Below the pieces are notes generated by a model. The model had not been told where the DNA came from and made no database searches. It saw only the letters and a program-made list of their open reading frames with translations. DNA of 50,018 nucleotides from a candidate division Zixibacteria bacterium RBG_16_53_22. Its GTDB lineage: Bacteria; Zixibacteria; MSB-5A5; UBA10806. The DNA lies in NCBI GenBank assembly GCA_001775395.1, contig MEWP01000155.1:1-50018 (forward strand). The letters are read 5' to 3'. A program made the translations under genes and the position numbers. Shown here piece by piece: positions 1 through 50,018 of this stretch. The first letter of the stretch is position 1; each line of letters begins with the position of its first letter.

Positions 1-220
1 ATATTCTCGCCCCGCAATGACGGCATTGGCCGCGCAGAATCAGGTATGACAGGATGGGGATGTTGTCATAGGGCTTGACAGGATTCTTGCATTGTGGGCA
101 GTGCGAACCGGGCCGGACAATGGAGATCTCCCGCGGCAGGCGGTAGATCAAAACATTCAGGAAACTTCCGAACGTAATGGCGAAAATGAAGACCAATATT
201 AGTACCAATGGATCATGCAT
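1..220 (-). CDS. pilD: Prepilin peptidase, N-terminal part (cut by window edge)
   Basis: The 73 visible residues begin at an ATG at 220 and run off the window. They hold a first membrane helix ending in GSFLNVLIYRLP, then a cytoplasmic zinc-type loop with two CxxC pairs (C41/C44 and C66/C69) around KPYDNIPILSYLILRGQC. This is the hallmark N-terminus of bifunctional type IV prepilin leader peptidases/N-methyltransferases (GspO/PilD family), inner-membrane enzymes that cut pre-pilins after Gly and methylate the new N-terminus. The catalytic aspartates lie outside the window. No strong ribosome binding site is seen. It lies 54 bases downstream of a pilin gene, which is a likely substrate. Confidence 0.93.
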   Translation of the reverse strand, partial: MHDPLVLILVFIFAITFGSFLNVLIYRLPREISIVRPGSHCPQCKNPVKPYDNIPILSYLILRGQCRHCGARI

Positions 221-274
221 AAAGTTAATATAGAAAAAAGCGGGATTTTGTGAAAGGGTAAAAAAGGAACGGAA

Positions 275-706
275 CTACTGCGTGGCATCATCAATGGTGT
301 TTAACAATGTGCCTGTTTGGTCGATCGTCCAGGTATCGATAGCAGCATCGTCGTCTATATTCCCCGTGGCTGTGCATGTGAAAGTTGTGCGGGTGGAGAC
401 CATGGCATATGAATATCTGGCGGGAAGCATGACCTCGACATGAATCTGGGCATAGGCAATAGGCGCTCCGGAAGAGGCGGTCGCTCCATTAAGGCAGTAC
501 GAGTCGTTCAGGCCGAAATAAGCCTCCTGCATGGTGTAAATCTGCTTAAGAAGCCCCTTGGCCTCTGATTGCTTCGCTTTGGTCGACGCCATCATGAAAC
601 GGGGCAGGGCCATGGAGGCCAGAATACCTATGATAACCACCACGATCATTAGCTCGATTAGCGTAAAGCCGTGGTTTCTTATTCTTCTTGGCTGTCGCGT
701 TTTCAT
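275..706 (-). CDS. Type IV pilin / pseudopilin, copy 1
   Basis: A 143-residue pre-pilin. The leader ends in HG at residues 12-13, followed by FTLIELMIVVVIIGILA, the class III signal and hydrophobic alpha1 helix; Glu18 is Glu5 of the mature protein. C71 and C111 in the globular part are placed to form a disulfide, also found in the neighbouring paralogue at 788-1204. The start has a good Shine-Dalgarno (AGGAG, about 6 bases away). Major pilin and minor pseudopilin cannot be told apart from sequence alone. Its leader is longer and more basic than that of copy 2. It lies downstream of copy 2 with a hairpin between them, so it may be expressed at a lower level by read-through. Confidence 0.93.
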   Translation of the reverse strand: MKTRQPRRIRNHGFTLIELMIVVVIIGILASMALPRFMMASTKAKQSEAKGLLKQIYTMQEAYFGLNDSYCLNGATASSGAPIAYAQIHVEVMLPARYSYAMVSTRTTFTCTATGNIDDDAAIDTWTIDQTGTLLNTIDDATQ

Positions 707-749
707 TGTCGTCTCCTATCGTGCCCGGAGTCTTTCTGCTAATAAGAAT

Positions 750-772
750 GGGGGACGGGTGTTCCGTCCCCC
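750..772 (-). terminator. Perfect 9-bp hairpin between the two pilin genes
   Basis: GGGGGACGG pairs perfectly with CCGTCCCCC across a 5-base loop. On the minus strand it follows the stop of pilin copy 2 and is followed by ATTCTTATT, a weak U-run. It could be a leaky terminator or an mRNA-stabilising hairpin that makes copy 2 more abundant than copy 1. Confidence 0.55.
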
Positions 773-787
773 AAGTTTCCCATTGTG

Positions 788-1204
788 CTAGAGCACCGAA
801 TCGTCTTGGTTACAGGCCAGAGTACCCGTGTCGTCAATCTGCCAAATGTCTGTCGTGGCATCGTCGTCGAGAGTCGTGGCCGTAGCTACGCAGGTGAATG
901 TATTGGCCGCAGCGGTCATTACATATGCATAGCGGGCGGTAGCGCCGATATCAACACCGATCCTGGCGAACGTGGTCGGGGCAGCAGCTGATGCGGTGAT
1001 ACCGTTAAGGCAGTAGGAGTTGAATTCCTGCCTGTAGGCGTGCTGCATGGTGTAGATCTGCTTCAGAAGCTGCTTGGCCTCCGACTGCTTGGACTTGGTT
1101 GTCGAGCGCATGAAACGCGGTATCGCCAGAGCGGCCAGGATACCGATGATGACCACAACGATCATCAATTCGATCAGGGTGAAGCCTTTGTTGTTCTTCT
1201 TCAT
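788..1204 (-). CDS. Type IV pilin, copy 2 (first gene of the pilin unit)
   Basis: A 138-residue pre-pilin with the short basic leader MKKNNKG, then FTLIELMIVVVIIGILAALAIPRF; Glu12 is the mature Glu5. C65 and C105 match the cysteine pair of the downstream paralogue and there is an extra C131 near the C-terminus. The two proteins share most of the alpha1 helix and the SKQSEAK / LLKQIYTMQ stretch, so they are clear duplicates that diverge in the globular half. A GAGGTG ribosome binding site precedes the ATG. A sigma-54 type promoter match lies about 140 bases upstream. The short leader and first position suggest this is the major pilin; that is inference. Confidence 0.94.
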   Translation of the reverse strand: MKKNNKGFTLIELMIVVVIIGILAALAIPRFMRSTTKSKQSEAKQLLKQIYTMQHAYRQEFNSYCLNGITASAAAPTTFARIGVDIGATARYAYVMTAAANTFTCVATATTLDDDATTDIWQIDDTGTLACNQDDSVL

Positions 1205-1690
1205 TTTACACCTCTCTTAAGATTGGGGTTAGATGTTTTCCTACTATTTTATCGAACTTTGCGGCTGTGACTTTAACGAGAATTATGGCTGTATAGTCCG
1301 ATTCCTCCTATTCTGTTTTCAAACAGCCATGGCCATATAGGGCAAACGGCATGCCAACGGCAGAGGCTAAACGTAGCCAACTGAAACGAGACGCATAATA
1401 GCTTGTTTATCAGGAGGTTAAGATAAATGGCCGGCTGCGATTGCTATGATTGCTGGCATCCGTAAAGTCAAATATTTGAGTTTTGACCATTGCGTTTTGC
1501 ATAACGCCAAAGGAATACCTGCTTTCCCGGTGATCAATGGAACAACCGATGGTTACATTTGAAACATATGCTTCATTAGCAGTATCAGGCCTTCCTGACA
1601 CTCCATGGAGTAATTTAACGTTTCCTGTTCCGTCAGGTCGTCCATGCGGACCAGTATGGGTAGGTCGAAGAACGTGACCTGACGGAATGT
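1205..1690. other. Pilin upstream region, non-coding
   Basis: About 490 bases without a convincing gene. It holds the pilin leader, the sigma-54 promoter match at 1342-1356 and an inverted repeat TTTATC-N10-GATAAA at 1406-1427. That repeat lies about 50-70 bases upstream of the -24 box and could be an activator site. An open frame at 1410-1763 (minus) runs through the terminator at 1691-1734, has no family resemblance and was not accepted. Confidence 0.5.
1342..1356 (-). promoter_or_regulatory. Sigma-54 (-24/-12) promoter match for the pilin genes
   Basis: Read on the minus strand the bases are TGGCAT-GCCGT-TTGC. This matches the sigma-54 consensus TGGCAY-N5-TTGC with correct spacing of the GG and GC elements. 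Predicted transcription start is near 1330, giving a leader of about 125 bases before the pilin ATG at 1204. Pilin genes driven by RpoN with a PilR-type activator are well known, and a sigma-54 response regulator lies at 36965-38299. Confidence 0.65.
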
Positions 1691-1734
1691 AAGAAAAGCG
1701 CCAGGTCACGCCCAAATGGGCTACGACCTGGCGC
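1691..1734 (-). terminator. Intrinsic terminator of the DUF2723 operon
   Basis: GCGCCAGGTC pairs perfectly with GACCTGGCGC, with an inner GCCC/GGGC stem and an ATTT-type loop. On the minus strand the stem is followed at once by TTTTCTT. It sits 35 bases beyond the stop of the gene at 1769-3544, as expected for a Rho-independent terminator. Confidence 0.88.
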
Positions 1735-1768
1735 AACATGAAAGGCTTTAGGCGCCGGAGCACCTGAC

Positions 1769-3544
1769 CTACTTGATATTCGCATTAGAGGCCACCGTAT
1801 TCAAGGTGGCGAAATAGCGGTCGGCAAGATCGTGAAGGCCGCGGTCGCGGTAATATTCGCCGCGGCACTGCAGCCATAACACCCAGGTGCGGATACTTTC
1901 AATATCATTAGAGCCCCTGGCCCGACTGAAATAGACATCATCTGGGGATGATTCTTGTCCGATGCCTGTTGTATCGACCGAAAGAAGATATCCCAGCCCT
2001 TGCGGATGAAGATATCTGGCCAGAGGTCTGCTGGAGTAATCGTATTCGACATATATTGGACGCCTCGACACGGCGACATTGACAAGCGCCCTGTAGTAAT
2101 TTTGACGGGAACTTTCAGTTTTGATATCGAGACCGAGCATTCTATTCGTCTGTCTCCTGCCCCACTCGTGATCCCAATTATAGATATTGATAATGACCCG
2201 ATCATCATATCGGTTGGATAAAGCCTGTTTTGCAAGCAAGCTGAAATAGGTGTTATATGACGACGTGAGAATCACGGCTCCATCCGGGGAATTATCGAGA
2301 TAATCCTCGGCTATGTTTCCGGCGGCGGTCACTCTCGAAAGATCGGCCGAAAGAAAATTGTTCAAGCATGGACCGATGCAAATGGCCAGGCCGATCGCCA
2401 CGGAAATTACGGCGCCCCCGGAGGATATGCCCTTGACGGACGCGGTCGAGGCTTTTCGCGAGACGGCTTGATAGATGAATTCCAGCCCGACTGCCAGGCA
2501 TAGAGCAACGACCGCCAGCGAAATAATCAGGTAGCCGTGGAGATCGAAATTCTCATAAAAGTAGCTGGCCGCCAGGGAAATCGAAAGCAAATTGAAGCCG
2601 AGAATTACGAGTATGGCCCGGCCGACCCCATGACTGTTAAGGCCGAGATATATCGCCCCAATTACCGCCAGCAACAGCCCCGGTATACCCACCTGCCTGC
2701 TCATGAGGCCGATGACGAAACCGATCTCATCGATGATGTGGCCGAATAATCCGCCTTTGATCGAAGTCGAAAAATCTTTGATGAAAATGTAGTCGAGCAG
2801 GCTTTTCATATTCGATGGGTCGCCCCAGTTTAGAGCGGAATTACCCTGCGCTCTGAGATATATGATCATATATAGCCCGGACGCGATCGCGAGCGCCAAC
2901 GCAATTCCGGCCACGATCTGCCTGGCCCCCGGGCCGTTAGAGCCTCGCATAAGTAGCAACAGGCCCGGCACAGATAGAGCTATGGTTAGGTTATGAACGC
3001 CAAGCATGAGGCCAAGGATCACAAAGAACAATATGCCGGCCGAAGCGAACCCATGCTCCTGTCTCCTGATCTTGAATGCCAGGAGTGTCAGCGCCGCAAA
3101 CCCCGCGAAATTGAGCGAATAGACTTCGAATCGCGTCGCCTGTATGCCATATGAGAATGAGACTCCCATCAGCACAGTCGGTATGAGGGCGAGAATAGCC
3201 GCGAAGACGCTGGGTCTGTGAAAATCAAGACCACTGATAGTCTTTTTTATCACCAGATACCAAAGAACCAGCCCCAAAGCGGCAAAGAATGCTGAGAACA
3301 GGTTGAGGGCGTGGGCCGGATTAGCGGGAATGAGCCAATTCCAAATTTCCGCCAGGATCAGGAACGTGGGGAATCCCGGCGGATGCGGCACGCCGTTTGA
3401 AAGCACGGCCGCCGTCAGCTCGGCGGAATCCCAAAAGTAGAATATCGGGCAAGCCTGAACGGCGAATAAGAGGCCGAAGCTCGCGAAAATTAAGAGTGGA
3501 ATCAGCAATCGCGGCATACATAATGATTTTCGGCAGATTTTCAA
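1769..3544 (-). CDS. DUF2723 multi-pass membrane protein, O-mannosyltransferase-like
   Basis: A 591-residue inner-membrane protein. After the first helix, WDSAELTAAVLSNGVPHPPG (residues 38-57) is the signature of the DUF2723 family: an acidic pair followed by HPPG, as in GT-C type lipid-linked sugar transferases related to protein O-mannosyltransferases. About ten further hydrophobic helices follow, then a soluble C-terminal part with YFSLLAKQAL and Tyr-rich segments. It is the last gene of a four-gene unit and ends at a strong terminator. The start is uncertain: TTG at 3544 is used here and ATG at 3517 is an alternative. The nearest good ribosome binding site precedes an ATG at 3557 in a different frame. 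The exact sugar and acceptor are unknown. Confidence 0.85.
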   Translation of the reverse strand: MKICRKSLCMPRLLIPLLIFASFGLLFAVQACPIFYFWDSAELTAAVLSNGVPHPPGFPTFLILAEIWNWLIPANPAHALNLFSAFFAALGLVLWYLVIKKTISGLDFHRPSVFAAILALIPTVLMGVSFSYGIQATRFEVYSLNFAGFAALTLLAFKIRRQEHGFASAGILFFVILGLMLGVHNLTIALSVPGLLLLMRGSNGPGARQIVAGIALALAIASGLYMIIYLRAQGNSALNWGDPSNMKSLLDYIFIKDFSTSIKGGLFGHIIDEIGFVIGLMSRQVGIPGLLLAVIGAIYLGLNSHGVGRAILVILGFNLLSISLAASYFYENFDLHGYLIISLAVVALCLAVGLEFIYQAVSRKASTASVKGISSGGAVISVAIGLAICIGPCLNNFLSADLSRVTAAGNIAEDYLDNSPDGAVILTSSYNTYFSLLAKQALSNRYDDRVIINIYNWDHEWGRRQTNRMLGLDIKTESSRQNYYRALVNVAVSRRPIYVEYDYSSRPLARYLHPQGLGYLLSVDTTGIGQESSPDDVYFSRARGSNDIESIRTWVLWLQCRGEYYRDRGLHDLADRYFATLNTVASNANIK

Positions 3545-3655
3545 AATTATGAAGCATGATGCGGCTCTCCCCCTGTCAGGTCGGCTGTCGGGACATTAGA
3601 ACGATAAGCCTGCCTGAATAATCGGGGTCAGACCTCCGGGCGGGCCTAAGGCGGA

Positions 3656-4507
3656 TTATTCCAGACGCCTGTAAAGCAAGACAGCCGCGCCGTATACGAA
3701 GAAATTAACGAATACCCCGGAGATAATATAGAAAAGCAGGATAACCGGGATGAGGTCGGGATTCAGGAGACCGATTATTCGAGGGGCGAAATCAGTCATA
3801 AGCTCATTCAACACAAGGCGCAGGACATTGGGGATGAAAACAACAGAAAAGGTCATCACTGGATAACGGAAAAAACCGACAAGACCATCCATTAAAGCCT
3901 CGCCCATCCCCTTATTGTCCAACACTACGCCCACTACACCATAGATGAGCAGGGCGGTCACCAGAAGTCCCGCGGTCTGAAGAACGATTCCGATTCCGGC
4001 CGACATATTCGGCGAACCCCTCATCATGTCCTTCAGGATAACCGAGGGCACATAAAAGATAAGAAGAACCAGGACGGTTTCAACCAACCATAGCAAGAGA
4101 AGCCTGAGATAGCGGTTAAAGGCGATTCCGAGGCCGTCGCGCATGGTCAACCATTGGCGCGAGAAGGCGCCATCTAAACGTCGGATGACCACGGCCAGCA
4201 TTATGATCCAGAGGGTCGGCCCCAAGATGAATGTCTCATACCCGGCATATATCGTGGGCAGCGCCAGGTAATATTGCGGGTAATGAAAGGCTTGTGCCGG
4301 CACGAACAACGAGAGTATCGGCTTGATTATGGATATCAACACCGGGGCATAAAACCACAGAAACATGGCCGTTCCCAGAAGCTGAAAAACGGCCACGATG
4401 AAAAACGGCGAATACCAGGAAATCTTCAACAGGCTCGCGAAGAGCTGGCCGTAGACACCGAGAAAAAGATTTAATTTATCGAGAAGGGATAGCCTGACCT
4501 TTACCAT
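3656..4507 (-). CDS. Multi-pass inner-membrane protein of unknown function
   Basis: A 283-residue protein with about six long hydrophobic helices and a short basic N-terminus (MVKVRLSLLDKLN). The loops carry few charged residues apart from a central RRLDGAFSRQ segment. I do not recognise a family motif; it looks like the general class of six-helix membrane proteins that make up ABC or envelope accessory subunits, but no catalytic residues stand out. The ATG overlaps the last seven bases of the upstream lipoprotein gene, so the two are translationally coupled and probably act together. A 111-base gap then separates it from the DUF2723 gene. Confidence 0.8.
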   Translation of the reverse strand: MVKVRLSLLDKLNLFLGVYGQLFASLLKISWYSPFFIVAVFQLLGTAMFLWFYAPVLISIIKPILSLFVPAQAFHYPQYYLALPTIYAGYETFILGPTLWIIMLAVVIRRLDGAFSRQWLTMRDGLGIAFNRYLRLLLLWLVETVLVLLIFYVPSVILKDMMRGSPNMSAGIGIVLQTAGLLVTALLIYGVVGVVLDNKGMGEALMDGLVGFFRYPVMTFSVVFIPNVLRLVLNELMTDFAPRIIGLLNPDLIPVILLFYIISGVFVNFFVYGAAVLLYRRLE

Positions 4508-6660
4508 TGGGAGCTGCCGAGAAACGATCGGGAACTATGATCGCGACGGTCGTAGACCTCCATCCAATAGTAATACGTTTTCCCCTGAATGGTATTCCTG
4601 TCATTATAGGAACTGGTTTCCGGATTCGGGCTTAAGAAAACCACGATGGCCTGGGTCGGTGTCGAAAGGGTATCTCTGAGAATCCTATAGCTGCCGAAAT
4701 CCGGAATATCTGCAGGCACCCAGGTCACGGTCAGGAAATTGGTGTCGGGGATGACGACGCCGCTTACATTTCCTGGCGCGATGTCGCTCAAATTGGCCCG
4801 GACCGCATTGGAGGCGGCGCTGTTTCCGCCGTTATCATAGGTTTGAACTACATACCAGAAATTGGCCGTATCGATTCCGTCAGGCATGGATGGATGATCC
4901 AGGAAGATGGTCGATTCCTGATCGGTTATGACACCAACTAACAGACTGTCGTCGCGGCCCAGGTCCTCGCGCCATGTGAAGATTCTAAACTCCCTGAAAT
5001 CATCCAATGCCGACTGGCTCCACGAGAGGTCGATATCCTCATAAAAGTCCGGCTCGGGAAATAGCGGGACGAGGAGTGCAGGATCCGGAGGTTCGTCGAT
5101 CCCGGTCCGGCCCGAGGCGGTATTGGACCAGGCGGAATTACCGGCTCTGTCGAGCGACAGCACCCCGTAGTAATATATTGTATTCGACAGGAGGTCGCTG
5201 TCGATGAAACTCACCTCGGCGCCGGAAGCGAAGACCAGAATATCCGAGGTGTCAACCACGCCGTTACTGGAACGGTAAAGCTCGTAGCGAAGGAAATCCT
5301 GATCATCGCACGCCGACCAGGCGATATCCAGTTGGTCGTAAGTGCCCGGCACTGTCACGATCGGAAATAGAACGACACCCTGGGGAGGCATGTTGGGATT
5401 GGTCGAGGCGTGGGCCTCGTTGGATCCGCCCCACAAGCCGGTATTGTCTATCACGTAGACTTTGTAGTAGTAGGTCGTATTGGGAGCCAGGCCGGTATCG
5501 GGCAACGAGGTTGTGCCGGCCGATGCTATCGACCGGACCAGAAAGTCAGTGGAATCCGTGCCGGCCGAGGTCGATCGGTATATTCGATATTGGGCGAAAT
5601 CAGATGCCGCAGAAGCGCTCCAGCTTATTAGCAGGCGGTCATGGCGATCAGGTTCGCTGGTGATGCTGTAAATCGAGACCGGGTCGGGAGCGCGCCTGAC
5701 AGAGATATTCTCCCGGCATCGAATCCGGTCGGCCCTGTTGCCGGCACGATCCGCGAAGTCGCCGAAAACAGCGCCGTTTTCGAAATCAAGGTCGCTTCCG
5801 ATATCGTAGTCGGCTTCATATATGCCATCATCCGCATTTATGTCACCGCGGCTCCCGTCGTCATACAGGTCGACGGTCGCCTGGTTCTGTCCGATTACTA
5901 CCACGGCCTGCCCTTCGATTTCACCACAGAAGAGCCTGAAATGGACTCGATCTCCTGCCGAGAGGGGTGCCCCGGCGGGGGCAAACTTAAGCGAATCCAT
6001 AAAAGCCTCGGTGTCGAGAATTATGCTGTCGGAGTAATAATTCGAAGTCACATTATCAGTGAGGTCACGGAAGCGAGCATATACTGCATACGACCCATCG
6101 CCCGGAGGTATCACCCAGGGCCTTGACGGCGCATAACTCTCCCAGGAAGCACCGGCAAAGGATGAATCATCGGATATTTGCATATACCGGGTGCCGACAG
6201 GAGCCACTACGGTCAGCAGGATGATACTGCTGTTCGTGAAGATATCGCCTTCATTGATTATGACCGCGTAGAGATTGGGGACCGCGGAAACCGGGAGGCT
6301 GTGGTATCCCTCGAAATGGGCGCTGTTAACCGCCGCGACCTTGAAGAAATACGCGGTGCCGTTTTGAAGATTGGCCGCTTCATATGCCGTCTCGTCGATT
6401 TCATCGAGGATCTGATAATTCGAGGCGGTGGAATCGGAAATATAAAGGCGATAGAAAAGCACGGCGCCGGCATCCGAAATGTCCCATGATAAATATACGA
6501 TGCGGTCACCCACAGCCGCGCGGAGCTCGGTCGGTGTCGGCGGAACATTATATTGCTTGGGTGGGGAAACCGGGCTGGGAATCTGTCTATCGCAAGAGAG
6601 GAATAATCCGAAAAATATTATGGCCATTGCCAACGCATTATGCCCGCCGGTATTTCTCAT
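4501..6660 (-). CDS. Lipoprotein with multiple fibronectin type III domains
   Basis: A 719-residue exported lipoprotein. The lipobox LFLSC puts the lipidated cysteine at residue 23. At least five Fn3-like units can be read from their recurring signatures: a Trp followed by a short strand (LSWDIS, ISWSAS, IAWSAC, LSWSQS, VTWVP), RIYRSTS / ELYRSSN, and TxYYYKVYV / IYYYGVLS near the end. The second and third units, residues about 130-320, look more like other Ig-type folds. Such proteins are surface adhesins or scaffolds. It lies eight bases downstream of the PEGA gene and overlaps the next membrane-protein gene, so it belongs to the same operon. Partner and ligand are unknown. Confidence 0.88.
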   Translation of the reverse strand: MRNTGGHNALAMAIIFFGLFLSCDRQIPSPVSPPKQYNVPPTPTELRAAVGDRIVYLSWDISDAGAVLFYRLYISDSTASNYQILDEIDETAYEAANLQNGTAYFFKVAAVNSAHFEGYHSLPVSAVPNLYAVIINEGDIFTNSSIILLTVVAPVGTRYMQISDDSSFAGASWESYAPSRPWVIPPGDGSYAVYARFRDLTDNVTSNYYSDSIILDTEAFMDSLKFAPAGAPLSAGDRVHFRLFCGEIEGQAVVVIGQNQATVDLYDDGSRGDINADDGIYEADYDIGSDLDFENGAVFGDFADRAGNRADRIRCRENISVRRAPDPVSIYSITSEPDRHDRLLISWSASAASDFAQYRIYRSTSAGTDSTDFLVRSIASAGTTSLPDTGLAPNTTYYYKVYVIDNTGLWGGSNEAHASTNPNMPPQGVVLFPIVTVPGTYDQLDIAWSACDDQDFLRYELYRSSNGVVDTSDILVFASGAEVSFIDSDLLSNTIYYYGVLSLDRAGNSAWSNTASGRTGIDEPPDPALLVPLFPEPDFYEDIDLSWSQSALDDFREFRIFTWREDLGRDDSLLVGVITDQESTIFLDHPSMPDGIDTANFWYVVQTYDNGGNSAASNAVRANLSDIAPGNVSGVVIPDTNFLTVTWVPADIPDFGSYRILRDTLSTPTQAIVVFLSPNPETSSYNDRNTIQGKTYYYWMEVYDRRDHSSRSFLGSSQW

Positions 6661-6668
6661 CAGACCTC

Positions 6669-7391
6669 CTAGAAACCTATCACATAACTGAGCATGATTC
6701 CTCCCTCGGCTGAGGCGCTGACCGTCGGAATAACGACATCGTTGCGAGGGAAGAATAGGATGGCGTCCAGGACATTGAGTGTCCAGACGCCAACGCCGAT
6801 ATAAAAAACCGTTCGCCGGTCATTTTCCGCCTTATATGCGACCCGCTGCGCGGCATCCTTGACGGCTTTGAGCCGAACGCTCTCCGAAATCGACGTGGCC
6901 TCGGCGTAAAGTTGGGCAGCGACGTCATAATCGGCCCGCTTGTCTTGATACTTCTTGTCGGAGAAGTATAATCCCGCCGCCGAAACTAATGTCCCCGCGA
7001 AGTACATGCCGCCCCTGAACGAATTTCCCGAATAGCGCTGACCCCAGCCGGGTATGAACAGCGACCTCAATCCCGCCTTGAATGCCGTCTTTCGCGAGAG
7101 ATTTATGGCTACGTTCCTGGAGGTGCCAGGAGCGAAATCGAGGTCACCTTTCCAATTCTCGTACCCGGGTGAGACTATCTTGGTCTTGTATCGACCCGAC
7201 AGATTGGAGGGAAGGCGGGCCGGCGTGCTGGTAACAAGATCATATTCTCCATCGAGGTAAACTGTCGCTCCCGAGGGATTGGTAGTCAGGTAAAAACCCT
7301 GAACATTCTGATCGGCCTGTTGCGCGGACAAGACGGCCGGCATCAGGGAAAATGCGCATGACAATATTAGAATATTCCTTGGAATCCTCAT
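6669..7391 (-). CDS. PEGA-domain membrane protein, DUF5683-like
   Basis: A 240-residue protein with a cleavable signal peptide ending near SAQQ. Residues about 28-96 are a PEGA domain, shown by FYLTTNPSGATVYLDG, TPARLP and YENWKG. The next segment, LRSLFIPGWGQRYSGN then RGGMYFAG, is typical of DUF5683-like proteins of the FCB group. The C-terminus has a further hydrophobic stretch. The ATG follows a GAGGGAG ribosome binding site. It is the first gene of the 7391-1769 unit, and a sigma-70 type promoter can be read at 7593-7621. A role in envelope structure is likely; nothing more specific can be said. Confidence 0.85.
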   Translation of the reverse strand: MRIPRNILILSCAFSLMPAVLSAQQADQNVQGFYLTTNPSGATVYLDGEYDLVTSTPARLPSNLSGRYKTKIVSPGYENWKGDLDFAPGTSRNVAINLSRKTAFKAGLRSLFIPGWGQRYSGNSFRGGMYFAGTLVSAAGLYFSDKKYQDKRADYDVAAQLYAEATSISESVRLKAVKDAAQRVAYKAENDRRTVFYIGVGVWTLNVLDAILFFPRNDVVIPTVSASAEGGIMLSYVIGF

Positions 7392-7592
7392 GTTGAAACT
7401 CCCTCAAATATTACCCTGGGGCCGGGGGCCACTTTTATCGTCCTCAGCATTCCGGATAATCTTCTTTGCATCTTTTACTCGCAAGCGCGCGCTATGTACT
7501 AAGTATTTATTCAGGGAATATAAATAATTCGGCCTCAAACGCAGCCACAAGGTTTCAGGCATCCCGCTATATTTCCATCATCCCCCAAAAAG

Positions 7593-7621
7593 AACATACA
7601 TGATACATAGGGAGTTGGCAA
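7593..7621 (-). promoter_or_regulatory. Possible sigma-70 promoter for the PEGA/Fn3/DUF2723 operon
   Basis: On the minus strand TTGCCA (-35) and TATGTT (-10) are separated by 17 bases. The site sits just after the terminator of the sugar transferase gene and about 200 bases upstream of the PEGA gene start, where a new promoter is needed. The -10 is only four of six to consensus. Confidence 0.35.
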
Positions 7622-7636
7622 GCAATTTGTAAGCAT

Positions 7637-7663
7637 AAAAAAAGGGGGATTCCGCAATCCCCC
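7637..7663 (-). terminator. Intrinsic terminator of the sugar transferase gene
   Basis: GGGGGATT pairs perfectly with AATCCCCC around a four-base loop, and on the minus strand the stem is followed by seven uridines. It begins about 22 bases past the stop codon at 7685. A textbook Rho-independent terminator. Confidence 0.93.
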
Positions 7664-7684
7664 GAACGGCTTTTGAAATCGCTG

Positions 7685-8587
7685 TTACATGCCCCGCGCG
7701 GTCAGAACTACTATCACTGTCCTGACGATAATTCTCAAATCCTGGAACAGGCTCCAATTGCTGATATAGCGAAGGTCGTAAACGATCTTCTTGGAAACAT
7801 CCTCGATGCACTCGTCATATTTGTGCTCTACCTGGGCCAGTCCGGTAATACCCGGCTTGACATCGAAACGGCGAGAATAGTCCTTTATCCGGCAGTTGAG
7901 ATCACAAACGAAGCAAATTCTCTCAGGCCTGGGCCCTACCAGACTCATGTCGCCCATCAAAACGTTGACTAATTGCGGCAACTCATCGATCCTGGTGGCT
8001 CTTATGAAACGGCCAACCCGCGTGACACGCGAGTCGTTTTTCTTAGCCCAGGTGGGACCAGTTTTCGATTCGGCGTCATTGCGCATGCTGCGGAATTTGA
8101 CTATCATGAATGTCTTGCCATAGCCAACCGCCCGCCGCCGATCCTGAAGAGACCTTCTTTCCAGATTGCCTGTAACCGTTACGGCGCGGCGTCCGCCTCT
8201 ACGACGATTCTGGCCGACTCTCTCCTGCCTGTAGAAAATCGGACCAGGAGAGTCAAGCTTGATCGCGATTGCCACCGCAAACCAGACAGGCGAGGTGAGG
8301 ACAAGCCCAAAACCTGCGCCGGCGATATCAAGTGTTCGCTTGGATATCGCGCCGAGACTAACGCGCCGGATTGCGGCCGCGACAACTCCCCTCAGGCCTA
8401 TCATCAGAGGTTGATTCAGGATTAATTGTAGTGCCAGATAAAAGTTGGCGAATAGAATCTCCCCCATGACATAATTAAGATAGAACCCGGCTTTCCGGGA
8501 TACCCCGAGCCTAAAACCCCAAACGCGGACAATTTCCTCTTCCCAATAATGTCCGAGCGGAGTTGGACCAGGATATTGATATCTCAT
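7685..8587 (-). CDS. Polyprenyl-phosphate phosphoglycosyl transferase (bacterial sugar transferase) with Arg-rich insert
   Basis: A 300-residue monotopic enzyme of the WcaJ/WbaP family (PF02397). It transfers a sugar-1-phosphate from a UDP-sugar to undecaprenyl phosphate, starting exopolysaccharide assembly on the inner membrane. Seen directly: KRTLDIAGAGFGLVLTSPVW (residues 83-102, re-entrant helix), SPGPIFYRQERVG, KFRSMR (164-169), the catalytic DELPQLVNVLMGDMSLVGPR (201-220) and GITGLAQV. The family usually goes almost directly from QERVG to the strand before KFRSMR; here about 30 basic residues (127-157, RRR, RR, ERR, DRRR) are inserted. The gene stands alone, with a sigma-54 promoter match and a palindrome upstream and a terminator downstream. 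It probably primes the polymer exported by the operon at 8896-13414. Confidence 0.93.
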   Translation of the reverse strand: MRYQYPGPTPLGHYWEEEIVRVWGFRLGVSRKAGFYLNYVMGEILFANFYLALQLILNQPLMIGLRGVVAAAIRRVSLGAISKRTLDIAGAGFGLVLTSPVWFAVAIAIKLDSPGPIFYRQERVGQNRRRGGRRAVTVTGNLERRSLQDRRRAVGYGKTFMIVKFRSMRNDAESKTGPTWAKKNDSRVTRVGRFIRATRIDELPQLVNVLMGDMSLVGPRPERICFVCDLNCRIKDYSRRFDVKPGITGLAQVEHKYDECIEDVSKKIVYDLRYISNWSLFQDLRIIVRTVIVVLTARGM

Positions 8588-8652
8588 ACGTTAATCTATC
8601 TCCATGTTAGTCTGATTATCAGTCAATTACTCTGTTGCCGGCTTATTGAGAT

Positions 8653-8667
8653 GCAAATTCATTGCCA
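8653..8667 (-). promoter_or_regulatory. Sigma-54 (-24/-12) promoter match for the sugar transferase gene
   Basis: The minus strand reads TGGCAA-TGAAT-TTGCA, matching TGGCA-N6-TTGCA with exact spacing and preceded by a T-run. The predicted start near 8641 gives a leader of about 54 bases. RpoN promoters depend on an enhancer-binding activator; one is encoded at 36965-38299. Confidence 0.65.
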
Positions 8668-8684
8668 AAAACAGCTTAGAGGGC

Positions 8685-8702
8685 AATGTGAAATTTCACA
8701 TT
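8685..8702. promoter_or_regulatory. 18-bp perfect palindrome upstream of the -24 box
   Basis: AATGTGAAATTTCACATT is its own reverse complement. It lies 18 bases upstream of the -24 element of the sigma-54 match, about -42 to -60 from the predicted start. It is probably a dimeric regulator site: an activator site unusually close for sigma-54, or a repressor/anti-activator site. The TGTGA/TCACA half-sites recall CRP-family operators, but the spacer is four bases instead of six. Confidence 0.55.
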
Positions 8703-8895
8703 ATCGACGAGGCTTGCTGCCCGGAACGGCGACTTTAATCCATTGCGATACTTGCTGTTACACAGATGGAACGGTAGTTAAGCTGGCGACTAATCGGTGT
8801 AAATAGAACTACTATGCTATTAAAGAGACAAGTCTATGTCATGAATATATGCAAAATTATGCAAAAATACTGCAGGATGGCATTTTCCCGGGTAG

Positions 8896-9612
8896 TCAAT
8901 CCGATTTCAATACTTTTTGATGATAGTGGTAACCATAATATTTTTCTTTGTAATAATATGGCAGCACTTCCTCGAAATCGTTCAAGATGACGCCGAGGAC
9001 ATTTATCTTCGAATTGGTCAGAAGGTTGGCGGCCCTTTGAACGACCTCCCGCTGAGTAGTGCCACCGCGAACCACCAGCAAGACGCCATCCACATGCTCT
9101 GCCAGCAGAAGCGGATCCGAGATCGGAATTATCGGCGGCGAATCGATAATGACATAATCGAAGTAGAATCTCAACTCCTGGAAAATATTGGCCACCGTGC
9201 TTTGGTCAAGGAAATCGCTGGGCACGCCCTTCAGTCTGCCGGACGGGATAACTGTCAGGTTGGGGATAATGGTCTTGCGCGAAACCAGCTTCAGGGTAGA
9301 CTCTCCGGAAAGAACATTACCGATTCCCTCGCTCTCGCCAATTCCAAAATATAGGTTGATCTTGGGTCGCCGAAGATCGAAATCAACGAGCGCCACCTTG
9401 AGCTTGGTAAGCTCCGCAATTGTCACGGCCAGCAGGGAGCTGGTCAGCGATTTGCCCTCGCCGACCATGGCCGATGTAACCATGATGGTCTGCAGTTTGC
9501 GGTTAGTCGAGAGGTTCTTGATATTCGAATAAAGCCGGCGAAATTCCGTGCCGACCGAGGATTCCTTATTATAAAACGACAGAATCGATGGGATAACCTT
9601 ACTTCTTTTCAT
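8896..9612 (-). CDS. Polysaccharide-type tyrosine autokinase (BY-kinase, CpsD/CapB-like)
   Basis: A 238-residue cytoplasmic kinase. Seen directly: Walker A SAMVGEGKS (residues 47-55), Walker A' VALVDFDLRRP (73-83), Walker B YVIIDSPP (153-160) and a C-terminal tyrosine cluster between 219 and 230 (seven Tyr in twelve residues). These define BY-kinases that cycle between phosphorylated and free states to drive polysaccharide polymerisation. It lacks its own membrane domain, so it would need the Wzz-like protein at 10733-12322 as activator, as in Gram-positive CpsC/CpsD; in most Proteobacteria the two are fused. The start overlaps the TPR gene by four bases. It is the last gene of the long operon. 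Confidence 0.94.
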   Translation of the reverse strand: MKRSKVIPSILSFYNKESSVGTEFRRLYSNIKNLSTNRKLQTIMVTSAMVGEGKSLTSSLLAVTIAELTKLKVALVDFDLRRPKINLYFGIGESEGIGNVLSGESTLKLVSRKTIIPNLTVIPSGRLKGVPSDFLDQSTVANIFQELRFYFDYVIIDSPPIIPISDPLLLAEHVDGVLLVVRGGTTQREVVQRAANLLTNSKINVLGVILNDFEEVLPYYYKEKYYGYHYHQKVLKSD

Positions 9613-10736
9613 CTGACAATTGCCTCCAAGAGAACTTCGAATCCCTTTAGGTCATTCTGGGAAAGCTTGAGATTCCTGGCGGCTTTGACGAAATTTGGAT
9701 TAATTTTAAGGGCCTCCTTGAAGTGTTCCATGGCCTTGTTGTTGAGGAACTTGCTCATCACGGTATATGCCATACCGAGTTCGTTATGCAGGTCGGCGTG
9801 GCCGGGATTGGATTTGAGCAGTTCGCTGATCTGCTCGACATATTGCTTGATGCCCTCCTCGGTCATGCCGCTTTCACCATGAATATACCTCAGGTACATT
9901 TCGAGGAGTCGTTCCTCCGAACCATGCGTTATGACCTCGCGTCCCATGGCGGTCAGGATCTCGTAGGCCTGCTGCAATTTCCCTTCCCCGAGGAGATTTA
10001 TCCCCATTTCGTAGTTCCCATTCATATAGCCGGGGTTGAACATGATGGCTTTGCCAAATGCCTCCTGGCAATTATGGAACAGGTTCTTGGCCAGGTTAAA
10101 ATCCTCGCGGACTATGCCGTTCATGATAAAGCCCAGGCCGAGGTTGAAATAGGCCTCGTCATAATAAATGTTTTGTTCAACCGCCTTCTTGAATTCGTCG
10201 ATTGCGGCCACAGGTTTTCCGGCGTTGAGGTAGGCGATCCCAAGCAGGTTGCGATAATCGGGAAACGACGGGGCCAGCTCGACAGCCTTGCATGACTGCT
10301 CGACGGCCTCGTCGAACAAGCCGCGGGCCAGGTATAATTTTCCGAGAACGAAATGCAGACCCGGCATCTCAGGATATTTCTGGACCGCCATGGTGAGAAG
10401 CTCGCGGCCCTCGTCATACAGCTCGCGGTTACACAGGGTCTTGCCGAGTTTCTCGATTATCTCGGGCTTATCGAGTTGCTGCATCCGCTCCACGAGCCCC
10501 AGCAGAGATTTGAAGTCGCCGAGGCACTGCTCGTGCATCCTGGAAACACGTTCGAGAAGAGCTCCGGGGCCGAGACTCTCCGGCATGGGAAAGGCCCTCG
10601 TGTTTATAAGCTGCCCGGAGTGAAAGAGTGAGCAGATTATCTGCCGTCGAAGCTCATTAGCCGAGGTCTGAAGCAGATACTCCCTGCCCAGGCGCCTGAA
10701 TTTGTCGGAGAAACCAATAGCCGGCATGGGAATCAC
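9609..10736 (-). CDS. TPR protein of the polysaccharide operon
   Basis: A 375-residue protein with no signal peptide. From residue about 95 onward it consists of tetratricopeptide repeats with typical spacing: GRELLTMAVQKYPEMPGLHF, GLFDEAVEQSCKAVELAP, GKPVAAIDEFKKAVEQ, then GKLQQAYEILTAM and a last unit AMEHFKEALKINPNF. The first 90 residues are helical and carry no recognised motif. It sits between the Wzz-like and kinase genes with four-base overlaps on both sides, so the three proteins are made together and a scaffold role between co-polymerase and kinase is plausible. TPR proteins linking export and synthesis are known in other polysaccharide systems (AlgK, PelB/E, BcsC), but those are periplasmic; this one looks cytoplasmic. 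Confidence 0.85.
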   Translation of the reverse strand: MIPMPAIGFSDKFRRLGREYLLQTSANELRRQIICSLFHSGQLINTRAFPMPESLGPGALLERVSRMHEQCLGDFKSLLGLVERMQQLDKPEIIEKLGKTLCNRELYDEGRELLTMAVQKYPEMPGLHFVLGKLYLARGLFDEAVEQSCKAVELAPSFPDYRNLLGIAYLNAGKPVAAIDEFKKAVEQNIYYDEAYFNLGLGFIMNGIVREDFNLAKNLFHNCQEAFGKAIMFNPGYMNGNYEMGINLLGEGKLQQAYEILTAMGREVITHGSEERLLEMYLRYIHGESGMTEEGIKQYVEQISELLKSNPGHADLHNELGMAYTVMSKFLNNKAMEHFKEALKINPNFVKAARNLKLSQNDLKGFEVLLEAIVR

Positions 10737-12322
10737 CCGTTCCTTTTAAAATTTAAGAATATGATCAGCAGCACCAATATGAAGCTGACGCTGACCCCTA
10801 TCGCGATTGGGACCTTCCTCTTGCCTGTATCGGAGAACGGAATCTCCATCCTGGGTATGGTTCCGATCACCGGCAACTGGAGATGTTCGGTGACATCCTC
10901 GACCTTCTTGAAAGAGTTGTCGAGAAGCTCGACCAGCATGATAGCCCCAACACCGATCATCAGGCCAAGGGCGATGCCCATTCCCAGAATTCTTATTCGA
11001 TTGGGCGAATCGGGAGATAGCGGCAATGGGGCGGCCCTGATAATCGTAAATTTGGCCTCGGCCTCGACCTTCTTGGCGGATTGGCTGATTGCGGCGTTCT
11101 GAGAATGCGATACGAAAAGATCATAGAAGCGCTCATAGCTGTTGATTTCGCTTTGCAGCCGGGCCATGGTGATCTCCGTGGCCGGATCCTCGCCAACCAT
11201 GGTCTTGGCCTTAAGGATGTACTGGTCGAGAATGGCTCTCTTGGCGCGATTGAAATCGATTTTAATGTTGCCGGTGAAGTATTCGCCAATCAGAGACCTC
11301 AGTTCCTGGCTATAATTCGGAAAACGCTCCTCCACCCATGCGCCGATGTCGTTGGTCAGCTCGACTATCAGATTCCTGGCCTCTTCGTTAAGGCTGTAAA
11401 TTCTGATATCGCGCCAGTCATAGCTGGCCAGGAGATCCGAAAGGCGACTGGCGGTATTCAGCAGCTTGTCTCTCTTGGCGGTTACCGGGGCGGGCAGGCT
11501 GATCGAGGCCATGTCGACATTTTCTTGGTCAAGCCTTGTCCGCAGCGCGGCCTGAATATCCTGCTGATTGGATATGTCGAGATCGAGGGTCTGTACGGCA
11601 ACGGAGACCTCTCTCAGGGTAACGCCGGTGGTATCCTCACCGAAACTCGAGGTCAACAGGCTGGTCCTGTAGTTGCGGAGCTTGTCTTCGGCGTTCTTGA
11701 GCTTCTCTTTGTAAAAGGCCAGTTGTTCGTCGGAAAACGCAATGCTTGATGTCACTCCGGCCAGCTCCGCGGCAAGATTCTCCTCGATGAATATATCGGC
11801 CAGTGCCGCCGCCGTCATCTGCGCGGCAACGGGGTCGGATGACGTGAACGAGACCTCGATCAGATTATTGGCCGTCATTTCAACCGCCACATTCTTGCGA
11901 ATTTGATTGGCCAGTATGTTTTCGGCCAAATCATTCTCGGAAATCTGGGGGTAATTGGCTTTGGTGGAGGCCACAATCTTCTTGATGCTCTCGGTAATGG
12001 GAATATTCATGGTGGCGATAAGCCGTCTCAAGTATTTGGTGGACGTTATCTGATTGCGGTAAGATATCTCCCTTTCCCCGAGTGTGATGCGTCCATATTC
12101 AAAGCCTCTGCGGCCCTCGAAATCGCGCTCCACAGTTATGGGCAGCACCTGCAGATCATTCAGCAATATGGTGACCGAGGAAACATAGGTCGGAGTCATG
12201 AAATAGGTAATCAGAAACGCGACCAGCGGCACAATCATCAGGGGAATGACGATGAGCGTCTTGCGCCTGCTCAGTATGGCCCAATAGCTCTTAATATCTA
12301 TCTGAGTTTTTTCATTATTCAA
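10733..12322 (-). CDS. Wzz/GumC-like polysaccharide co-polymerase without kinase domain
   Basis: A 529-residue inner-membrane protein. The N-terminal Wzz segment (IDIKSYWAILSRRKTLIVIP) leads into a first helix at about 22-42, and a long periplasmic region is rich in coiled coil (residues about 190-420). The proline-rich APLPLSPDSPNR then precedes a second helix at 445-467. Unlike Wzc, the cytoplasmic end stops after LQLPVIGTIPRMEI, and a third hydrophobic helix (504-525) follows. The kinase is encoded separately two genes downstream. Family members set chain length and form the periplasmic part of the export channel. The gene lies 12 bases after the Wza-like gene and overlaps the TPR gene by four bases. 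Confidence 0.92.
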   Translation of the reverse strand: MNNEKTQIDIKSYWAILSRRKTLIVIPLMIVPLVAFLITYFMTPTYVSSVTILLNDLQVLPITVERDFEGRRGFEYGRITLGEREISYRNQITSTKYLRRLIATMNIPITESIKKIVASTKANYPQISENDLAENILANQIRKNVAVEMTANNLIEVSFTSSDPVAAQMTAAALADIFIEENLAAELAGVTSSIAFSDEQLAFYKEKLKNAEDKLRNYRTSLLTSSFGEDTTGVTLREVSVAVQTLDLDISNQQDIQAALRTRLDQENVDMASISLPAPVTAKRDKLLNTASRLSDLLASYDWRDIRIYSLNEEARNLIVELTNDIGAWVEERFPNYSQELRSLIGEYFTGNIKIDFNRAKRAILDQYILKAKTMVGEDPATEITMARLQSEINSYERFYDLFVSHSQNAAISQSAKKVEAEAKFTIIRAAPLPLSPDSPNRIRILGMGIALGLMIGVGAIMLVELLDNSFKKVEDVTEHLQLPVIGTIPRMEIPFSDTGKRKVPIAIGVSVSFILVLLIIFLNFKRNG

Positions 12323-12334
12323 GACACAGCTCCT

Positions 12335-13414
12335 CTATCTTGTCAGGAGGATCACCGTTCCCGCCGCCCCAATTATGGGTATAAAACTTGCAATTGTGCC
12401 CATCGTCGAACGGAAAAATCCCTGGCCCCTGGCGGGTACTATAATTGTATCCTCGGGATGGAGTATCAAGCGGGCCGGGCGACCGGTTTCAATATATTCC
12501 TCGAGATTGACTCTTACGATGCTGGCATATCGCCTGTCTTTGATAATGATCCTGACATTTTTCAAGTCGGCTTCGGGAGTAAAGCCCCGGGCAACCGCCA
12601 CGGCGTCTAATAGGTCCATTCCGGATTCGAGGTTCCTCGGCCCCTGCTCGTTAACCTGCCCGAAAATATAATAGATATTTTTGCCGGCCGGCGCGGCGGA
12701 TGCCGAGGGCAACTCAAGAGGTGTGCCCAGTGTCGACAACGGAACATTCACCAGGTCCCCGGCCTCGAGTTGAGGGGCTCTCGAAAGATCGCCTTCCTGT
12801 ATGATGCTGTAAAGGTTGACATCGATAACATCCGATCTTGCGCCCTCCCTGCGGACGATGGAAACGCGCGCCAGATCGGCATCGGCCAACGGCCCGCCGG
12901 CATCGAGTATGGCGGTCCAAATATCGGGCATCTTCTCGTAGCGATATGGGCCCGGCATTTGTACCTGGCCCGCCACCACGATACTCCGGGAGTTGAACTC
13001 CAATACGGTCACCGTAGCCTGCGACACCGGGGTATTATAAATGCTCATCTGCTGGATGATCCTGCCCGCCAGCTGCGATGTCGTTAGTCCGGCGGCCTTG
13101 ATTTCACCGATGACCGGCAGGCTTATGGCCCCATCCTCGCCGACACGGACATCGCGATTGAGATCGGGTTGTTGCCAGAAGGTTATGGATAATCTATCCG
13201 TGTTGCCGATCAGATACGGCGAGGTCTGGTCTGCTCCCCGTGCCGTCTGATTGTCAGCGGGCGCCTGCAACAGCTTATCCCCATGCTCGATCGAGATTCC
13301 TTCCCGGGCGTAAAGGCGACCATCACCCCGGCCGAGGATGATGATAATCGGTAAAAGCAGGATGGCAAGCTTGAAGATTGGCGTATTAGAAAATAGATTC
13401 CTGATGGCTTTCAT
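12335..13414 (-). CDS. Outer-membrane polysaccharide export protein (Wza/GumB-like)
   Basis: A 359-residue exported protein. The Poly_export motif YLIGNTDRLSITFWQQPDL starts after a signal peptide, followed by ISLPVIGEIKAAGLT, then two SLBB-type modules (SIVVAGQVQMPGPYRYE and IYYIFGQVNEQGPRNLE). A hydrophobic C-terminal stretch may span the outer membrane. I chose the ATG at 13414 because it lies 5 bases after AAGGGGG and gives a normal signal peptide (MKAIRNLF...); an upstream in-frame ATG at 13462 would overlap the cyclase gene by 77 bases. Even so the overlap is about 29 bases, showing tight coupling of c-di-GMP synthesis and export genes. No lipobox is evident, unlike E. coli Wza. Confidence 0.92.
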   Translation of the reverse strand: MKAIRNLFSNTPIFKLAILLLPIIIILGRGDGRLYAREGISIEHGDKLLQAPADNQTARGADQTSPYLIGNTDRLSITFWQQPDLNRDVRVGEDGAISLPVIGEIKAAGLTTSQLAGRIIQQMSIYNTPVSQATVTVLEFNSRSIVVAGQVQMPGPYRYEKMPDIWTAILDAGGPLADADLARVSIVRREGARSDVIDVNLYSIIQEGDLSRAPQLEAGDLVNVPLSTLGTPLELPSASAAPAGKNIYYIFGQVNEQGPRNLESGMDLLDAVAVARGFTPEADLKNVRIIIKDRRYASIVRVNLEEYIETGRPARLILHPEDTIIVPARGQGFFRSTMGTIASFIPIIGAAGTVILLTR

Positions 13415-15230
13415 CATATCCCCCTTCCGCGGGATGCGAATCCAAAGTAAAATCGGATTCATACATTATAGCCCGATTTCTGCCGAGCGATTTGGCTTTC
13501 AGAAGAGCCATATCGGCACAGTAAATAAGCCTGTCCGCAGTGAAAGCGTCACGCGGATAGACTGCCCCTCCCACGGAAATTGTGATACTGCTCCCTTTCG
13601 GAAACAAGTAAGATTCAAATCGCGATTCGGCGATTTGGGAACGCAAACGCTCGATAAACACTGTGCAGTTTCCGACCCCCGTGTCGGGCATGATGATGCA
13701 GAATTCCTCTCCCCCATACCGGCTGACTACATCGATGGACCTGATGGTCCTGGTGATGAGGTCCGAAAGCTGCTTCAAAATCAGATCACCCGCCTGGTGG
13801 CCGTAATTATCATTGAAAGACTTGAAATTATCTATGTCGAGGATTACCAGGGCCAACTCGCGTTCATAGCGCTTGGCCCGCAGGATTTCCTCGCTCAGCC
13901 GCTTGTAGAAATATCTGTAATTATAAATCCCGGTCATGCTGTCGGTATACGACAGTTTTTCAATCGTCGAATACTGATAGATATTATCCAGCGCCAACGA
14001 GGCGATATTGCTCACCACAAATAAAAAATCCATATCCGGGCTGGAATACTGCGTCCGGTCGCTTTTCTCTCCGACGAGCAAGATACAGGCCGTCTTACCG
14101 CTGGCCTTGATCGCCGATACCGCCGCTATCCCGGCCGCGATGGCCTGGTTCAGAAACGGTTCATCGCGCTTCATCCCCGAGGCGGCCAGCGGAAGCAACA
14201 CGGGTTTCGGCGATTTCATTATCAACTCACACAGCTCTGTCTCACAATCGAGGGCAAGTTCAATTGACGGCCGCTCTCCGGATAACGATTGCCGGATCGT
14301 AAACTTGCCATCTCCCGAGGGCACCAGGATCTCCGCTATCGCGGTTCGCAAATGAGCCCGCACAATATCGACCAGTGCCTGAAAAAGCTGTTCCTCGTTG
14401 AATAATGAATAGAGCTCATTCGAAACTTTCACGAATGATTGAATGTCAATCATTTTATTCTTTAGTTCCCGGCTGAGTTCGGCCAGATCCCGCCTGGCCT
14501 GGTCGAGTTGCCGGCTCATCTGACGCGATTCGGTATTCCTGTCGAACAATCTCTGGTTTATACGCATACAATAGTCGAGGCCCGGCCAGAAAATCTTGTT
14601 AAATTCGGCATCTTTCGCCAATTGCGTCAAATCGCCATGGGGATCATCGGCAATGACAAGCACCGCGCGGCCCCTGCCCCAGGAATAACCAAAGGCGACC
14701 GGCGCTGACATATTATCGATCTCACCATTCTTATAAGCCAGCCTGACATCGCTCTCCAGAGTCGAGAATACGCCTTCCGGCATACCGCGTTTTAGGCCGT
14801 TGCTCAGTCGATGTATTTGCGGCGACGCCAGGCTGTTCCTGTTTAGTCCCGCCAGTATCCTGGGTATGAATCTGTCATCTTCCCTGGTGAAAATAACGAA
14901 TTTGTCAAGCCTGAGGTTCTCCTTGATAAGTTCCTGGGCTGCGGCAAGAAAAGGACGCTTGTCGGACCCGGCCAGGAGCGATTCCGCTAAGAGCTTGTAG
15001 GCTATGGCGTTATCTGTCTGCGGCTGAAGTTTTGTGAGATTGGATATGATGGAAATATCTGCATACGAACTGATGATTTTTCTCGCCAGAAGATACGCCG
15101 CGACAATCAAGATGGCTGTAAGGGAGGCCGTAATCCATAAGGAGCCAAATATAAAGGCCGTTGCCAGGACAACGGCGCACAACAGGATCAAGACCAGCGA
15201 AATAAGCCATGGTCCGGGCCGGGCAAGCAT
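13386..15230 (-). CDS. Membrane diguanylate cyclase with GAF-like sensor region
   Basis: A 614-residue protein. Two helices at 6-27 and 31-49 anchor it; residues about 60-220 and 265-415 look like two GAF-type sensor domains joined by a short coiled coil (235-265). The C-terminal GGDEF domain holds LVILDIDNFKSFNDNYGHQA (D465 metal ligand) and the catalytic RYGGEEF (504-510). RSID at 497-500, five residues upstream, is an intact inhibitory I-site. It should make c-di-GMP and be feedback-controlled. It starts three bases after the STAS stop and its end overlaps the Wza-like gene. No EAL or HD-GYP domain is present in the window, so degradation must occur elsewhere. Confidence 0.94.
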   Translation of the reverse strand: MLARPGPWLISLVLILLCAVVLATAFIFGSLWITASLTAILIVAAYLLARKIISSYADISIISNLTKLQPQTDNAIAYKLLAESLLAGSDKRPFLAAAQELIKENLRLDKFVIFTREDDRFIPRILAGLNRNSLASPQIHRLSNGLKRGMPEGVFSTLESDVRLAYKNGEIDNMSAPVAFGYSWGRGRAVLVIADDPHGDLTQLAKDAEFNKIFWPGLDYCMRINQRLFDRNTESRQMSRQLDQARRDLAELSRELKNKMIDIQSFVKVSNELYSLFNEEQLFQALVDIVRAHLRTAIAEILVPSGDGKFTIRQSLSGERPSIELALDCETELCELIMKSPKPVLLPLAASGMKRDEPFLNQAIAAGIAAVSAIKASGKTACILLVGEKSDRTQYSSPDMDFLFVVSNIASLALDNIYQYSTIEKLSYTDSMTGIYNYRYFYKRLSEEILRAKRYERELALVILDIDNFKSFNDNYGHQAGDLILKQLSDLITRTIRSIDVVSRYGGEEFCIIMPDTGVGNCTVFIERLRSQIAESRFESYLFPKGSSITISVGGAVYPRDAFTADRLIYCADMALLKAKSLGRNRAIMYESDFTLDSHPAEGGYDESHQESIF

Positions 15231-15233
15231 TTA

Positions 15234-15962
15234 TCAATTTCCTCCGGTTTTCAGCCTGGCGCGTCTGAACCTGTTCTTCTTGCTCAATAGATGTTCGCGG
15301 CGGAGAATCCCCCAGATTCTCCACCAGCCGACCTTCATCTGAGGGTTCTTGCGGGAAAGCTCACGCTTAATTTCCCCGATGGTCAGAAAGGGGTCTTTGG
15401 ATATCATCTCCAGGATAATTTCCTGGATACCGGGAATCGACGGTTTCGGCTGAAGCGTAACGGCTTTCTCTGCGACCGCCTCATCTGCCTGCGGGACAGC
15501 CTGGGCCACCTTAACCTTGGTGGTCGGCGGCTGGGAAGGGGCCGGATCGAGTCTTATGGGGGCTTCAACGGCTACGGCCACCTCATTTGCAACCGTCTGC
15601 TTCCTGAGGGCATCAAAATCGGTCTTGGCCTTCTCGACACTATCGAAGGCCTTGAGAATGCTGTCGAATTCGAGCAGCTCGAATATCTCGTAAACGTTGG
15701 GTATCATGCGGGCCAGCTTGATATCGCCCGAATGCTGCCTGATCTCCCTTATATTTGAGATGAATATTCCCCATCCGGCGGATGAAATGTAATCCACACC
15801 ACCGAGATCGATGACGATATTATACCTCCGGCGTTCCAGAAGCGAATTCATCACCTTCTCCAGATCGGTGGCTGTCATCGTATCTACGACTCCATCGACC
15901 CGGACAATCGAAATCTCCCCTTTGGGGCCGGAAGTGTCGAGAGAAATTCTTATGTCACTCAT
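15234..15962 (-). CDS. STAS-domain protein with C-terminal winged-helix-like tail
   Basis: A 242-residue cytoplasmic protein. Residues 1-115 form a STAS (SpoIIAA-like) domain with YNIVIDLGGVDYISSAGWG. The residue just before the conserved Gly, Ser58 in B. subtilis SpoIIAA, is Ala62 here; S60 and S61 are the nearest possible phosphosites. A Pro/Ala/Val-rich linker (125-175) leads to a basic helical domain at about 176-236 (IQEIILEMISKDPFLTIGEI, KRELSRKNP, WWRIWGILRREHLLSKKNRF) that looks like a winged helix. The gene lies between the ParA ATPase (8-base overlap) and the cyclase (3-base gap). It is the expected client of the kinase/phosphatase at 16731-19652. The DNA-binding role is inference. 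Confidence 0.87.
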   Translation of the reverse strand: MSDIRISLDTSGPKGEISIVRVDGVVDTMTATDLEKVMNSLLERRRYNIVIDLGGVDYISSAGWGIFISNIREIRQHSGDIKLARMIPNVYEIFELLEFDSILKAFDSVEKAKTDFDALRKQTVANEVAVAVEAPIRLDPAPSQPPTTKVKVAQAVPQADEAVAEKAVTLQPKPSIPGIQEIILEMISKDPFLTIGEIKRELSRKNPQMKVGWWRIWGILRREHLLSKKNRFRRARLKTGGN

Positions 15963-16734
15963 AATCCCCCAAACCAGTTAACCTTTCGAGGACTTCCTTG
16001 GATAATTTGAAATAGTCGTATGCCCCATGGGAATAAGGAGCAAACTCAAAAATGGTCTTGCGGAACCACTGAGACTTCTTGATCTCGGTATTGGTCCTGA
16101 TTTCCGTTTGAAAAACGAGGTTCCCATATGTATTCCTCAAGGAATCTAGGGCCATCCTTGAAACATTGGTCCGCCTATCATAAAATGTCGGCAAAACTCC
16201 CAGAATTTCAAGTTTTCCCCGGCCATCGGCGCCGCTGCCGTTGCCATTCGCCCTGATTTCGTGGGACAGCTCGATTGTCGATTTGACGCCCTCCAGCGAG
16301 AAATAATCGAGCGACGATGGGATGATCAGGAAATCCGCGAACGCCAGGGCATTCAAATTTACGATATTTATGGATGGCGAGCAATCCAATATTACCCAGT
16401 CACATCCCGAAAGCCGCGAAAACGTGTTTTTCAATCTGACGAATCTATCCTCACGGGCCGCCAGGTTGATTTCCAGCTCGGCCAGGCGCTTTTTGCCCGA
16501 GGGGATTAAATAGAGACGCGGCCGCACCTGATATATATCTACCCTACCCTCGATAAGAAGATCGGCCAACCCCTTATGGCCGTCGACACCGAAAGCGGCC
16601 GAGGCCGAACCCTGGGGATCGCAGTCGACAATCAACACTTTCCGGCCCGACAGCGCCAGTCCGTGCCCGAGGTTGATGGCGGTCGTGGTTTTGCCGGTGC
16701 CGCCCTTTGAGGTCAGGATAGCCAGTTTAATCAT
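15955..16734 (-). CDS. ParA/Soj-family ATPase in the polysaccharide operon
   Basis: A 259-residue cytoplasmic Walker ATPase. Seen directly: deviant Walker A SKGGTGKTTTA (residues 9-19) with the signature lysine K10, VLIVDCDPQGSAS with Walker A', and WVILDCSP. The family forms ATP-dependent dimers that bind DNA or membranes and position plasmids, chromosomes or large protein complexes. No parB gene or parS-like repeats are next to it, and it is co-transcribed with a STAS protein and export genes, so cargo positioning (orphan ParA, as in ParC or PpfA systems) fits better than plasmid partition. It overlaps its upstream neighbour by four bases and the STAS gene by eight. Confidence 0.92.
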   Translation of the reverse strand: MIKLAILTSKGGTGKTTTAINLGHGLALSGRKVLIVDCDPQGSASAAFGVDGHKGLADLLIEGRVDIYQVRPRLYLIPSGKKRLAELEINLAAREDRFVRLKNTFSRLSGCDWVILDCSPSINIVNLNALAFADFLIIPSSLDYFSLEGVKSTIELSHEIRANGNGSGADGRGKLEILGVLPTFYDRRTNVSRMALDSLRNTYGNLVFQTEIRTNTEIKKSQWFRKTIFEFAPYSHGAYDYFKLSKEVLERLTGLGDYE

Positions 16735-19652
16735 TTCTTATCGTATTTTTCCGACAGCTTCTTGCTGTACTCATCCCAGTCGAATTCAGCGCCCTTATCG
16801 ACTTTGTCGACCTTGTCGACCTCAGACGCCGACTGCACTACGTCAATGGAATTTGAACCATCCCCGAGGTCAGCCAATTCGAACTTGTCATCAAGATCGC
16901 TATGTTCCTGAGTATGCCCGGATGTAAAGCTTGGCGATTTTGGTCCCGTATCTTCAATAAATGAATCGGCCGGTGTGGTGGCAAGAGATTTCTCGTTTTT
17001 CGTCTCGGGCATGACCGCCTCCGCAGCTTTCTTGTCACGCCCTATAACCGCCATCTTCAGAATGATATTCTCAAAGAGTCTGGCGATATCCTCGCCCCCC
17101 CCGAGTTTGGCCAGCTCATCGGCGATATCTCCATAGAGATTCATGTCGCCGAGCACCGGTTCCATCTGCCGGAGCTTGGCGATAATTTCGTTGGCCGCCG
17201 CGCTGGCATGTTCCTTCTTGGCATCCAGGCTCTTCTTTATCTCTTCCAGGTATTGGCTGCGGTCGATCTCCTCCTTCTTACCGTGCTCTTTCAATATTTC
17301 TTTCTCGAGTTCGGCGCTCATCTCCGGGGTCAGGGCCCCGATCCTCTCGATATATTCCAGGCGCAGCTTTCTTGTATTCAACCGCATGCGAACCAGTTCC
17401 TCATAGAGGCCATGCTGATCGATAACCTCGATGCCGCGCCGGGCCAATTCCTCGGCCAGCCGTTTTGTGCCAAAGTCCGGATTCTCGCGAACCAGATTGA
17501 GGATCTCCTTACGGACCTCATAGGAAACCTGCTTGATATTCGAGTCGGCTCTAAGGCGCTTATTGAGAAGGCCGATATCCCCCAGTTTCTGCCAGCGTCG
17601 TCGGTATTTGTAATATGTCGACGGCGAGACACCCATACTGCGGCAGGCCTCCTCGAGCGGAATGCCCTCGTTTTCGACCATCTCCATGAGCCGCTTCCTT
17701 TTCTCGAAAACGACCTCGTCAAGCATCAGCTTCTCTTTTATGACGACCAATGTAATATCATCGTTCTGGGGAGCGCCGCCGGTGAACCGGGCCAGCTCGG
17801 CATCCAGCTTTTTCGTGAACTCCTCGGGGGCGAGCTCGGAATTGGCTTTGATGAATTCGACCAGCCGCTCGTTGCCGAACTGCTCGCCGAGTTTGTTCAT
17901 GGCCTCGGTAATACCGTCGGTGTAGACAATAAGCATGTCGTCTTTCTTGAGTTGGAGCCGGTCGAATTCGAGCGATTCCTCAAAACTGACACCCTCGGGC
18001 AGGGCGATCCCCAGCGGCATGCCGCGGGTGTTGAGGAAGTAGCACGAATCGGGGTCTTTCCGATAAAGTATCATGGGATTGTGGCCGGCGGAGGCGTAGG
18101 AAATGGTGCGGCGCGCCGAATCGAGCGTGATGAAGAATATCGTGATGAACATGCCGCGCTTGACGTCATCGGTGACAAATAGATTGACTCGCGACAGGAT
18201 ATCGGTCGGCGAATAATTGCCCCGCGCCTCGAGCCGCAGCGCCGTGCGGATCATGGTCATGACCAGCGACCCGGGCACTCCCTTGCCGGAAACGTCGGCG
18301 ACTATGATGCCGAGAATGTTCTCATCGATCTGAACGAAATCGAAGTAGTCTCCGCCGACATCCTTGGCCGCGCGGTAGACAGTCGAGATGTCGTACCCCT
18401 CGATATCGGGGAAGCGCCGAGGGAGAAGCGCGTGTTGAATCTCCTGGGCAACCTGCATCTCTTTCTGGAGACGCTCCTGCTCCACCACCGTCTCCTGGGC
18501 TTTCCTGAACTTGCTGGTCATTTCGTTGAAGGCCCGCGCGATTTCGGAGAATTCATCCGCGCCCTCGATCGGCAGAGTCTGATCGAGGTTGCCCTCGCCG
18601 ATTCGCATGACGCCCTCGGTCAATTTCTGGATCGGCTTGACAAAGTAGTTCGATAGGGCGAATACGGCGATGAATCCGATGACGAGGCCCAGGAAACTGA
18701 TCACGACGAGATTCCTCCGGGCCCCGGCGATATCGGCCTGAAGCGGCCGTTCCCGCAAACCGAAATATGCGTAGCCAACCACGTTATCGCGGATCTTGAC
18801 CGGAACTCTAAAGTGAAATTCCTTGTGTCCGGAGGAGTCGGGCATGGTGGCTTTCGAATTGTAATCGGACGAGTCGCGCTCTTCGAATCGCGAGAGGAAA
18901 CGCCACGACGCCAGGGGGTCGGCGGCGATAATTCCGCTAATGTCGGTGACGACCACATATGAGAAGTCTTTATTCGAGGCCAGCCAGGCGGTGGCCGAAC
19001 GAATCAGGTCGGGATCTTTCATGATCGTCTTATCGCCGATATCGGCCACGAACGATTCCGTGCTTGTCTGGGCCGACCGAAAGAACCTGGCCCGCGTATT
19101 GACACGCACTTGATGATCGAGATACAGGTAGACGCCGGAAACTATGGCAAAAACCACCAGAGAGGCCCATAAGGCAAACTTAACCCTGATGGAGACACCA
19201 CGGGCACGAATTAAATTCTCCCCGGCCCTCTCGATCTTTTTCTCCATCCTCAATTCGTTTTCGCCATCGCGCGCGAAATACTCCACCGAATCCATCATCT
19301 TGCGGATCAGGTAGAGCCCGAGGCCGCCTTTGCGGCCGGTGCGGACATAGCGGTCGAGATCCGGAACCTCGGAATGGCCAAAATCGAATTTCCGACCGCG
19401 ATCATAGATGGAGAAAACGACCCTGTCCTGATGGAGCCTGATACGTATCCTGATGGAACCCGGTCCGTATAAGTAAGCGTGGCGGATTACATTTGTGCAG
19501 GCCTCCTCGATAGCCAATAAGACGCTGTTGACGGCTTTCTGCGAGAGCGGGGACTCCGAGAGAACGTTGCGAACACTGCTGCGGATATCCTCAAGCTGAT
19601 CCTCAGCCGCGGGAAATGTCATGAAGATATCTTTTGAAAATTTTCTTGCCAT
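16731..19652 (-). CDS. Transmembrane RsbW-like kinase / PP2C phosphatase fusion with HTH tail
   Basis: A 973-residue multidomain regulator. Residues 1-140 are an HATPase of the RsbW/SpoIIAB type (E50/N54 in EEACTNVIRHAY, D84-R-G, G2 loop GRKGGLGLYLI at 106-116). A helix (157-178), an extracytoplasmic sensor (180-310), a second helix (313-335), a HAMP domain (336-390) and coiled coil follow. Residues about 400-640 are a SpoIIE-type PP2C phosphatase with intact acidic motifs (GGDYFDF, DVSGKGVPG, SAGHNP, YTDGITEA, QNDDITLVV). Residues 650-770 resemble the paired HTH of IS3/IS481-type transposases (MGVSPSTYYKYRRRW, FGTKRLAEELARRGIEV, LVRMRLNTRKLRL), then an acidic disordered tail. Opposing kinase and phosphatase in one chain recall SypE of Vibrio fischeri. 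No ribosome binding site is visible. Confidence 0.9.
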   Translation of the reverse strand: MARKFSKDIFMTFPAAEDQLEDIRSSVRNVLSESPLSQKAVNSVLLAIEEACTNVIRHAYLYGPGSIRIRIRLHQDRVVFSIYDRGRKFDFGHSEVPDLDRYVRTGRKGGLGLYLIRKMMDSVEYFARDGENELRMEKKIERAGENLIRARGVSIRVKFALWASLVVFAIVSGVYLYLDHQVRVNTRARFFRSAQTSTESFVADIGDKTIMKDPDLIRSATAWLASNKDFSYVVVTDISGIIAADPLASWRFLSRFEERDSSDYNSKATMPDSSGHKEFHFRVPVKIRDNVVGYAYFGLRERPLQADIAGARRNLVVISFLGLVIGFIAVFALSNYFVKPIQKLTEGVMRIGEGNLDQTLPIEGADEFSEIARAFNEMTSKFRKAQETVVEQERLQKEMQVAQEIQHALLPRRFPDIEGYDISTVYRAAKDVGGDYFDFVQIDENILGIIVADVSGKGVPGSLVMTMIRTALRLEARGNYSPTDILSRVNLFVTDDVKRGMFITIFFITLDSARRTISYASAGHNPMILYRKDPDSCYFLNTRGMPLGIALPEGVSFEESLEFDRLQLKKDDMLIVYTDGITEAMNKLGEQFGNERLVEFIKANSELAPEEFTKKLDAELARFTGGAPQNDDITLVVIKEKLMLDEVVFEKRKRLMEMVENEGIPLEEACRSMGVSPSTYYKYRRRWQKLGDIGLLNKRLRADSNIKQVSYEVRKEILNLVRENPDFGTKRLAEELARRGIEVIDQHGLYEELVRMRLNTRKLRLEYIERIGALTPEMSAELEKEILKEHGKKEEIDRSQYLEEIKKSLDAKKEHASAAANEIIAKLRQMEPVLGDMNLYGDIADELAKLGGGEDIARLFENIILKMAVIGRDKKAAEAVMPETKNEKSLATTPADSFIEDTGPKSPSFTSGHTQEHSDLDDKFELADLGDGSNSIDVVQSASEVDKVDKVDKGAEFDWDEYSKKLSEKYDKK
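16795..16823 (-). repeat. Triplicated 9-base micro-repeat in the kinase/phosphatase tail
   Basis: Three near-identical copies of a CTTGTCGAC-type unit encode the repeated residues VDKVDKVDK at about 945-953 of the regulator, in its disordered tail. It is a likely replication-slippage site and may vary in copy number between strains. Confidence 0.6.
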
Positions 19653-19710
19653 AATATTATAGCCGCATAACGCCGGCTAAATTTAAGAGCTTGAATGGAC
19701 TATGTAAAGT

Positions 19711-21531
19711 TTATTCTTGCTTGTTGCCGCTCTCGGTAGCCAAACGTTGCCTGGCCTGGCCGATATTATTCTCGAGGTCGGAATTATTCGGATAATACTG
19801 TCGCAGACTCTCCCAGCTTTCGAGGGCCTTCTTATAATCGCCGGCCTGGTAACTTTCGAGGCCATGAAGGTAGACAGGCCAGTACTCCGAATTTGATTTT
19901 ATGTCAGTTAAGCTTGTAGCAGGAGCCGACTTAGCCCTTGCCTCCGAAAGCAAAGATTGAATGGTCTTGTCATCAGGCCTGAGTACCTGAGCCTGGTTCA
20001 GGAGCGTAACGGCATCGGAAAACTTACCATCGTTTATTGCCCGTATGGCAGAGGCCATGAGATCGTTGGCTCGCAGCTCGGAGCGCGAGCTCTCCACTCC
20101 AGCAAGCGCCTCGGAATCCCTGGATTCAAGCGTCAGCAGGCGGTTCCATTCGATTATGGCGTCGGAGTGGTTCCCGGACTGCCTGAAGGAGCGGGCCCGG
20201 CGACGGATGGCATCGATTTCGTTGCTCCGCGTAGTCCTGGCGGATTGAAGAAGATCAGCCACCGACTCATTGGCGGGATCGATCTCGAGGGCCAATTCGT
20301 ATTGCGTGATGGCCTGATTGAATCGACCGGCCTTGATATCCGCAAGGGCGGCCTCTATCCGCTTAGCGGTAAGTTCCTCGCGTCTCTCGTCGCGAGCCCC
20401 GGCGCTGGCGCTTGTAATGATAATGTTCATCATGCTATCGGCCATAGCTTTGGCTTTTGCCGAGGTCTCGTCAATAACCAGCGCCCGCTGGTAATTAATG
20501 AAAGCGTCCTGATACTTCCGGGCGGCGTATAGGCTGTCGCCATTCGAAAGATAGAGCGCATAATCGAGCGAACGTTGCTGATCGAGTGACTTCTGCCAGT
20601 TGGCCCTTTCGGTCTCGATGGCTTTGACGACCATTCGGTCACGCGACTCCCTGACCGATTTGCCAAACGAGAATCCGAGCGACACGCGATGGCTTCCGCC
20701 CAGGAATTCGATATTTTCGTAGGCGTAATCCAATTTGAAGATGCTATAGGCAACTCCCCCACCGAACGTCATCCTGTCATGGTCATAGCCGGCGCGCAGG
20801 GAGAATGATTCATAGAATGCCATCTCTAAACCGGGATGAACGCGGGTATCGCGCCCACCGATTTTCTCAATCTCCGTCACAACGGCGGCGTCGAGATTCC
20901 TGTGCAATTCTCGCCCATATGAAACGCCGAATCTCGAGACGGTCTGATACTTATCCTCAGTGGTGCGAAGCTTGATTCGAGGCTGGACCAGGTCGGCAAG
21001 CCCGATACCGACGCGCATGCCCGGAACGAACTCAGGGCTGTATTGAATTCCCAAATCCATGCCGAAGCCATACCCGGCATCATCGCCTATTTCGAGGCCG
21101 ACTCCCTTGACAGTTAGTCCTGCGGAAACGCCGTAGCCAAGAGCGCGCGCATAGGAAATGCCGAGCAGGATATCAGCCGCCGAGAATGTATCCTCGGGAC
21201 GGTTGAATTGATCACGTTCGACGATGTCGCCGGTGCCAAGCCGCCCGGCCGAAAGCGTGAAAACCCCCAGCATTCCAACCGGGTGCGAGAGAGCCAGGCA
21301 ATCGTAGTTAGTGCCCATGAACAGCGAGGTATGGAAGGCGGAAAATTCGCTGCGATCGATGCCGGCGGTTGCGGCCGGATTGGAAAAAGCCGATGAAGCG
21401 TCGCCCGAAAGCGACACAAATGCCCGGCCCATGGCCATTCCGCGGGCCCCGGCGCCCAATGAAAATGGCGACTCGCGCCCGGCGTCGCCCTGGGCGAAGA
21501 CAGTTGCAGATCCGAAGAGCAGGATCAGCAA
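19711..21531 (-). CDS. PorV/UPF0164-like outer-membrane barrel fused to TPR repeats
   Basis: A 606-residue envelope protein. The signal peptide ends at SATVFAQG. The N-terminal half shows features of the PorV/PorQ (UPF0164) family: SLGAGARGMAMGRAFVSLSG, DASSAFSNPAAT, then alternating strands with RAGYDHDRMTFGGGV. Residues from about 310 on are tetratricopeptide repeats (SLDYALYLSNGDSLYAARKY, GRFNQAITQYELALEIDPAN, AGDYKKALESWESLRQYYPN). PorV-type proteins escort cargo of the type IX secretion path in Bacteroidetes; here the cargo could be the giant protein encoded just upstream. The start is odd: TTG at 21531 gives a leader without basic residues, whereas ATT at 21567 follows GAGGAGG and gives a normal signal peptide. 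No ATG, GTG or other TTG lies between. Confidence 0.86.
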   Translation of the reverse strand: MLILLFGSATVFAQGDAGRESPFSLGAGARGMAMGRAFVSLSGDASSAFSNPAATAGIDRSEFSAFHTSLFMGTNYDCLALSHPVGMLGVFTLSAGRLGTGDIVERDQFNRPEDTFSAADILLGISYARALGYGVSAGLTVKGVGLEIGDDAGYGFGMDLGIQYSPEFVPGMRVGIGLADLVQPRIKLRTTEDKYQTVSRFGVSYGRELHRNLDAAVVTEIEKIGGRDTRVHPGLEMAFYESFSLRAGYDHDRMTFGGGVAYSIFKLDYAYENIEFLGGSHRVSLGFSFGKSVRESRDRMVVKAIETERANWQKSLDQQRSLDYALYLSNGDSLYAARKYQDAFINYQRALVIDETSAKAKAMADSMMNIIITSASAGARDERREELTAKRIEAALADIKAGRFNQAITQYELALEIDPANESVADLLQSARTTRSNEIDAIRRRARSFRQSGNHSDAIIEWNRLLTLESRDSEALAGVESSRSELRANDLMASAIRAINDGKFSDAVTLLNQAQVLRPDDKTIQSLLSEARAKSAPATSLTDIKSNSEYWPVYLHGLESYQAGDYKKALESWESLRQYYPNNSDLENNIGQARQRLATESGNKQE

Positions 21532-21542
21532 TCCCGCATAGG

Positions 21543-24500
21543 CTACTTTACGACCGCGATTTTGAATTTTTCCTCCTCGCCTGTCCTTAAATTCTTAATC
21601 ATGCAAATGTAGACACCCGATCGAATTTCGGCGCCGATATCATTCTTGCCCTCCCAAACCAGCGCTGTTTCACCGGTATGCAGCCCGGCAGTGCCCAGCG
21701 GATCGGAAGCCGCCACGGTCCTGGTCCAGACAAGATCTCCGAGCAGAGTAAAGATCCTGATTTCAAGACCGGCAGCCGATGGCAAGAAATAGCCGATTTT
21801 CGTGCCGCCTTCCCTGGGATTGAATGGATTGGGATAGCTGGAGATAGAGGCCGCGAAGCTTTGTTCCACAACCGCAGTTGGATCAGTTTGCCAGCTTACA
21901 GGCTCGCCGCTTGGAGAGACAGGTAAGAGATCCTGAGCCACGATGCCATTTTCAATTACATGGGCGCTAACGAAATCATTACCCACGTGGATCGAAAAGT
22001 CGCGGACCGGCGTGCCCTCTTCGATATCGATGGCCAACGAGAATCGAACTCTGCCGGCCGGAGCGATATAGACGGTATCGGTCAGGTCGATCGAGAACCT
22101 GTTTTGATCAAAACCGCCAAATTCCGACGCCGACGAATCGGAAGTTACCAGAGCATTGGCAATAAGCTCGGAGGCCCCCATCGCCGGATTAGTTGCAATA
22201 TCGAAAACAAATCCCGTAACTGCGATCGGGAAATTGCCGCCAAAATCATTATTGAGAAGTTCAAATGTCAGAATCTGCAGATTCTGCCCTTTGAATACAG
22301 AGCCTTGATGCCCGGAGATGTCTGTCAACACCAGTTTGGGATAGAGTTCCCTGATCATGACCGGTACTGCCGTCGAATCAACAGTTACGGAGGCGGCCTG
22401 CCCGGTGTTGTCCTCGGTGGGAGTGTCGCTCAGAACTGCGGAAATCGGAACCGGGAAATTTACTTCGATCGATGGAATGCTGATGGTCCAGAAAATTGGC
22501 ACTCCTACAACGAAACTTCGGATCGGATTCTCCGTTGGAATCATGTCGGAGCGGCCAAGCCGCAGCCTCATCTGGCCATCGCTAACCGCCGCCACACCGC
22601 TGTTTTGGACAACGGCCTCGAATTGAACCTGGCTCCCCGGCTGCAGTATGCCGTCGATAGCAGTTGGCGGGCCGGCTATTCGCGAGGAAATGGCCAGCGA
22701 GGCGGCCGGCACGATAACCACGTCGATAAAGCGGGGCAAGGTTCCGATAGAATCCCCGGTATTAATATCATAAATCCAGGATGACAATATGATCGTGGCA
22801 TTTGCGGCGGCGGCTGGGGCGCGAAGATGCCAGGATGCCACATTCCCCTCAGGGAACTTAACCAAAGAGTCGTCTGTGGTAAAACCGTCCGGCAAATGCA
22901 GCCTTACTCCTTTTGAGCTATAAATGCCATTGGTAAAAAGGGTATCCGTTACAACGAAAATTTGATTGGTGGACAATTCCCTGTCAACGGCCCCCTGCGG
23001 TTCGGTGATTGCGGCCGAATGAGTAATAAACGGCCTGGTGTCAATTACGAAGTCGATGGTCGATAATGTATCGGGCCCGAACGCGCTGGTGTTATCATTT
23101 AGATCATAAATCTGGTTGGCAAAACTGACGATAAGCGGGGCGGAATCATAAGGATCGCTTGGCGCAGTCAAACTCCAGGTTACCGGTTGGCCGAGTTGGA
23201 AATCTCTGTCCAAGGAGTCGACCTCCCATCCGGTCAGGCCCGGATTGAGGAAAAGCCGCCGGCTGTCCGAAATGCCCGCCTGGCCAAGATTACTGACAGT
23301 AGCCGAAATTGTAACTGTCTGGCCGGTGGAAATTGTATCATCCATGGCCTCGGGCGGATCGACGACTGTTATGGGCGATATCGCCAGCGTGGCCGGTATC
23401 TCCACTACCAGCAGGGCAGTGTTATCGAGCGGTTGTATAATGCCGGCAGGATCGTGGCTGATGGCGCCTCGCCCGCCGACAACCGATGACGTAAACACCT
23501 CCCCTTCGGTGGAATCGGGAGCGGCGTTGCCGTGGAACATGATAGGCAGAATCTCGTGCCCGGCTATGCGAGGAACATGGATCGAATCGGGAAATGAGGA
23601 CAAATCCGCATGATCGAGGTGAACGAAAAGCGATTCGGCGGCCTCGTCCCCCATGTTTTCAATCACCACTATTATCGAACAGGCTTGCGCAGTATTCACC
23701 ATCGGTGCGTTGTGCGACAATGCGAAAGTGGAATTGAGCCGGACGGCGGCCGGGGTCAGAACTTTTACAGTATCAGCAGTTATGAATGAGACGACCTCCG
23801 GATGCCCGTTCTGATAACCGCTTAAGACGACATTCGGCCGGTAATTACCGGTTGTGAAATCCGATGGTACCATGACATGGGCAAAATTAAAGGTGGTATC
23901 GCCTTGACTGATGATGTCGATTCTATTCCCTGCGGATGTATCGGAATGAGCGATATATTCGCGCAAGCCATCGCCAAAGGAGAGCTGGGTATTCTGGTGA
24001 TTGACGATAAAGTCGGCACTGCCGGAATTATTGACTCGAATCGCGAATGACACTCTCTGGCCGGTCACCAGGCTGTCGATATTGAGACTTCCAGCGAGAT
24101 AAGTTATGGATGCCCTCGATTCGATCATCACGGGATCGGTAATCTGAATCTCACCGGTCCTGAATAGGCCATTTTCTATGCCATAAAAATGAAAGGCTCC
24201 CAGGTAGGAACCCGGCACGAATGCCTGATCCACGACTATCGAATCGAGCACGGCGATGACGCCCGAGGGAGAGTCTGGAGGCAGGTATATCGAGGATGAC
24301 AGTTCGGCTCTTATAGTGTGAACACCGTCGGTAAAGGTAAAATACGAGGTATCATATAGCGCCACCCCGGAAACCCCGGTGTTACCCAATCGCATGGAAA
24401 AGGCATATGTCAAAGCGGTGGAAAGGGTTTCAGGATATAAAGTGCCGGCTACGTAGACTGGAACTGAGCCTGCCGTCACGGAGAAACGATCCGGGAAACC

Positions 24501-27500
24501 CGGAATCGTATCGCTCACCATAACAGTGTCCAAAATGACCGTGGAATAAATCCCGCGGGCTCCCGCCGTAATCGGGTGAATACCCAGAGGAACTGACGTT
24601 GGCAGGTCGAAAGAAAAGTCGAATCCCCTCGTTTGCCCAGCGCCGATAATATATGGAAGCGTGGGGTTGACGGTATAGTTGAATACCGTTCCGATGCTGT
24701 CGATAATATCGAGCGCCGTTAACTCGAGGTAAATTCCACCCAGGTTGGCGACGGACACATTTCCGGTTATCGTATCGCCATGGCGAACCATGTCCTGATC
24801 GATGTTCAGCGATTGAACCATCATGGCTTCCATCTCAATCGTGGCGGAATTTGCGATGACACCAGATTGAGATGTTGCCCGAAAACTCATCGTGCCGCCG
24901 CGGCCATAGAAGGTTGCGCCGATGGCAGTCAGGTCGGCAAGGCCGTTGATAAAATCCGTGGGTGATCTTAGGATATTATTATCCATCGAGCCCCCGGCCG
25001 ATGATGAGATCACAACCGTATCGGCGGCGGCATTATTATCTGTTTTCAGATTGCCATATCTATCGAAGGCGGCCAGGCGGGCTATCCCGGTGAACGGATT
25101 GCCCTCGAACTGTGGTGACGAAAGCTCGAAGTTGAAGCTTCCCAATTGGGCCGGCGTAACGTCAATCTGGCCGGTCGTTCTAATGATCGATCCCGCTGCT
25201 CCCTTCAGGACAGTCGGCACAACGTTGAACAATGTCTGTGAGGCGCTGCCACTGCCCGAAACAACCTGGATAGAGCTGAAAATCGGCGTCGTGCCATTGG
25301 GCGATGGGCCACCACCTATTGAATCGGCGATGACGACGATGCCATTGGCAAAGTTATTCCAGATATCGCGCGCATTGCTCACATCGGCGGAGAATGGCTG
25401 CCCGGCCACGGCCCCGTCAGGAGCGATTAGCGCGAATTCGCTGATAATATTGGGCGAAACCTGAATAGGCGGTGACGAAACCTCGCGGACCCCATTGCCA
25501 AACGCGATCAGGCGACTGCCGGAGCTGCGCAACGAAAACTGCTCTCCGAAGACGTGCATGCCTTGATATTGCGCGAGGAAATGGAACGGAGACGACTGCG
25601 TATAGGGCAGGAGAGCCTGGGGATCCGTGCTGGCGAAATATACGAAATCATCAAAATTGGTTTTAATATTGCCATAGAGATCGAAGACTGAAACGCTGAT
25701 GCTTTGGGGAAATATGTTCCCCGCGACGGTGCTGCCGGGATACCCCGAAGCCTCGAACCGCCCGAGCGACCCCGGCTGAACCTGGAATAAATTCGTCGCG
25801 GCCCTGACATTTCCCCCTATCAACACACCCTTCAGACGGGTTGGCACCGCGTGAGTCGATATCTGTAGGGCCAGCCCGCTTCCGTTATTGACAACGATCT
25901 GGTTGTAGGACGGCTGGCTGCCGTCGGGCGCCGGGCCGCCGCCAACGGAATCCGAGATGGCAATGATTCCATTAGACGAATTACCCCATTGGTCGATCGC
26001 ATTGCTCACATCCACAGGATACGATAGTCCGGCCACTACCGTATCGGGGGCGCTTAAGGAAAAAGAACTGATGATATCCGGCAGAACATTGATGGCCTCC
26101 GATATGGTCTCGATGTCACCATTGGTTACGCTGACGCGCCTCCATCCCGCTGTCAAAAGCACGAAGGGCCCGGCGAAATCATGCGAACCCTGGTCCAGAG
26201 CCGTGAAGTGATATGGCGCGCCCTGCGTATATGGCAGGATAGCGCGCGGGTCGGTGCTTTCGAAGTAAACGGATTCGACGAAATCGGTTTTCACATTTTC
26301 GAACGGGTCGAATACCGTAATGCCTACGTTACCCGGAAAAGTATCGCCGGCAACGGTGCTCGATGGTATTCCGGTCATCGCGATGAGCGCCAGGGCGCCA
26401 GGCATCACAATGATCGAATCCGTGACAGCGATGATATTGCCGCCGGCAAAAACGCCTTTCAGCCTGGTCGGAACAGCATTTGTCAACAGCTGTTGAGCTT
26501 GGCCGGAGCCGTTGGAAACCACAATCTCATTTAAGGTGGGCTGGTCGCCGCCGGGGGACGGTCCCCCTCCGATGGAATCCGATACGGCGATGATCCCATT
26601 GGCGGGGTTGCCCCACTGGTCAAGAACATTGGTCGCCATTAACGTGAATGGCAGGCCGGAGACAGCCGTATCGGGCGCCGTTAATGTGAAAGCATCGATA
26701 TTGTCGGGCAAGACCGAGATGAAATCCGAAGGCTCGGATATGCCGCCATCGGTGATGGTGATCCGCTGCAGTCCGGCGGTGTACAATATAAATGGTTCGG
26801 TGAAGTCATGGGTGCCTTGATATTGCGCGAGAAAATGGAAGGGCGAAGTCTGAGTATAAGGCAAGTCGGCCAGCGAATCGGTGCTTTCGAAATAAACGAA
26901 ATCGTCGAAATCGGTCTTGGTGTTTCCCAGCGCGTCGAAAGCGGAAACGGTAATGCCAATGGGGAAAACATCTCCCGCAAAAACCTCATCGGGATACCCG
27001 GCAGCTTCAAACCGGGCCAGGGCGCCCGGCTTGACCTGGATGATACCTGTGGCTTGTCGCAAATTTCCATCTACCAAAACGCATTTCAGAATTGTCGGTA
27101 TAGTGCGAGTCAACGTCTGCATGGCCTGCCCGGAGCCGCCGCTGACGACAATTTGATTGTATGTCGGCGGTATTCCACCGGGCGATTCGCCTCCTCCAAC
27201 CGAATCGGAGACAGCTATGACGCCATCGGCGGCATTGCCCCATTGATCCCGCGCATTGCTCACGATCACGGGGAAAGCTTGCCCGGCCACGACGCTGTCG
27301 GGGGCGCTCGCGTTGAAGCTGGTCATCAAATCCGGCGAGACGTTTATGGCATTTGAGACCATCTCGATAATGCCATCGGTGACCGAAATATTCTGCCGGC
27401 CGGCGGTCAGAAGCGAAAATGATTCGTTAAAGCTATGAACGCCCTGGTCCAGCACCGTGAATTGATAAGGCGATCCCGGAGTATATGGCAGGATGGCTCG

Positions 27501-29360
27501 AGGGTCAGTGCTGGTGAAATAGACGCTGCCGGTGTAATTTGTCTTAAGATTTCCGAACAGATCATATGCTGTGACGGTTACCGGCTGCGGGAAAATATCG
27601 CCCGCCACGATGATATCCGGGTAACGGGCAAGGTTGAAGCGCCCAAGAGTTCCGGGTAAAACCTGGATCATAGCCGTATTGGCACGCGCTCCTCCACCGG
27701 ATAGAACGCCCTTGAGCATGGTCGGAACGGCGTTTGTGAGAGTCTGAAGAGATTGCCCTGTTCCGCCATTCACGACAATCGGGTTGTATGACGGAGGGAT
27801 GCTATCCGGTGAATTCCTGCCGCCAATTGAATCGGAAACTATTATATCACCTGCTGATAAATTCCCATATGAGTCACTGGCGTTATTGACATTCACATAG
27901 AAGGCCTGCCCGGCGGTTTGCGTGGCTCCTGCCGACATGGAAAATGTACTTATGGCCGCCGGTGTAACCCGGATGGGGCTGGATAATTGACCGACAGTGT
28001 CATTCGTGGCCAATATCGTACGGTTTACGCCCGCCCGCTTGAGGATAAATGAGGGGCCCGGAAACCGGGCCATGCCGGAGTCGGCGACAGTGAAGGTATA
28101 TGGATTTTGAATCCTATGAGGCAGGACATCGATGGTGTCGCCGGTCGAAAACCAGACCTGGCCGAAATAGTCGTATTTCTTATTATTCTCGGAATCGTAG
28201 GCGACGACAAAAACGGTGTCGGAAAATGGCACACCGGCCGTGCGCGCTGACGGATAATTCGAAATTGAAAATCTATCCAGCGAGCCGGGCACGATTGTTA
28301 TCAGCCCGGTCGAATCGACAAGCCCACCGGCCGAAGCCGTGGCATAGCAAGCGCCGAGCCTGGCTCCTCTCAAGCCGCTATCGACTATCTGGCCGCATGA
28401 ATCAACAGTGATATCATAGCTGAATGACAGGCTGCTGATGGGATTCCCATAGCGGTCGTAGCCGGACGCTGTCAGGTCGAGAAAGGCTCCGGCCATCAAT
28501 GTAATCGACGAATCGGGAAGCAGTATGACATGATCGAGCGTATCGGTCGTTAATACAAAGGTCTGCGACTCGACCGGGCCATTGCGAATTTCGCCTCCTG
28601 CCCCCGTCGACATGACCAGAACTGAATAGCTTCCGGAGACGGTGTCGTTGACAACAGGCCAAAACCTGAGCCAGATTCTCGAACCGGGCAGCGCCTGCTG
28701 GCCATCGTTGTCCAGATGCAGCAAGAGAGCTTGTCCCTCTCGAGATATTTCGCTTATTATCGGTTCAGTACCGTCGTTGGTCGGGTCATCATCCGAATAT
28801 ACCGCCGCCCCGACAGATTCGATATTGAAGCCCGCGGGAAATATTATCCAAACGGTTCCGCTATCATCCAGGGAGGTGGTCGTGGTCGTGAATGCGACCG
28901 TGTGGGTATCCGGCGCTCCTACCCGATAACTCGAGAGGCTGTCGATGACATCCAACAACATGCCGGTAGTCAATAGCGAAGGATCACCCCAGATACCGTC
29001 AATTTCGGTGTTATCGGAAAAAACCCTGGTCCTCGCGACCAGTTGATTCTGGGAGTCGGACTCATAATATAGCTTCAGCGAGCTGATTAAGAATGGGATC
29101 GGCTGAGGCTGGAGATCTATATTCTTGTGCTCGAAATTGAATCGAACCGGGAATTTTCTATCTGAGGTATCCTCGGCGACCACCAAAAGTGGGTCGATGG
29201 CGTTATTCTGGAGCCGCAGCCTCACGGATCCGCCAAACGAAGCCTGAGGAGTGAATCCCGCGCTGAATATACTATCGGAATCTGCGGCGCTCGCCCCAAT
29301 TGCAAAATAAAAAATTAATGCAGCAAGGGAGGCCGCCTTAATTGAAGTCGAAAATATCAT
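21543..29360 (-). CDS. Giant secreted repeat protein with FlgD/T9SS-like C-terminal domain
   Basis: A 2605-residue surface or secreted protein. The signal peptide ends near GASAADS. Residues about 360-1400 form five tandem Ig-like units of about 209 residues, each with YP..VAGDxFP, TVxAYDxFGNxKT, YFxSTDPxAxLPYT, VAGxPFxxxVSNAxDxWGN, SIGGGxSP and VPTxLKGV. Further CARDB/Ig-like modules follow. The end (SYPNPFNPREGGTKIGYF then GLEIRIFTLLG, ALVWEGKNDIG, SGVYICMIKN) is a FlgD-type / C-terminal sorting domain common in FCB secreted proteins. It probably acts as an adhesin or matrix scaffold. It lies 53 bases after a lipoprotein gene and overlaps or abuts the PorV-like gene, suggesting a secretion pair. 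Confidence 0.9.
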   Translation of the reverse strand: MIFSTSIKAASLAALIFYFAIGASAADSDSIFSAGFTPQASFGGSVRLRLQNNAIDPLLVVAEDTSDRKFPVRFNFEHKNIDLQPQPIPFLISSLKLYYESDSQNQLVARTRVFSDNTEIDGIWGDPSLLTTGMLLDVIDSLSSYRVGAPDTHTVAFTTTTTSLDDSGTVWIIFPAGFNIESVGAAVYSDDDPTNDGTEPIISEISREGQALLLHLDNDGQQALPGSRIWLRFWPVVNDTVSGSYSVLVMSTGAGGEIRNGPVESQTFVLTTDTLDHVILLPDSSITLMAGAFLDLTASGYDRYGNPISSLSFSYDITVDSCGQIVDSGLRGARLGACYATASAGGLVDSTGLITIVPGSLDRFSISNYPSARTAGVPFSDTVFVVAYDSENNKKYDYFGQVWFSTGDTIDVLPHRIQNPYTFTVADSGMARFPGPSFILKRAGVNRTILATNDTVGQLSSPIRVTPAAISTFSMSAGATQTAGQAFYVNVNNASDSYGNLSAGDIIVSDSIGGRNSPDSIPPSYNPIVVNGGTGQSLQTLTNAVPTMLKGVLSGGGARANTAMIQVLPGTLGRFNLARYPDIIVAGDIFPQPVTVTAYDLFGNLKTNYTGSVYFTSTDPRAILPYTPGSPYQFTVLDQGVHSFNESFSLLTAGRQNISVTDGIIEMVSNAINVSPDLMTSFNASAPDSVVAGQAFPVIVSNARDQWGNAADGVIAVSDSVGGGESPGGIPPTYNQIVVSGGSGQAMQTLTRTIPTILKCVLVDGNLRQATGIIQVKPGALARFEAAGYPDEVFAGDVFPIGITVSAFDALGNTKTDFDDFVYFESTDSLADLPYTQTSPFHFLAQYQGTHDFTEPFILYTAGLQRITITDGGISEPSDFISVLPDNIDAFTLTAPDTAVSGLPFTLMATNVLDQWGNPANGIIAVSDSIGGGPSPGGDQPTLNEIVVSNGSGQAQQLLTNAVPTRLKGVFAGGNIIAVTDSIIVMPGALALIAMTGIPSSTVAGDTFPGNVGITVFDPFENVKTDFVESVYFESTDPRAILPYTQGAPYHFTALDQGSHDFAGPFVLLTAGWRRVSVTNGDIETISEAINVLPDIISSFSLSAPDTVVAGLSYPVDVSNAIDQWGNSSNGIIAISDSVGGGPAPDGSQPSYNQIVVNNGSGLALQISTHAVPTRLKGVLIGGNVRAATNLFQVQPGSLGRFEASGYPGSTVAGNIFPQSISVSVFDLYGNIKTNFDDFVYFASTDPQALLPYTQSSPFHFLAQYQGMHVFGEQFSLRSSGSRLIAFGNGVREVSSPPIQVSPNIISEFALIAPDGAVAGQPFSADVSNARDIWNNFANGIVVIADSIGGGPSPNGTTPIFSSIQVVSGSGSASQTLFNVVPTVLKGAAGSIIRTTGQIDVTPAQLGSFNFELSSPQFEGNPFTGIARLAAFDRYGNLKTDNNAAADTVVISSSAGGSMDNNILRSPTDFINGLADLTAIGATFYGRGGTMSFRATSQSGVIANSATIEMEAMMVQSLNIDQDMVRHGDTITGNVSVANLGGIYLELTALDIIDSIGTVFNYTVNPTLPYIIGAGQTRGFDFSFDLPTSVPLGIHPITAGARGIYSTVILDTVMVSDTIPGFPDRFSVTAGSVPVYVAGTLYPETLSTALTYAFSMRLGNTGVSGVALYDTSYFTFTDGVHTIRAELSSSIYLPPDSPSGVIAVLDSIVVDQAFVPGSYLGAFHFYGIENGLFRTGEIQITDPVMIESRASITYLAGSLNIDSLVTGQRVSFAIRVNNSGSADFIVNHQNTQLSFGDGLREYIAHSDTSAGNRIDIISQGDTTFNFAHVMVPSDFTTGNYRPNVVLSGYQNGHPEVVSFITADTVKVLTPAAVRLNSTFALSHNAPMVNTAQACSIIVVIENMGDEAAESLFVHLDHADLSSFPDSIHVPRIAGHEILPIMFHGNAAPDSTEGEVFTSSVVGGRGAISHDPAGIIQPLDNTALLVVEIPATLAISPITVVDPPEAMDDTISTGQTVTISATVSNLGQAGISDSRRLFLNPGLTGWEVDSLDRDFQLGQPVTWSLTAPSDPYDSAPLIVSFANQIYDLNDNTSAFGPDTLSTIDFVIDTRPFITHSAAITEPQGAVDRELSTNQIFVVTDTLFTNGIYSSKGVRLHLPDGFTTDDSLVKFPEGNVASWHLRAPAAAANATIILSSWIYDINTGDSIGTLPRFIDVVIVPAASLAISSRIAGPPTAIDGILQPGSQVQFEAVVQNSGVAAVSDGQMRLRLGRSDMIPTENPIRSFVVGVPIFWTISIPSIEVNFPVPISAVLSDTPTEDNTGQAASVTVDSTAVPVMIRELYPKLVLTDISGHQGSVFKGQNLQILTFELLNNDFGGNFPIAVTGFVFDIATNPAMGASELIANALVTSDSSASEFGGFDQNRFSIDLTDTVYIAPAGRVRFSLAIDIEEGTPVRDFSIHVGNDFVSAHVIENGIVAQDLLPVSPSGEPVSWQTDPTAVVEQSFAASISSYPNPFNPREGGTKIGYFLPSAAGLEIRIFTLLGDLVWTRTVAASDPLGTAGLHTGETALVWEGKNDIGAEIRSGVYICMIKNLRTGEEEKFKIAVVK
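25154..28290 (-). repeat. Five tandem repeats of about 627 bp inside the giant gene
   Basis: Anchoring each unit on its PGxLxRF codons puts the starts near 28287, 27655, 27029, 26402 and 25774, with a degenerate sixth unit from about 25153. Periods are 621-632 bp (about 209 residues). The units are visibly similar in DNA, so they can recombine or confuse short-read assembly. Confidence 0.85.
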
Positions 29361-29413
29361 CTATTGTAGCCTCACATAGAAAATAAGCGCAAATACAAAT
29401 ATGTCAATATAAT

Positions 29414-31087
29414 TTAGTGGCCGAGTTCCGGCAAGCTGACGACACCGATATCGGTCTCCCATCGCGATCGAACTTGAATCGTATCCGCCAGAAAGGAAAA
29501 CGGCTCGGCAAACCTAAGTGGCCTGGCAAGGCCGGCGGTCCATTCGCCGTTGGAATCGGCATCCTCATAGTATTCGAACCTGTAGCTTCCGGGCATGACA
29601 GTTGTCAGATTAAGGCGGCCGGCCGAGTCAAATCGGCCTTTATGAGTAACCCCACGGGTCATGGAAGCCAAGACCCCCACGAATAATCCCGATCCGGTTG
29701 GCTCCATCGAGGCTGTCACACTGCCGACAGTATCAGCCGGGGGAAGCCTGAACGAGAAAGCCGCAACACTATCGGGCATGCGATTTCGAAGAATATCGTA
29801 GACCTTGGCGGGATCGAGGCTGACTGCAATGTTGCGTTCCCTCGGAATTTTACCCGGAAACCTCAGCCGCGCCGTGTTAGGCATCGGCCAGGCCACCACA
29901 AATTTCAGGGTATCGGTGGAGTCAGCGATAACCCTGACGGCATCCTTAAATGGCAGGGACAATAGCCGTTCGGAAAAGGTCATCTCGATAACGGTGTCCT
30001 GAAAGGTGCCGCTGGAACGGTTTGGGGGAAATGTGGAAAGGAGCTTCGGCCCGATCGTATCAGGCGTGTCGATTCCCGTGAATCGCGCCCCGGTGGTATC
30101 GAACGAGGTTCCTCTGGCCGTCCGCAGATTCCTCGGAATGAGGCTGTAAATAGCGCCATCCCGCTGGGGGTCTGTTTCGAGTGTCATTTGAGCATTCTCT
30201 CCGACATAGACCATCCCGGTCTGAAGAATGGAATCGCTATCGACATATTTTATCAGGTAATTTTGGGGGTCGAGCTTCTGTGATTCGTCGGGCGGCTCGG
30301 AAAGCTCGAATGCGATTCTATGGTTGTTTTCCGGCCCGGCTCCCGATAAGTAGGCGGCGACTGTGTCCATGATCGACGGCTTGAACACGATACCGCTGAT
30401 GTTTTCCCCCGCAGCCAGGCCGAATATCGAATGGGGAAGGCCAATGGCCTCGGCCGAGGGATCCCAGAAGAGATCATCATTCTTATCATCGATGCAAATC
30501 ATCAGAAATCGCCCGGCGCCCAGATGCTCCAACGAAAAATTTCCGGCTGAATCGACCTGGGTGGCATAGTCCGGAATCCTGGATATGAAGTCTAAAGAGG
30601 TATCTGCCAGAGCATAAGCCCATATGTCGTAGAAGACACGCTGGTCGTTCTCAAAAAACACCATGCCCGCAATCGAGCCGCTGTCGATCGTCGCCCCGGT
30701 AGAGAACGCGAAGCTTCGCGAGCGGCCCATCTTTACTCCGTGAGCATCGCTGGCGTCAGCGCCGATTGTCAGGATATAGGTGGTATTAGGACGGAGATTG
30801 TCCGGCGGAATTATAGTCAACTCGCGGCCGGACCAATCCAGGCTCGGAAAATCCCAAAACACGGGCGACAGAAATATGGCGCTCTCTATTCTCTCTCTGT
30901 CCATGGATTCGGAGAACTTGATCTTGAATTGGGAGGCTGCCGGCAAATTGGTGCTTCCGTTGTCGGGCTTGATATAAACGATCGACGGGGGCGTCTTATC
31001 GACTGGTCCGCCAGGCGGGGATTCCCTCACAGCGCAAGACGGGAGAGTCAAGACAAGGAATGAAATAAGGGGCTTTAGGTATCTCAC
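29414..31087 (-). CDS. Lipoprotein with SbsA-type Ig-like (Big_5) domain
   Basis: A 557-residue exported lipoprotein. With a GTG start at 31087 the leader is MRYLKPLISFLVLTLPSC and Cys18 is lipidated. The next residues, VRESPPGGPVDKTPPSIVYI, and FKIKFSESMDRE are the standard beginning of Big_5/SbsA Ig-like lipoproteins of the FCB group. A second such unit is visible at VIEMTFSERLLSLPF. The GTG overlaps the TGA of the TPR lipoprotein gene by four bases (GTGA), a common coupling signal; the open frame extends 21 codons further upstream, but that would run deep into the neighbour. Function is structural or unknown. The gene is 53 bases upstream of the giant protein gene. Confidence 0.86.
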   Translation of the reverse strand: MRYLKPLISFLVLTLPSCAVRESPPGGPVDKTPPSIVYIKPDNGSTNLPAASQFKIKFSESMDRERIESAIFLSPVFWDFPSLDWSGRELTIIPPDNLRPNTTYILTIGADASDAHGVKMGRSRSFAFSTGATIDSGSIAGMVFFENDQRVFYDIWAYALADTSLDFISRIPDYATQVDSAGNFSLEHLGAGRFLMICIDDKNDDLFWDPSAEAIGLPHSIFGLAAGENISGIVFKPSIMDTVAAYLSGAGPENNHRIAFELSEPPDESQKLDPQNYLIKYVDSDSILQTGMVYVGENAQMTLETDPQRDGAIYSLIPRNLRTARGTSFDTTGARFTGIDTPDTIGPKLLSTFPPNRSSGTFQDTVIEMTFSERLLSLPFKDAVRVIADSTDTLKFVVAWPMPNTARLRFPGKIPRERNIAVSLDPAKVYDILRNRMPDSVAAFSFRLPPADTVGSVTASMEPTGSGLFVGVLASMTRGVTHKGRFDSAGRLNLTTVMPGSYRFEYYEDADSNGEWTAGLARPLRFAEPFSFLADTIQVRSRWETDIGVVSLPELGH

Positions 31088-32781
31088 CTTTGGTCTAATT
31101 TGGCGCGAATCGCTTCGTCCTGGGGCGTAAGTTCCAGCGCCCTGGCCCAACTCTGGCGCGCCAGTTCTTCCTGATTCAAAGCCAGGTATATATCCCCTTG
31201 ATGGTCGTATATCACCGGGTCTTCCAATTGGCTTTGCATCGCCTTTTTCATCTGGGCCAGGGCTTCCTCGTATTTGCCCATTTTATATAACACCCAGGCG
31301 TAACTGTCAAGGTAAGCGCCATTTTCGGGCTCGATGGCCAGCGCTCGCTCGATCAGCTTCCTGGCCTCCTCCAGTTTTACTCCCTTATCGGCGTACATAT
31401 AACCCAGATAATTAAGCGCCAATGCGTTCCGCGGTTCCTTCTGGATAATCCACTTGAATTCGCGCTCCGCAGCCTCGAATTGACCCAACCTTTCATAAGT
31501 CGACCCGAGATTGAACCTGAGACCGAGGTTATTCGGGTCGGAGGCGGCCAGTCTCTCGTAGCCATCCCTGGCCAGTTCAAAATTCTCGTTCTGAGCGTGG
31601 ATGACCGCCGTGAAAAAGAGAATGGCGTTCGAATCCTGCGGCACGGTGGCCATAGCCTCGCCCATAATCCGGATGGCCTCGCCATATCGATCTTGCCCAT
31701 TGACCACCAGGGCCAGGTTCACCCAACTATCGATGAGGGTATCCGATAGCGCCAGCGATTTCCAGAAATAATTTTCGGCGGCCGGAAGGTCGTCCTTTTC
31801 CTGCTTGAGACGGGCCAGATAATAATAAATCGCGGCGTCGGCCCCTCCGCCGCTGTCAAGGGCGGTCATCAACGATTCGGCCCTGTCGAATTTCCGATTG
31901 CCGTAGAGTATCATGGCATATCTCTTAAGGGCGATAGGATTGTCCGGCAGAAGCTCGGCGATCCGTTTCCCGAGCGTCTCGGCCTTCTCATAATCCTCGA
32001 TATTATAGAAAGAGACAATAATTGAGTTGAGGAATTCGGGGTCATCCCAATTGAGCCGGGCCAACTCAAGGTAAAGGCCGGCGGCTGCGGCGGTATCGTT
32101 TTGGGCCAGGCAAACAGCCGCCATACCAACCAGCGGCCTGGAGTCCGACGTATCCAGGGAGGCGGCGCTTCTGTACGATTCGAGGGCTTTATCCAGATCA
32201 TTGGTTTTGGCGTAAAAATCGCCGAGATCGAGATAGGCATCGAGTTTGCCCGGGGAAATCTCGAGCAAGCGGAGAAACTCCTTTTCGGCCTCATCATTCT
32301 TCCCCAGGAAAGTCAGGATCTTGGCCAGATAAAGGCGCGTGAAATATTGAGCGGAGTCAAGCTCGAGGGCCCGGTGATAGAAGCCGGCGGCGCTTTCCAG
32401 GTCTTTGTTGTAGCGCAGGCAATCGGCTATGAAATTATAATCCTCGGCGTTCTTTTCGTCGATCTCGGATCGCAAAATCGCAGCCTCGTCGAACCGGCGC
32501 TGCTGGAAATAAATTTCGGAAAGGACTCGCCGTATCTCGACAGAAGCCGGGTCGAAGATCAAAGCCTTGCGGTATTCCTCCACGGCGGCATCGAGATTGC
32601 CCGATTGCTCATACAGGTCGCCCTTTACGAAATGGTCATAGGCTTTGTAGGATGCGAACTCATCCGGCGCCTGCTTAACGCTCTCCGGAGCCTCTTTCCT
32701 TCCAGCGATACCGCATCCGGAACTCAGCATGAACAACAGCAGAGAGATGACTAATGAATTTATTGCCGGCGATTTTTTCAA
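31084..32781 (-). CDS. TPR-repeat lipoprotein
   Basis: A 565-residue lipoprotein with lipobox MLSSGC (Cys23). Almost the whole mature protein consists of tetratricopeptide repeats, about 13 by eye: GNLDAAVEEYRKALIFDPAS, DLESAAGFYHRALELDSAQ, GKNDEAEKEFLRLLEISPGK, LDKALESYRSAASLDTSD and so on to EELARQSWARALELTPQD. Such proteins scaffold complexes at the inner face of the outer membrane. It overlaps DUF362 by four bases upstream and the Big_5 lipoprotein by four bases downstream. Together with the PorV-like TPR protein it could belong to the same surface-protein export machinery; this is inference from order only. Confidence 0.9.
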   Translation of the reverse strand: MKKSPAINSLVISLLLFMLSSGCGIAGRKEAPESVKQAPDEFASYKAYDHFVKGDLYEQSGNLDAAVEEYRKALIFDPASVEIRRVLSEIYFQQRRFDEAAILRSEIDEKNAEDYNFIADCLRYNKDLESAAGFYHRALELDSAQYFTRLYLAKILTFLGKNDEAEKEFLRLLEISPGKLDAYLDLGDFYAKTNDLDKALESYRSAASLDTSDSRPLVGMAAVCLAQNDTAAAAGLYLELARLNWDDPEFLNSIIVSFYNIEDYEKAETLGKRIAELLPDNPIALKRYAMILYGNRKFDRAESLMTALDSGGGADAAIYYYLARLKQEKDDLPAAENYFWKSLALSDTLIDSWVNLALVVNGQDRYGEAIRIMGEAMATVPQDSNAILFFTAVIHAQNENFELARDGYERLAASDPNNLGLRFNLGSTYERLGQFEAAEREFKWIIQKEPRNALALNYLGYMYADKGVKLEEARKLIERALAIEPENGAYLDSYAWVLYKMGKYEEALAQMKKAMQSQLEDPVIYDHQGDIYLALNQEELARQSWARALELTPQDEAIRAKLDQR

Positions 32782-33683
32782 ACTGTGATTTCCTCTATTT
32801 TTATCGCTGTTACATCATTTATGCCCAGCCCATAATCGGCGGCGGTATTTAGATAAATCGGCTGTCTTCGGGAACCCTTGATACTTTCCAGCCCGGCCCG
32901 GCTCCTCAAGCCCTCGATAATATCATATCCTATGGTATCGATGGCAACGGGATCGGTTCCAAAAAGGACCATTCCACAGTCAGCCGCCCATCGTTTCTGA
33001 TAGGCCGGCCCTCCATGAAATTGCACCCTGAGGGCATCCATCACAATCAAACGCTGCCTGGATTTAATCTGTTCCAGCGCGTTGAGGTCGGCGATGTATG
33101 GATTGCAGTTGGCACCATGATATTTATTGGGATTATGTATGCTACCATAGTGATTCTTGAGCGCCCCGGTGATACCGGCCACGCCATGATCTTTCAGCAC
33201 CGGCACATTTATGACCACCTCGGAATAATCGACCAGTAACCTGCTTAAGAGGCCACCGATCTGCCCGTTCGACACGAGAGCCTGCGAATATCCTACGCCG
33301 ATATGGTCGGTGCCGAAACAGTAGGGGCCGTCGCCTCGCGACCGGACGCTAAAACCGACATTGGCCAGTTCCTCGTCGTGGCGATCCCAGATGATCTGCC
33401 GTTTGAGGGGATAACCGGCGCTTTTTAGAAAGCCGGCCAATGCATTCACAAGCCCAACCCTGGTCGACATTCCGGGGCCGCCAATAGTGTTAACTTTCAT
33501 GCCGATCGAGTCAGGGTTACCAAGCAGTTCCCTGGCTGAAGCAATGGCATCGAGTTCCGGCGAAAGCGCCGAAAATCCGGCTTCCACCATGTCGGCGATT
33601 ATATCCTGATCGATCTCGCCATCGGGTTTGATAACAGCGTCAGATTTTATTTTGACCACCAGCGATTTCGAGTAAGAGCCCAT
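32778..33683 (-). CDS. DUF362-domain protein
   Basis: A 301-residue protein of the DUF362 family: KIKSDAVIKPDGEIDQDIIA, NTIGGPGMSTRVGLVNALA, VVINVPVLKDHGVAGITGAL, KNHYGSIHNPNKYHG and GTDPVAIDTIGYDIIE are diagnostic. Members are often linked to Fe-S ferredoxin-like domains, but no CxxC clusters occur here, so this one lacks the ferredoxin part. The biochemical role is not known. No signal peptide is evident. The start is uncertain: ATG at 33683 is chosen; TTG at 33719 is possible, and neither has a good ribosome binding site. It is the first gene after the terminator at 33748-33777 and leads a run of closely spaced genes. Confidence 0.85.
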   Translation of the reverse strand: MGSYSKSLVVKIKSDAVIKPDGEIDQDIIADMVEAGFSALSPELDAIASARELLGNPDSIGMKVNTIGGPGMSTRVGLVNALAGFLKSAGYPLKRQIIWDRHDEELANVGFSVRSRGDGPYCFGTDHIGVGYSQALVSNGQIGGLLSRLLVDYSEVVINVPVLKDHGVAGITGALKNHYGSIHNPNKYHGANCNPYIADLNALEQIKSRQRLIVMDALRVQFHGGPAYQKRWAADCGMVLFGTDPVAIDTIGYDIIEGLRSRAGLESIKGSRRQPIYLNTAADYGLGINDVTAIKIEEITV

Positions 33684-33747
33684 TATCGAGAATAACCGAG
33701 TTGGCGCAACCCAAGTCAATGGCTAATTTAAGCGGCCCGAAATACGC

Positions 33748-33777
33748 AAAGGCCCCGTAGATTTTTACGGGGCCTTT
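33748..33777 (-). terminator. Intrinsic terminator after the charged exported-protein gene
   Basis: A 12-bp perfect stem (AAAGGCCCCGTA with TACGGGGCCTTT) and a six-base loop follow the stop at 33796 by 18 bases. On the minus strand the stem ends in CCTTT and is followed by GCGTATTT. It separates the 36808-33796 unit from the DUF362-led unit. Confidence 0.82.
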
Positions 33778-33795
33778 CGATAATGGTTGCGCAGT

Positions 33796-34212
33796 TTACC
33801 TGTCGCGGCGCTCCCTTGTGGTCTTGGGCTTGGACTGGTCGTCCGATTCCTTCTTCCTTTTTACTTTCTCGGGCGGCTTCTTGTATCTATCGTTGAGCCC
33901 GTCGTCGTTTTCGTCGATAAAGCGATCGCGCTCTTTAATTCGATCCTTCTGGCCGCTATCATCGCTCGGCTTTTTCACCTGCTCCGGCCTCGAATCTTCC
34001 TTTCGCTTGTCGCTATCCTGCCTGGCGTCTCCCGCCTTTCTGGACGGCTCGGAAGGCGTCGCCTTTTGGTCCGAGGAGCCTTTGCTGGCATCGGGCTTCT
34101 GATTCTCGATCGCGGTCTTGTCATTCGATCGGGGTACGCTTTTTACCGCCGAGGCCGGCCCGGCCATGACAAAGGCCGTCAGCGCCATTAAAATTAAGAA
34201 TCTCCGGGTCAT
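33796..34212 (-). CDS. Small exported, highly charged protein
   Basis: A 138-residue protein: a clear signal peptide (MTRRFLILMALTAFVMAGPASA) followed by a mature part that is mostly Lys, Arg, Asp, Glu, Ser and Gln and predicted disordered. One recognisable motif, FIDENDDGLNDRY at about residue 98-110, resembles a calcium-binding thrombospondin type 3 loop. The ATG overlaps the stop of the DUF4384 gene by four bases. The upstream protein ends in a similar charged tail, so the two may associate. No enzymatic function is suggested. Confidence 0.75.
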   Translation of the reverse strand: MTRRFLILMALTAFVMAGPASAVKSVPRSNDKTAIENQKPDASKGSSDQKATPSEPSRKAGDARQDSDKRKEDSRPEQVKKPSDDSGQKDRIKERDRFIDENDDGLNDRYKKPPEKVKRKKESDDQSKPKTTRERRDR

Positions 34213-35810
34213 CTGCCTCTCTCCCTGCTCCGGTCGGTTTTCGATGCCTTTTTGGATGAACGGCTTTCCTTCTTTTCCGAATTTCGGGAGGATTCCTTCC
34301 TGCTGGAATTCTCGCCGGATTTATCCTCTTCTTTTATTTGACTCGAGGATTTTCCCTCCTCACGGTTGGATTGCACCTTCCGGTCTTTGGACCCCTCCTG
34401 CCGTTCATTCCGCTGTTCGTTAATTTGAGATTCCGATTTTCTCTTACCGGATTGATCCTCACGTCCCTGCCACGAGTCTCGGGGTGTAGTCTTTTCCATG
34501 TCGCCCTTATCGCCAGAGAGTCTTTTTCTTTCGGAATCAGGTTTCCCTTCCGGCACGATGATCCGGCCTTCGTCCCTGTCGATGCTGCCCTTATTCATGC
34601 GATCCATCTGGTCTGTGACTTTGCCAGTGCGCTTGTCATCGCCCGGTTCCACCGAGCGGGTGCGAGGACCCTTGGCGTCGCGATCCTGAATTCGCGGGCT
34701 TTCAGGCTTGAGGTTGCGTCCGCCCTCTATAGGCCTGGAATCCCGTTCGACATCTTTGGTCCTGATCTGTTTGACTATCGGCGCTTCCCTGGAAATGACT
34801 CCCCTGTCGGCATAATCCCTGACTATCGTCGCGGGAAGGGGACGGTTCCTGACATTTTTCTGGCGGATCTCCCTGGCGTTTTCTCTGAAACCGTCTTCGT
34901 TGCGATACTTCTTCTCTTCGAAGACCCAGTCGCGGAAAGCCCGGCGGCGGAATTTGTAGTCGTGATAGCGGTGATCTATCCGAACATCGATATAGAAACG
35001 TTGGTAAGACGGCACATAGAAGTACCTCTGGTAGCACGGATACCCTCCGTAATAAACCCATACCCAGTGATATCCGACCATCACGCGCGGCACCAGAATA
35101 GGGGCGATTCCTATAAAGATGCCATCGATCCAAATTTCGGAGCCCGGATAATCGCAACCGATCCAGATAGAACCGACATAGTAAGGATCGTAATCCCAAT
35201 ATCGATAGTGGCGGTGGTGACGGTAGTTCGTGTCGACCAGAAACCTGGTATGCGCCACAACATAGGGGCCGCTGCAAATCCTGGCATTGAGGCTGCCGAC
35301 GAAATTGTCGAGGCTGCCGCGGACCTTGATCGCGAAATAATCGTCGTCGTAGTAGCTGTCATCGCCATAATCGTAGCCGACATACTTCATGAAATCGGGT
35401 GGATTGATGTAATCGTAGCTGGCCACGGCGAATATGTGCTCATCGCCGGAGCCGCCGGCAATCTCGAGCCTGAAATCATCGCCGTAATCGGGGACCCTGT
35501 AAACCCGGCCGCCCTCGACATAGCTGCTTCCATTGTGACTCGATGGGAACAGAATGCTGACATTGCCCGACGGGTCGACATCGTAAACCACGACATAGCA
35601 ATCGTCCTCGGCCCGGAAGTAAACGGCGACATCTTCGCCAAAATAGTACCGGGCATCATGACCCTTGTTGGTCCAAACATCGATTTCCGGAGTATTGCCG
35701 GACCGATACCAATACCCGCGACCGTTGTCGTAATCGTCGCGGTCCGCATAAGCAACAACACTCATGCTCGCCACCAGGATTACCATTGCTAGAGTTGTTA
35801 AGTTCTTCAT
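34209..35810 (-). CDS. DUF4384 / PEGA surface protein with charged C-terminal tail
   Basis: A 533-residue exported protein. I start it at the ATG at 35810 (MKNLTTLAMVILVASMSVVA), which follows AAAGGCGGTG at good distance; the frame is open 43 codons further but without a leader. Residues about 30-150 are a DUF4384-like domain (YFGEDVAVYFRAEDDCYVVV, YDVDPSGNVSILFPS). A Tyr/Asp/His-rich stretch and a PEGA-like module follow (GSEIWIDGIFIGIAPILVP). The last 250 residues are Arg/Lys/Asp/Glu-rich and disordered. DUF4384 proteins are often linked to cell surface assembly or to sensing. It lies in a unit with an Fn3 lipoprotein and the small charged protein. Confidence 0.85.
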   Translation of the reverse strand: MKNLTTLAMVILVASMSVVAYADRDDYDNGRGYWYRSGNTPEIDVWTNKGHDARYYFGEDVAVYFRAEDDCYVVVYDVDPSGNVSILFPSSHNGSSYVEGGRVYRVPDYGDDFRLEIAGGSGDEHIFAVASYDYINPPDFMKYVGYDYGDDSYYDDDYFAIKVRGSLDNFVGSLNARICSGPYVVAHTRFLVDTNYRHHRHYRYWDYDPYYVGSIWIGCDYPGSEIWIDGIFIGIAPILVPRVMVGYHWVWVYYGGYPCYQRYFYVPSYQRFYIDVRIDHRYHDYKFRRRAFRDWVFEEKKYRNEDGFRENAREIRQKNVRNRPLPATIVRDYADRGVISREAPIVKQIRTKDVERDSRPIEGGRNLKPESPRIQDRDAKGPRTRSVEPGDDKRTGKVTDQMDRMNKGSIDRDEGRIIVPEGKPDSERKRLSGDKGDMEKTTPRDSWQGREDQSGKRKSESQINEQRNERQEGSKDRKVQSNREEGKSSSQIKEEDKSGENSSRKESSRNSEKKESRSSKKASKTDRSRERGR

Positions 35811-35935
35811 TTTAAACACCGCCTTTCGAACGGCTGACGGCAGAATCCTCCTGCCGCCTTGATTTTCTTTCGTTGTTGATCTTGCATTCATGATTGTATC
35901 CAGCGAACGGGCTTTCATCGAATTTGCCCGCATCA

Positions 35936-36808
35936 TCACTGAACCTCCGCGGATAAACCGGACTGAATGTTCGAAGGATCTATTTTAAGCTCGCGATTGC
36001 CGCTGTCTACCTGATAACCCCAATCAAACTCCATGCCACGGGCCGGCGACAGAAATTCGCCTGTGATTCTGATCTTGGCGTAATGATCGTTCGTTGTCTG
36101 AAGGACATAAGTATGGCCGAGGATGGCTTCGAGATAAGCGAAGTTCGACCAGCCCTGGCTGGGAGCGTAGGTGATATCGTCGAATGAATCCGTATATCCC
36201 ATGTCTTGAATGAATGCGCCGTTGTCGCCAAGCCACAGGAAATATGCCCTGACATTCGGGTCGGCATCATACTCGAGATAGAAATCGCATTCGGTGTGAT
36301 CCCAGGGCAGACGGTTGGCAGTCGACAGATCGAATCCCGATTCGTTCTGGTAGATTATATCGGTGTAGGTGTAAATGTAATTGCCACCCTCGGGCCTGGG
36401 GGTATCATAAGCGGAATCATACGAAAGGTCCGACTCATTGCCGTTGAAATCGAATGACGAAACCGCGTAATAATAGGTAGTGCCATTCTGGAGGCCGTCG
36501 TCCAGGTACTGATAGACATCGGCATTTACTGTTCCTATCTGGGTGAAATCCTGATTATTCAGGCTTCGATAAATTCTGAAACCGTTGAGGTCATTATACC
36601 CCGCATCGAGATAGATCGGGCTCCAACTCACTATGACCGCCCCATCCAACGTGGTAGTGGTAACGCCGGTCGGCACAGGCGGGGCCTCGCGGTCTATGCT
36701 TGGGCTGGTGGTAGCATCCCTATTGTCACATGAAAGAACAAGCAGGGCAGATATGACAATCAGGCTGGCGTACTTTACAAAACCGATTTTGGGGTTGAAC
36801 TGATTCAT
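35936..36808 (-). CDS. Fn3-domain lipoprotein
   Basis: A 290-residue lipoprotein with lipobox LLVLSC (Cys27). Residues about 42-135 are a fibronectin type III domain (PPVPTGVTTTTLDGAVIVSW, GFRIYRSLNNQDF, NGTTYYYAVSSFD). The C-terminal 150 residues are a beta-rich region with many Tyr and Asp and a late DHYAKIRITGEF, without a family I recognise. The ATG has an excellent AAGGAGG ribosome binding site. It is the first gene of the 36808-33796 unit; a weak sigma-54-like match lies at 36839-36853. Confidence 0.86.
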   Translation of the reverse strand: MNQFNPKIGFVKYASLIVISALLVLSCDNRDATTSPSIDREAPPVPTGVTTTTLDGAVIVSWSPIYLDAGYNDLNGFRIYRSLNNQDFTQIGTVNADVYQYLDDGLQNGTTYYYAVSSFDFNGNESDLSYDSAYDTPRPEGGNYIYTYTDIIYQNESGFDLSTANRLPWDHTECDFYLEYDADPNVRAYFLWLGDNGAFIQDMGYTDSFDDITYAPSQGWSNFAYLEAILGHTYVLQTTNDHYAKIRITGEFLSPARGMEFDWGYQVDSGNRELKIDPSNIQSGLSAEVQ

Positions 36809-36838
36809 TTATTCCTCCTTCTTTCGCGGAATAATACC

Positions 36839-36853
36839 TCAACTTTCATGCCA
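36839..36853 (-). promoter_or_regulatory. Weak sigma-54-like promoter match upstream of the Fn3 lipoprotein
   Basis: The minus strand reads TGGCAT-GAAAG-TTGA. The -24 box is perfect, but the invariant C of the -12 GC is replaced by A. It sits about 30 bases before the ATG and 115 bases past the sigma-54 regulator gene. It could be weak, or a chance match. Confidence 0.25.
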
Positions 36854-36964
36854 AATTACTCCAGAGTATAAGTCGTTGTAGCAAGGGCAATTAGACTCTA
36901 GTAGTGTGGGTCGTCACATCACGATGCACTATTTTTGTGCCGGAATGAAGCGATTATTGCATCA

Positions 36965-38299
36965 TTATTGGATTTTGTACTTCTGGATCTTCAGTCGAAG
37001 CGTATTGCGATGGATACCAAGAAGTTCCGAGGCCTCAACCAGGCCGCCTCCGGTTTTCCCGAGGGCCTCGACTATTGCCTTCTTCTCAAGCTCCTCGAGG
37101 TTAAGAACTTCCATTCTTTCCGGTGCGGCGTTCCTTTCGCCGACAAACGGGTCAATATTCTCTATGTCAATGACATCGCCGGTTGCCATTACAATGGCGC
37201 GCTCGATCAAATTCTCCAGTTCCCTGACATTGCCCGGCCAATCGTGACGCATCATGAGGTCCTTGGCTTGCGGAGTAATGCCCCTGATATCCTTGTTATT
37301 CTTTTGGTTACACTTCTTGATAAAATGCTCGATCAAAAGAAGAATATCCTCGCGACGCTCTCTCAGCGGGGGTATCACTATCGGTATGACATTGAGACGG
37401 TAGAAAAGGTCCTCTCGAAAAGAACCTTCCCTTACTTTGGCCTCGAGGTTGCGGTTGGTGGCGGTCAGGATTCGGATATCGACCTTTATATCGCGCTCAC
37501 CGCCGAGGCGTTGGAACGTCTTCGATTCTAACACCCTAAGCAGCTTAACCTGTGTGGCTGGATTGATATCGCCGATCTCATCGAGAAAGATGGTCCCGCG
37601 ATCGGCAAGCTCGAATCGCCCCAAATGACGGGCTGTGGCGCCCGTAAAGGAGCCGCGCTCGTGACCAAATAGCTCCGACTCCAGAAGGGTCTCGGGAAGC
37701 GATGTGCAGTTGACCGCCAGAAACGGCCCCGCAGACCTCTGCGACGCAAAATGAATAGCCCTGGCCACCAGCTCCTTGCCGGTCCCCGATTCTCCCCTAA
37801 TCAGCACCGTCGCGTCGGAACGAGCAACCCGGGAGACATCGGCCATCACCTTTTTTATCGCGCTCGATGTGCCGATGATTTCCTTGAAATCCTCGACCTG
37901 CTCGAGTTTGCGTTTTAAATAACGGTTTTCGGCGAGGAGTTTCTGATTCGAATCGATCTTATTCAAGATAACACCGACATGGTCCAGGTCGACCGGCTTG
38001 AGCAGGTAGTCGAAAGCGCCGGCCTTCATGGCCTCGACAGCCGATTCCACCGTGCCATAGGCGGTCATGACCACTATGGCCAGGTCGGGATTGGTTTCGA
38101 GGCTCTTACGGATGAATGTCAATCCGTCCATCCTGGGCATCCGCATATCGACCAGGGCGGCCTCGGCGCCGTCACCATGAAGCGCATTAAGCCCATCCTC
38201 CCCGTTCGAGGCCGTGGTGACCCTGTGGCCCAACCTCTCGAGATGACCGGCCAAAAGCTCTCGCTGGCTGGCCTCATCGTCAATCACAAGAATTCTCAA
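36965..38299 (-). CDS. Sigma-54-dependent response regulator (NtrC/AtoC/PilR class)
   Basis: A 444-residue transcription activator. The receiver has the phospho-aspartate in LVDMRMPRMDG. The AAA+ domain shows Walker A GESGTGKE, the sigma-54 contact loop GSFTGA (Ala replaced by Ser versus GAFTGA), Walker B TIFLDEIG, and RLNVIPIVIPPLRER. A Fis-type HTH ends the protein (EALGKTGGGLVEASELLGIH, RNTLRLKIQKY). A TTG at 38299 is the best start: it follows AGAGGAGAA and overlaps the kinase stop as TTGA, whereas the ATG at 38338 would overlap by 43 bases. It forms a two-component pair with the upstream kinase and can serve the sigma-54 sites at 1342 and 8653 (inference). Confidence 0.93.
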   Translation of the reverse strand: MRILVIDDEASQRELLAGHLERLGHRVTTASNGEDGLNALHGDGAEAALVDMRMPRMDGLTFIRKSLETNPDLAIVVMTAYGTVESAVEAMKAGAFDYLLKPVDLDHVGVILNKIDSNQKLLAENRYLKRKLEQVEDFKEIIGTSSAIKKVMADVSRVARSDATVLIRGESGTGKELVARAIHFASQRSAGPFLAVNCTSLPETLLESELFGHERGSFTGATARHLGRFELADRGTIFLDEIGDINPATQVKLLRVLESKTFQRLGGERDIKVDIRILTATNRNLEAKVREGSFREDLFYRLNVIPIVIPPLRERREDILLLIEHFIKKCNQKNNKDIRGITPQAKDLMMRHDWPGNVRELENLIERAIVMATGDVIDIENIDPFVGERNAAPERMEVLNLEELEKKAIVEALGKTGGGLVEASELLGIHRNTLRLKIQKYKIQ

Positions 38300-40305
38300 G
38301 CGCTTCTCCTCTGGGGAAGAATCAATTCCACTTTGCACCCTTTGCCCGGAGATGATTCGATGATAATCTCGCCGCCATGATCAGCCATGATCTTGGAGGC
38401 GGTCGCCAGGCCAAGGCCGGTCCCACCCTGCTTGGTGGTGAAAAACGGTTTCAGCGCGGAGGGTATATCATCGATCCCGGGGCCATTATCGATGACGATA
38501 ATATGAACCTTATCTCCCGTTTCGGCGACCTCGATTTTGATTTCGCCATTCTTCTCGAGCGCCTCCAAGCTGTTCTTGACCAGATTGATCAATACCTGCG
38601 ATAACCCGGCCTTGTCACCCTCGATTGTAAGGCCATCGATGGGAGTTGTGAAAGCGATCTTTGTCCCCTGATGGCGAGCCTGATTTTCGAATAGCTCGAT
38701 CAATCCTCTTACAAGCTCGTTCAGGTCGATCGCGGACATCTCGGGCCTGACAGCACGGGCCACTGCCAGAAACTTGTCTATTATGTCGTTAAGCCTCTTT
38801 ATCTCTGCGCGCAGAAGATCGATGAATTTGAGGTACTCCTCCTTTGAGCCGGCCGGCACAATCTCATTTTTCATGCGCTGGATAGTAATCCCGATGGCAT
38901 TGAGCGGATTGCGAATCTCATGCGCCATCGAGGCCGCCAGCGCCCCTAACTCGGACAGGCGTCGTCGCGATTCGGCCATGTTCTCCAGCCTGCGCGAGTC
39001 GGTGATATCCTGAGCCACGGCGATGGCCCCGATCGAGGCGCCATCGAATCCTACCAGGGGCGTGGTGGTCACGAAGTATCGCCGACGATCCTCACCAAGA
39101 ACTCTCTCGAAATTGGCGCCTCGCTGGCTTTCCATGACTTGACGGAAATGAAAGGGATCGTCAGGGAAAAGGGTCGTGTAGTGAGCGGTCGCCATCGCTT
39201 GCGAGATGCCAAAGCGATTCCTGGCCATGGCATTAATATCCGTAAGGCTTAGACCAGAATCAACTGCGACCACGGGGCCGGGGATTGAATCGAGCAGGCT
39301 TTGAGACATGACACGAGATTTGTGGAATCCGGCCCGCAGAAATTCGTAACTCTGGAATCCGATGATGGTCGCGAAAACCAGCATGCCGACAATTATAAGC
39401 GCCGCTACCACAAGCCAGACCTGACGCTTGACTCCGCTGGTGATTTGCCTGTAGCCATAAAGCGACAGCCCAACCCTGAAAATCCCGTTGAAATCGCCGG
39501 CCCTGAAGAAATGGACCGACTCCAAGACCTCGCGATCCTGAAATGTAAGCAGCCGGCTGCGGGTCGTGTCGCTCTTGAGCGATTCTATCAAGAAGGGGTC
39601 CTCCATGAGCTTTGGCATGCTGGCGACCTTCTTCGAGGCGAATATGATACCATCCTGATTTTGCAGCACGATATATTCGATACCCGATTCCTGGCCAACC
39701 TGATTGAGCAGATTATAGAGGCTCAATTTTTCATTGCCATATTGGCCGTATCTCCAATTTATGGCGGCGAAAAGACCGGCAGTGTCGCTGAGAGGAAAAT
39801 AGCTGAATAATATTTTTTCCTGGGCGATGGTTTGAAAATCATAAATAATGTCCGATTCGGGATCGATTTCCAGGGAATCGAGCCACCCCCTGATGGCTTC
39901 GTCGTAAGAATCGGATTTCCTTGAAAATGACGATGCGACCAACTGTCTCTTGATAACCAAACCGAGCCTTTCGGCATCAAGCGTTCGCCTCCAATCATCC
40001 AGGCTTCCCCTTATATTCACGGCGCTTTGGGGCCGCAACGATTCGACCTTGTTTATGAGATTGTCTATCGCCAGCGAGGTTATCTGGCTGTCGGTTTCGA
40101 TGAGAACCTCGGCCGAGGAAATCAGGGTCTCGGTCAGGGCGCGGCCCTGAGCCATGACAGATTCGAGGGAGGCTCTGGTGCCGGCTGAAACGGCGAAATA
40201 ACCGGCCAGGACAAGTATCAAGCCGAGACATATCAACAGCGCCAGGGCGTGGCGGAGCCGAAGGCCATAAAAGAGGGACGGCCTTTCATTTAATTCCTGA
40301 CGCAT
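38296..40305 (-). CDS. Membrane histidine kinase with PAS domain
   Basis: A 669-residue sensor kinase. Helices at 19-40 and 296-317 flank an extracytoplasmic sensor of about 255 residues (dCACHE-like by size: IVLQNQDGIIFASKK, FNGIFRVGLSLYGYR). A cytoplasmic PAS domain lies at about 333-440, then HisKA with the phospho-acceptor H462 in MAHEIRNPLNAIG, and an HATPase (LINLVKNSLEAL, DNGPGIDD, KQGGTGLGLATASKIM). The partner is the sigma-54 regulator, whose start overlaps by four bases. The sequence is of the AtoS/PilS/ZraS kind; the signal is unknown. No ribosome binding site is seen, and the promoter at 40315-40343 predicts an almost leaderless mRNA. Confidence 0.94.
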   Translation of the reverse strand: MRQELNERPSLFYGLRLRHALALLICLGLILVLAGYFAVSAGTRASLESVMAQGRALTETLISSAEVLIETDSQITSLAIDNLINKVESLRPQSAVNIRGSLDDWRRTLDAERLGLVIKRQLVASSFSRKSDSYDEAIRGWLDSLEIDPESDIIYDFQTIAQEKILFSYFPLSDTAGLFAAINWRYGQYGNEKLSLYNLLNQVGQESGIEYIVLQNQDGIIFASKKVASMPKLMEDPFLIESLKSDTTRSRLLTFQDREVLESVHFFRAGDFNGIFRVGLSLYGYRQITSGVKRQVWLVVAALIIVGMLVFATIIGFQSYEFLRAGFHKSRVMSQSLLDSIPGPVVAVDSGLSLTDINAMARNRFGISQAMATAHYTTLFPDDPFHFRQVMESQRGANFERVLGEDRRRYFVTTTPLVGFDGASIGAIAVAQDITDSRRLENMAESRRRLSELGALAASMAHEIRNPLNAIGITIQRMKNEIVPAGSKEEYLKFIDLLRAEIKRLNDIIDKFLAVARAVRPEMSAIDLNELVRGLIELFENQARHQGTKIAFTTPIDGLTIEGDKAGLSQVLINLVKNSLEALEKNGEIKIEVAETGDKVHIIVIDNGPGIDDIPSALKPFFTTKQGGTGLGLATASKIMADHGGEIIIESSPGKGCKVELILPQRRSA

Positions 40306-40314
40306 ATGATGGGT

Positions 40315-40343
40315 ATATTAGGCGGCATCCGCCCAACTGTCAA
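40315..40343 (-). promoter_or_regulatory. Sigma-70 promoter for the kinase/regulator pair, near-leaderless
   Basis: On the minus strand a perfect TTGACA (-35) and TAATAT (-10) are separated by 17 bases. The start would fall near 40308, only about three bases before the ATG at 40305, and that ATG has no ribosome binding site. Confidence 0.55.
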
Positions 40344-40362
40344 CCGCAGAAAAAACATAAGT

Positions 40363-40391
40363 TTGGAAGTCTCGATGCCGATATTTATGAT
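40363..40391 (+). promoter_or_regulatory. Possible divergent sigma-70 promoter
   Basis: TTGGAA and TATGAT with 17-base spacing point to the plus strand, just before a strong GAGGGAGG ribosome binding site and the small frame at 40406. The divergent layout with the kinase promoter is plausible, but the -35 is only four of six. Confidence 0.35.
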
Positions 40392-40405
40392 TAGAGGGAG
40401 GATTA

Positions 40406-40597
40406 ATGAAAACTACAACCGCAGTTCATGCCGAAATCCGCGATAACCGGCGAAGGACGTCAGCGCGGACTGATTTGGCAACTGATCGCCGGAAATTGCC
40501 CGAGCCGATTAGAATGCCGGGCCTGTTTTTCTCGCATCTGTCGTGCGCCCACCGCTCAAAAAAATTCGACGAGCATTTGAAGTTCTTTATCATATAA
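40406..40597 (+). CDS. Possible 63-residue basic small protein
   Basis: The only plus-strand frame I consider possible. The ATG follows GAGGGAGG at five bases and a sigma-70 type promoter at 40363-40391. The product is basic (MKTTTAVHAEIRDNRRRTSA at the start, ending in KFFII), has no signal peptide or membrane helix and resembles no family I know. The composition is unremarkable, and it could be a chance frame in a non-coding region. Confidence 0.3.
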   Translation: MKTTTAVHAEIRDNRRRTSARTDLATDRRKLPEPIRMPGLFFSHLSCAHRSKKFDEHLKFFII

Positions 40598-40900
40598 ATA
40601 AGAGTCCATTTCCCATATGTGAATTCAGGTCATCATCTTCCTGTTTCGAAACGAACGGCCTTCAATCAAAATAAAATTATCGGAAACAAGACGCGACATG
40701 CCCCTCCAAGCACGATTTTCACCAATAATCAATATGAACGCAGCCCTGAACCCCTATAAAGCCACCGTTATTGTAAATTCCGTTCGGTTGCCGATCTAAA
40801 TGCGCCGCCGCCGATTATTGTCAAATGCCAATTCATCGCTCGCCTAACTTATTGGTATAATTAATGATAGAAAAGTGCGAAATTTATGGATAACAAATTA
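40598..40900. other. Non-coding stretch before the small RNA gene
   Basis: About 300 bases without an acceptable gene on either strand. It is AT-rich relative to the flanking genes. A TATAAT at 40855-40860 has no matching -35. I see nothing else in it. Confidence 0.4.
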
Positions 40901-40901
40901 C

Positions 40902-40930
40902 TTGACAAAGCTGGGGGTGAATTGTATAGA
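40902..40930 (+). promoter_or_regulatory. Strong sigma-70 promoter of the small RNA
   Basis: TTGACA and TATAGA lie 17 bases apart, the best sigma-70 match I found in the window. It points to the plus strand, where no protein gene follows. The predicted start is near 40937. Confidence 0.78.
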
Positions 40931-40936
40931 TATCAA

Positions 40937-41020
40937 GGCTTAAGGGTGAAACCGGGTAACTTGGGTAGTTCTAGCCCCCCTCTACCTAAGTAAAAAATGT
41001 TTCACCCTTATCCTTTTTTT
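40937..41020 (+). ncRNA. Candidate small RNA of about 84 nt with C-rich loop and terminator
   Basis: Directly after the promoter at 40902-40930 the transcript would fold as one closed unit. An outer 12-bp perfect stem (40941-40952 TAAGGGTGAAAC with 40999-41010 GTTTCACCCTTA) is followed by TCC and seven uridines, an intrinsic terminator. Inside, a 10-bp stem with one GU pair (40959-40968 ACTTGGGTAG with 40982-40991 CTACCTAAGT) presents a 13-base loop, TTCTAGCCCCCCT. No start codon with a ribosome binding site lies in it. C-rich loops of trans-acting RNAs commonly pair with G-rich Shine-Dalgarno sequences. The RNA is convergent with the PHP gene, whose stop codon it nearly touches. No known family was recognised (not 6S, tmRNA, SRP or RNase P). 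Confidence 0.75.
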
Positions 41021-42059
41021 ATATAACCGCGATATGATTCGAATATATCCAACCCCGCCCTTTTCGATGCAGTTCCACTCTATAGACTCCTGACTCTATT
41101 AATGGCACTTCAAACCTGGCGCCCTGCAATTCCATTATACTTTCGCCGTTTCGAATAAGTTTCATGTGAGCCCTTTGCGGTGAGCTTATTTTCAGTCTCA
41201 GGTTGTCGGAAAACTTGACACGGTCGCCCTGGAAAAAAGCCCCGCCGCTCGATTGCCCATAAAATTGGAATCCTCTGGCATCACCCCAACGAAAATTGGA
41301 GACAAATACACGGCAGCCGCGAATTGCGTCGATAATCTGTTTCTTGGCAATCTTAATATCGTTGGAAAGCGGTTGCGATAACATCAGGTGAGTCCTGATG
41401 GATCTGAATTGGACCTTGTATGGGAAAATCGTCACCCGGAGCGGGCCTTTGCGGTAGGCGTGCGCGTGAACGTCCGCCGAACCCACCCCGGCAAGGCTAT
41501 ATTCCTGGGAAAGCTGGTCCCATTTCTTCAATACGCGCCCCGTCGGCCCACGCAAGTGCCGTCTGGGGGTGACAATCATTTTCAGCATATTGACCTTTCT
41601 GAGAAGTTCCATCCAGGCCGACATGTGGTTCCAGATCTCTATGGCGTCGAATCCCCGGGCATCCCAGGCGTTCCAGGGGTAACTGGGATATTTGGGGATA
41701 GCATTTCGTATCTCGTCGGGGTGCGCGATTATGCCCAGACCTCCCGATCTTCGGACCTCGGCCACATACTCCTGCGCCGTGAGACTGGCCGGAAGTTCTT
41801 TATCGAGGCCAAATGCAAGGTAATGATTCTCATCTTTGGCATCCTCTATCTCGTAACCTATGATGGCGGCGGTCCTGCCGTAGAAACGTTCCAAGCCGTC
41901 GCGAAGCGGCTGGAGAGTCATATGGTCGGTGAACATTAGAAAATCGAGATCGGCCGATTCACCTATCCCCGCGATTTCCTCGATTGTTTTGGTGCCGTCG
42001 GAATAGCTGGAGTGAATGTGGATTACGCCAACTATCTCATACCATCTATCATCTGGCAT
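41019..42059 (-). CDS. PHP-domain phosphoesterase
   Basis: A 346-residue cytoplasmic metal-dependent hydrolase. PHP motifs: HIHSSYSDG (residues 14-22), FTDHM (43-47), GYEIED, IIAHPDE and GSADVHAH. Residues beyond about 265 form a beta-rich extra domain (VKFSDNLRLKISSPQRAHMK) typical of PHP proteins related to polymerase-associated or CehA/McbA-type enzymes. The substrate is unknown. It ends the unit starting at 44157 and overlaps the MFS gene by 11 bases. Its 3' end meets the small RNA terminator on the other strand, so transcription is convergent here. Confidence 0.9.
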   Translation of the reverse strand: MPDDRWYEIVGVIHIHSSYSDGTKTIEEIAGIGESADLDFLMFTDHMTLQPLRDGLERFYGRTAAIIGYEIEDAKDENHYLAFGLDKELPASLTAQEYVAEVRRSGGLGIIAHPDEIRNAIPKYPSYPWNAWDARGFDAIEIWNHMSAWMELLRKVNMLKMIVTPRRHLRGPTGRVLKKWDQLSQEYSLAGVGSADVHAHAYRKGPLRVTIFPYKVQFRSIRTHLMLSQPLSNDIKIAKKQIIDAIRGCRVFVSNFRWGDARGFQFYGQSSGGAFFQGDRVKFSDNLRLKISSPQRAHMKLIRNGESIMELQGARFEVPLIESGVYRVELHRKGRGWIYSNHIAVI

Positions 42060-43284
42060 CCGGAACTCTCCTCAGGATGAAAAGGCCCGTGATCATCATG
42101 ATAAGCACGGAGCCGACCGCGAATCGATACTTAACCGCGCCCAATGGGCCAAAGACTACGACCGTAATGCCCCAAATAAGCGGACCGATAACCGCCGCCA
42201 TGCGTCCCGTCAATGCGAATAATCCGAAATATCCGGCCAGACGCTCATTTTCGGCCACCAGATTGATCAGGAGCGGCCGTTCGGTGGTCCAGACGCCGCC
42301 CAGCGAAATTCCCGCCAGCGATCCCAGGACATAATAAATCGTCTTATTCTGGGTGAATATTATGCCGGCCAGGGTAACGATCCAGAGCGCCACGGTGCCA
42401 AGCAACGAATTTCGCGGCCCGAATTTCTCTGTCGCAAACCCCCATATCAGCGAGCCAAACACTGTGAATACGGTCACGGTCAAGAGGAACACCGTTATTT
42501 CATTCAGGTTGCCGAGAACGACCCGGCCCTCGGAGAAACCGGCGGCCTCGCTCAGGAAAATCGCCATGAAAAAGATAACCGTCTCGAGCGCCTCAACTAC
42601 GAAGAATCGTCCCAGGAAAAAACGCAGTATGCCGGGTCGGGCGCGGGCATCGAGGTAGACATCGCGAATTCGCTTGATTGATTCGACAGTTAATTTCCAC
42701 AATCCGAAAATGGGTTTTGGGGCTTGATCGCGAATGGTAAGAAAAAACGGAAGAGAAAAAGTCAGGAACAGGATGGCGGTCCAGGTGAAGGCCTTGGAAT
42801 AATTATGCGGCCCGGCAATCGAACCGACCACAGTGAGTCCGAACAGGGTGCCGACATATCCAAGCGCAACACCATATCCTGAGACGCGCCCCATCCGCTC
42901 GGGAGGCGCCACCTGTGGCAGCGTAGCGTCATAGAAGACCAGCGCCGCTTGATAGCAATAAATGGCCAGGGCAAACAACGTCAACTGCCAAATAACTGAC
43001 CCGCCCTTACCGAGAAGCAGTGTCGCCAGGCAGCAGCAAATAGTAAAAAATATGGTCAATGGCATGCGCCGCTGAAACTTGTCGGCGATAATGCCGGCCA
43101 GGGGCATCGAAAGGGCTACGAGGATCATGGAGGTGGATCGCGACACCGAGAGAGCCAGGTCGGGGCTTCCAAAATCATTTTTAATCATCAGGGGGAAATT
43201 GAGCGAAACCACGTTCATGGAAAAAATGGTATTGGCAAAATCATAGAACGCCCAGGTGAGGATTTTGTATTTGGGATATTTCAT
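42049..43284 (-). CDS. MFS transporter, UMF1/Atg22-like
   Basis: A 411-residue inner-membrane protein with twelve hydrophobic helices. The N-terminal YKILTWAFYDFANTIFSMN is the typical opening of the UMF1 (Atg22-like) family, and GIIADKFQRRMPL is the MFS loop 2-3 motif. Members are thought to export small molecules such as amino acids; the substrate here is unknown. The gene overlaps DUF2279 upstream by four bases and PHP downstream by eleven bases. Confidence 0.9.
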   Translation of the reverse strand: MKYPKYKILTWAFYDFANTIFSMNVVSLNFPLMIKNDFGSPDLALSVSRSTSMILVALSMPLAGIIADKFQRRMPLTIFFTICCCLATLLLGKGGSVIWQLTLFALAIYCYQAALVFYDATLPQVAPPERMGRVSGYGVALGYVGTLFGLTVVGSIAGPHNYSKAFTWTAILFLTFSLPFFLTIRDQAPKPIFGLWKLTVESIKRIRDVYLDARARPGILRFFLGRFFVVEALETVIFFMAIFLSEAAGFSEGRVVLGNLNEITVFLLTVTVFTVFGSLIWGFATEKFGPRNSLLGTVALWIVTLAGIIFTQNKTIYYVLGSLAGISLGGVWTTERPLLINLVAENERLAGYFGLFALTGRMAAVIGPLIWGITVVVFGPLGAVKYRFAVGSVLIMMITGLFILRRVPDAR

Positions 43285-43628
43285 AAAACCAGGCTGGCCG
43301 CGAGGATGCCTGTCAGGGTTCCGGCGAGATCCCAGACCAGGTCCTTGAGGCTGGCGGTCCCGTCGCGGGAGTGAAAATCCGCAATTTCCTTGGCGGCGCC
43401 GAGCGACAGGGTGAAGCTAAATCCGATGGTATGGGAGGCCGATTCCTCGATATCAAAATGCTTGTTGGCCACAATCGAGGTTCCCGCGCTGTAAAACGCC
43501 GACACCGTAAAATGCTTATACTTATCGGACGAGAACCAATTATCAGTCTTTTTCCGCTCTGCCCGTGCATCGGAAAAAAAGGCGGCAATCAGCACCGATA
43601 TAAACGCAATCTTATAAGCCCAGTTCAT
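43281..43628 (-). CDS. DUF2279 (YfiM-like) exported protein
   Basis: A 115-residue protein with a signal peptide ending near SDARA. The remainder matches the DUF2279 pattern: DKYKHFTVSAFYSAG, AKEIADFHSRDGTASLKDLV and DLAGTLTGILAA. A short hydrophobic C-terminus may anchor it in a membrane. YfiM-like proteins are uncharacterised envelope proteins. The start overlaps the HD gene by 17 bases. Confidence 0.8.
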   Translation of the reverse strand: MNWAYKIAFISVLIAAFFSDARAERKKTDNWFSSDKYKHFTVSAFYSAGTSIVANKHFDIEESASHTIGFSFTLSLGAAKEIADFHSRDGTASLKDLVWDLAGTLTGILAASLVL

Positions 43629-44157
43629 CCGATATCCTTTTCATGCCATCGAGAACCAGCCCCAGGAAATCCTCGAGGCTTAATTCAAGATTGGAGCAAG
43701 CGGCGATTGATTCGCGTCGGGCCCCGGCCGCAAAGCGCTTCTCTTTATATCGCTTCATCAGAAACGGCACATCCAGCCCGGCCAGGGATTTCGAGGGGTG
43801 CATCAGGGCCGCGGCCACGACCAGGCCGGTGGCCGGGTCGACACTAAACAGCGTCCAATCCAGTTTCGATTTGGGCGGCACGGCCTCGGCATGCGCCCGA
43901 ACAGCGTAGATCAATCCCTCATCGAAACCCTTTTCTTTGAGCCATTCGGCGGTCAGCCAGGTATGTTTCTCGGGCTTATGAATAGTGCGCTCATAATCGA
44001 GATCATGCAAGAGGCCGGCCATGGCCCAATAGTCGGGATTCTCTCCGAAATGCTCGGCCAGCCGCCGGGAGGAGGCCTCGACCGCAAAAATGTGCTTCAA
44101 TAAATTAGGCGCCTTGATCTCGGATTTAACCCACTCAAGCGCTTCTTCCCTGGTCAT
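43612..44157 (-). CDS. HD-domain metal-dependent hydrolase
   Basis: A 181-residue cytoplasmic protein of the HDIG-type phosphohydrolase family. Metal ligands are visible: H22 in LKHIFAVE, H51-D52 in AGLLHDLDYE, then IHKPEKH and RAHAEA. Family members cleave phosphate esters or nucleotides; the substrate cannot be told. The ATG has a clear AAGGAG ribosome binding site, and this is the first gene of the 44157-41019 unit. A 124-base gap with two short GC-rich hairpins separates it from the receptor gene; none has a U-run. Confidence 0.88.
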   Translation of the reverse strand: MTREEALEWVKSEIKAPNLLKHIFAVEASSRRLAEHFGENPDYWAMAGLLHDLDYERTIHKPEKHTWLTAEWLKEKGFDEGLIYAVRAHAEAVPPKSKLDWTLFSVDPATGLVVAAALMHPSKSLAGLDVPFLMKRYKEKRFAAGARRESIAACSNLELSLEDFLGLVLDGMKRISDELGL

Positions 44158-44281
44158 TGCGTCTCCTTAAAAGATATGGCAATAATACACCCCACGAAAT
44201 CTTAAATCCAGAGGATAATTCCGGCTTATCGCCGGGTTTGCGAACCGGGCAAAGCCATTTGCTTTCCCCTGATTCTCTTCT

Positions 44282-45484
44282 TCAGTCGGAGAAGCTCCAT
44301 TTAAAGCCCCACCAGACGACACGCGGAGATTCATAGTAGGGCCACCAGGTGATATAATTATCGTTCAGGATATTTTCGTCGTTGAGCCAGAACTTAAGGT
44401 CCTTGTATTGGAATTCCAGGCGCCCATTGACGGCAATGAAAGTCTTGTCGGCGCCGCTAATTATCGCTCGGAAGTCTCTTCGAGACGAGAATCGAGAGTC
44501 GAGCGAGCCGCCGATAAAAAGCTCGGGGATAAGAATCTCTTTTCGAGCCGAGAACTTGCCGAATCCCAGCGCTTTGGGCCCTTTCTCATACCCATCGGGA
44601 AGATATTTATCATCCCAGAATCTTAGTGAGCCTCCGACCTCGGCGTCAAATATCGATAGGCCGACCTTGATTGTGCCAAAGGGCTCGACATAGGAATCAT
44701 CGAAATTTGCCGGGGTAACGGTGAGGTTTCCGTCGGAATCGATCGTGTACGATGTATATATCTGGGATTCGATTTTCTTCATCGAGATACCCACGTCGAC
44801 ATCAACACTTTTCATGTCAATTATGATCCCCGAGGTCAACTGCGACAAGACAGGGGTATTAAGATTCGGCGCGGGCGCGAAAACGTATGAACGCAGAATC
44901 ACCGATGTGGTTGGCAACAGCACGTCGTCGCCTAAATTGCGAACGTACAGGTCCGGGAGACCGCGCGCGCGGAAAGCCCTTATATATGGTTTGAGTTGAT
45001 TGCTCAGTTCATACCCGATCCCAATCGAGGGCACCGCAGCGCCCTTGTCGATCTTATTCCACTCATAGCCCAGATTGAGAGCATAATATAACCGGGCTTC
45101 ATTATTATCCAGGCCCGCTCGAGCCAAGAAATGATCAGCCTGCGGCCGCTTGCCTGATAGGCCATAAAGGAGACTTCGATAATAACCGCCGCCGAACGCC
45201 AGCGTTGCGCCGGGAAGAGAATCGCTCAGGAGCGCTTCTCCTCCCGCGACGTCATACTTAGTCGACAGGCGACTATTATAGCCACTGATGGTTTGGTCTG
45301 TACGATGGTAGAGTCCGGTTACGCTAAGGAATAATGGCGCCATTAAGGAACGCTTAAATCTCAGTTCGCTCCGTGTCAGAGTGCGGCTCTGACGGGAATC
45401 CTGCGGCGTGGTAAAGTCAAATGACAGCAGACCTGTCCTGGCACGATGGGTCCAGAGATCGAGCGACAATTCCCCGCCCGCCAA
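44282..45484 (-). CDS. Outer-membrane receptor, C-terminal barrel part (after a frameshift)
   Basis: A 400-residue frame that is all beta-barrel in character (alternating aromatic strands, SLDLWTHRARTGLLSFDF, KYDVAGGEALL) and ends in aromatic WWGFKWSFSD, like outer-membrane proteins. It has no signal peptide, and a TTG start at 45484 is artificial: the same frame stays open up to about 45646 and reads PYGYSGTRWRFFRPFGKK then TYAYFTLGFKKSSGF, which continues the plug protein at 45535-46257. The two are almost certainly one gene split by a one-base shift. The full protein would be about 655 residues, like a small TonB-dependent receptor. Confidence 0.82.
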   Translation of the reverse strand: MAGGELSLDLWTHRARTGLLSFDFTTPQDSRQSRTLTRSELRFKRSLMAPLFLSVTGLYHRTDQTISGYNSRLSTKYDVAGGEALLSDSLPGATLAFGGGYYRSLLYGLSGKRPQADHFLARAGLDNNEARLYYALNLGYEWNKIDKGAAVPSIGIGYELSNQLKPYIRAFRARGLPDLYVRNLGDDVLLPTTSVILRSYVFAPAPNLNTPVLSQLTSGIIIDMKSVDVDVGISMKKIESQIYTSYTIDSDGNLTVTPANFDDSYVEPFGTIKVGLSIFDAEVGGSLRFWDDKYLPDGYEKGPKALGFGKFSARKEILIPELFIGGSLDSRFSSRRDFRAIISGADKTFIAVNGRLEFQYKDLKFWLNDENILNDNYITWWPYYESPRVVWWGFKWSFSD

Positions 45485-45534
45485 ACTGCGAATAAACCCG
45501 CCGGTGACATGGTAGCCGTTGTAATCGGTATTTG

Positions 45535-46257
45535 TTATGAACCCGCTGGATTTCTTGAAACCGAGCGTAAAGTAGGCGTAAGTTTTCTTTCCAAAGGGCC
45601 TGAAAAAGCGCCACCTGGTTCCACTGTAACCGTATGGCCCGGGGAAACCTCGACATCGGAGCGATTCACGCGATCGGCCGGCGGCCCTACCATGAAATTC
45701 AGCCCCTTCGGATAATGATTAAGAGGGTTGGCCTCGATTTCCTTCAGGATTTCCCAGGGGATCGTATTCAGGTCAGTGCCGATCACATATGGCCTGTAAA
45801 TTCCATTATAAGGAAATGGCAGACCGTTAATCGCGACATCGGCCCCACGTATATCGAGATAGTCACATGGTAAGGCCGGTGAGCCGATCGGGCCGGGTTG
45901 CGACAGGAAAAATGTCGGAAGCCCCTTGATTTCATCGGCCGGCCCCCTGGAAATAAACAGCCGGGATTGATAAATTGATCCGGACACCGTATCCCCGGCC
46001 GGGGCCTGTTCAGGGGCTTCTATCGAATCTTTCTTGGCAGCCGTGGTATCGAAAGCGGGCAATGCCTGATAAAGACTGTCTTGAAAAGAGGCAGAATCCC
46101 CTAAGGTTGGGGATACTATCAACCTGCTCGAATCGGCAGAAACGGATTCCTCCTGCCGACTCGAATCGGGCGGGACAACCTGGGCCATAAGGCCGGCGGT
46201 GTAAATCGTCGCTATCAGCCAGCCAATGGCGGCATGTAATATTCTATTCGTTTCCAA
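45535..46257 (-). CDS. Outer-membrane receptor, N-terminal plug part (before a frameshift)
   Basis: A 240-residue frame: a signal peptide (METNRILHAAIGWLIATIYT then AGLMAQ), a Ser/Asp-rich linker and a plug-like domain (LDIRGADVAINGLPFPYNGI, IPWEILKEIEANPLNHYPKG). After VEVS at about residue 206 the sequence becomes unlike the family, and it stops within 35 residues; the right continuation is in the neighbouring frame (see 45638-45647). No TonB box can be proven. It overlaps the ECF S-component gene by 43 bases. Confidence 0.8.
   Translation of the reverse strand: METNRILHAAIGWLIATIYTAGLMAQVVPPDSSRQEESVSADSSRLIVSPTLGDSASFQDSLYQALPAFDTTAAKKDSIEAPEQAPAGDTVSGSIYQSRLFISRGPADEIKGLPTFFLSQPGPIGSPALPCDYLDIRGADVAINGLPFPYNGIYRPYVIGTDLNTIPWEILKEIEANPLNHYPKGLNFMVGPPADRVNRSDVEVSPGHTVTVEPGGAFSGPLERKLTPTLRSVSRNPAGS
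45638..45647 (-). other. Frameshift site in the outer-membrane receptor gene
   Basis: At GTTTCCCCGGGCC on the minus strand one extra base in the C-run would join VEVS to GPYGYSGTRWRFF and give one open protein from 46257 to 44282. No stop codon interrupts the downstream frame. It is either a real mutation, a phase-variable C-run, or a sequencing error in a homopolymer. Confidence 0.75.
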
Positions 46258-46778
46258 ATTTTATCTATCACCAAGGATGACATTCCGAAAATAACCGCGT
46301 TGCTCGCTATATGTAAAAGCGCGAACCCGATACCGGCGATCAAAGTCGGCCAAAAAGGTCCAAAGAGAATAGCAAAAATCAGGTTCGTAGACAAATCATA
46401 CCACAGGGTCAGGAATGCGCCAATAAGAATCAGGAGGATGGCCGATTTGAGATTGGCTTTCTTGCCGACGAATAGGTTCCGCAATAGCCCGCCGGACAGG
46501 CCGAAGAGCGCAAAACCGAAAAGCTGGGCCAAGCCCACGAATATGATCGTTTGCGGGCCATTAGGGTTGAACAAGACGAAGATAGCTCCGGCCACAAGCC
46601 CAACCATGGTTCCCTCGACGGGCCCGATAAAGAGACCAGCCAAAAACAGAGCCAGGCTAAACAATTCGATATTGGGGATAGCCAGGAACGGGGCATTAAT
46701 CCCGAATGCCAGCGCCGAGAAGATGCCGATCCTTGCCACCCTGGCCAGGGGAAGCTGCCGATGACGAGTCGAAGCCAT
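46215..46778 (-). CDS. ECF transporter S-component-like membrane protein
   Basis: A 187-residue protein with about six membrane helices. LARVARIGIFSALAFGINAP, LALFLAGLFIGPVEGTMVGL and FNPNGPQTIIFVGLAQL resemble substrate-binding S-components of energy-coupling factor vitamin/metal transporters. No EcfA or EcfT gene is nearby, as is usual for group II S-components sharing a central energy module. The ligand is unknown. Its neighbour is the split outer-membrane receptor (43-base overlap), so the pair could take one vitamin or cofactor through both membranes (inference). Confidence 0.75.
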   Translation of the reverse strand: MASTRHRQLPLARVARIGIFSALAFGINAPFLAIPNIELFSLALFLAGLFIGPVEGTMVGLVAGAIFVLFNPNGPQTIIFVGLAQLFGFALFGLSGGLLRNLFVGKKANLKSAILLILIGAFLTLWYDLSTNLIFAILFGPFWPTLIAGIGFALLHIASNAVIFGMSSLVIDKIWKRIEYYMPPLAG

Positions 46779-48929
46779 CTACCGTCTGTTCAGGACGGCG
46801 ATCTTGCCGGTCTGCGAGCCGCCGTCGGTATTGACTACGTAGATATAAACGCCCGAGGCGACATAGTCGCCATTTTCATTCTTGCCGTCCCACTTGAACC
46901 CCAGGAAAGTCGAACTCCCTGCCGGATGACGGCCCATTTCGACCTGTCGGACTCGCGCCCCTGAAATATCGAAGATGTAAAGGCGGGTATCGAGGTCCGC
47001 GGAGGTGTATGAATATGGGATAGTGAGAAGGCTATTCCCATCTATGATAAATGGCGAGGGATAGGCCGTGAGAAGCCGGCCGACACCGCCAATAGATTGA
47101 TAGAAGATCATGATAGTGTCGTTCCGGGTCAACTGATCACCATCCAATTGCGATATTGCGCTTAATATATACCTCTCGTTGATACCGGTCGGGGTAAACT
47201 GCGGGAATTCGATATTAACGGCGTCATTGATTGGAAGGGACTCGACATCGATGGTCTCGAAATAGGCCGTATCGGTGGAAAGCGAATTAGTTATGATCAG
47301 GTGGGCCGCGAAAGTGGCGGTTTCCTGCCCCTGATTGGAATATCGAACTATCGGGGTAATGGGATCGCCTCTTCTGCCAGCTGCGGACGGCGAAAGAAAT
47401 CGCACCGGCCCAACGTCGCGCTGGAGAAATAGCGAATCCGCATATGTCAGCCTGCCGGCGTATGGATGGCTCGAATCGGCGCTGGCATTGACACTGGTCA
47501 CCACCGGGATAACGACAACCGCGTTGTAGGAATTCCAGTTTCTCCATTCACCTGTACCCTCCCATATTCCGGGAGTCAGCGGAATGCTTATCCATAAGCC
47601 GGTCTGAGGCCTGAAACCGACCACCGCCACCTGCCATGATTCATCCCCCAGGTTGCCGCCATCGAATTCGACCCGCACCCCTCCGGAAAACTGATTGGGC
47701 TCAATAACGATGATATTTGCGGCCAAGTCCTCGGGAGGCAACGGCAGATTGTTTATCGGGAAATATGGTATCATATTCAAATTGGCGACTAAGGCCGTAG
47801 TATCGGCGGGCGGAAACGAATCGCCCTCGCTGAAATAGATGGCCGTATCGGCAAAAGGTCCCGTATGGAAATTCCAAACCGAAAATTCGAGAAAGGCTTC
47901 ATCCAGGCTCGAACTCCTGACGGCCAGGGCATCATCGGTCGCCGGAAGAACATTGTACCCTTCAACGTCGCCGCAGCGTTCCCATATCTCGCGGATGATC
48001 GCCAGATTGTCGTATCGCTCGGCCATGAACATCGGCCAGATGCAGCTGGCATATGGGTGATACGCCTTAAAATCGCCAAAGGGCGAAAATGTCGTCAGGC
48101 CCATCCACATGTACTTGTAGAAATATGGCAGGTACCCCCGGTAATCGTTGGTATTATCATAGACCACGTCTTCCATCCAGGTGGATGCGGACTCGAGCCA
48201 CCACGGCTTGTCGTTGCCCGGATCCGAGTCGTTCCAGTTTTCGAACTCGAAGGCATCATAACCGAATTGAACGGTGTGAAAGAACTCGTGCGCGGCCGTA
48301 ACGCCGATGGCGTCAAGCGGCCTGTTAACATATGTGGGCGATTCGGCGAAATCGTTTTCTATGATAATATAGCTGAATGCCGTATGCCCGACCGATATGC
48401 TCTCCGGGACCGTGAATCCGAAAAAGCCGAAACCGAGGTTTACGGCATAAATATCCAATCTGCTGTCGCCGCCGTTGGCGTTGTCCTGCGGAGGTGTGGT
48501 ATACCCCATGGAATCGATCTCGACCGACCAGACGTGCTCAAAAATCTCGGCCATCCTATTGACGTAATCGGGAACACCGTCGGCGGGGTTGTTATCCACG
48601 CGGAAATGGTAAATTGAATCGGCTCCAGTCGTGTCGTAATGTATTACGAAATGCTGACTGGCAAATGCGAACTGCTGCAATGGGCGTTCAAGTGCTTCGG
48701 CAAGCTCGACATCATGGCGGTGACGCATGACATTAAAAGCCGATACCATTTCGGGAGTGCCGCATTTTACAGGTACGCCGACATCCAGTTGAAGTGATGG
48801 GGCCTCTCCCCAGATCGCCCTGATCCTGTTCTTGAGCGCCTTGATTCCCTCATCGCCAGATTCGGCTGATGACAAGACAGAAGAAAAGAGCAACGCAATT
48901 AAGAGGAATATCGGAATCCGCCTGATCAT
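46779..48929 (-). CDS. Secreted MXAN_6640-type metalloprotease with FlgD-like C-terminal domain
   Basis: A 716-residue secreted protein. A signal peptide precedes ESGDEGIK. The zinc motif HEFFH is at 214-218 (GVTAAHEFFHTVQFGYDAFE), and the downstream WWLESAS (E246) probably supplies the third ligand. The region DNNPADGVPDYVNRMAEIF is typical of the MXAN_6640 putative metalloprotease family. The C-terminal part has Ig-like strands and ends with a FlgD-type/C-terminal sorting domain (YPSPFIIDG, YIFDISGARVRQVE, WDGKNENGDYVASGVYIYVV), as in the giant protein. It is therefore probably exported by the same route. It abuts the ECF gene directly and follows the PHP gene with a four-base overlap. Confidence 0.9.
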   Translation of the reverse strand: MIRRIPIFLLIALLFSSVLSSAESGDEGIKALKNRIRAIWGEAPSLQLDVGVPVKCGTPEMVSAFNVMRHRHDVELAEALERPLQQFAFASQHFVIHYDTTGADSIYHFRVDNNPADGVPDYVNRMAEIFEHVWSVEIDSMGYTTPPQDNANGGDSRLDIYAVNLGFGFFGFTVPESISVGHTAFSYIIIENDFAESPTYVNRPLDAIGVTAAHEFFHTVQFGYDAFEFENWNDSDPGNDKPWWLESASTWMEDVVYDNTNDYRGYLPYFYKYMWMGLTTFSPFGDFKAYHPYASCIWPMFMAERYDNLAIIREIWERCGDVEGYNVLPATDDALAVRSSSLDEAFLEFSVWNFHTGPFADTAIYFSEGDSFPPADTTALVANLNMIPYFPINNLPLPPEDLAANIIVIEPNQFSGGVRVEFDGGNLGDESWQVAVVGFRPQTGLWISIPLTPGIWEGTGEWRNWNSYNAVVVIPVVTSVNASADSSHPYAGRLTYADSLFLQRDVGPVRFLSPSAAGRRGDPITPIVRYSNQGQETATFAAHLIITNSLSTDTAYFETIDVESLPINDAVNIEFPQFTPTGINERYILSAISQLDGDQLTRNDTIMIFYQSIGGVGRLLTAYPSPFIIDGNSLLTIPYSYTSADLDTRLYIFDISGARVRQVEMGRHPAGSSTFLGFKWDGKNENGDYVASGVYIYVVNTDGGSQTGKIAVLNRR

Positions 48930-49753
48930 CTTTGCTCCTTTACCCTTTTAAGGTCTATCAAGCAACTGTATGGCACCTTCTGGGAACCCATCAGCGCTTT
49001 CCCCTTTCTGGGGCCGTGGCAATCAGAGCCACCGGTGTAGACAAGGCCGTACTTCTTGGCCATGTTCTTGTATTTCTGAACAGTCGACCTGTCATGCAGA
49101 GAATGATAAGCTTCTATGCCATCGAGGCCCATTCCCACGAGATCGGGGACGAACTCATCGTGGTTAAGAGTTCCCGGATGAGCCAACACGGCCACGCCGC
49201 GCACGAGGTGTATCAGGTCTATCCCATGCTCGGGAGTCAGTACCGGCTTGGGGACATAGGCCGGGGCATGATAACCGAGGTACCTGGCGAATGCCTCATC
49301 ATAGGTCTGGACGAACTCCTCACGCAACAGGGCATCAGCCAGATGCGGCCTGCCAACGGCGCTATTGCCGGCGATTGATTTGACAGTCTCCATGGAGAGA
49401 TTTATGCCGAGATCGTTCAACTTGCCGACCATGGCCTCGCCCCTCTTGTATCGCTCTTTCCTGAAGATCTCGATCTTCTTGACGAATTCCGGATTTGTAT
49501 AATCGATCAGGTATCCGAGGACATGAACGTCATATCCCCTGTACATGCACGATAGCTCGACTCCGGGGTAAACCTCCAGGTCGGACCCCTCGGCGTACAT
49601 CCTGGCGGCCACAAATCCATCAACCGTGTCGTGATCGGTAACCGCAATGGCAAGCAGGTTCATCTTCAAGGCATACTTGACCGTTTCTTCCGGCGTGAAG
49701 AGACCGTCGGAGGCGTTAGTATGTAAATGCAAGTCAATATATTCTTTTTTCAT
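48926..49753 (-). CDS. PHP-domain phosphoesterase, TrpH/RNase AM-like
   Basis: A 275-residue cytoplasmic enzyme. DLHLHTNASDGLFTPEE (residues 7-23), VTDHDTVDG (38-46), GVELSC, VAVLAHPG and GGSDCHG are the metal-binding motifs of the TrpH/YciV branch of PHP proteins, which hydrolyse 3',5'-nucleotide phosphates or trim RNA 5' ends. The full set of ligands is present, so it should be active. It differs from the other PHP protein of the window, which carries an extra beta domain. The start overlaps the cyclodeaminase stop by four bases. Confidence 0.92.
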   Translation of the reverse strand: MKKEYIDLHLHTNASDGLFTPEETVKYALKMNLLAIAVTDHDTVDGFVAARMYAEGSDLEVYPGVELSCMYRGYDVHVLGYLIDYTNPEFVKKIEIFRKERYKRGEAMVGKLNDLGINLSMETVKSIAGNSAVGRPHLADALLREEFVQTYDEAFARYLGYHAPAYVPKPVLTPEHGIDLIHLVRGVAVLAHPGTLNHDEFVPDLVGMGLDGIEAYHSLHDRSTVQKYKNMAKKYGLVYTGGSDCHGPRKGKALMGSQKVPYSCLIDLKRVKEQR

Positions 49754-50018
49754 ACCAGTTTCGATTCGACGATTTTCTCCGTTTTCTCGAAGAGCTCCCG
49801 CGCTTTGGCTAACGCCGCTTGAGCTCTTGCCGTGAGGTTTTGCTTCTCGGCCTCGTTCTCGAGTCCGGGCAAGTTGATTTTAACGTTCATCATGGCCCCC
49901 TTGACCGCCGAAAGCCCCATAAGGTTGGCCACGCCCACATCGGAAATGGAATTGACATTACCTTTTTCGGCAATGACCGGCAAATTCTCCATGATCTGCG
50001 CCGTCTTCTCCATAACCT
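49750..50018 (-). CDS. Cyclodeaminase/cyclohydrolase family protein, C-terminal part (cut by window edge)
   Basis: The last 88 or so residues of a gene that starts beyond the window. PVIAEKGNVNSISDVGVANL and KGAMMNVKINLPGLENEAE are the conserved end of the FTCD_C (formiminotransferase-cyclodeaminase / methenyl-THF cyclohydrolase FchA) family. It makes or uses one-carbon tetrahydrofolate intermediates. An internal ATG at 50013 should not be taken as a start because the frame is open upstream. It overlaps the PHP gene by four bases. Confidence 0.88.
   Translation of the reverse strand, partial: VMEKTAQIMENLPVIAEKGNVNSISDVGVANLMGLSAVKGAMMNVKINLPGLENEAEKQNLTARAQAALAKARELFEKTEKIVESKLV

Follow-up and report, generated by a model that had tools for sequence, protein, structure and literature searches.

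A conserved, putative Zixibacteria operon joins a partner-switching receptor, a ParA-type ATPase and a diguanylate cyclase to polysaccharide export genes

What does a ParA-type ATPase do in an operon that also encodes a phosphorylation switch, a diguanylate cyclase and components of a polysaccharide exporter? The question is raised by eight tightly coupled minus-strand genes (19652–8896) in a 50,018-nucleotide stretch (hereinafter, the window) of a metagenome-assembled genome of Zixibacteria (Zixiibacteriota). The description of the eight genes in an earlier note on this DNA, as packed with no gap above 12 bp, is borne out, with all ORFs on the strand and at the coordinates given there. From 5' to 3', the genes encode a 973-aa kinase/phosphatase (KP; 16731–19652; Pfam and AlphaFold2), a Soj-like ParA (15955–16734; AAA_31/ParA), a STAS protein with a C-terminal helix-turn-helix (HTH) domain (15234–15962; Pfam STAS), a diguanylate cyclase (13386–15230; Pfam GGDEF), a Wza-like outer-membrane polysaccharide export protein (12335–13462; Poly_export and two SLBB domains), a Wzz-like chain-length determinant (10733–12322; Pfam Wzz and, weakly, GNVR), a TPR protein with no evident signal peptide (9609–10736; Pfam TPR) and a BY-type tyrosine kinase (8896–9612; NCBIfam). 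Pfam confirmed all the gene assignments made earlier, including HATPase_c_2 in KP, but the C-terminal HTHs of KP and of the STAS protein had gone unreported. The ParA start codon lies over the KP stop codon (4 bp overlap), ParA and STAS overlap by 8 bp, STAS and the cyclase are 3 bp apart, the cyclase and Wza overlap by 77 bp if Wza starts at the first ATG or by about 32 bp if it starts at an internal one, the gap between Wza and Wzz is 12 bp, and the Wzz/TPR and TPR/BY-kinase junctions are 4 bp overlaps.

This gene order is not confined to a single genome, the outcome that the earlier note would have counted against its reading: it recurs in about 20 related genomes and is kept in all those of the same family and the same order, as far as the contigs extend. 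The KP/ParA overlap is retained in nearly all genomes and the TPR/BY-kinase overlap is likewise conserved, so that the cluster is more than a chance assemblage and the modules are linked in evolution. ParA adjoins STAS in 22/22 cases, STAS the cyclase in 43/55, the cyclase Wza in 38/45 and Wzz the TPR gene in 17/17, counts that, like the motif counts given below, come from related genomes and hence are not independent. At three loci, antisense ORFs hid ParA or STAS, and the order was scored from stop-to-stop frames.

The eight genes are not the whole of the conserved neighborhood, which extends on both sides. A PorV-like (UPF0164) protein with TPRs (19711–21531, minus strand) is encoded immediately upstream of KP at 73 of the 74 loci, and next to it lies the gene of a very large secreted protein of 2605 aa with a CARDB domain (21543–29360, minus strand), the orthologues of which have FlgD-Ig/CHU_C-like C-termini. 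The older core consists of this surface protein, the PorV-TPR protein, KP and STAS and is common to KSB1 and Calditrichota. The KP-STAS pair is kept over three phyla; the order KP-STAS-cyclase-Wza is found repeatedly across Zixibacteria, the only phylum where the cyclase and export genes follow the core. In KSB1 and Calditrichota, KP and STAS carry their HTHs without an adjoining cyclase, which implies that the ancestral output was something else.

KP combines an RsbW-like kinase domain (residues 13–138), a weakly predicted sCache (215–312), a HAMP (333–380) and a SpoIIE-type PP2C phosphatase (447–639), followed by a double HTH (about 651–762), a coil, a disordered linker and a C-terminal peptide; membrane spans probably flank the sCache/HAMP region. 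The full set of kinase and phosphatase motifs is present in the window protein: EEACTNVIRHAY and GGLGL constitute the N-box and G-boxes of the kinase (HATPase_c_2, 4.7e-29), and the phosphatase (SpoIIE, 1.7e-48) has the Asp motifs DVGGDY, ADVSGKG, TDGITE and DDIT. The STAS motif ISSAG occurs in 93/93 orthologues; its invariant Ser61, the predicted phosphorylation site, aligns with Ser56 of SypA, and the STAS model overlays SpoIIAA of the SpoIIAB complex. Judged by these motifs, the phospho-switch looks intact.

Both proteins of the switch share an HTH. The double HTH region of KP (transposase/paired type, residues about 651–765; 17358–17702) matches HTH_23/HTH_32 in Pfam and is IS481/HTH_23-like; Foldseek relates it to TnsB and the DNA-bound PAX6 paired domain at a non-significant E of about 0.15. 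In STAS, a linker leads to the C-terminal HTH (residues 179–240; 15243–15428), which HHalign profile comparison (98.3%, E 2e-14) shows to be a homologue of the second of the two KP HTHs, the pairwise BLAST-style alignment of the two being not significant. In a sister clade that lacks ParA, a conserved A9/A10 tract separates STAS from its HTH and, by slippage, would give forms with and without the HTH. Loss of the HTH was considered for four STAS calls of 131–144 aa and rejected, the frame changing at the A-tract.

The cyclase has a hydrophobic N-terminal region, a weak GAF domain, a GGEEF active site and an RxxD I-site (RSIDVVSRYGGEEF); GG[DE]EF and the I-site are each present in 45/48 orthologues. 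This cyclase should matter because just two of the proteins encoded in the genome are strong GGDEF matches and none is an EAL protein. None of the exporter components was identified as a c-di-GMP receptor, and the only PilZ protein of the genome is encoded elsewhere. The BY-kinase scores above the NCBIfam cut-off of ‘polysaccharide biosynthesis tyrosine autokinase' and contains Walker A/A' motifs and a C-terminal tyrosine cluster, so that an OPX protein, a PCP protein and a BY-kinase, the set expected of Wza/Wzz/BY-kinase export, are all present. In relatives, a DUF3473 polysaccharide deacetylase adjoins the kinase.

The initiating sugar-phosphate transferase gene farther downstream (Bac_transf; 7685–8587, minus strand) is predicted to form a separate unit that starts at a conserved, perfect sigma-54 −24/−12 promoter (TGGCAATGAATTTGCA; 8652–8667, minus strand). 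A TTGCATAATTTTGCAT repeat (8849–8864, minus strand), with TGCAT pairs at the same place in genomes of the same family and order, is a possible activator site. A perfect palindrome, TGTGAAATTTCACA (8687–8700), between the BY-kinase and the transferase was dropped given its absence from the corresponding gap of the relatives, and a sigma-70 scan, which yielded many minus-strand matches scattered through genes, was not used. A terminator-like hairpin lies 3' of the transferase (7644–7663). No Rfam RNA was found in the window.

The ParA is a single-copy, lineage-specific insert that is present in 21/133 genomes, always next to KP. It has a deviant Walker A, KGGTGKTT (Walker A in 23/23), and in an alignment of 13 sequences, Walker A with the signature Lys, Walker A' and Walker B are invariant. 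The best PDB match by sequence is the segregation protein Soj (1wcv; 7.6e-39); no ParB is encoded in the operon. The partners of ParA-type ATPases typically dock via short, charged, disordered termini (PMC10241942), and KP has a candidate ParA-docking tag of this kind, WDEYSKKL (residues 959–966; 16755–16778), where AlphaFold2 predicts an isolated helix (959–971) behind the disordered linker. The pattern [FWM]xxYxxKL, with a shuffle rate of 0.3%, ends 20 of the 22 KPs that adjoin ParA (it is degenerate in the other two) and 0 of the 57 KPs without ParA, a co-occurrence that is no proof of contact because most ParA-less KPs have no such tail at all.

Taken at its most probable, the operon would be a surface-signalling unit for polysaccharide export in which ParA acts on the receptor complex, a tentative reading to which we assign a probability of about 0.4. 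KP would be a membrane receptor, the kinase and phosphatase domains of which set the phosphorylation of Ser61. We infer that dephosphorylated STAS controls the co-encoded membrane cyclase in the manner of SiaC, which directly binds and activates SiaD in Pseudomonas aeruginosa (PMC8457831), and that c-di-GMP made next to the exporter switches on the Wza/Wzz/TPR/BY-kinase apparatus. ParA would stand outside the exporter; docked on KP through the C-terminal peptide of the latter, it would cluster, distribute or hold the receptor complex with respect to the nucleoid. A more specific and rather doubtful version casts KP as a cargo adaptor for ParA: the peptide would recruit the dedicated ATPase, the HTHs shared with STAS would contact DNA, the signalling hub would be placed or clustered in relation to the nucleoid, and programmed slippage in the sister lineage would join or cut the HTH. 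The HTHs of this version would be transposase-derived, and its hub would combine phosphorylation with c-di-GMP.

Alternatively, the partner switch might act on DNA, with KP as a membrane-bound and STAS as a soluble DNA-binding regulator, the latter being released from or recruited to target promoters through its HTH upon phosphorylation; the cyclase and exporter would be downstream genes rather than binding partners. The IS481-like double HTH with its weak structural matches, the homologous STAS domain, kept in KSB1 and Calditrichota with no cyclase nearby, and the A-tract, which would yield both STAS forms, all speak for such an output. However, the Foldseek matches lack significance, many Zixibacteria have lost the KP HTH but still have STAS followed by the cyclase, the search revealed no common operator, and HTH folds may also serve protein contacts, which makes this reading rather unlikely. 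Much less probable is a classical anti-sigma switch, in which the kinase domain of KP would hold a sigma factor that STAS frees, with the cyclase and ParA merely co-transcribed; the RsbW-like HATPase domain and the SpoIIAA overlay fit it, but the lack of any SigB/F/G-type sigma factor above the cut-off in the genome argues against a sigma output, and kinase and phosphatase are fused as in SypE, whose STAS partner, SypA, is the downstream effector (PMC10120452).

As for ParA, the earlier proposal that it decides where the polysaccharide complex acts is unsupported in the form given, as ParA tracks KP rather than the export genes. An improbable variant has it place the exporter or, like BcsQ, a ParA/MinD homologue that is polar and essential for cellulose production in Escherichia coli (PMC5727187), assemble it through contacts with Wzz, the BY-kinase or the cyclase instead of KP. 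The window ParA does match the BcsQ model TIGR03371 weakly, but far below the cut-off (68.2 vs 157.85 bits); among solved structures, a Soj protein is the nearest to it by sequence. ParA is missing from many Zixibacteria in which STAS, the cyclase and the export genes follow one another in this order, and most Zixibacteria exporters of this cluster come without it; conversely, the export genes of several genomes are encoded on the strand opposite to KP and ParA and, in one more genome, they are absent for about 9 kb downstream, with ParA still beside KP and STAS, which argues that ParA is not tied to the exporter. This positioning motor apparently belongs with the sensor, not with the export machine. 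The least probable account is co-transcription of modules that make no direct contact: shared expression is sufficient reason for operons to join functions, but the KP-STAS pair spans three phyla, the overlaps are conserved and the KP peptide co-varies with ParA.

The earlier note knew of no system with all these parts, and no description of the full set was found in the literature searched, but pairs of them are known. The closest parallel to the signalling part is siaABCD of P. aeruginosa, where one operon, which controls aggregation and biofilm, encodes a PP2C phosphatase with HAMP, a kinase, a phospho-switch protein and a diguanylate cyclase (PMC8457831). The KP phosphatase region matches SiaA (1.5e-26) and the cyclase SiaD (4.4e-44), both below curated cut-offs (93 vs 700 and 151 vs 290 bits). 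Unlike siaABCD, the Zixibacteria operon has kinase and phosphatase in one polypeptide with HTHs, a true STAS protein with an HTH as the switch, a cyclase with an N-terminal hydrophobic region, and ParA and exporter genes. The syp locus includes Wza/Wzc-like genes. In that locus of Vibrio fischeri, a kinase/phosphatase governs a STAS protein, which acts as the downstream effector (PMC10120452), and here, too, STAS and KP are encoded with polysaccharide export genes. SypE, however, has a central receiver between kinase and phosphatase, whereas KP has no response-regulator domain but a HAMP and HTHs instead; a cyclase, a ParA or an HTH is undescribed for the SypE/SypA pair. The bcs cellulose cluster likewise encodes a ParA/MinD-type ATPase with a c-di-GMP-dependent polysaccharide system (PMC5727187), but it is cellulose synthase-dependent rather than of the Wza/Wzz type, and BcsQ binds secretion components whereas the window ParA follows KP. 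The ParA/MinD cargo-positioning systems McdAB, ParC, PpfA and PomZ resemble the KP-ParA arrangement in that a ParA ATPase lies next to a partner, a candidate one in the case of KP, that ends in a short, disordered peptide (PMC10241942). Such peptides are usually N-terminal, in contrast to the C-terminal one of KP, a transmembrane signalling kinase/phosphatase with HTHs. The export protein, chain-length determinant, tyrosine kinase and transferase match XrtA/PEP-CTERM models best or nearly so; this assignment was rejected, all scores being below curated cut-offs (119 vs 180, 157 vs 279 and 135 vs 231 bits), and no exosortase is encoded in the window, two being found elsewhere in the genome.

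Precedents for the parts are found in siaABCD, syp and BcsQ; bringing them together and linking KP with ParA seem to be new. We know of no earlier partner-switching receptor that has a positioning ATPase of the ParA type to itself, and this case, if the proposed reading is correct, would be the first, tying the site of c-di-GMP signal production to cell architecture and polysaccharide export. The cyclase encoded beside STAS through most of the phylum offers a direct test of the question of the STAS target in syp, hmp and similar systems, and the slippage tract of the relatives, if it operates as proposed, would add another means by which a phospho-switch protein gains or loses an HTH.

The eight genes that the earlier note described as one tightly packed unit are real ORFs on the minus strand (19652–8896) with the domains as stated, and the gaps at all of their junctions are no larger than 12 bp. 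The overlaps between the fused kinase/phosphatase (KP; 973 amino acids, 16731–19652) and ParA (15955–16734), and between TPR and the BY-type tyrosine kinase (BYK), are kept in relatives, according to a comparison of related loci. The source MAG is 3.86 Mb in size, and its same-genus relatives in the named collections belong to Candidatus Zixiibacteriota.

The gene order is not confined to the window genome. A re-annotation with profiles derived from the window operon covered 80 named loci as well as those of 58 related genomes. The order KP-ParA-STAS-cyclase-Wza-Wzz-TPR-BYK recurs, within contig reach, in genomes of the same family and the same order, and a ParA-less version, KP-STAS-cyclase-Wza-(Wzz)-TPR-BYK, is seen in many further Zixibacteria families. 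A PorV-TPR gene directly precedes KP in 73 of the 74 loci and is itself preceded by a gene for a very large secreted protein, which in relatives has a type IX-like C-terminus, FlgD-Ig or CHU_C. The window counterpart (21543–29360) is a secreted protein of 2605 amino acids with a CARDB domain; this gene and PorV-TPR (19711–21531) stand immediately before KP in three phyla. Possibly, these two proteins supply the switch with its ligand or sensor component. The core of the large protein, PorV-TPR, KP and STAS is intact in KSB1 and Calditrichota, whereas the genes that follow it differ from those of Zixibacteria, being DUF456/DUF4159 or housekeeping genes. The operon is therefore a layered assembly that consists of an old surface and partner-switch core, a Zixibacteria output (cyclase and exporter), and a ParA insert. 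Three KSB1-type KPs (loci L122, L136 and L142) carry C-terminal TPR-like repeats where the ParA-associated peptide would be. STAS-HTH homologues without KP are present in L093, L103, L111 and L113; in L093 and L113, the gene adjoins a response-regulator-like protein, and in L093 also a subtilisin/FG-GAP secreted protein, so that here the switch protein is found in another context.

The operon ParA belongs with KP. It is of a distinct type, found as a single copy in 21 of the 133 genomes of the phylum, with 49–81% identity to the window ParA, compared with at most 42% for the other ParAs of these genomes. It adjoins KP in every examined genome whose contig shows both genes, and remains between KP and STAS where exporter genes occupy the other strand (L043, L048, L078) or are absent for ~9 kb downstream (L089). 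L089 and L091 combine ParA-KP-STAS with a short cyclase (334 amino acids) that lacks the N-terminal region, and an additional 96-aa ORF separates ParA from STAS. A long KP tail ending in [FWM]xxYxxKL is present in 20 of the 22 ParA-adjacent KPs vs none of the 57 ParA-less ones; in an AlphaFold2 model of the tail, the motif is an isolated helix (residues 959–971) after a linker with pLDDT <50. Partners of ParA-type ATPases commonly dock via short, charged, disordered termini (PMC10241942). Being drawn from related genomes, the co-occurrence counts argue for KP-ParA linkage and are not proof of contact; the P value calculated for them takes no account of this relatedness.

KP and its substrate STAS (15234–15962) share a probable DNA-binding or dimerization domain, given that the STAS C-terminus (residues 179–240), predicted as a confident four-helix domain (pLDDT >90), is homologous to the second HTH of KP (HHalign 98.3%, E 2e-14). 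KP residues ~651–762 comprise a double HTH of the transposase type (IS481, HTH_23), with TnsB and the DNA-bound PAX6 paired domain as the best, but weak, structural matches (E ~0.15). In the ParA-less sister clade, the link between the STAS domain and the HTH bears a distinct feature, absent from the window STAS: an A9 or A10 run, 64–80 nt past the ELLEF motif. Of 94 distinct STAS genes, 21 carry it, and these all come from Zixibacteria that lack ParA. This site accounts for 21 of the 23 A/T runs of at least 9 in 334 kb of tract-bearing loci. The HTH is in frame in 16 of the tract genes (e.g. L106:10375, L088:8837); in five (L059:12440, L060:7551, L063:7842, L064:7272, L137:2693), the genomic frame ends just past the tract, with the HTH in another frame. 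One change on the KP tree explains the tract; among the genes retaining it, at least four frame flips have occurred. Tri-lysine is encoded as AAA AAA AAA in 22 of 25 cases within the tract-clade STAS genes and in none of the 15 cases from other parts of those labelled genes. Nine-A runs are slippage-prone and generally avoided within coding regions (PMC1088944). The tract likely represents programmed slippage that yields two forms, STAS-only and STAS-HTH.

The cyclase retains both its active site and its inhibition site, as judged by motifs. The window genome encodes GGDEF proteins (two strong and two weak hits) and one PilZ protein; no EAL protein and no SigB/F/G-type sigma factor above the cut-off were found in it. 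Because SiaC-SiaD is a precedent for a switch protein acting on a cyclase (PMC8457831) and SypA is a downstream STAS effector (PMC10120452), the most economical reading would be that STAS controls the cyclase.

The eight-gene operon probably ends at BYK, with the sugar transferase (7685–8587) under separate sigma-54 control, because a BYK-transferase gap of 250–600 bp with a perfect sigma-54 promoter is conserved in 9 of 9 distinct transferase-bearing genomes (window gap, 8588–8895; promoter, 8652–8667) and RpoN is encoded. The strand search, over 3,867 kb, gave only 41 such perfect sites, and the loci that lack the transferase have none. The transferase is of the initiating type, and all distinct genomes that encode it also have TGCAT repeats 5' of the gene (8849–8864 in the window). 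At 36965–40305, the window encodes a histidine kinase and an NtrC-type activator.

No paper joining ParA to a partner switch was found in the literature searched, coverage of which excludes most subscription journals. Pairs of the operon parts are already known in the sia, syp and bcs systems, and the KP-ParA link appears to be the least precedented element of the system.
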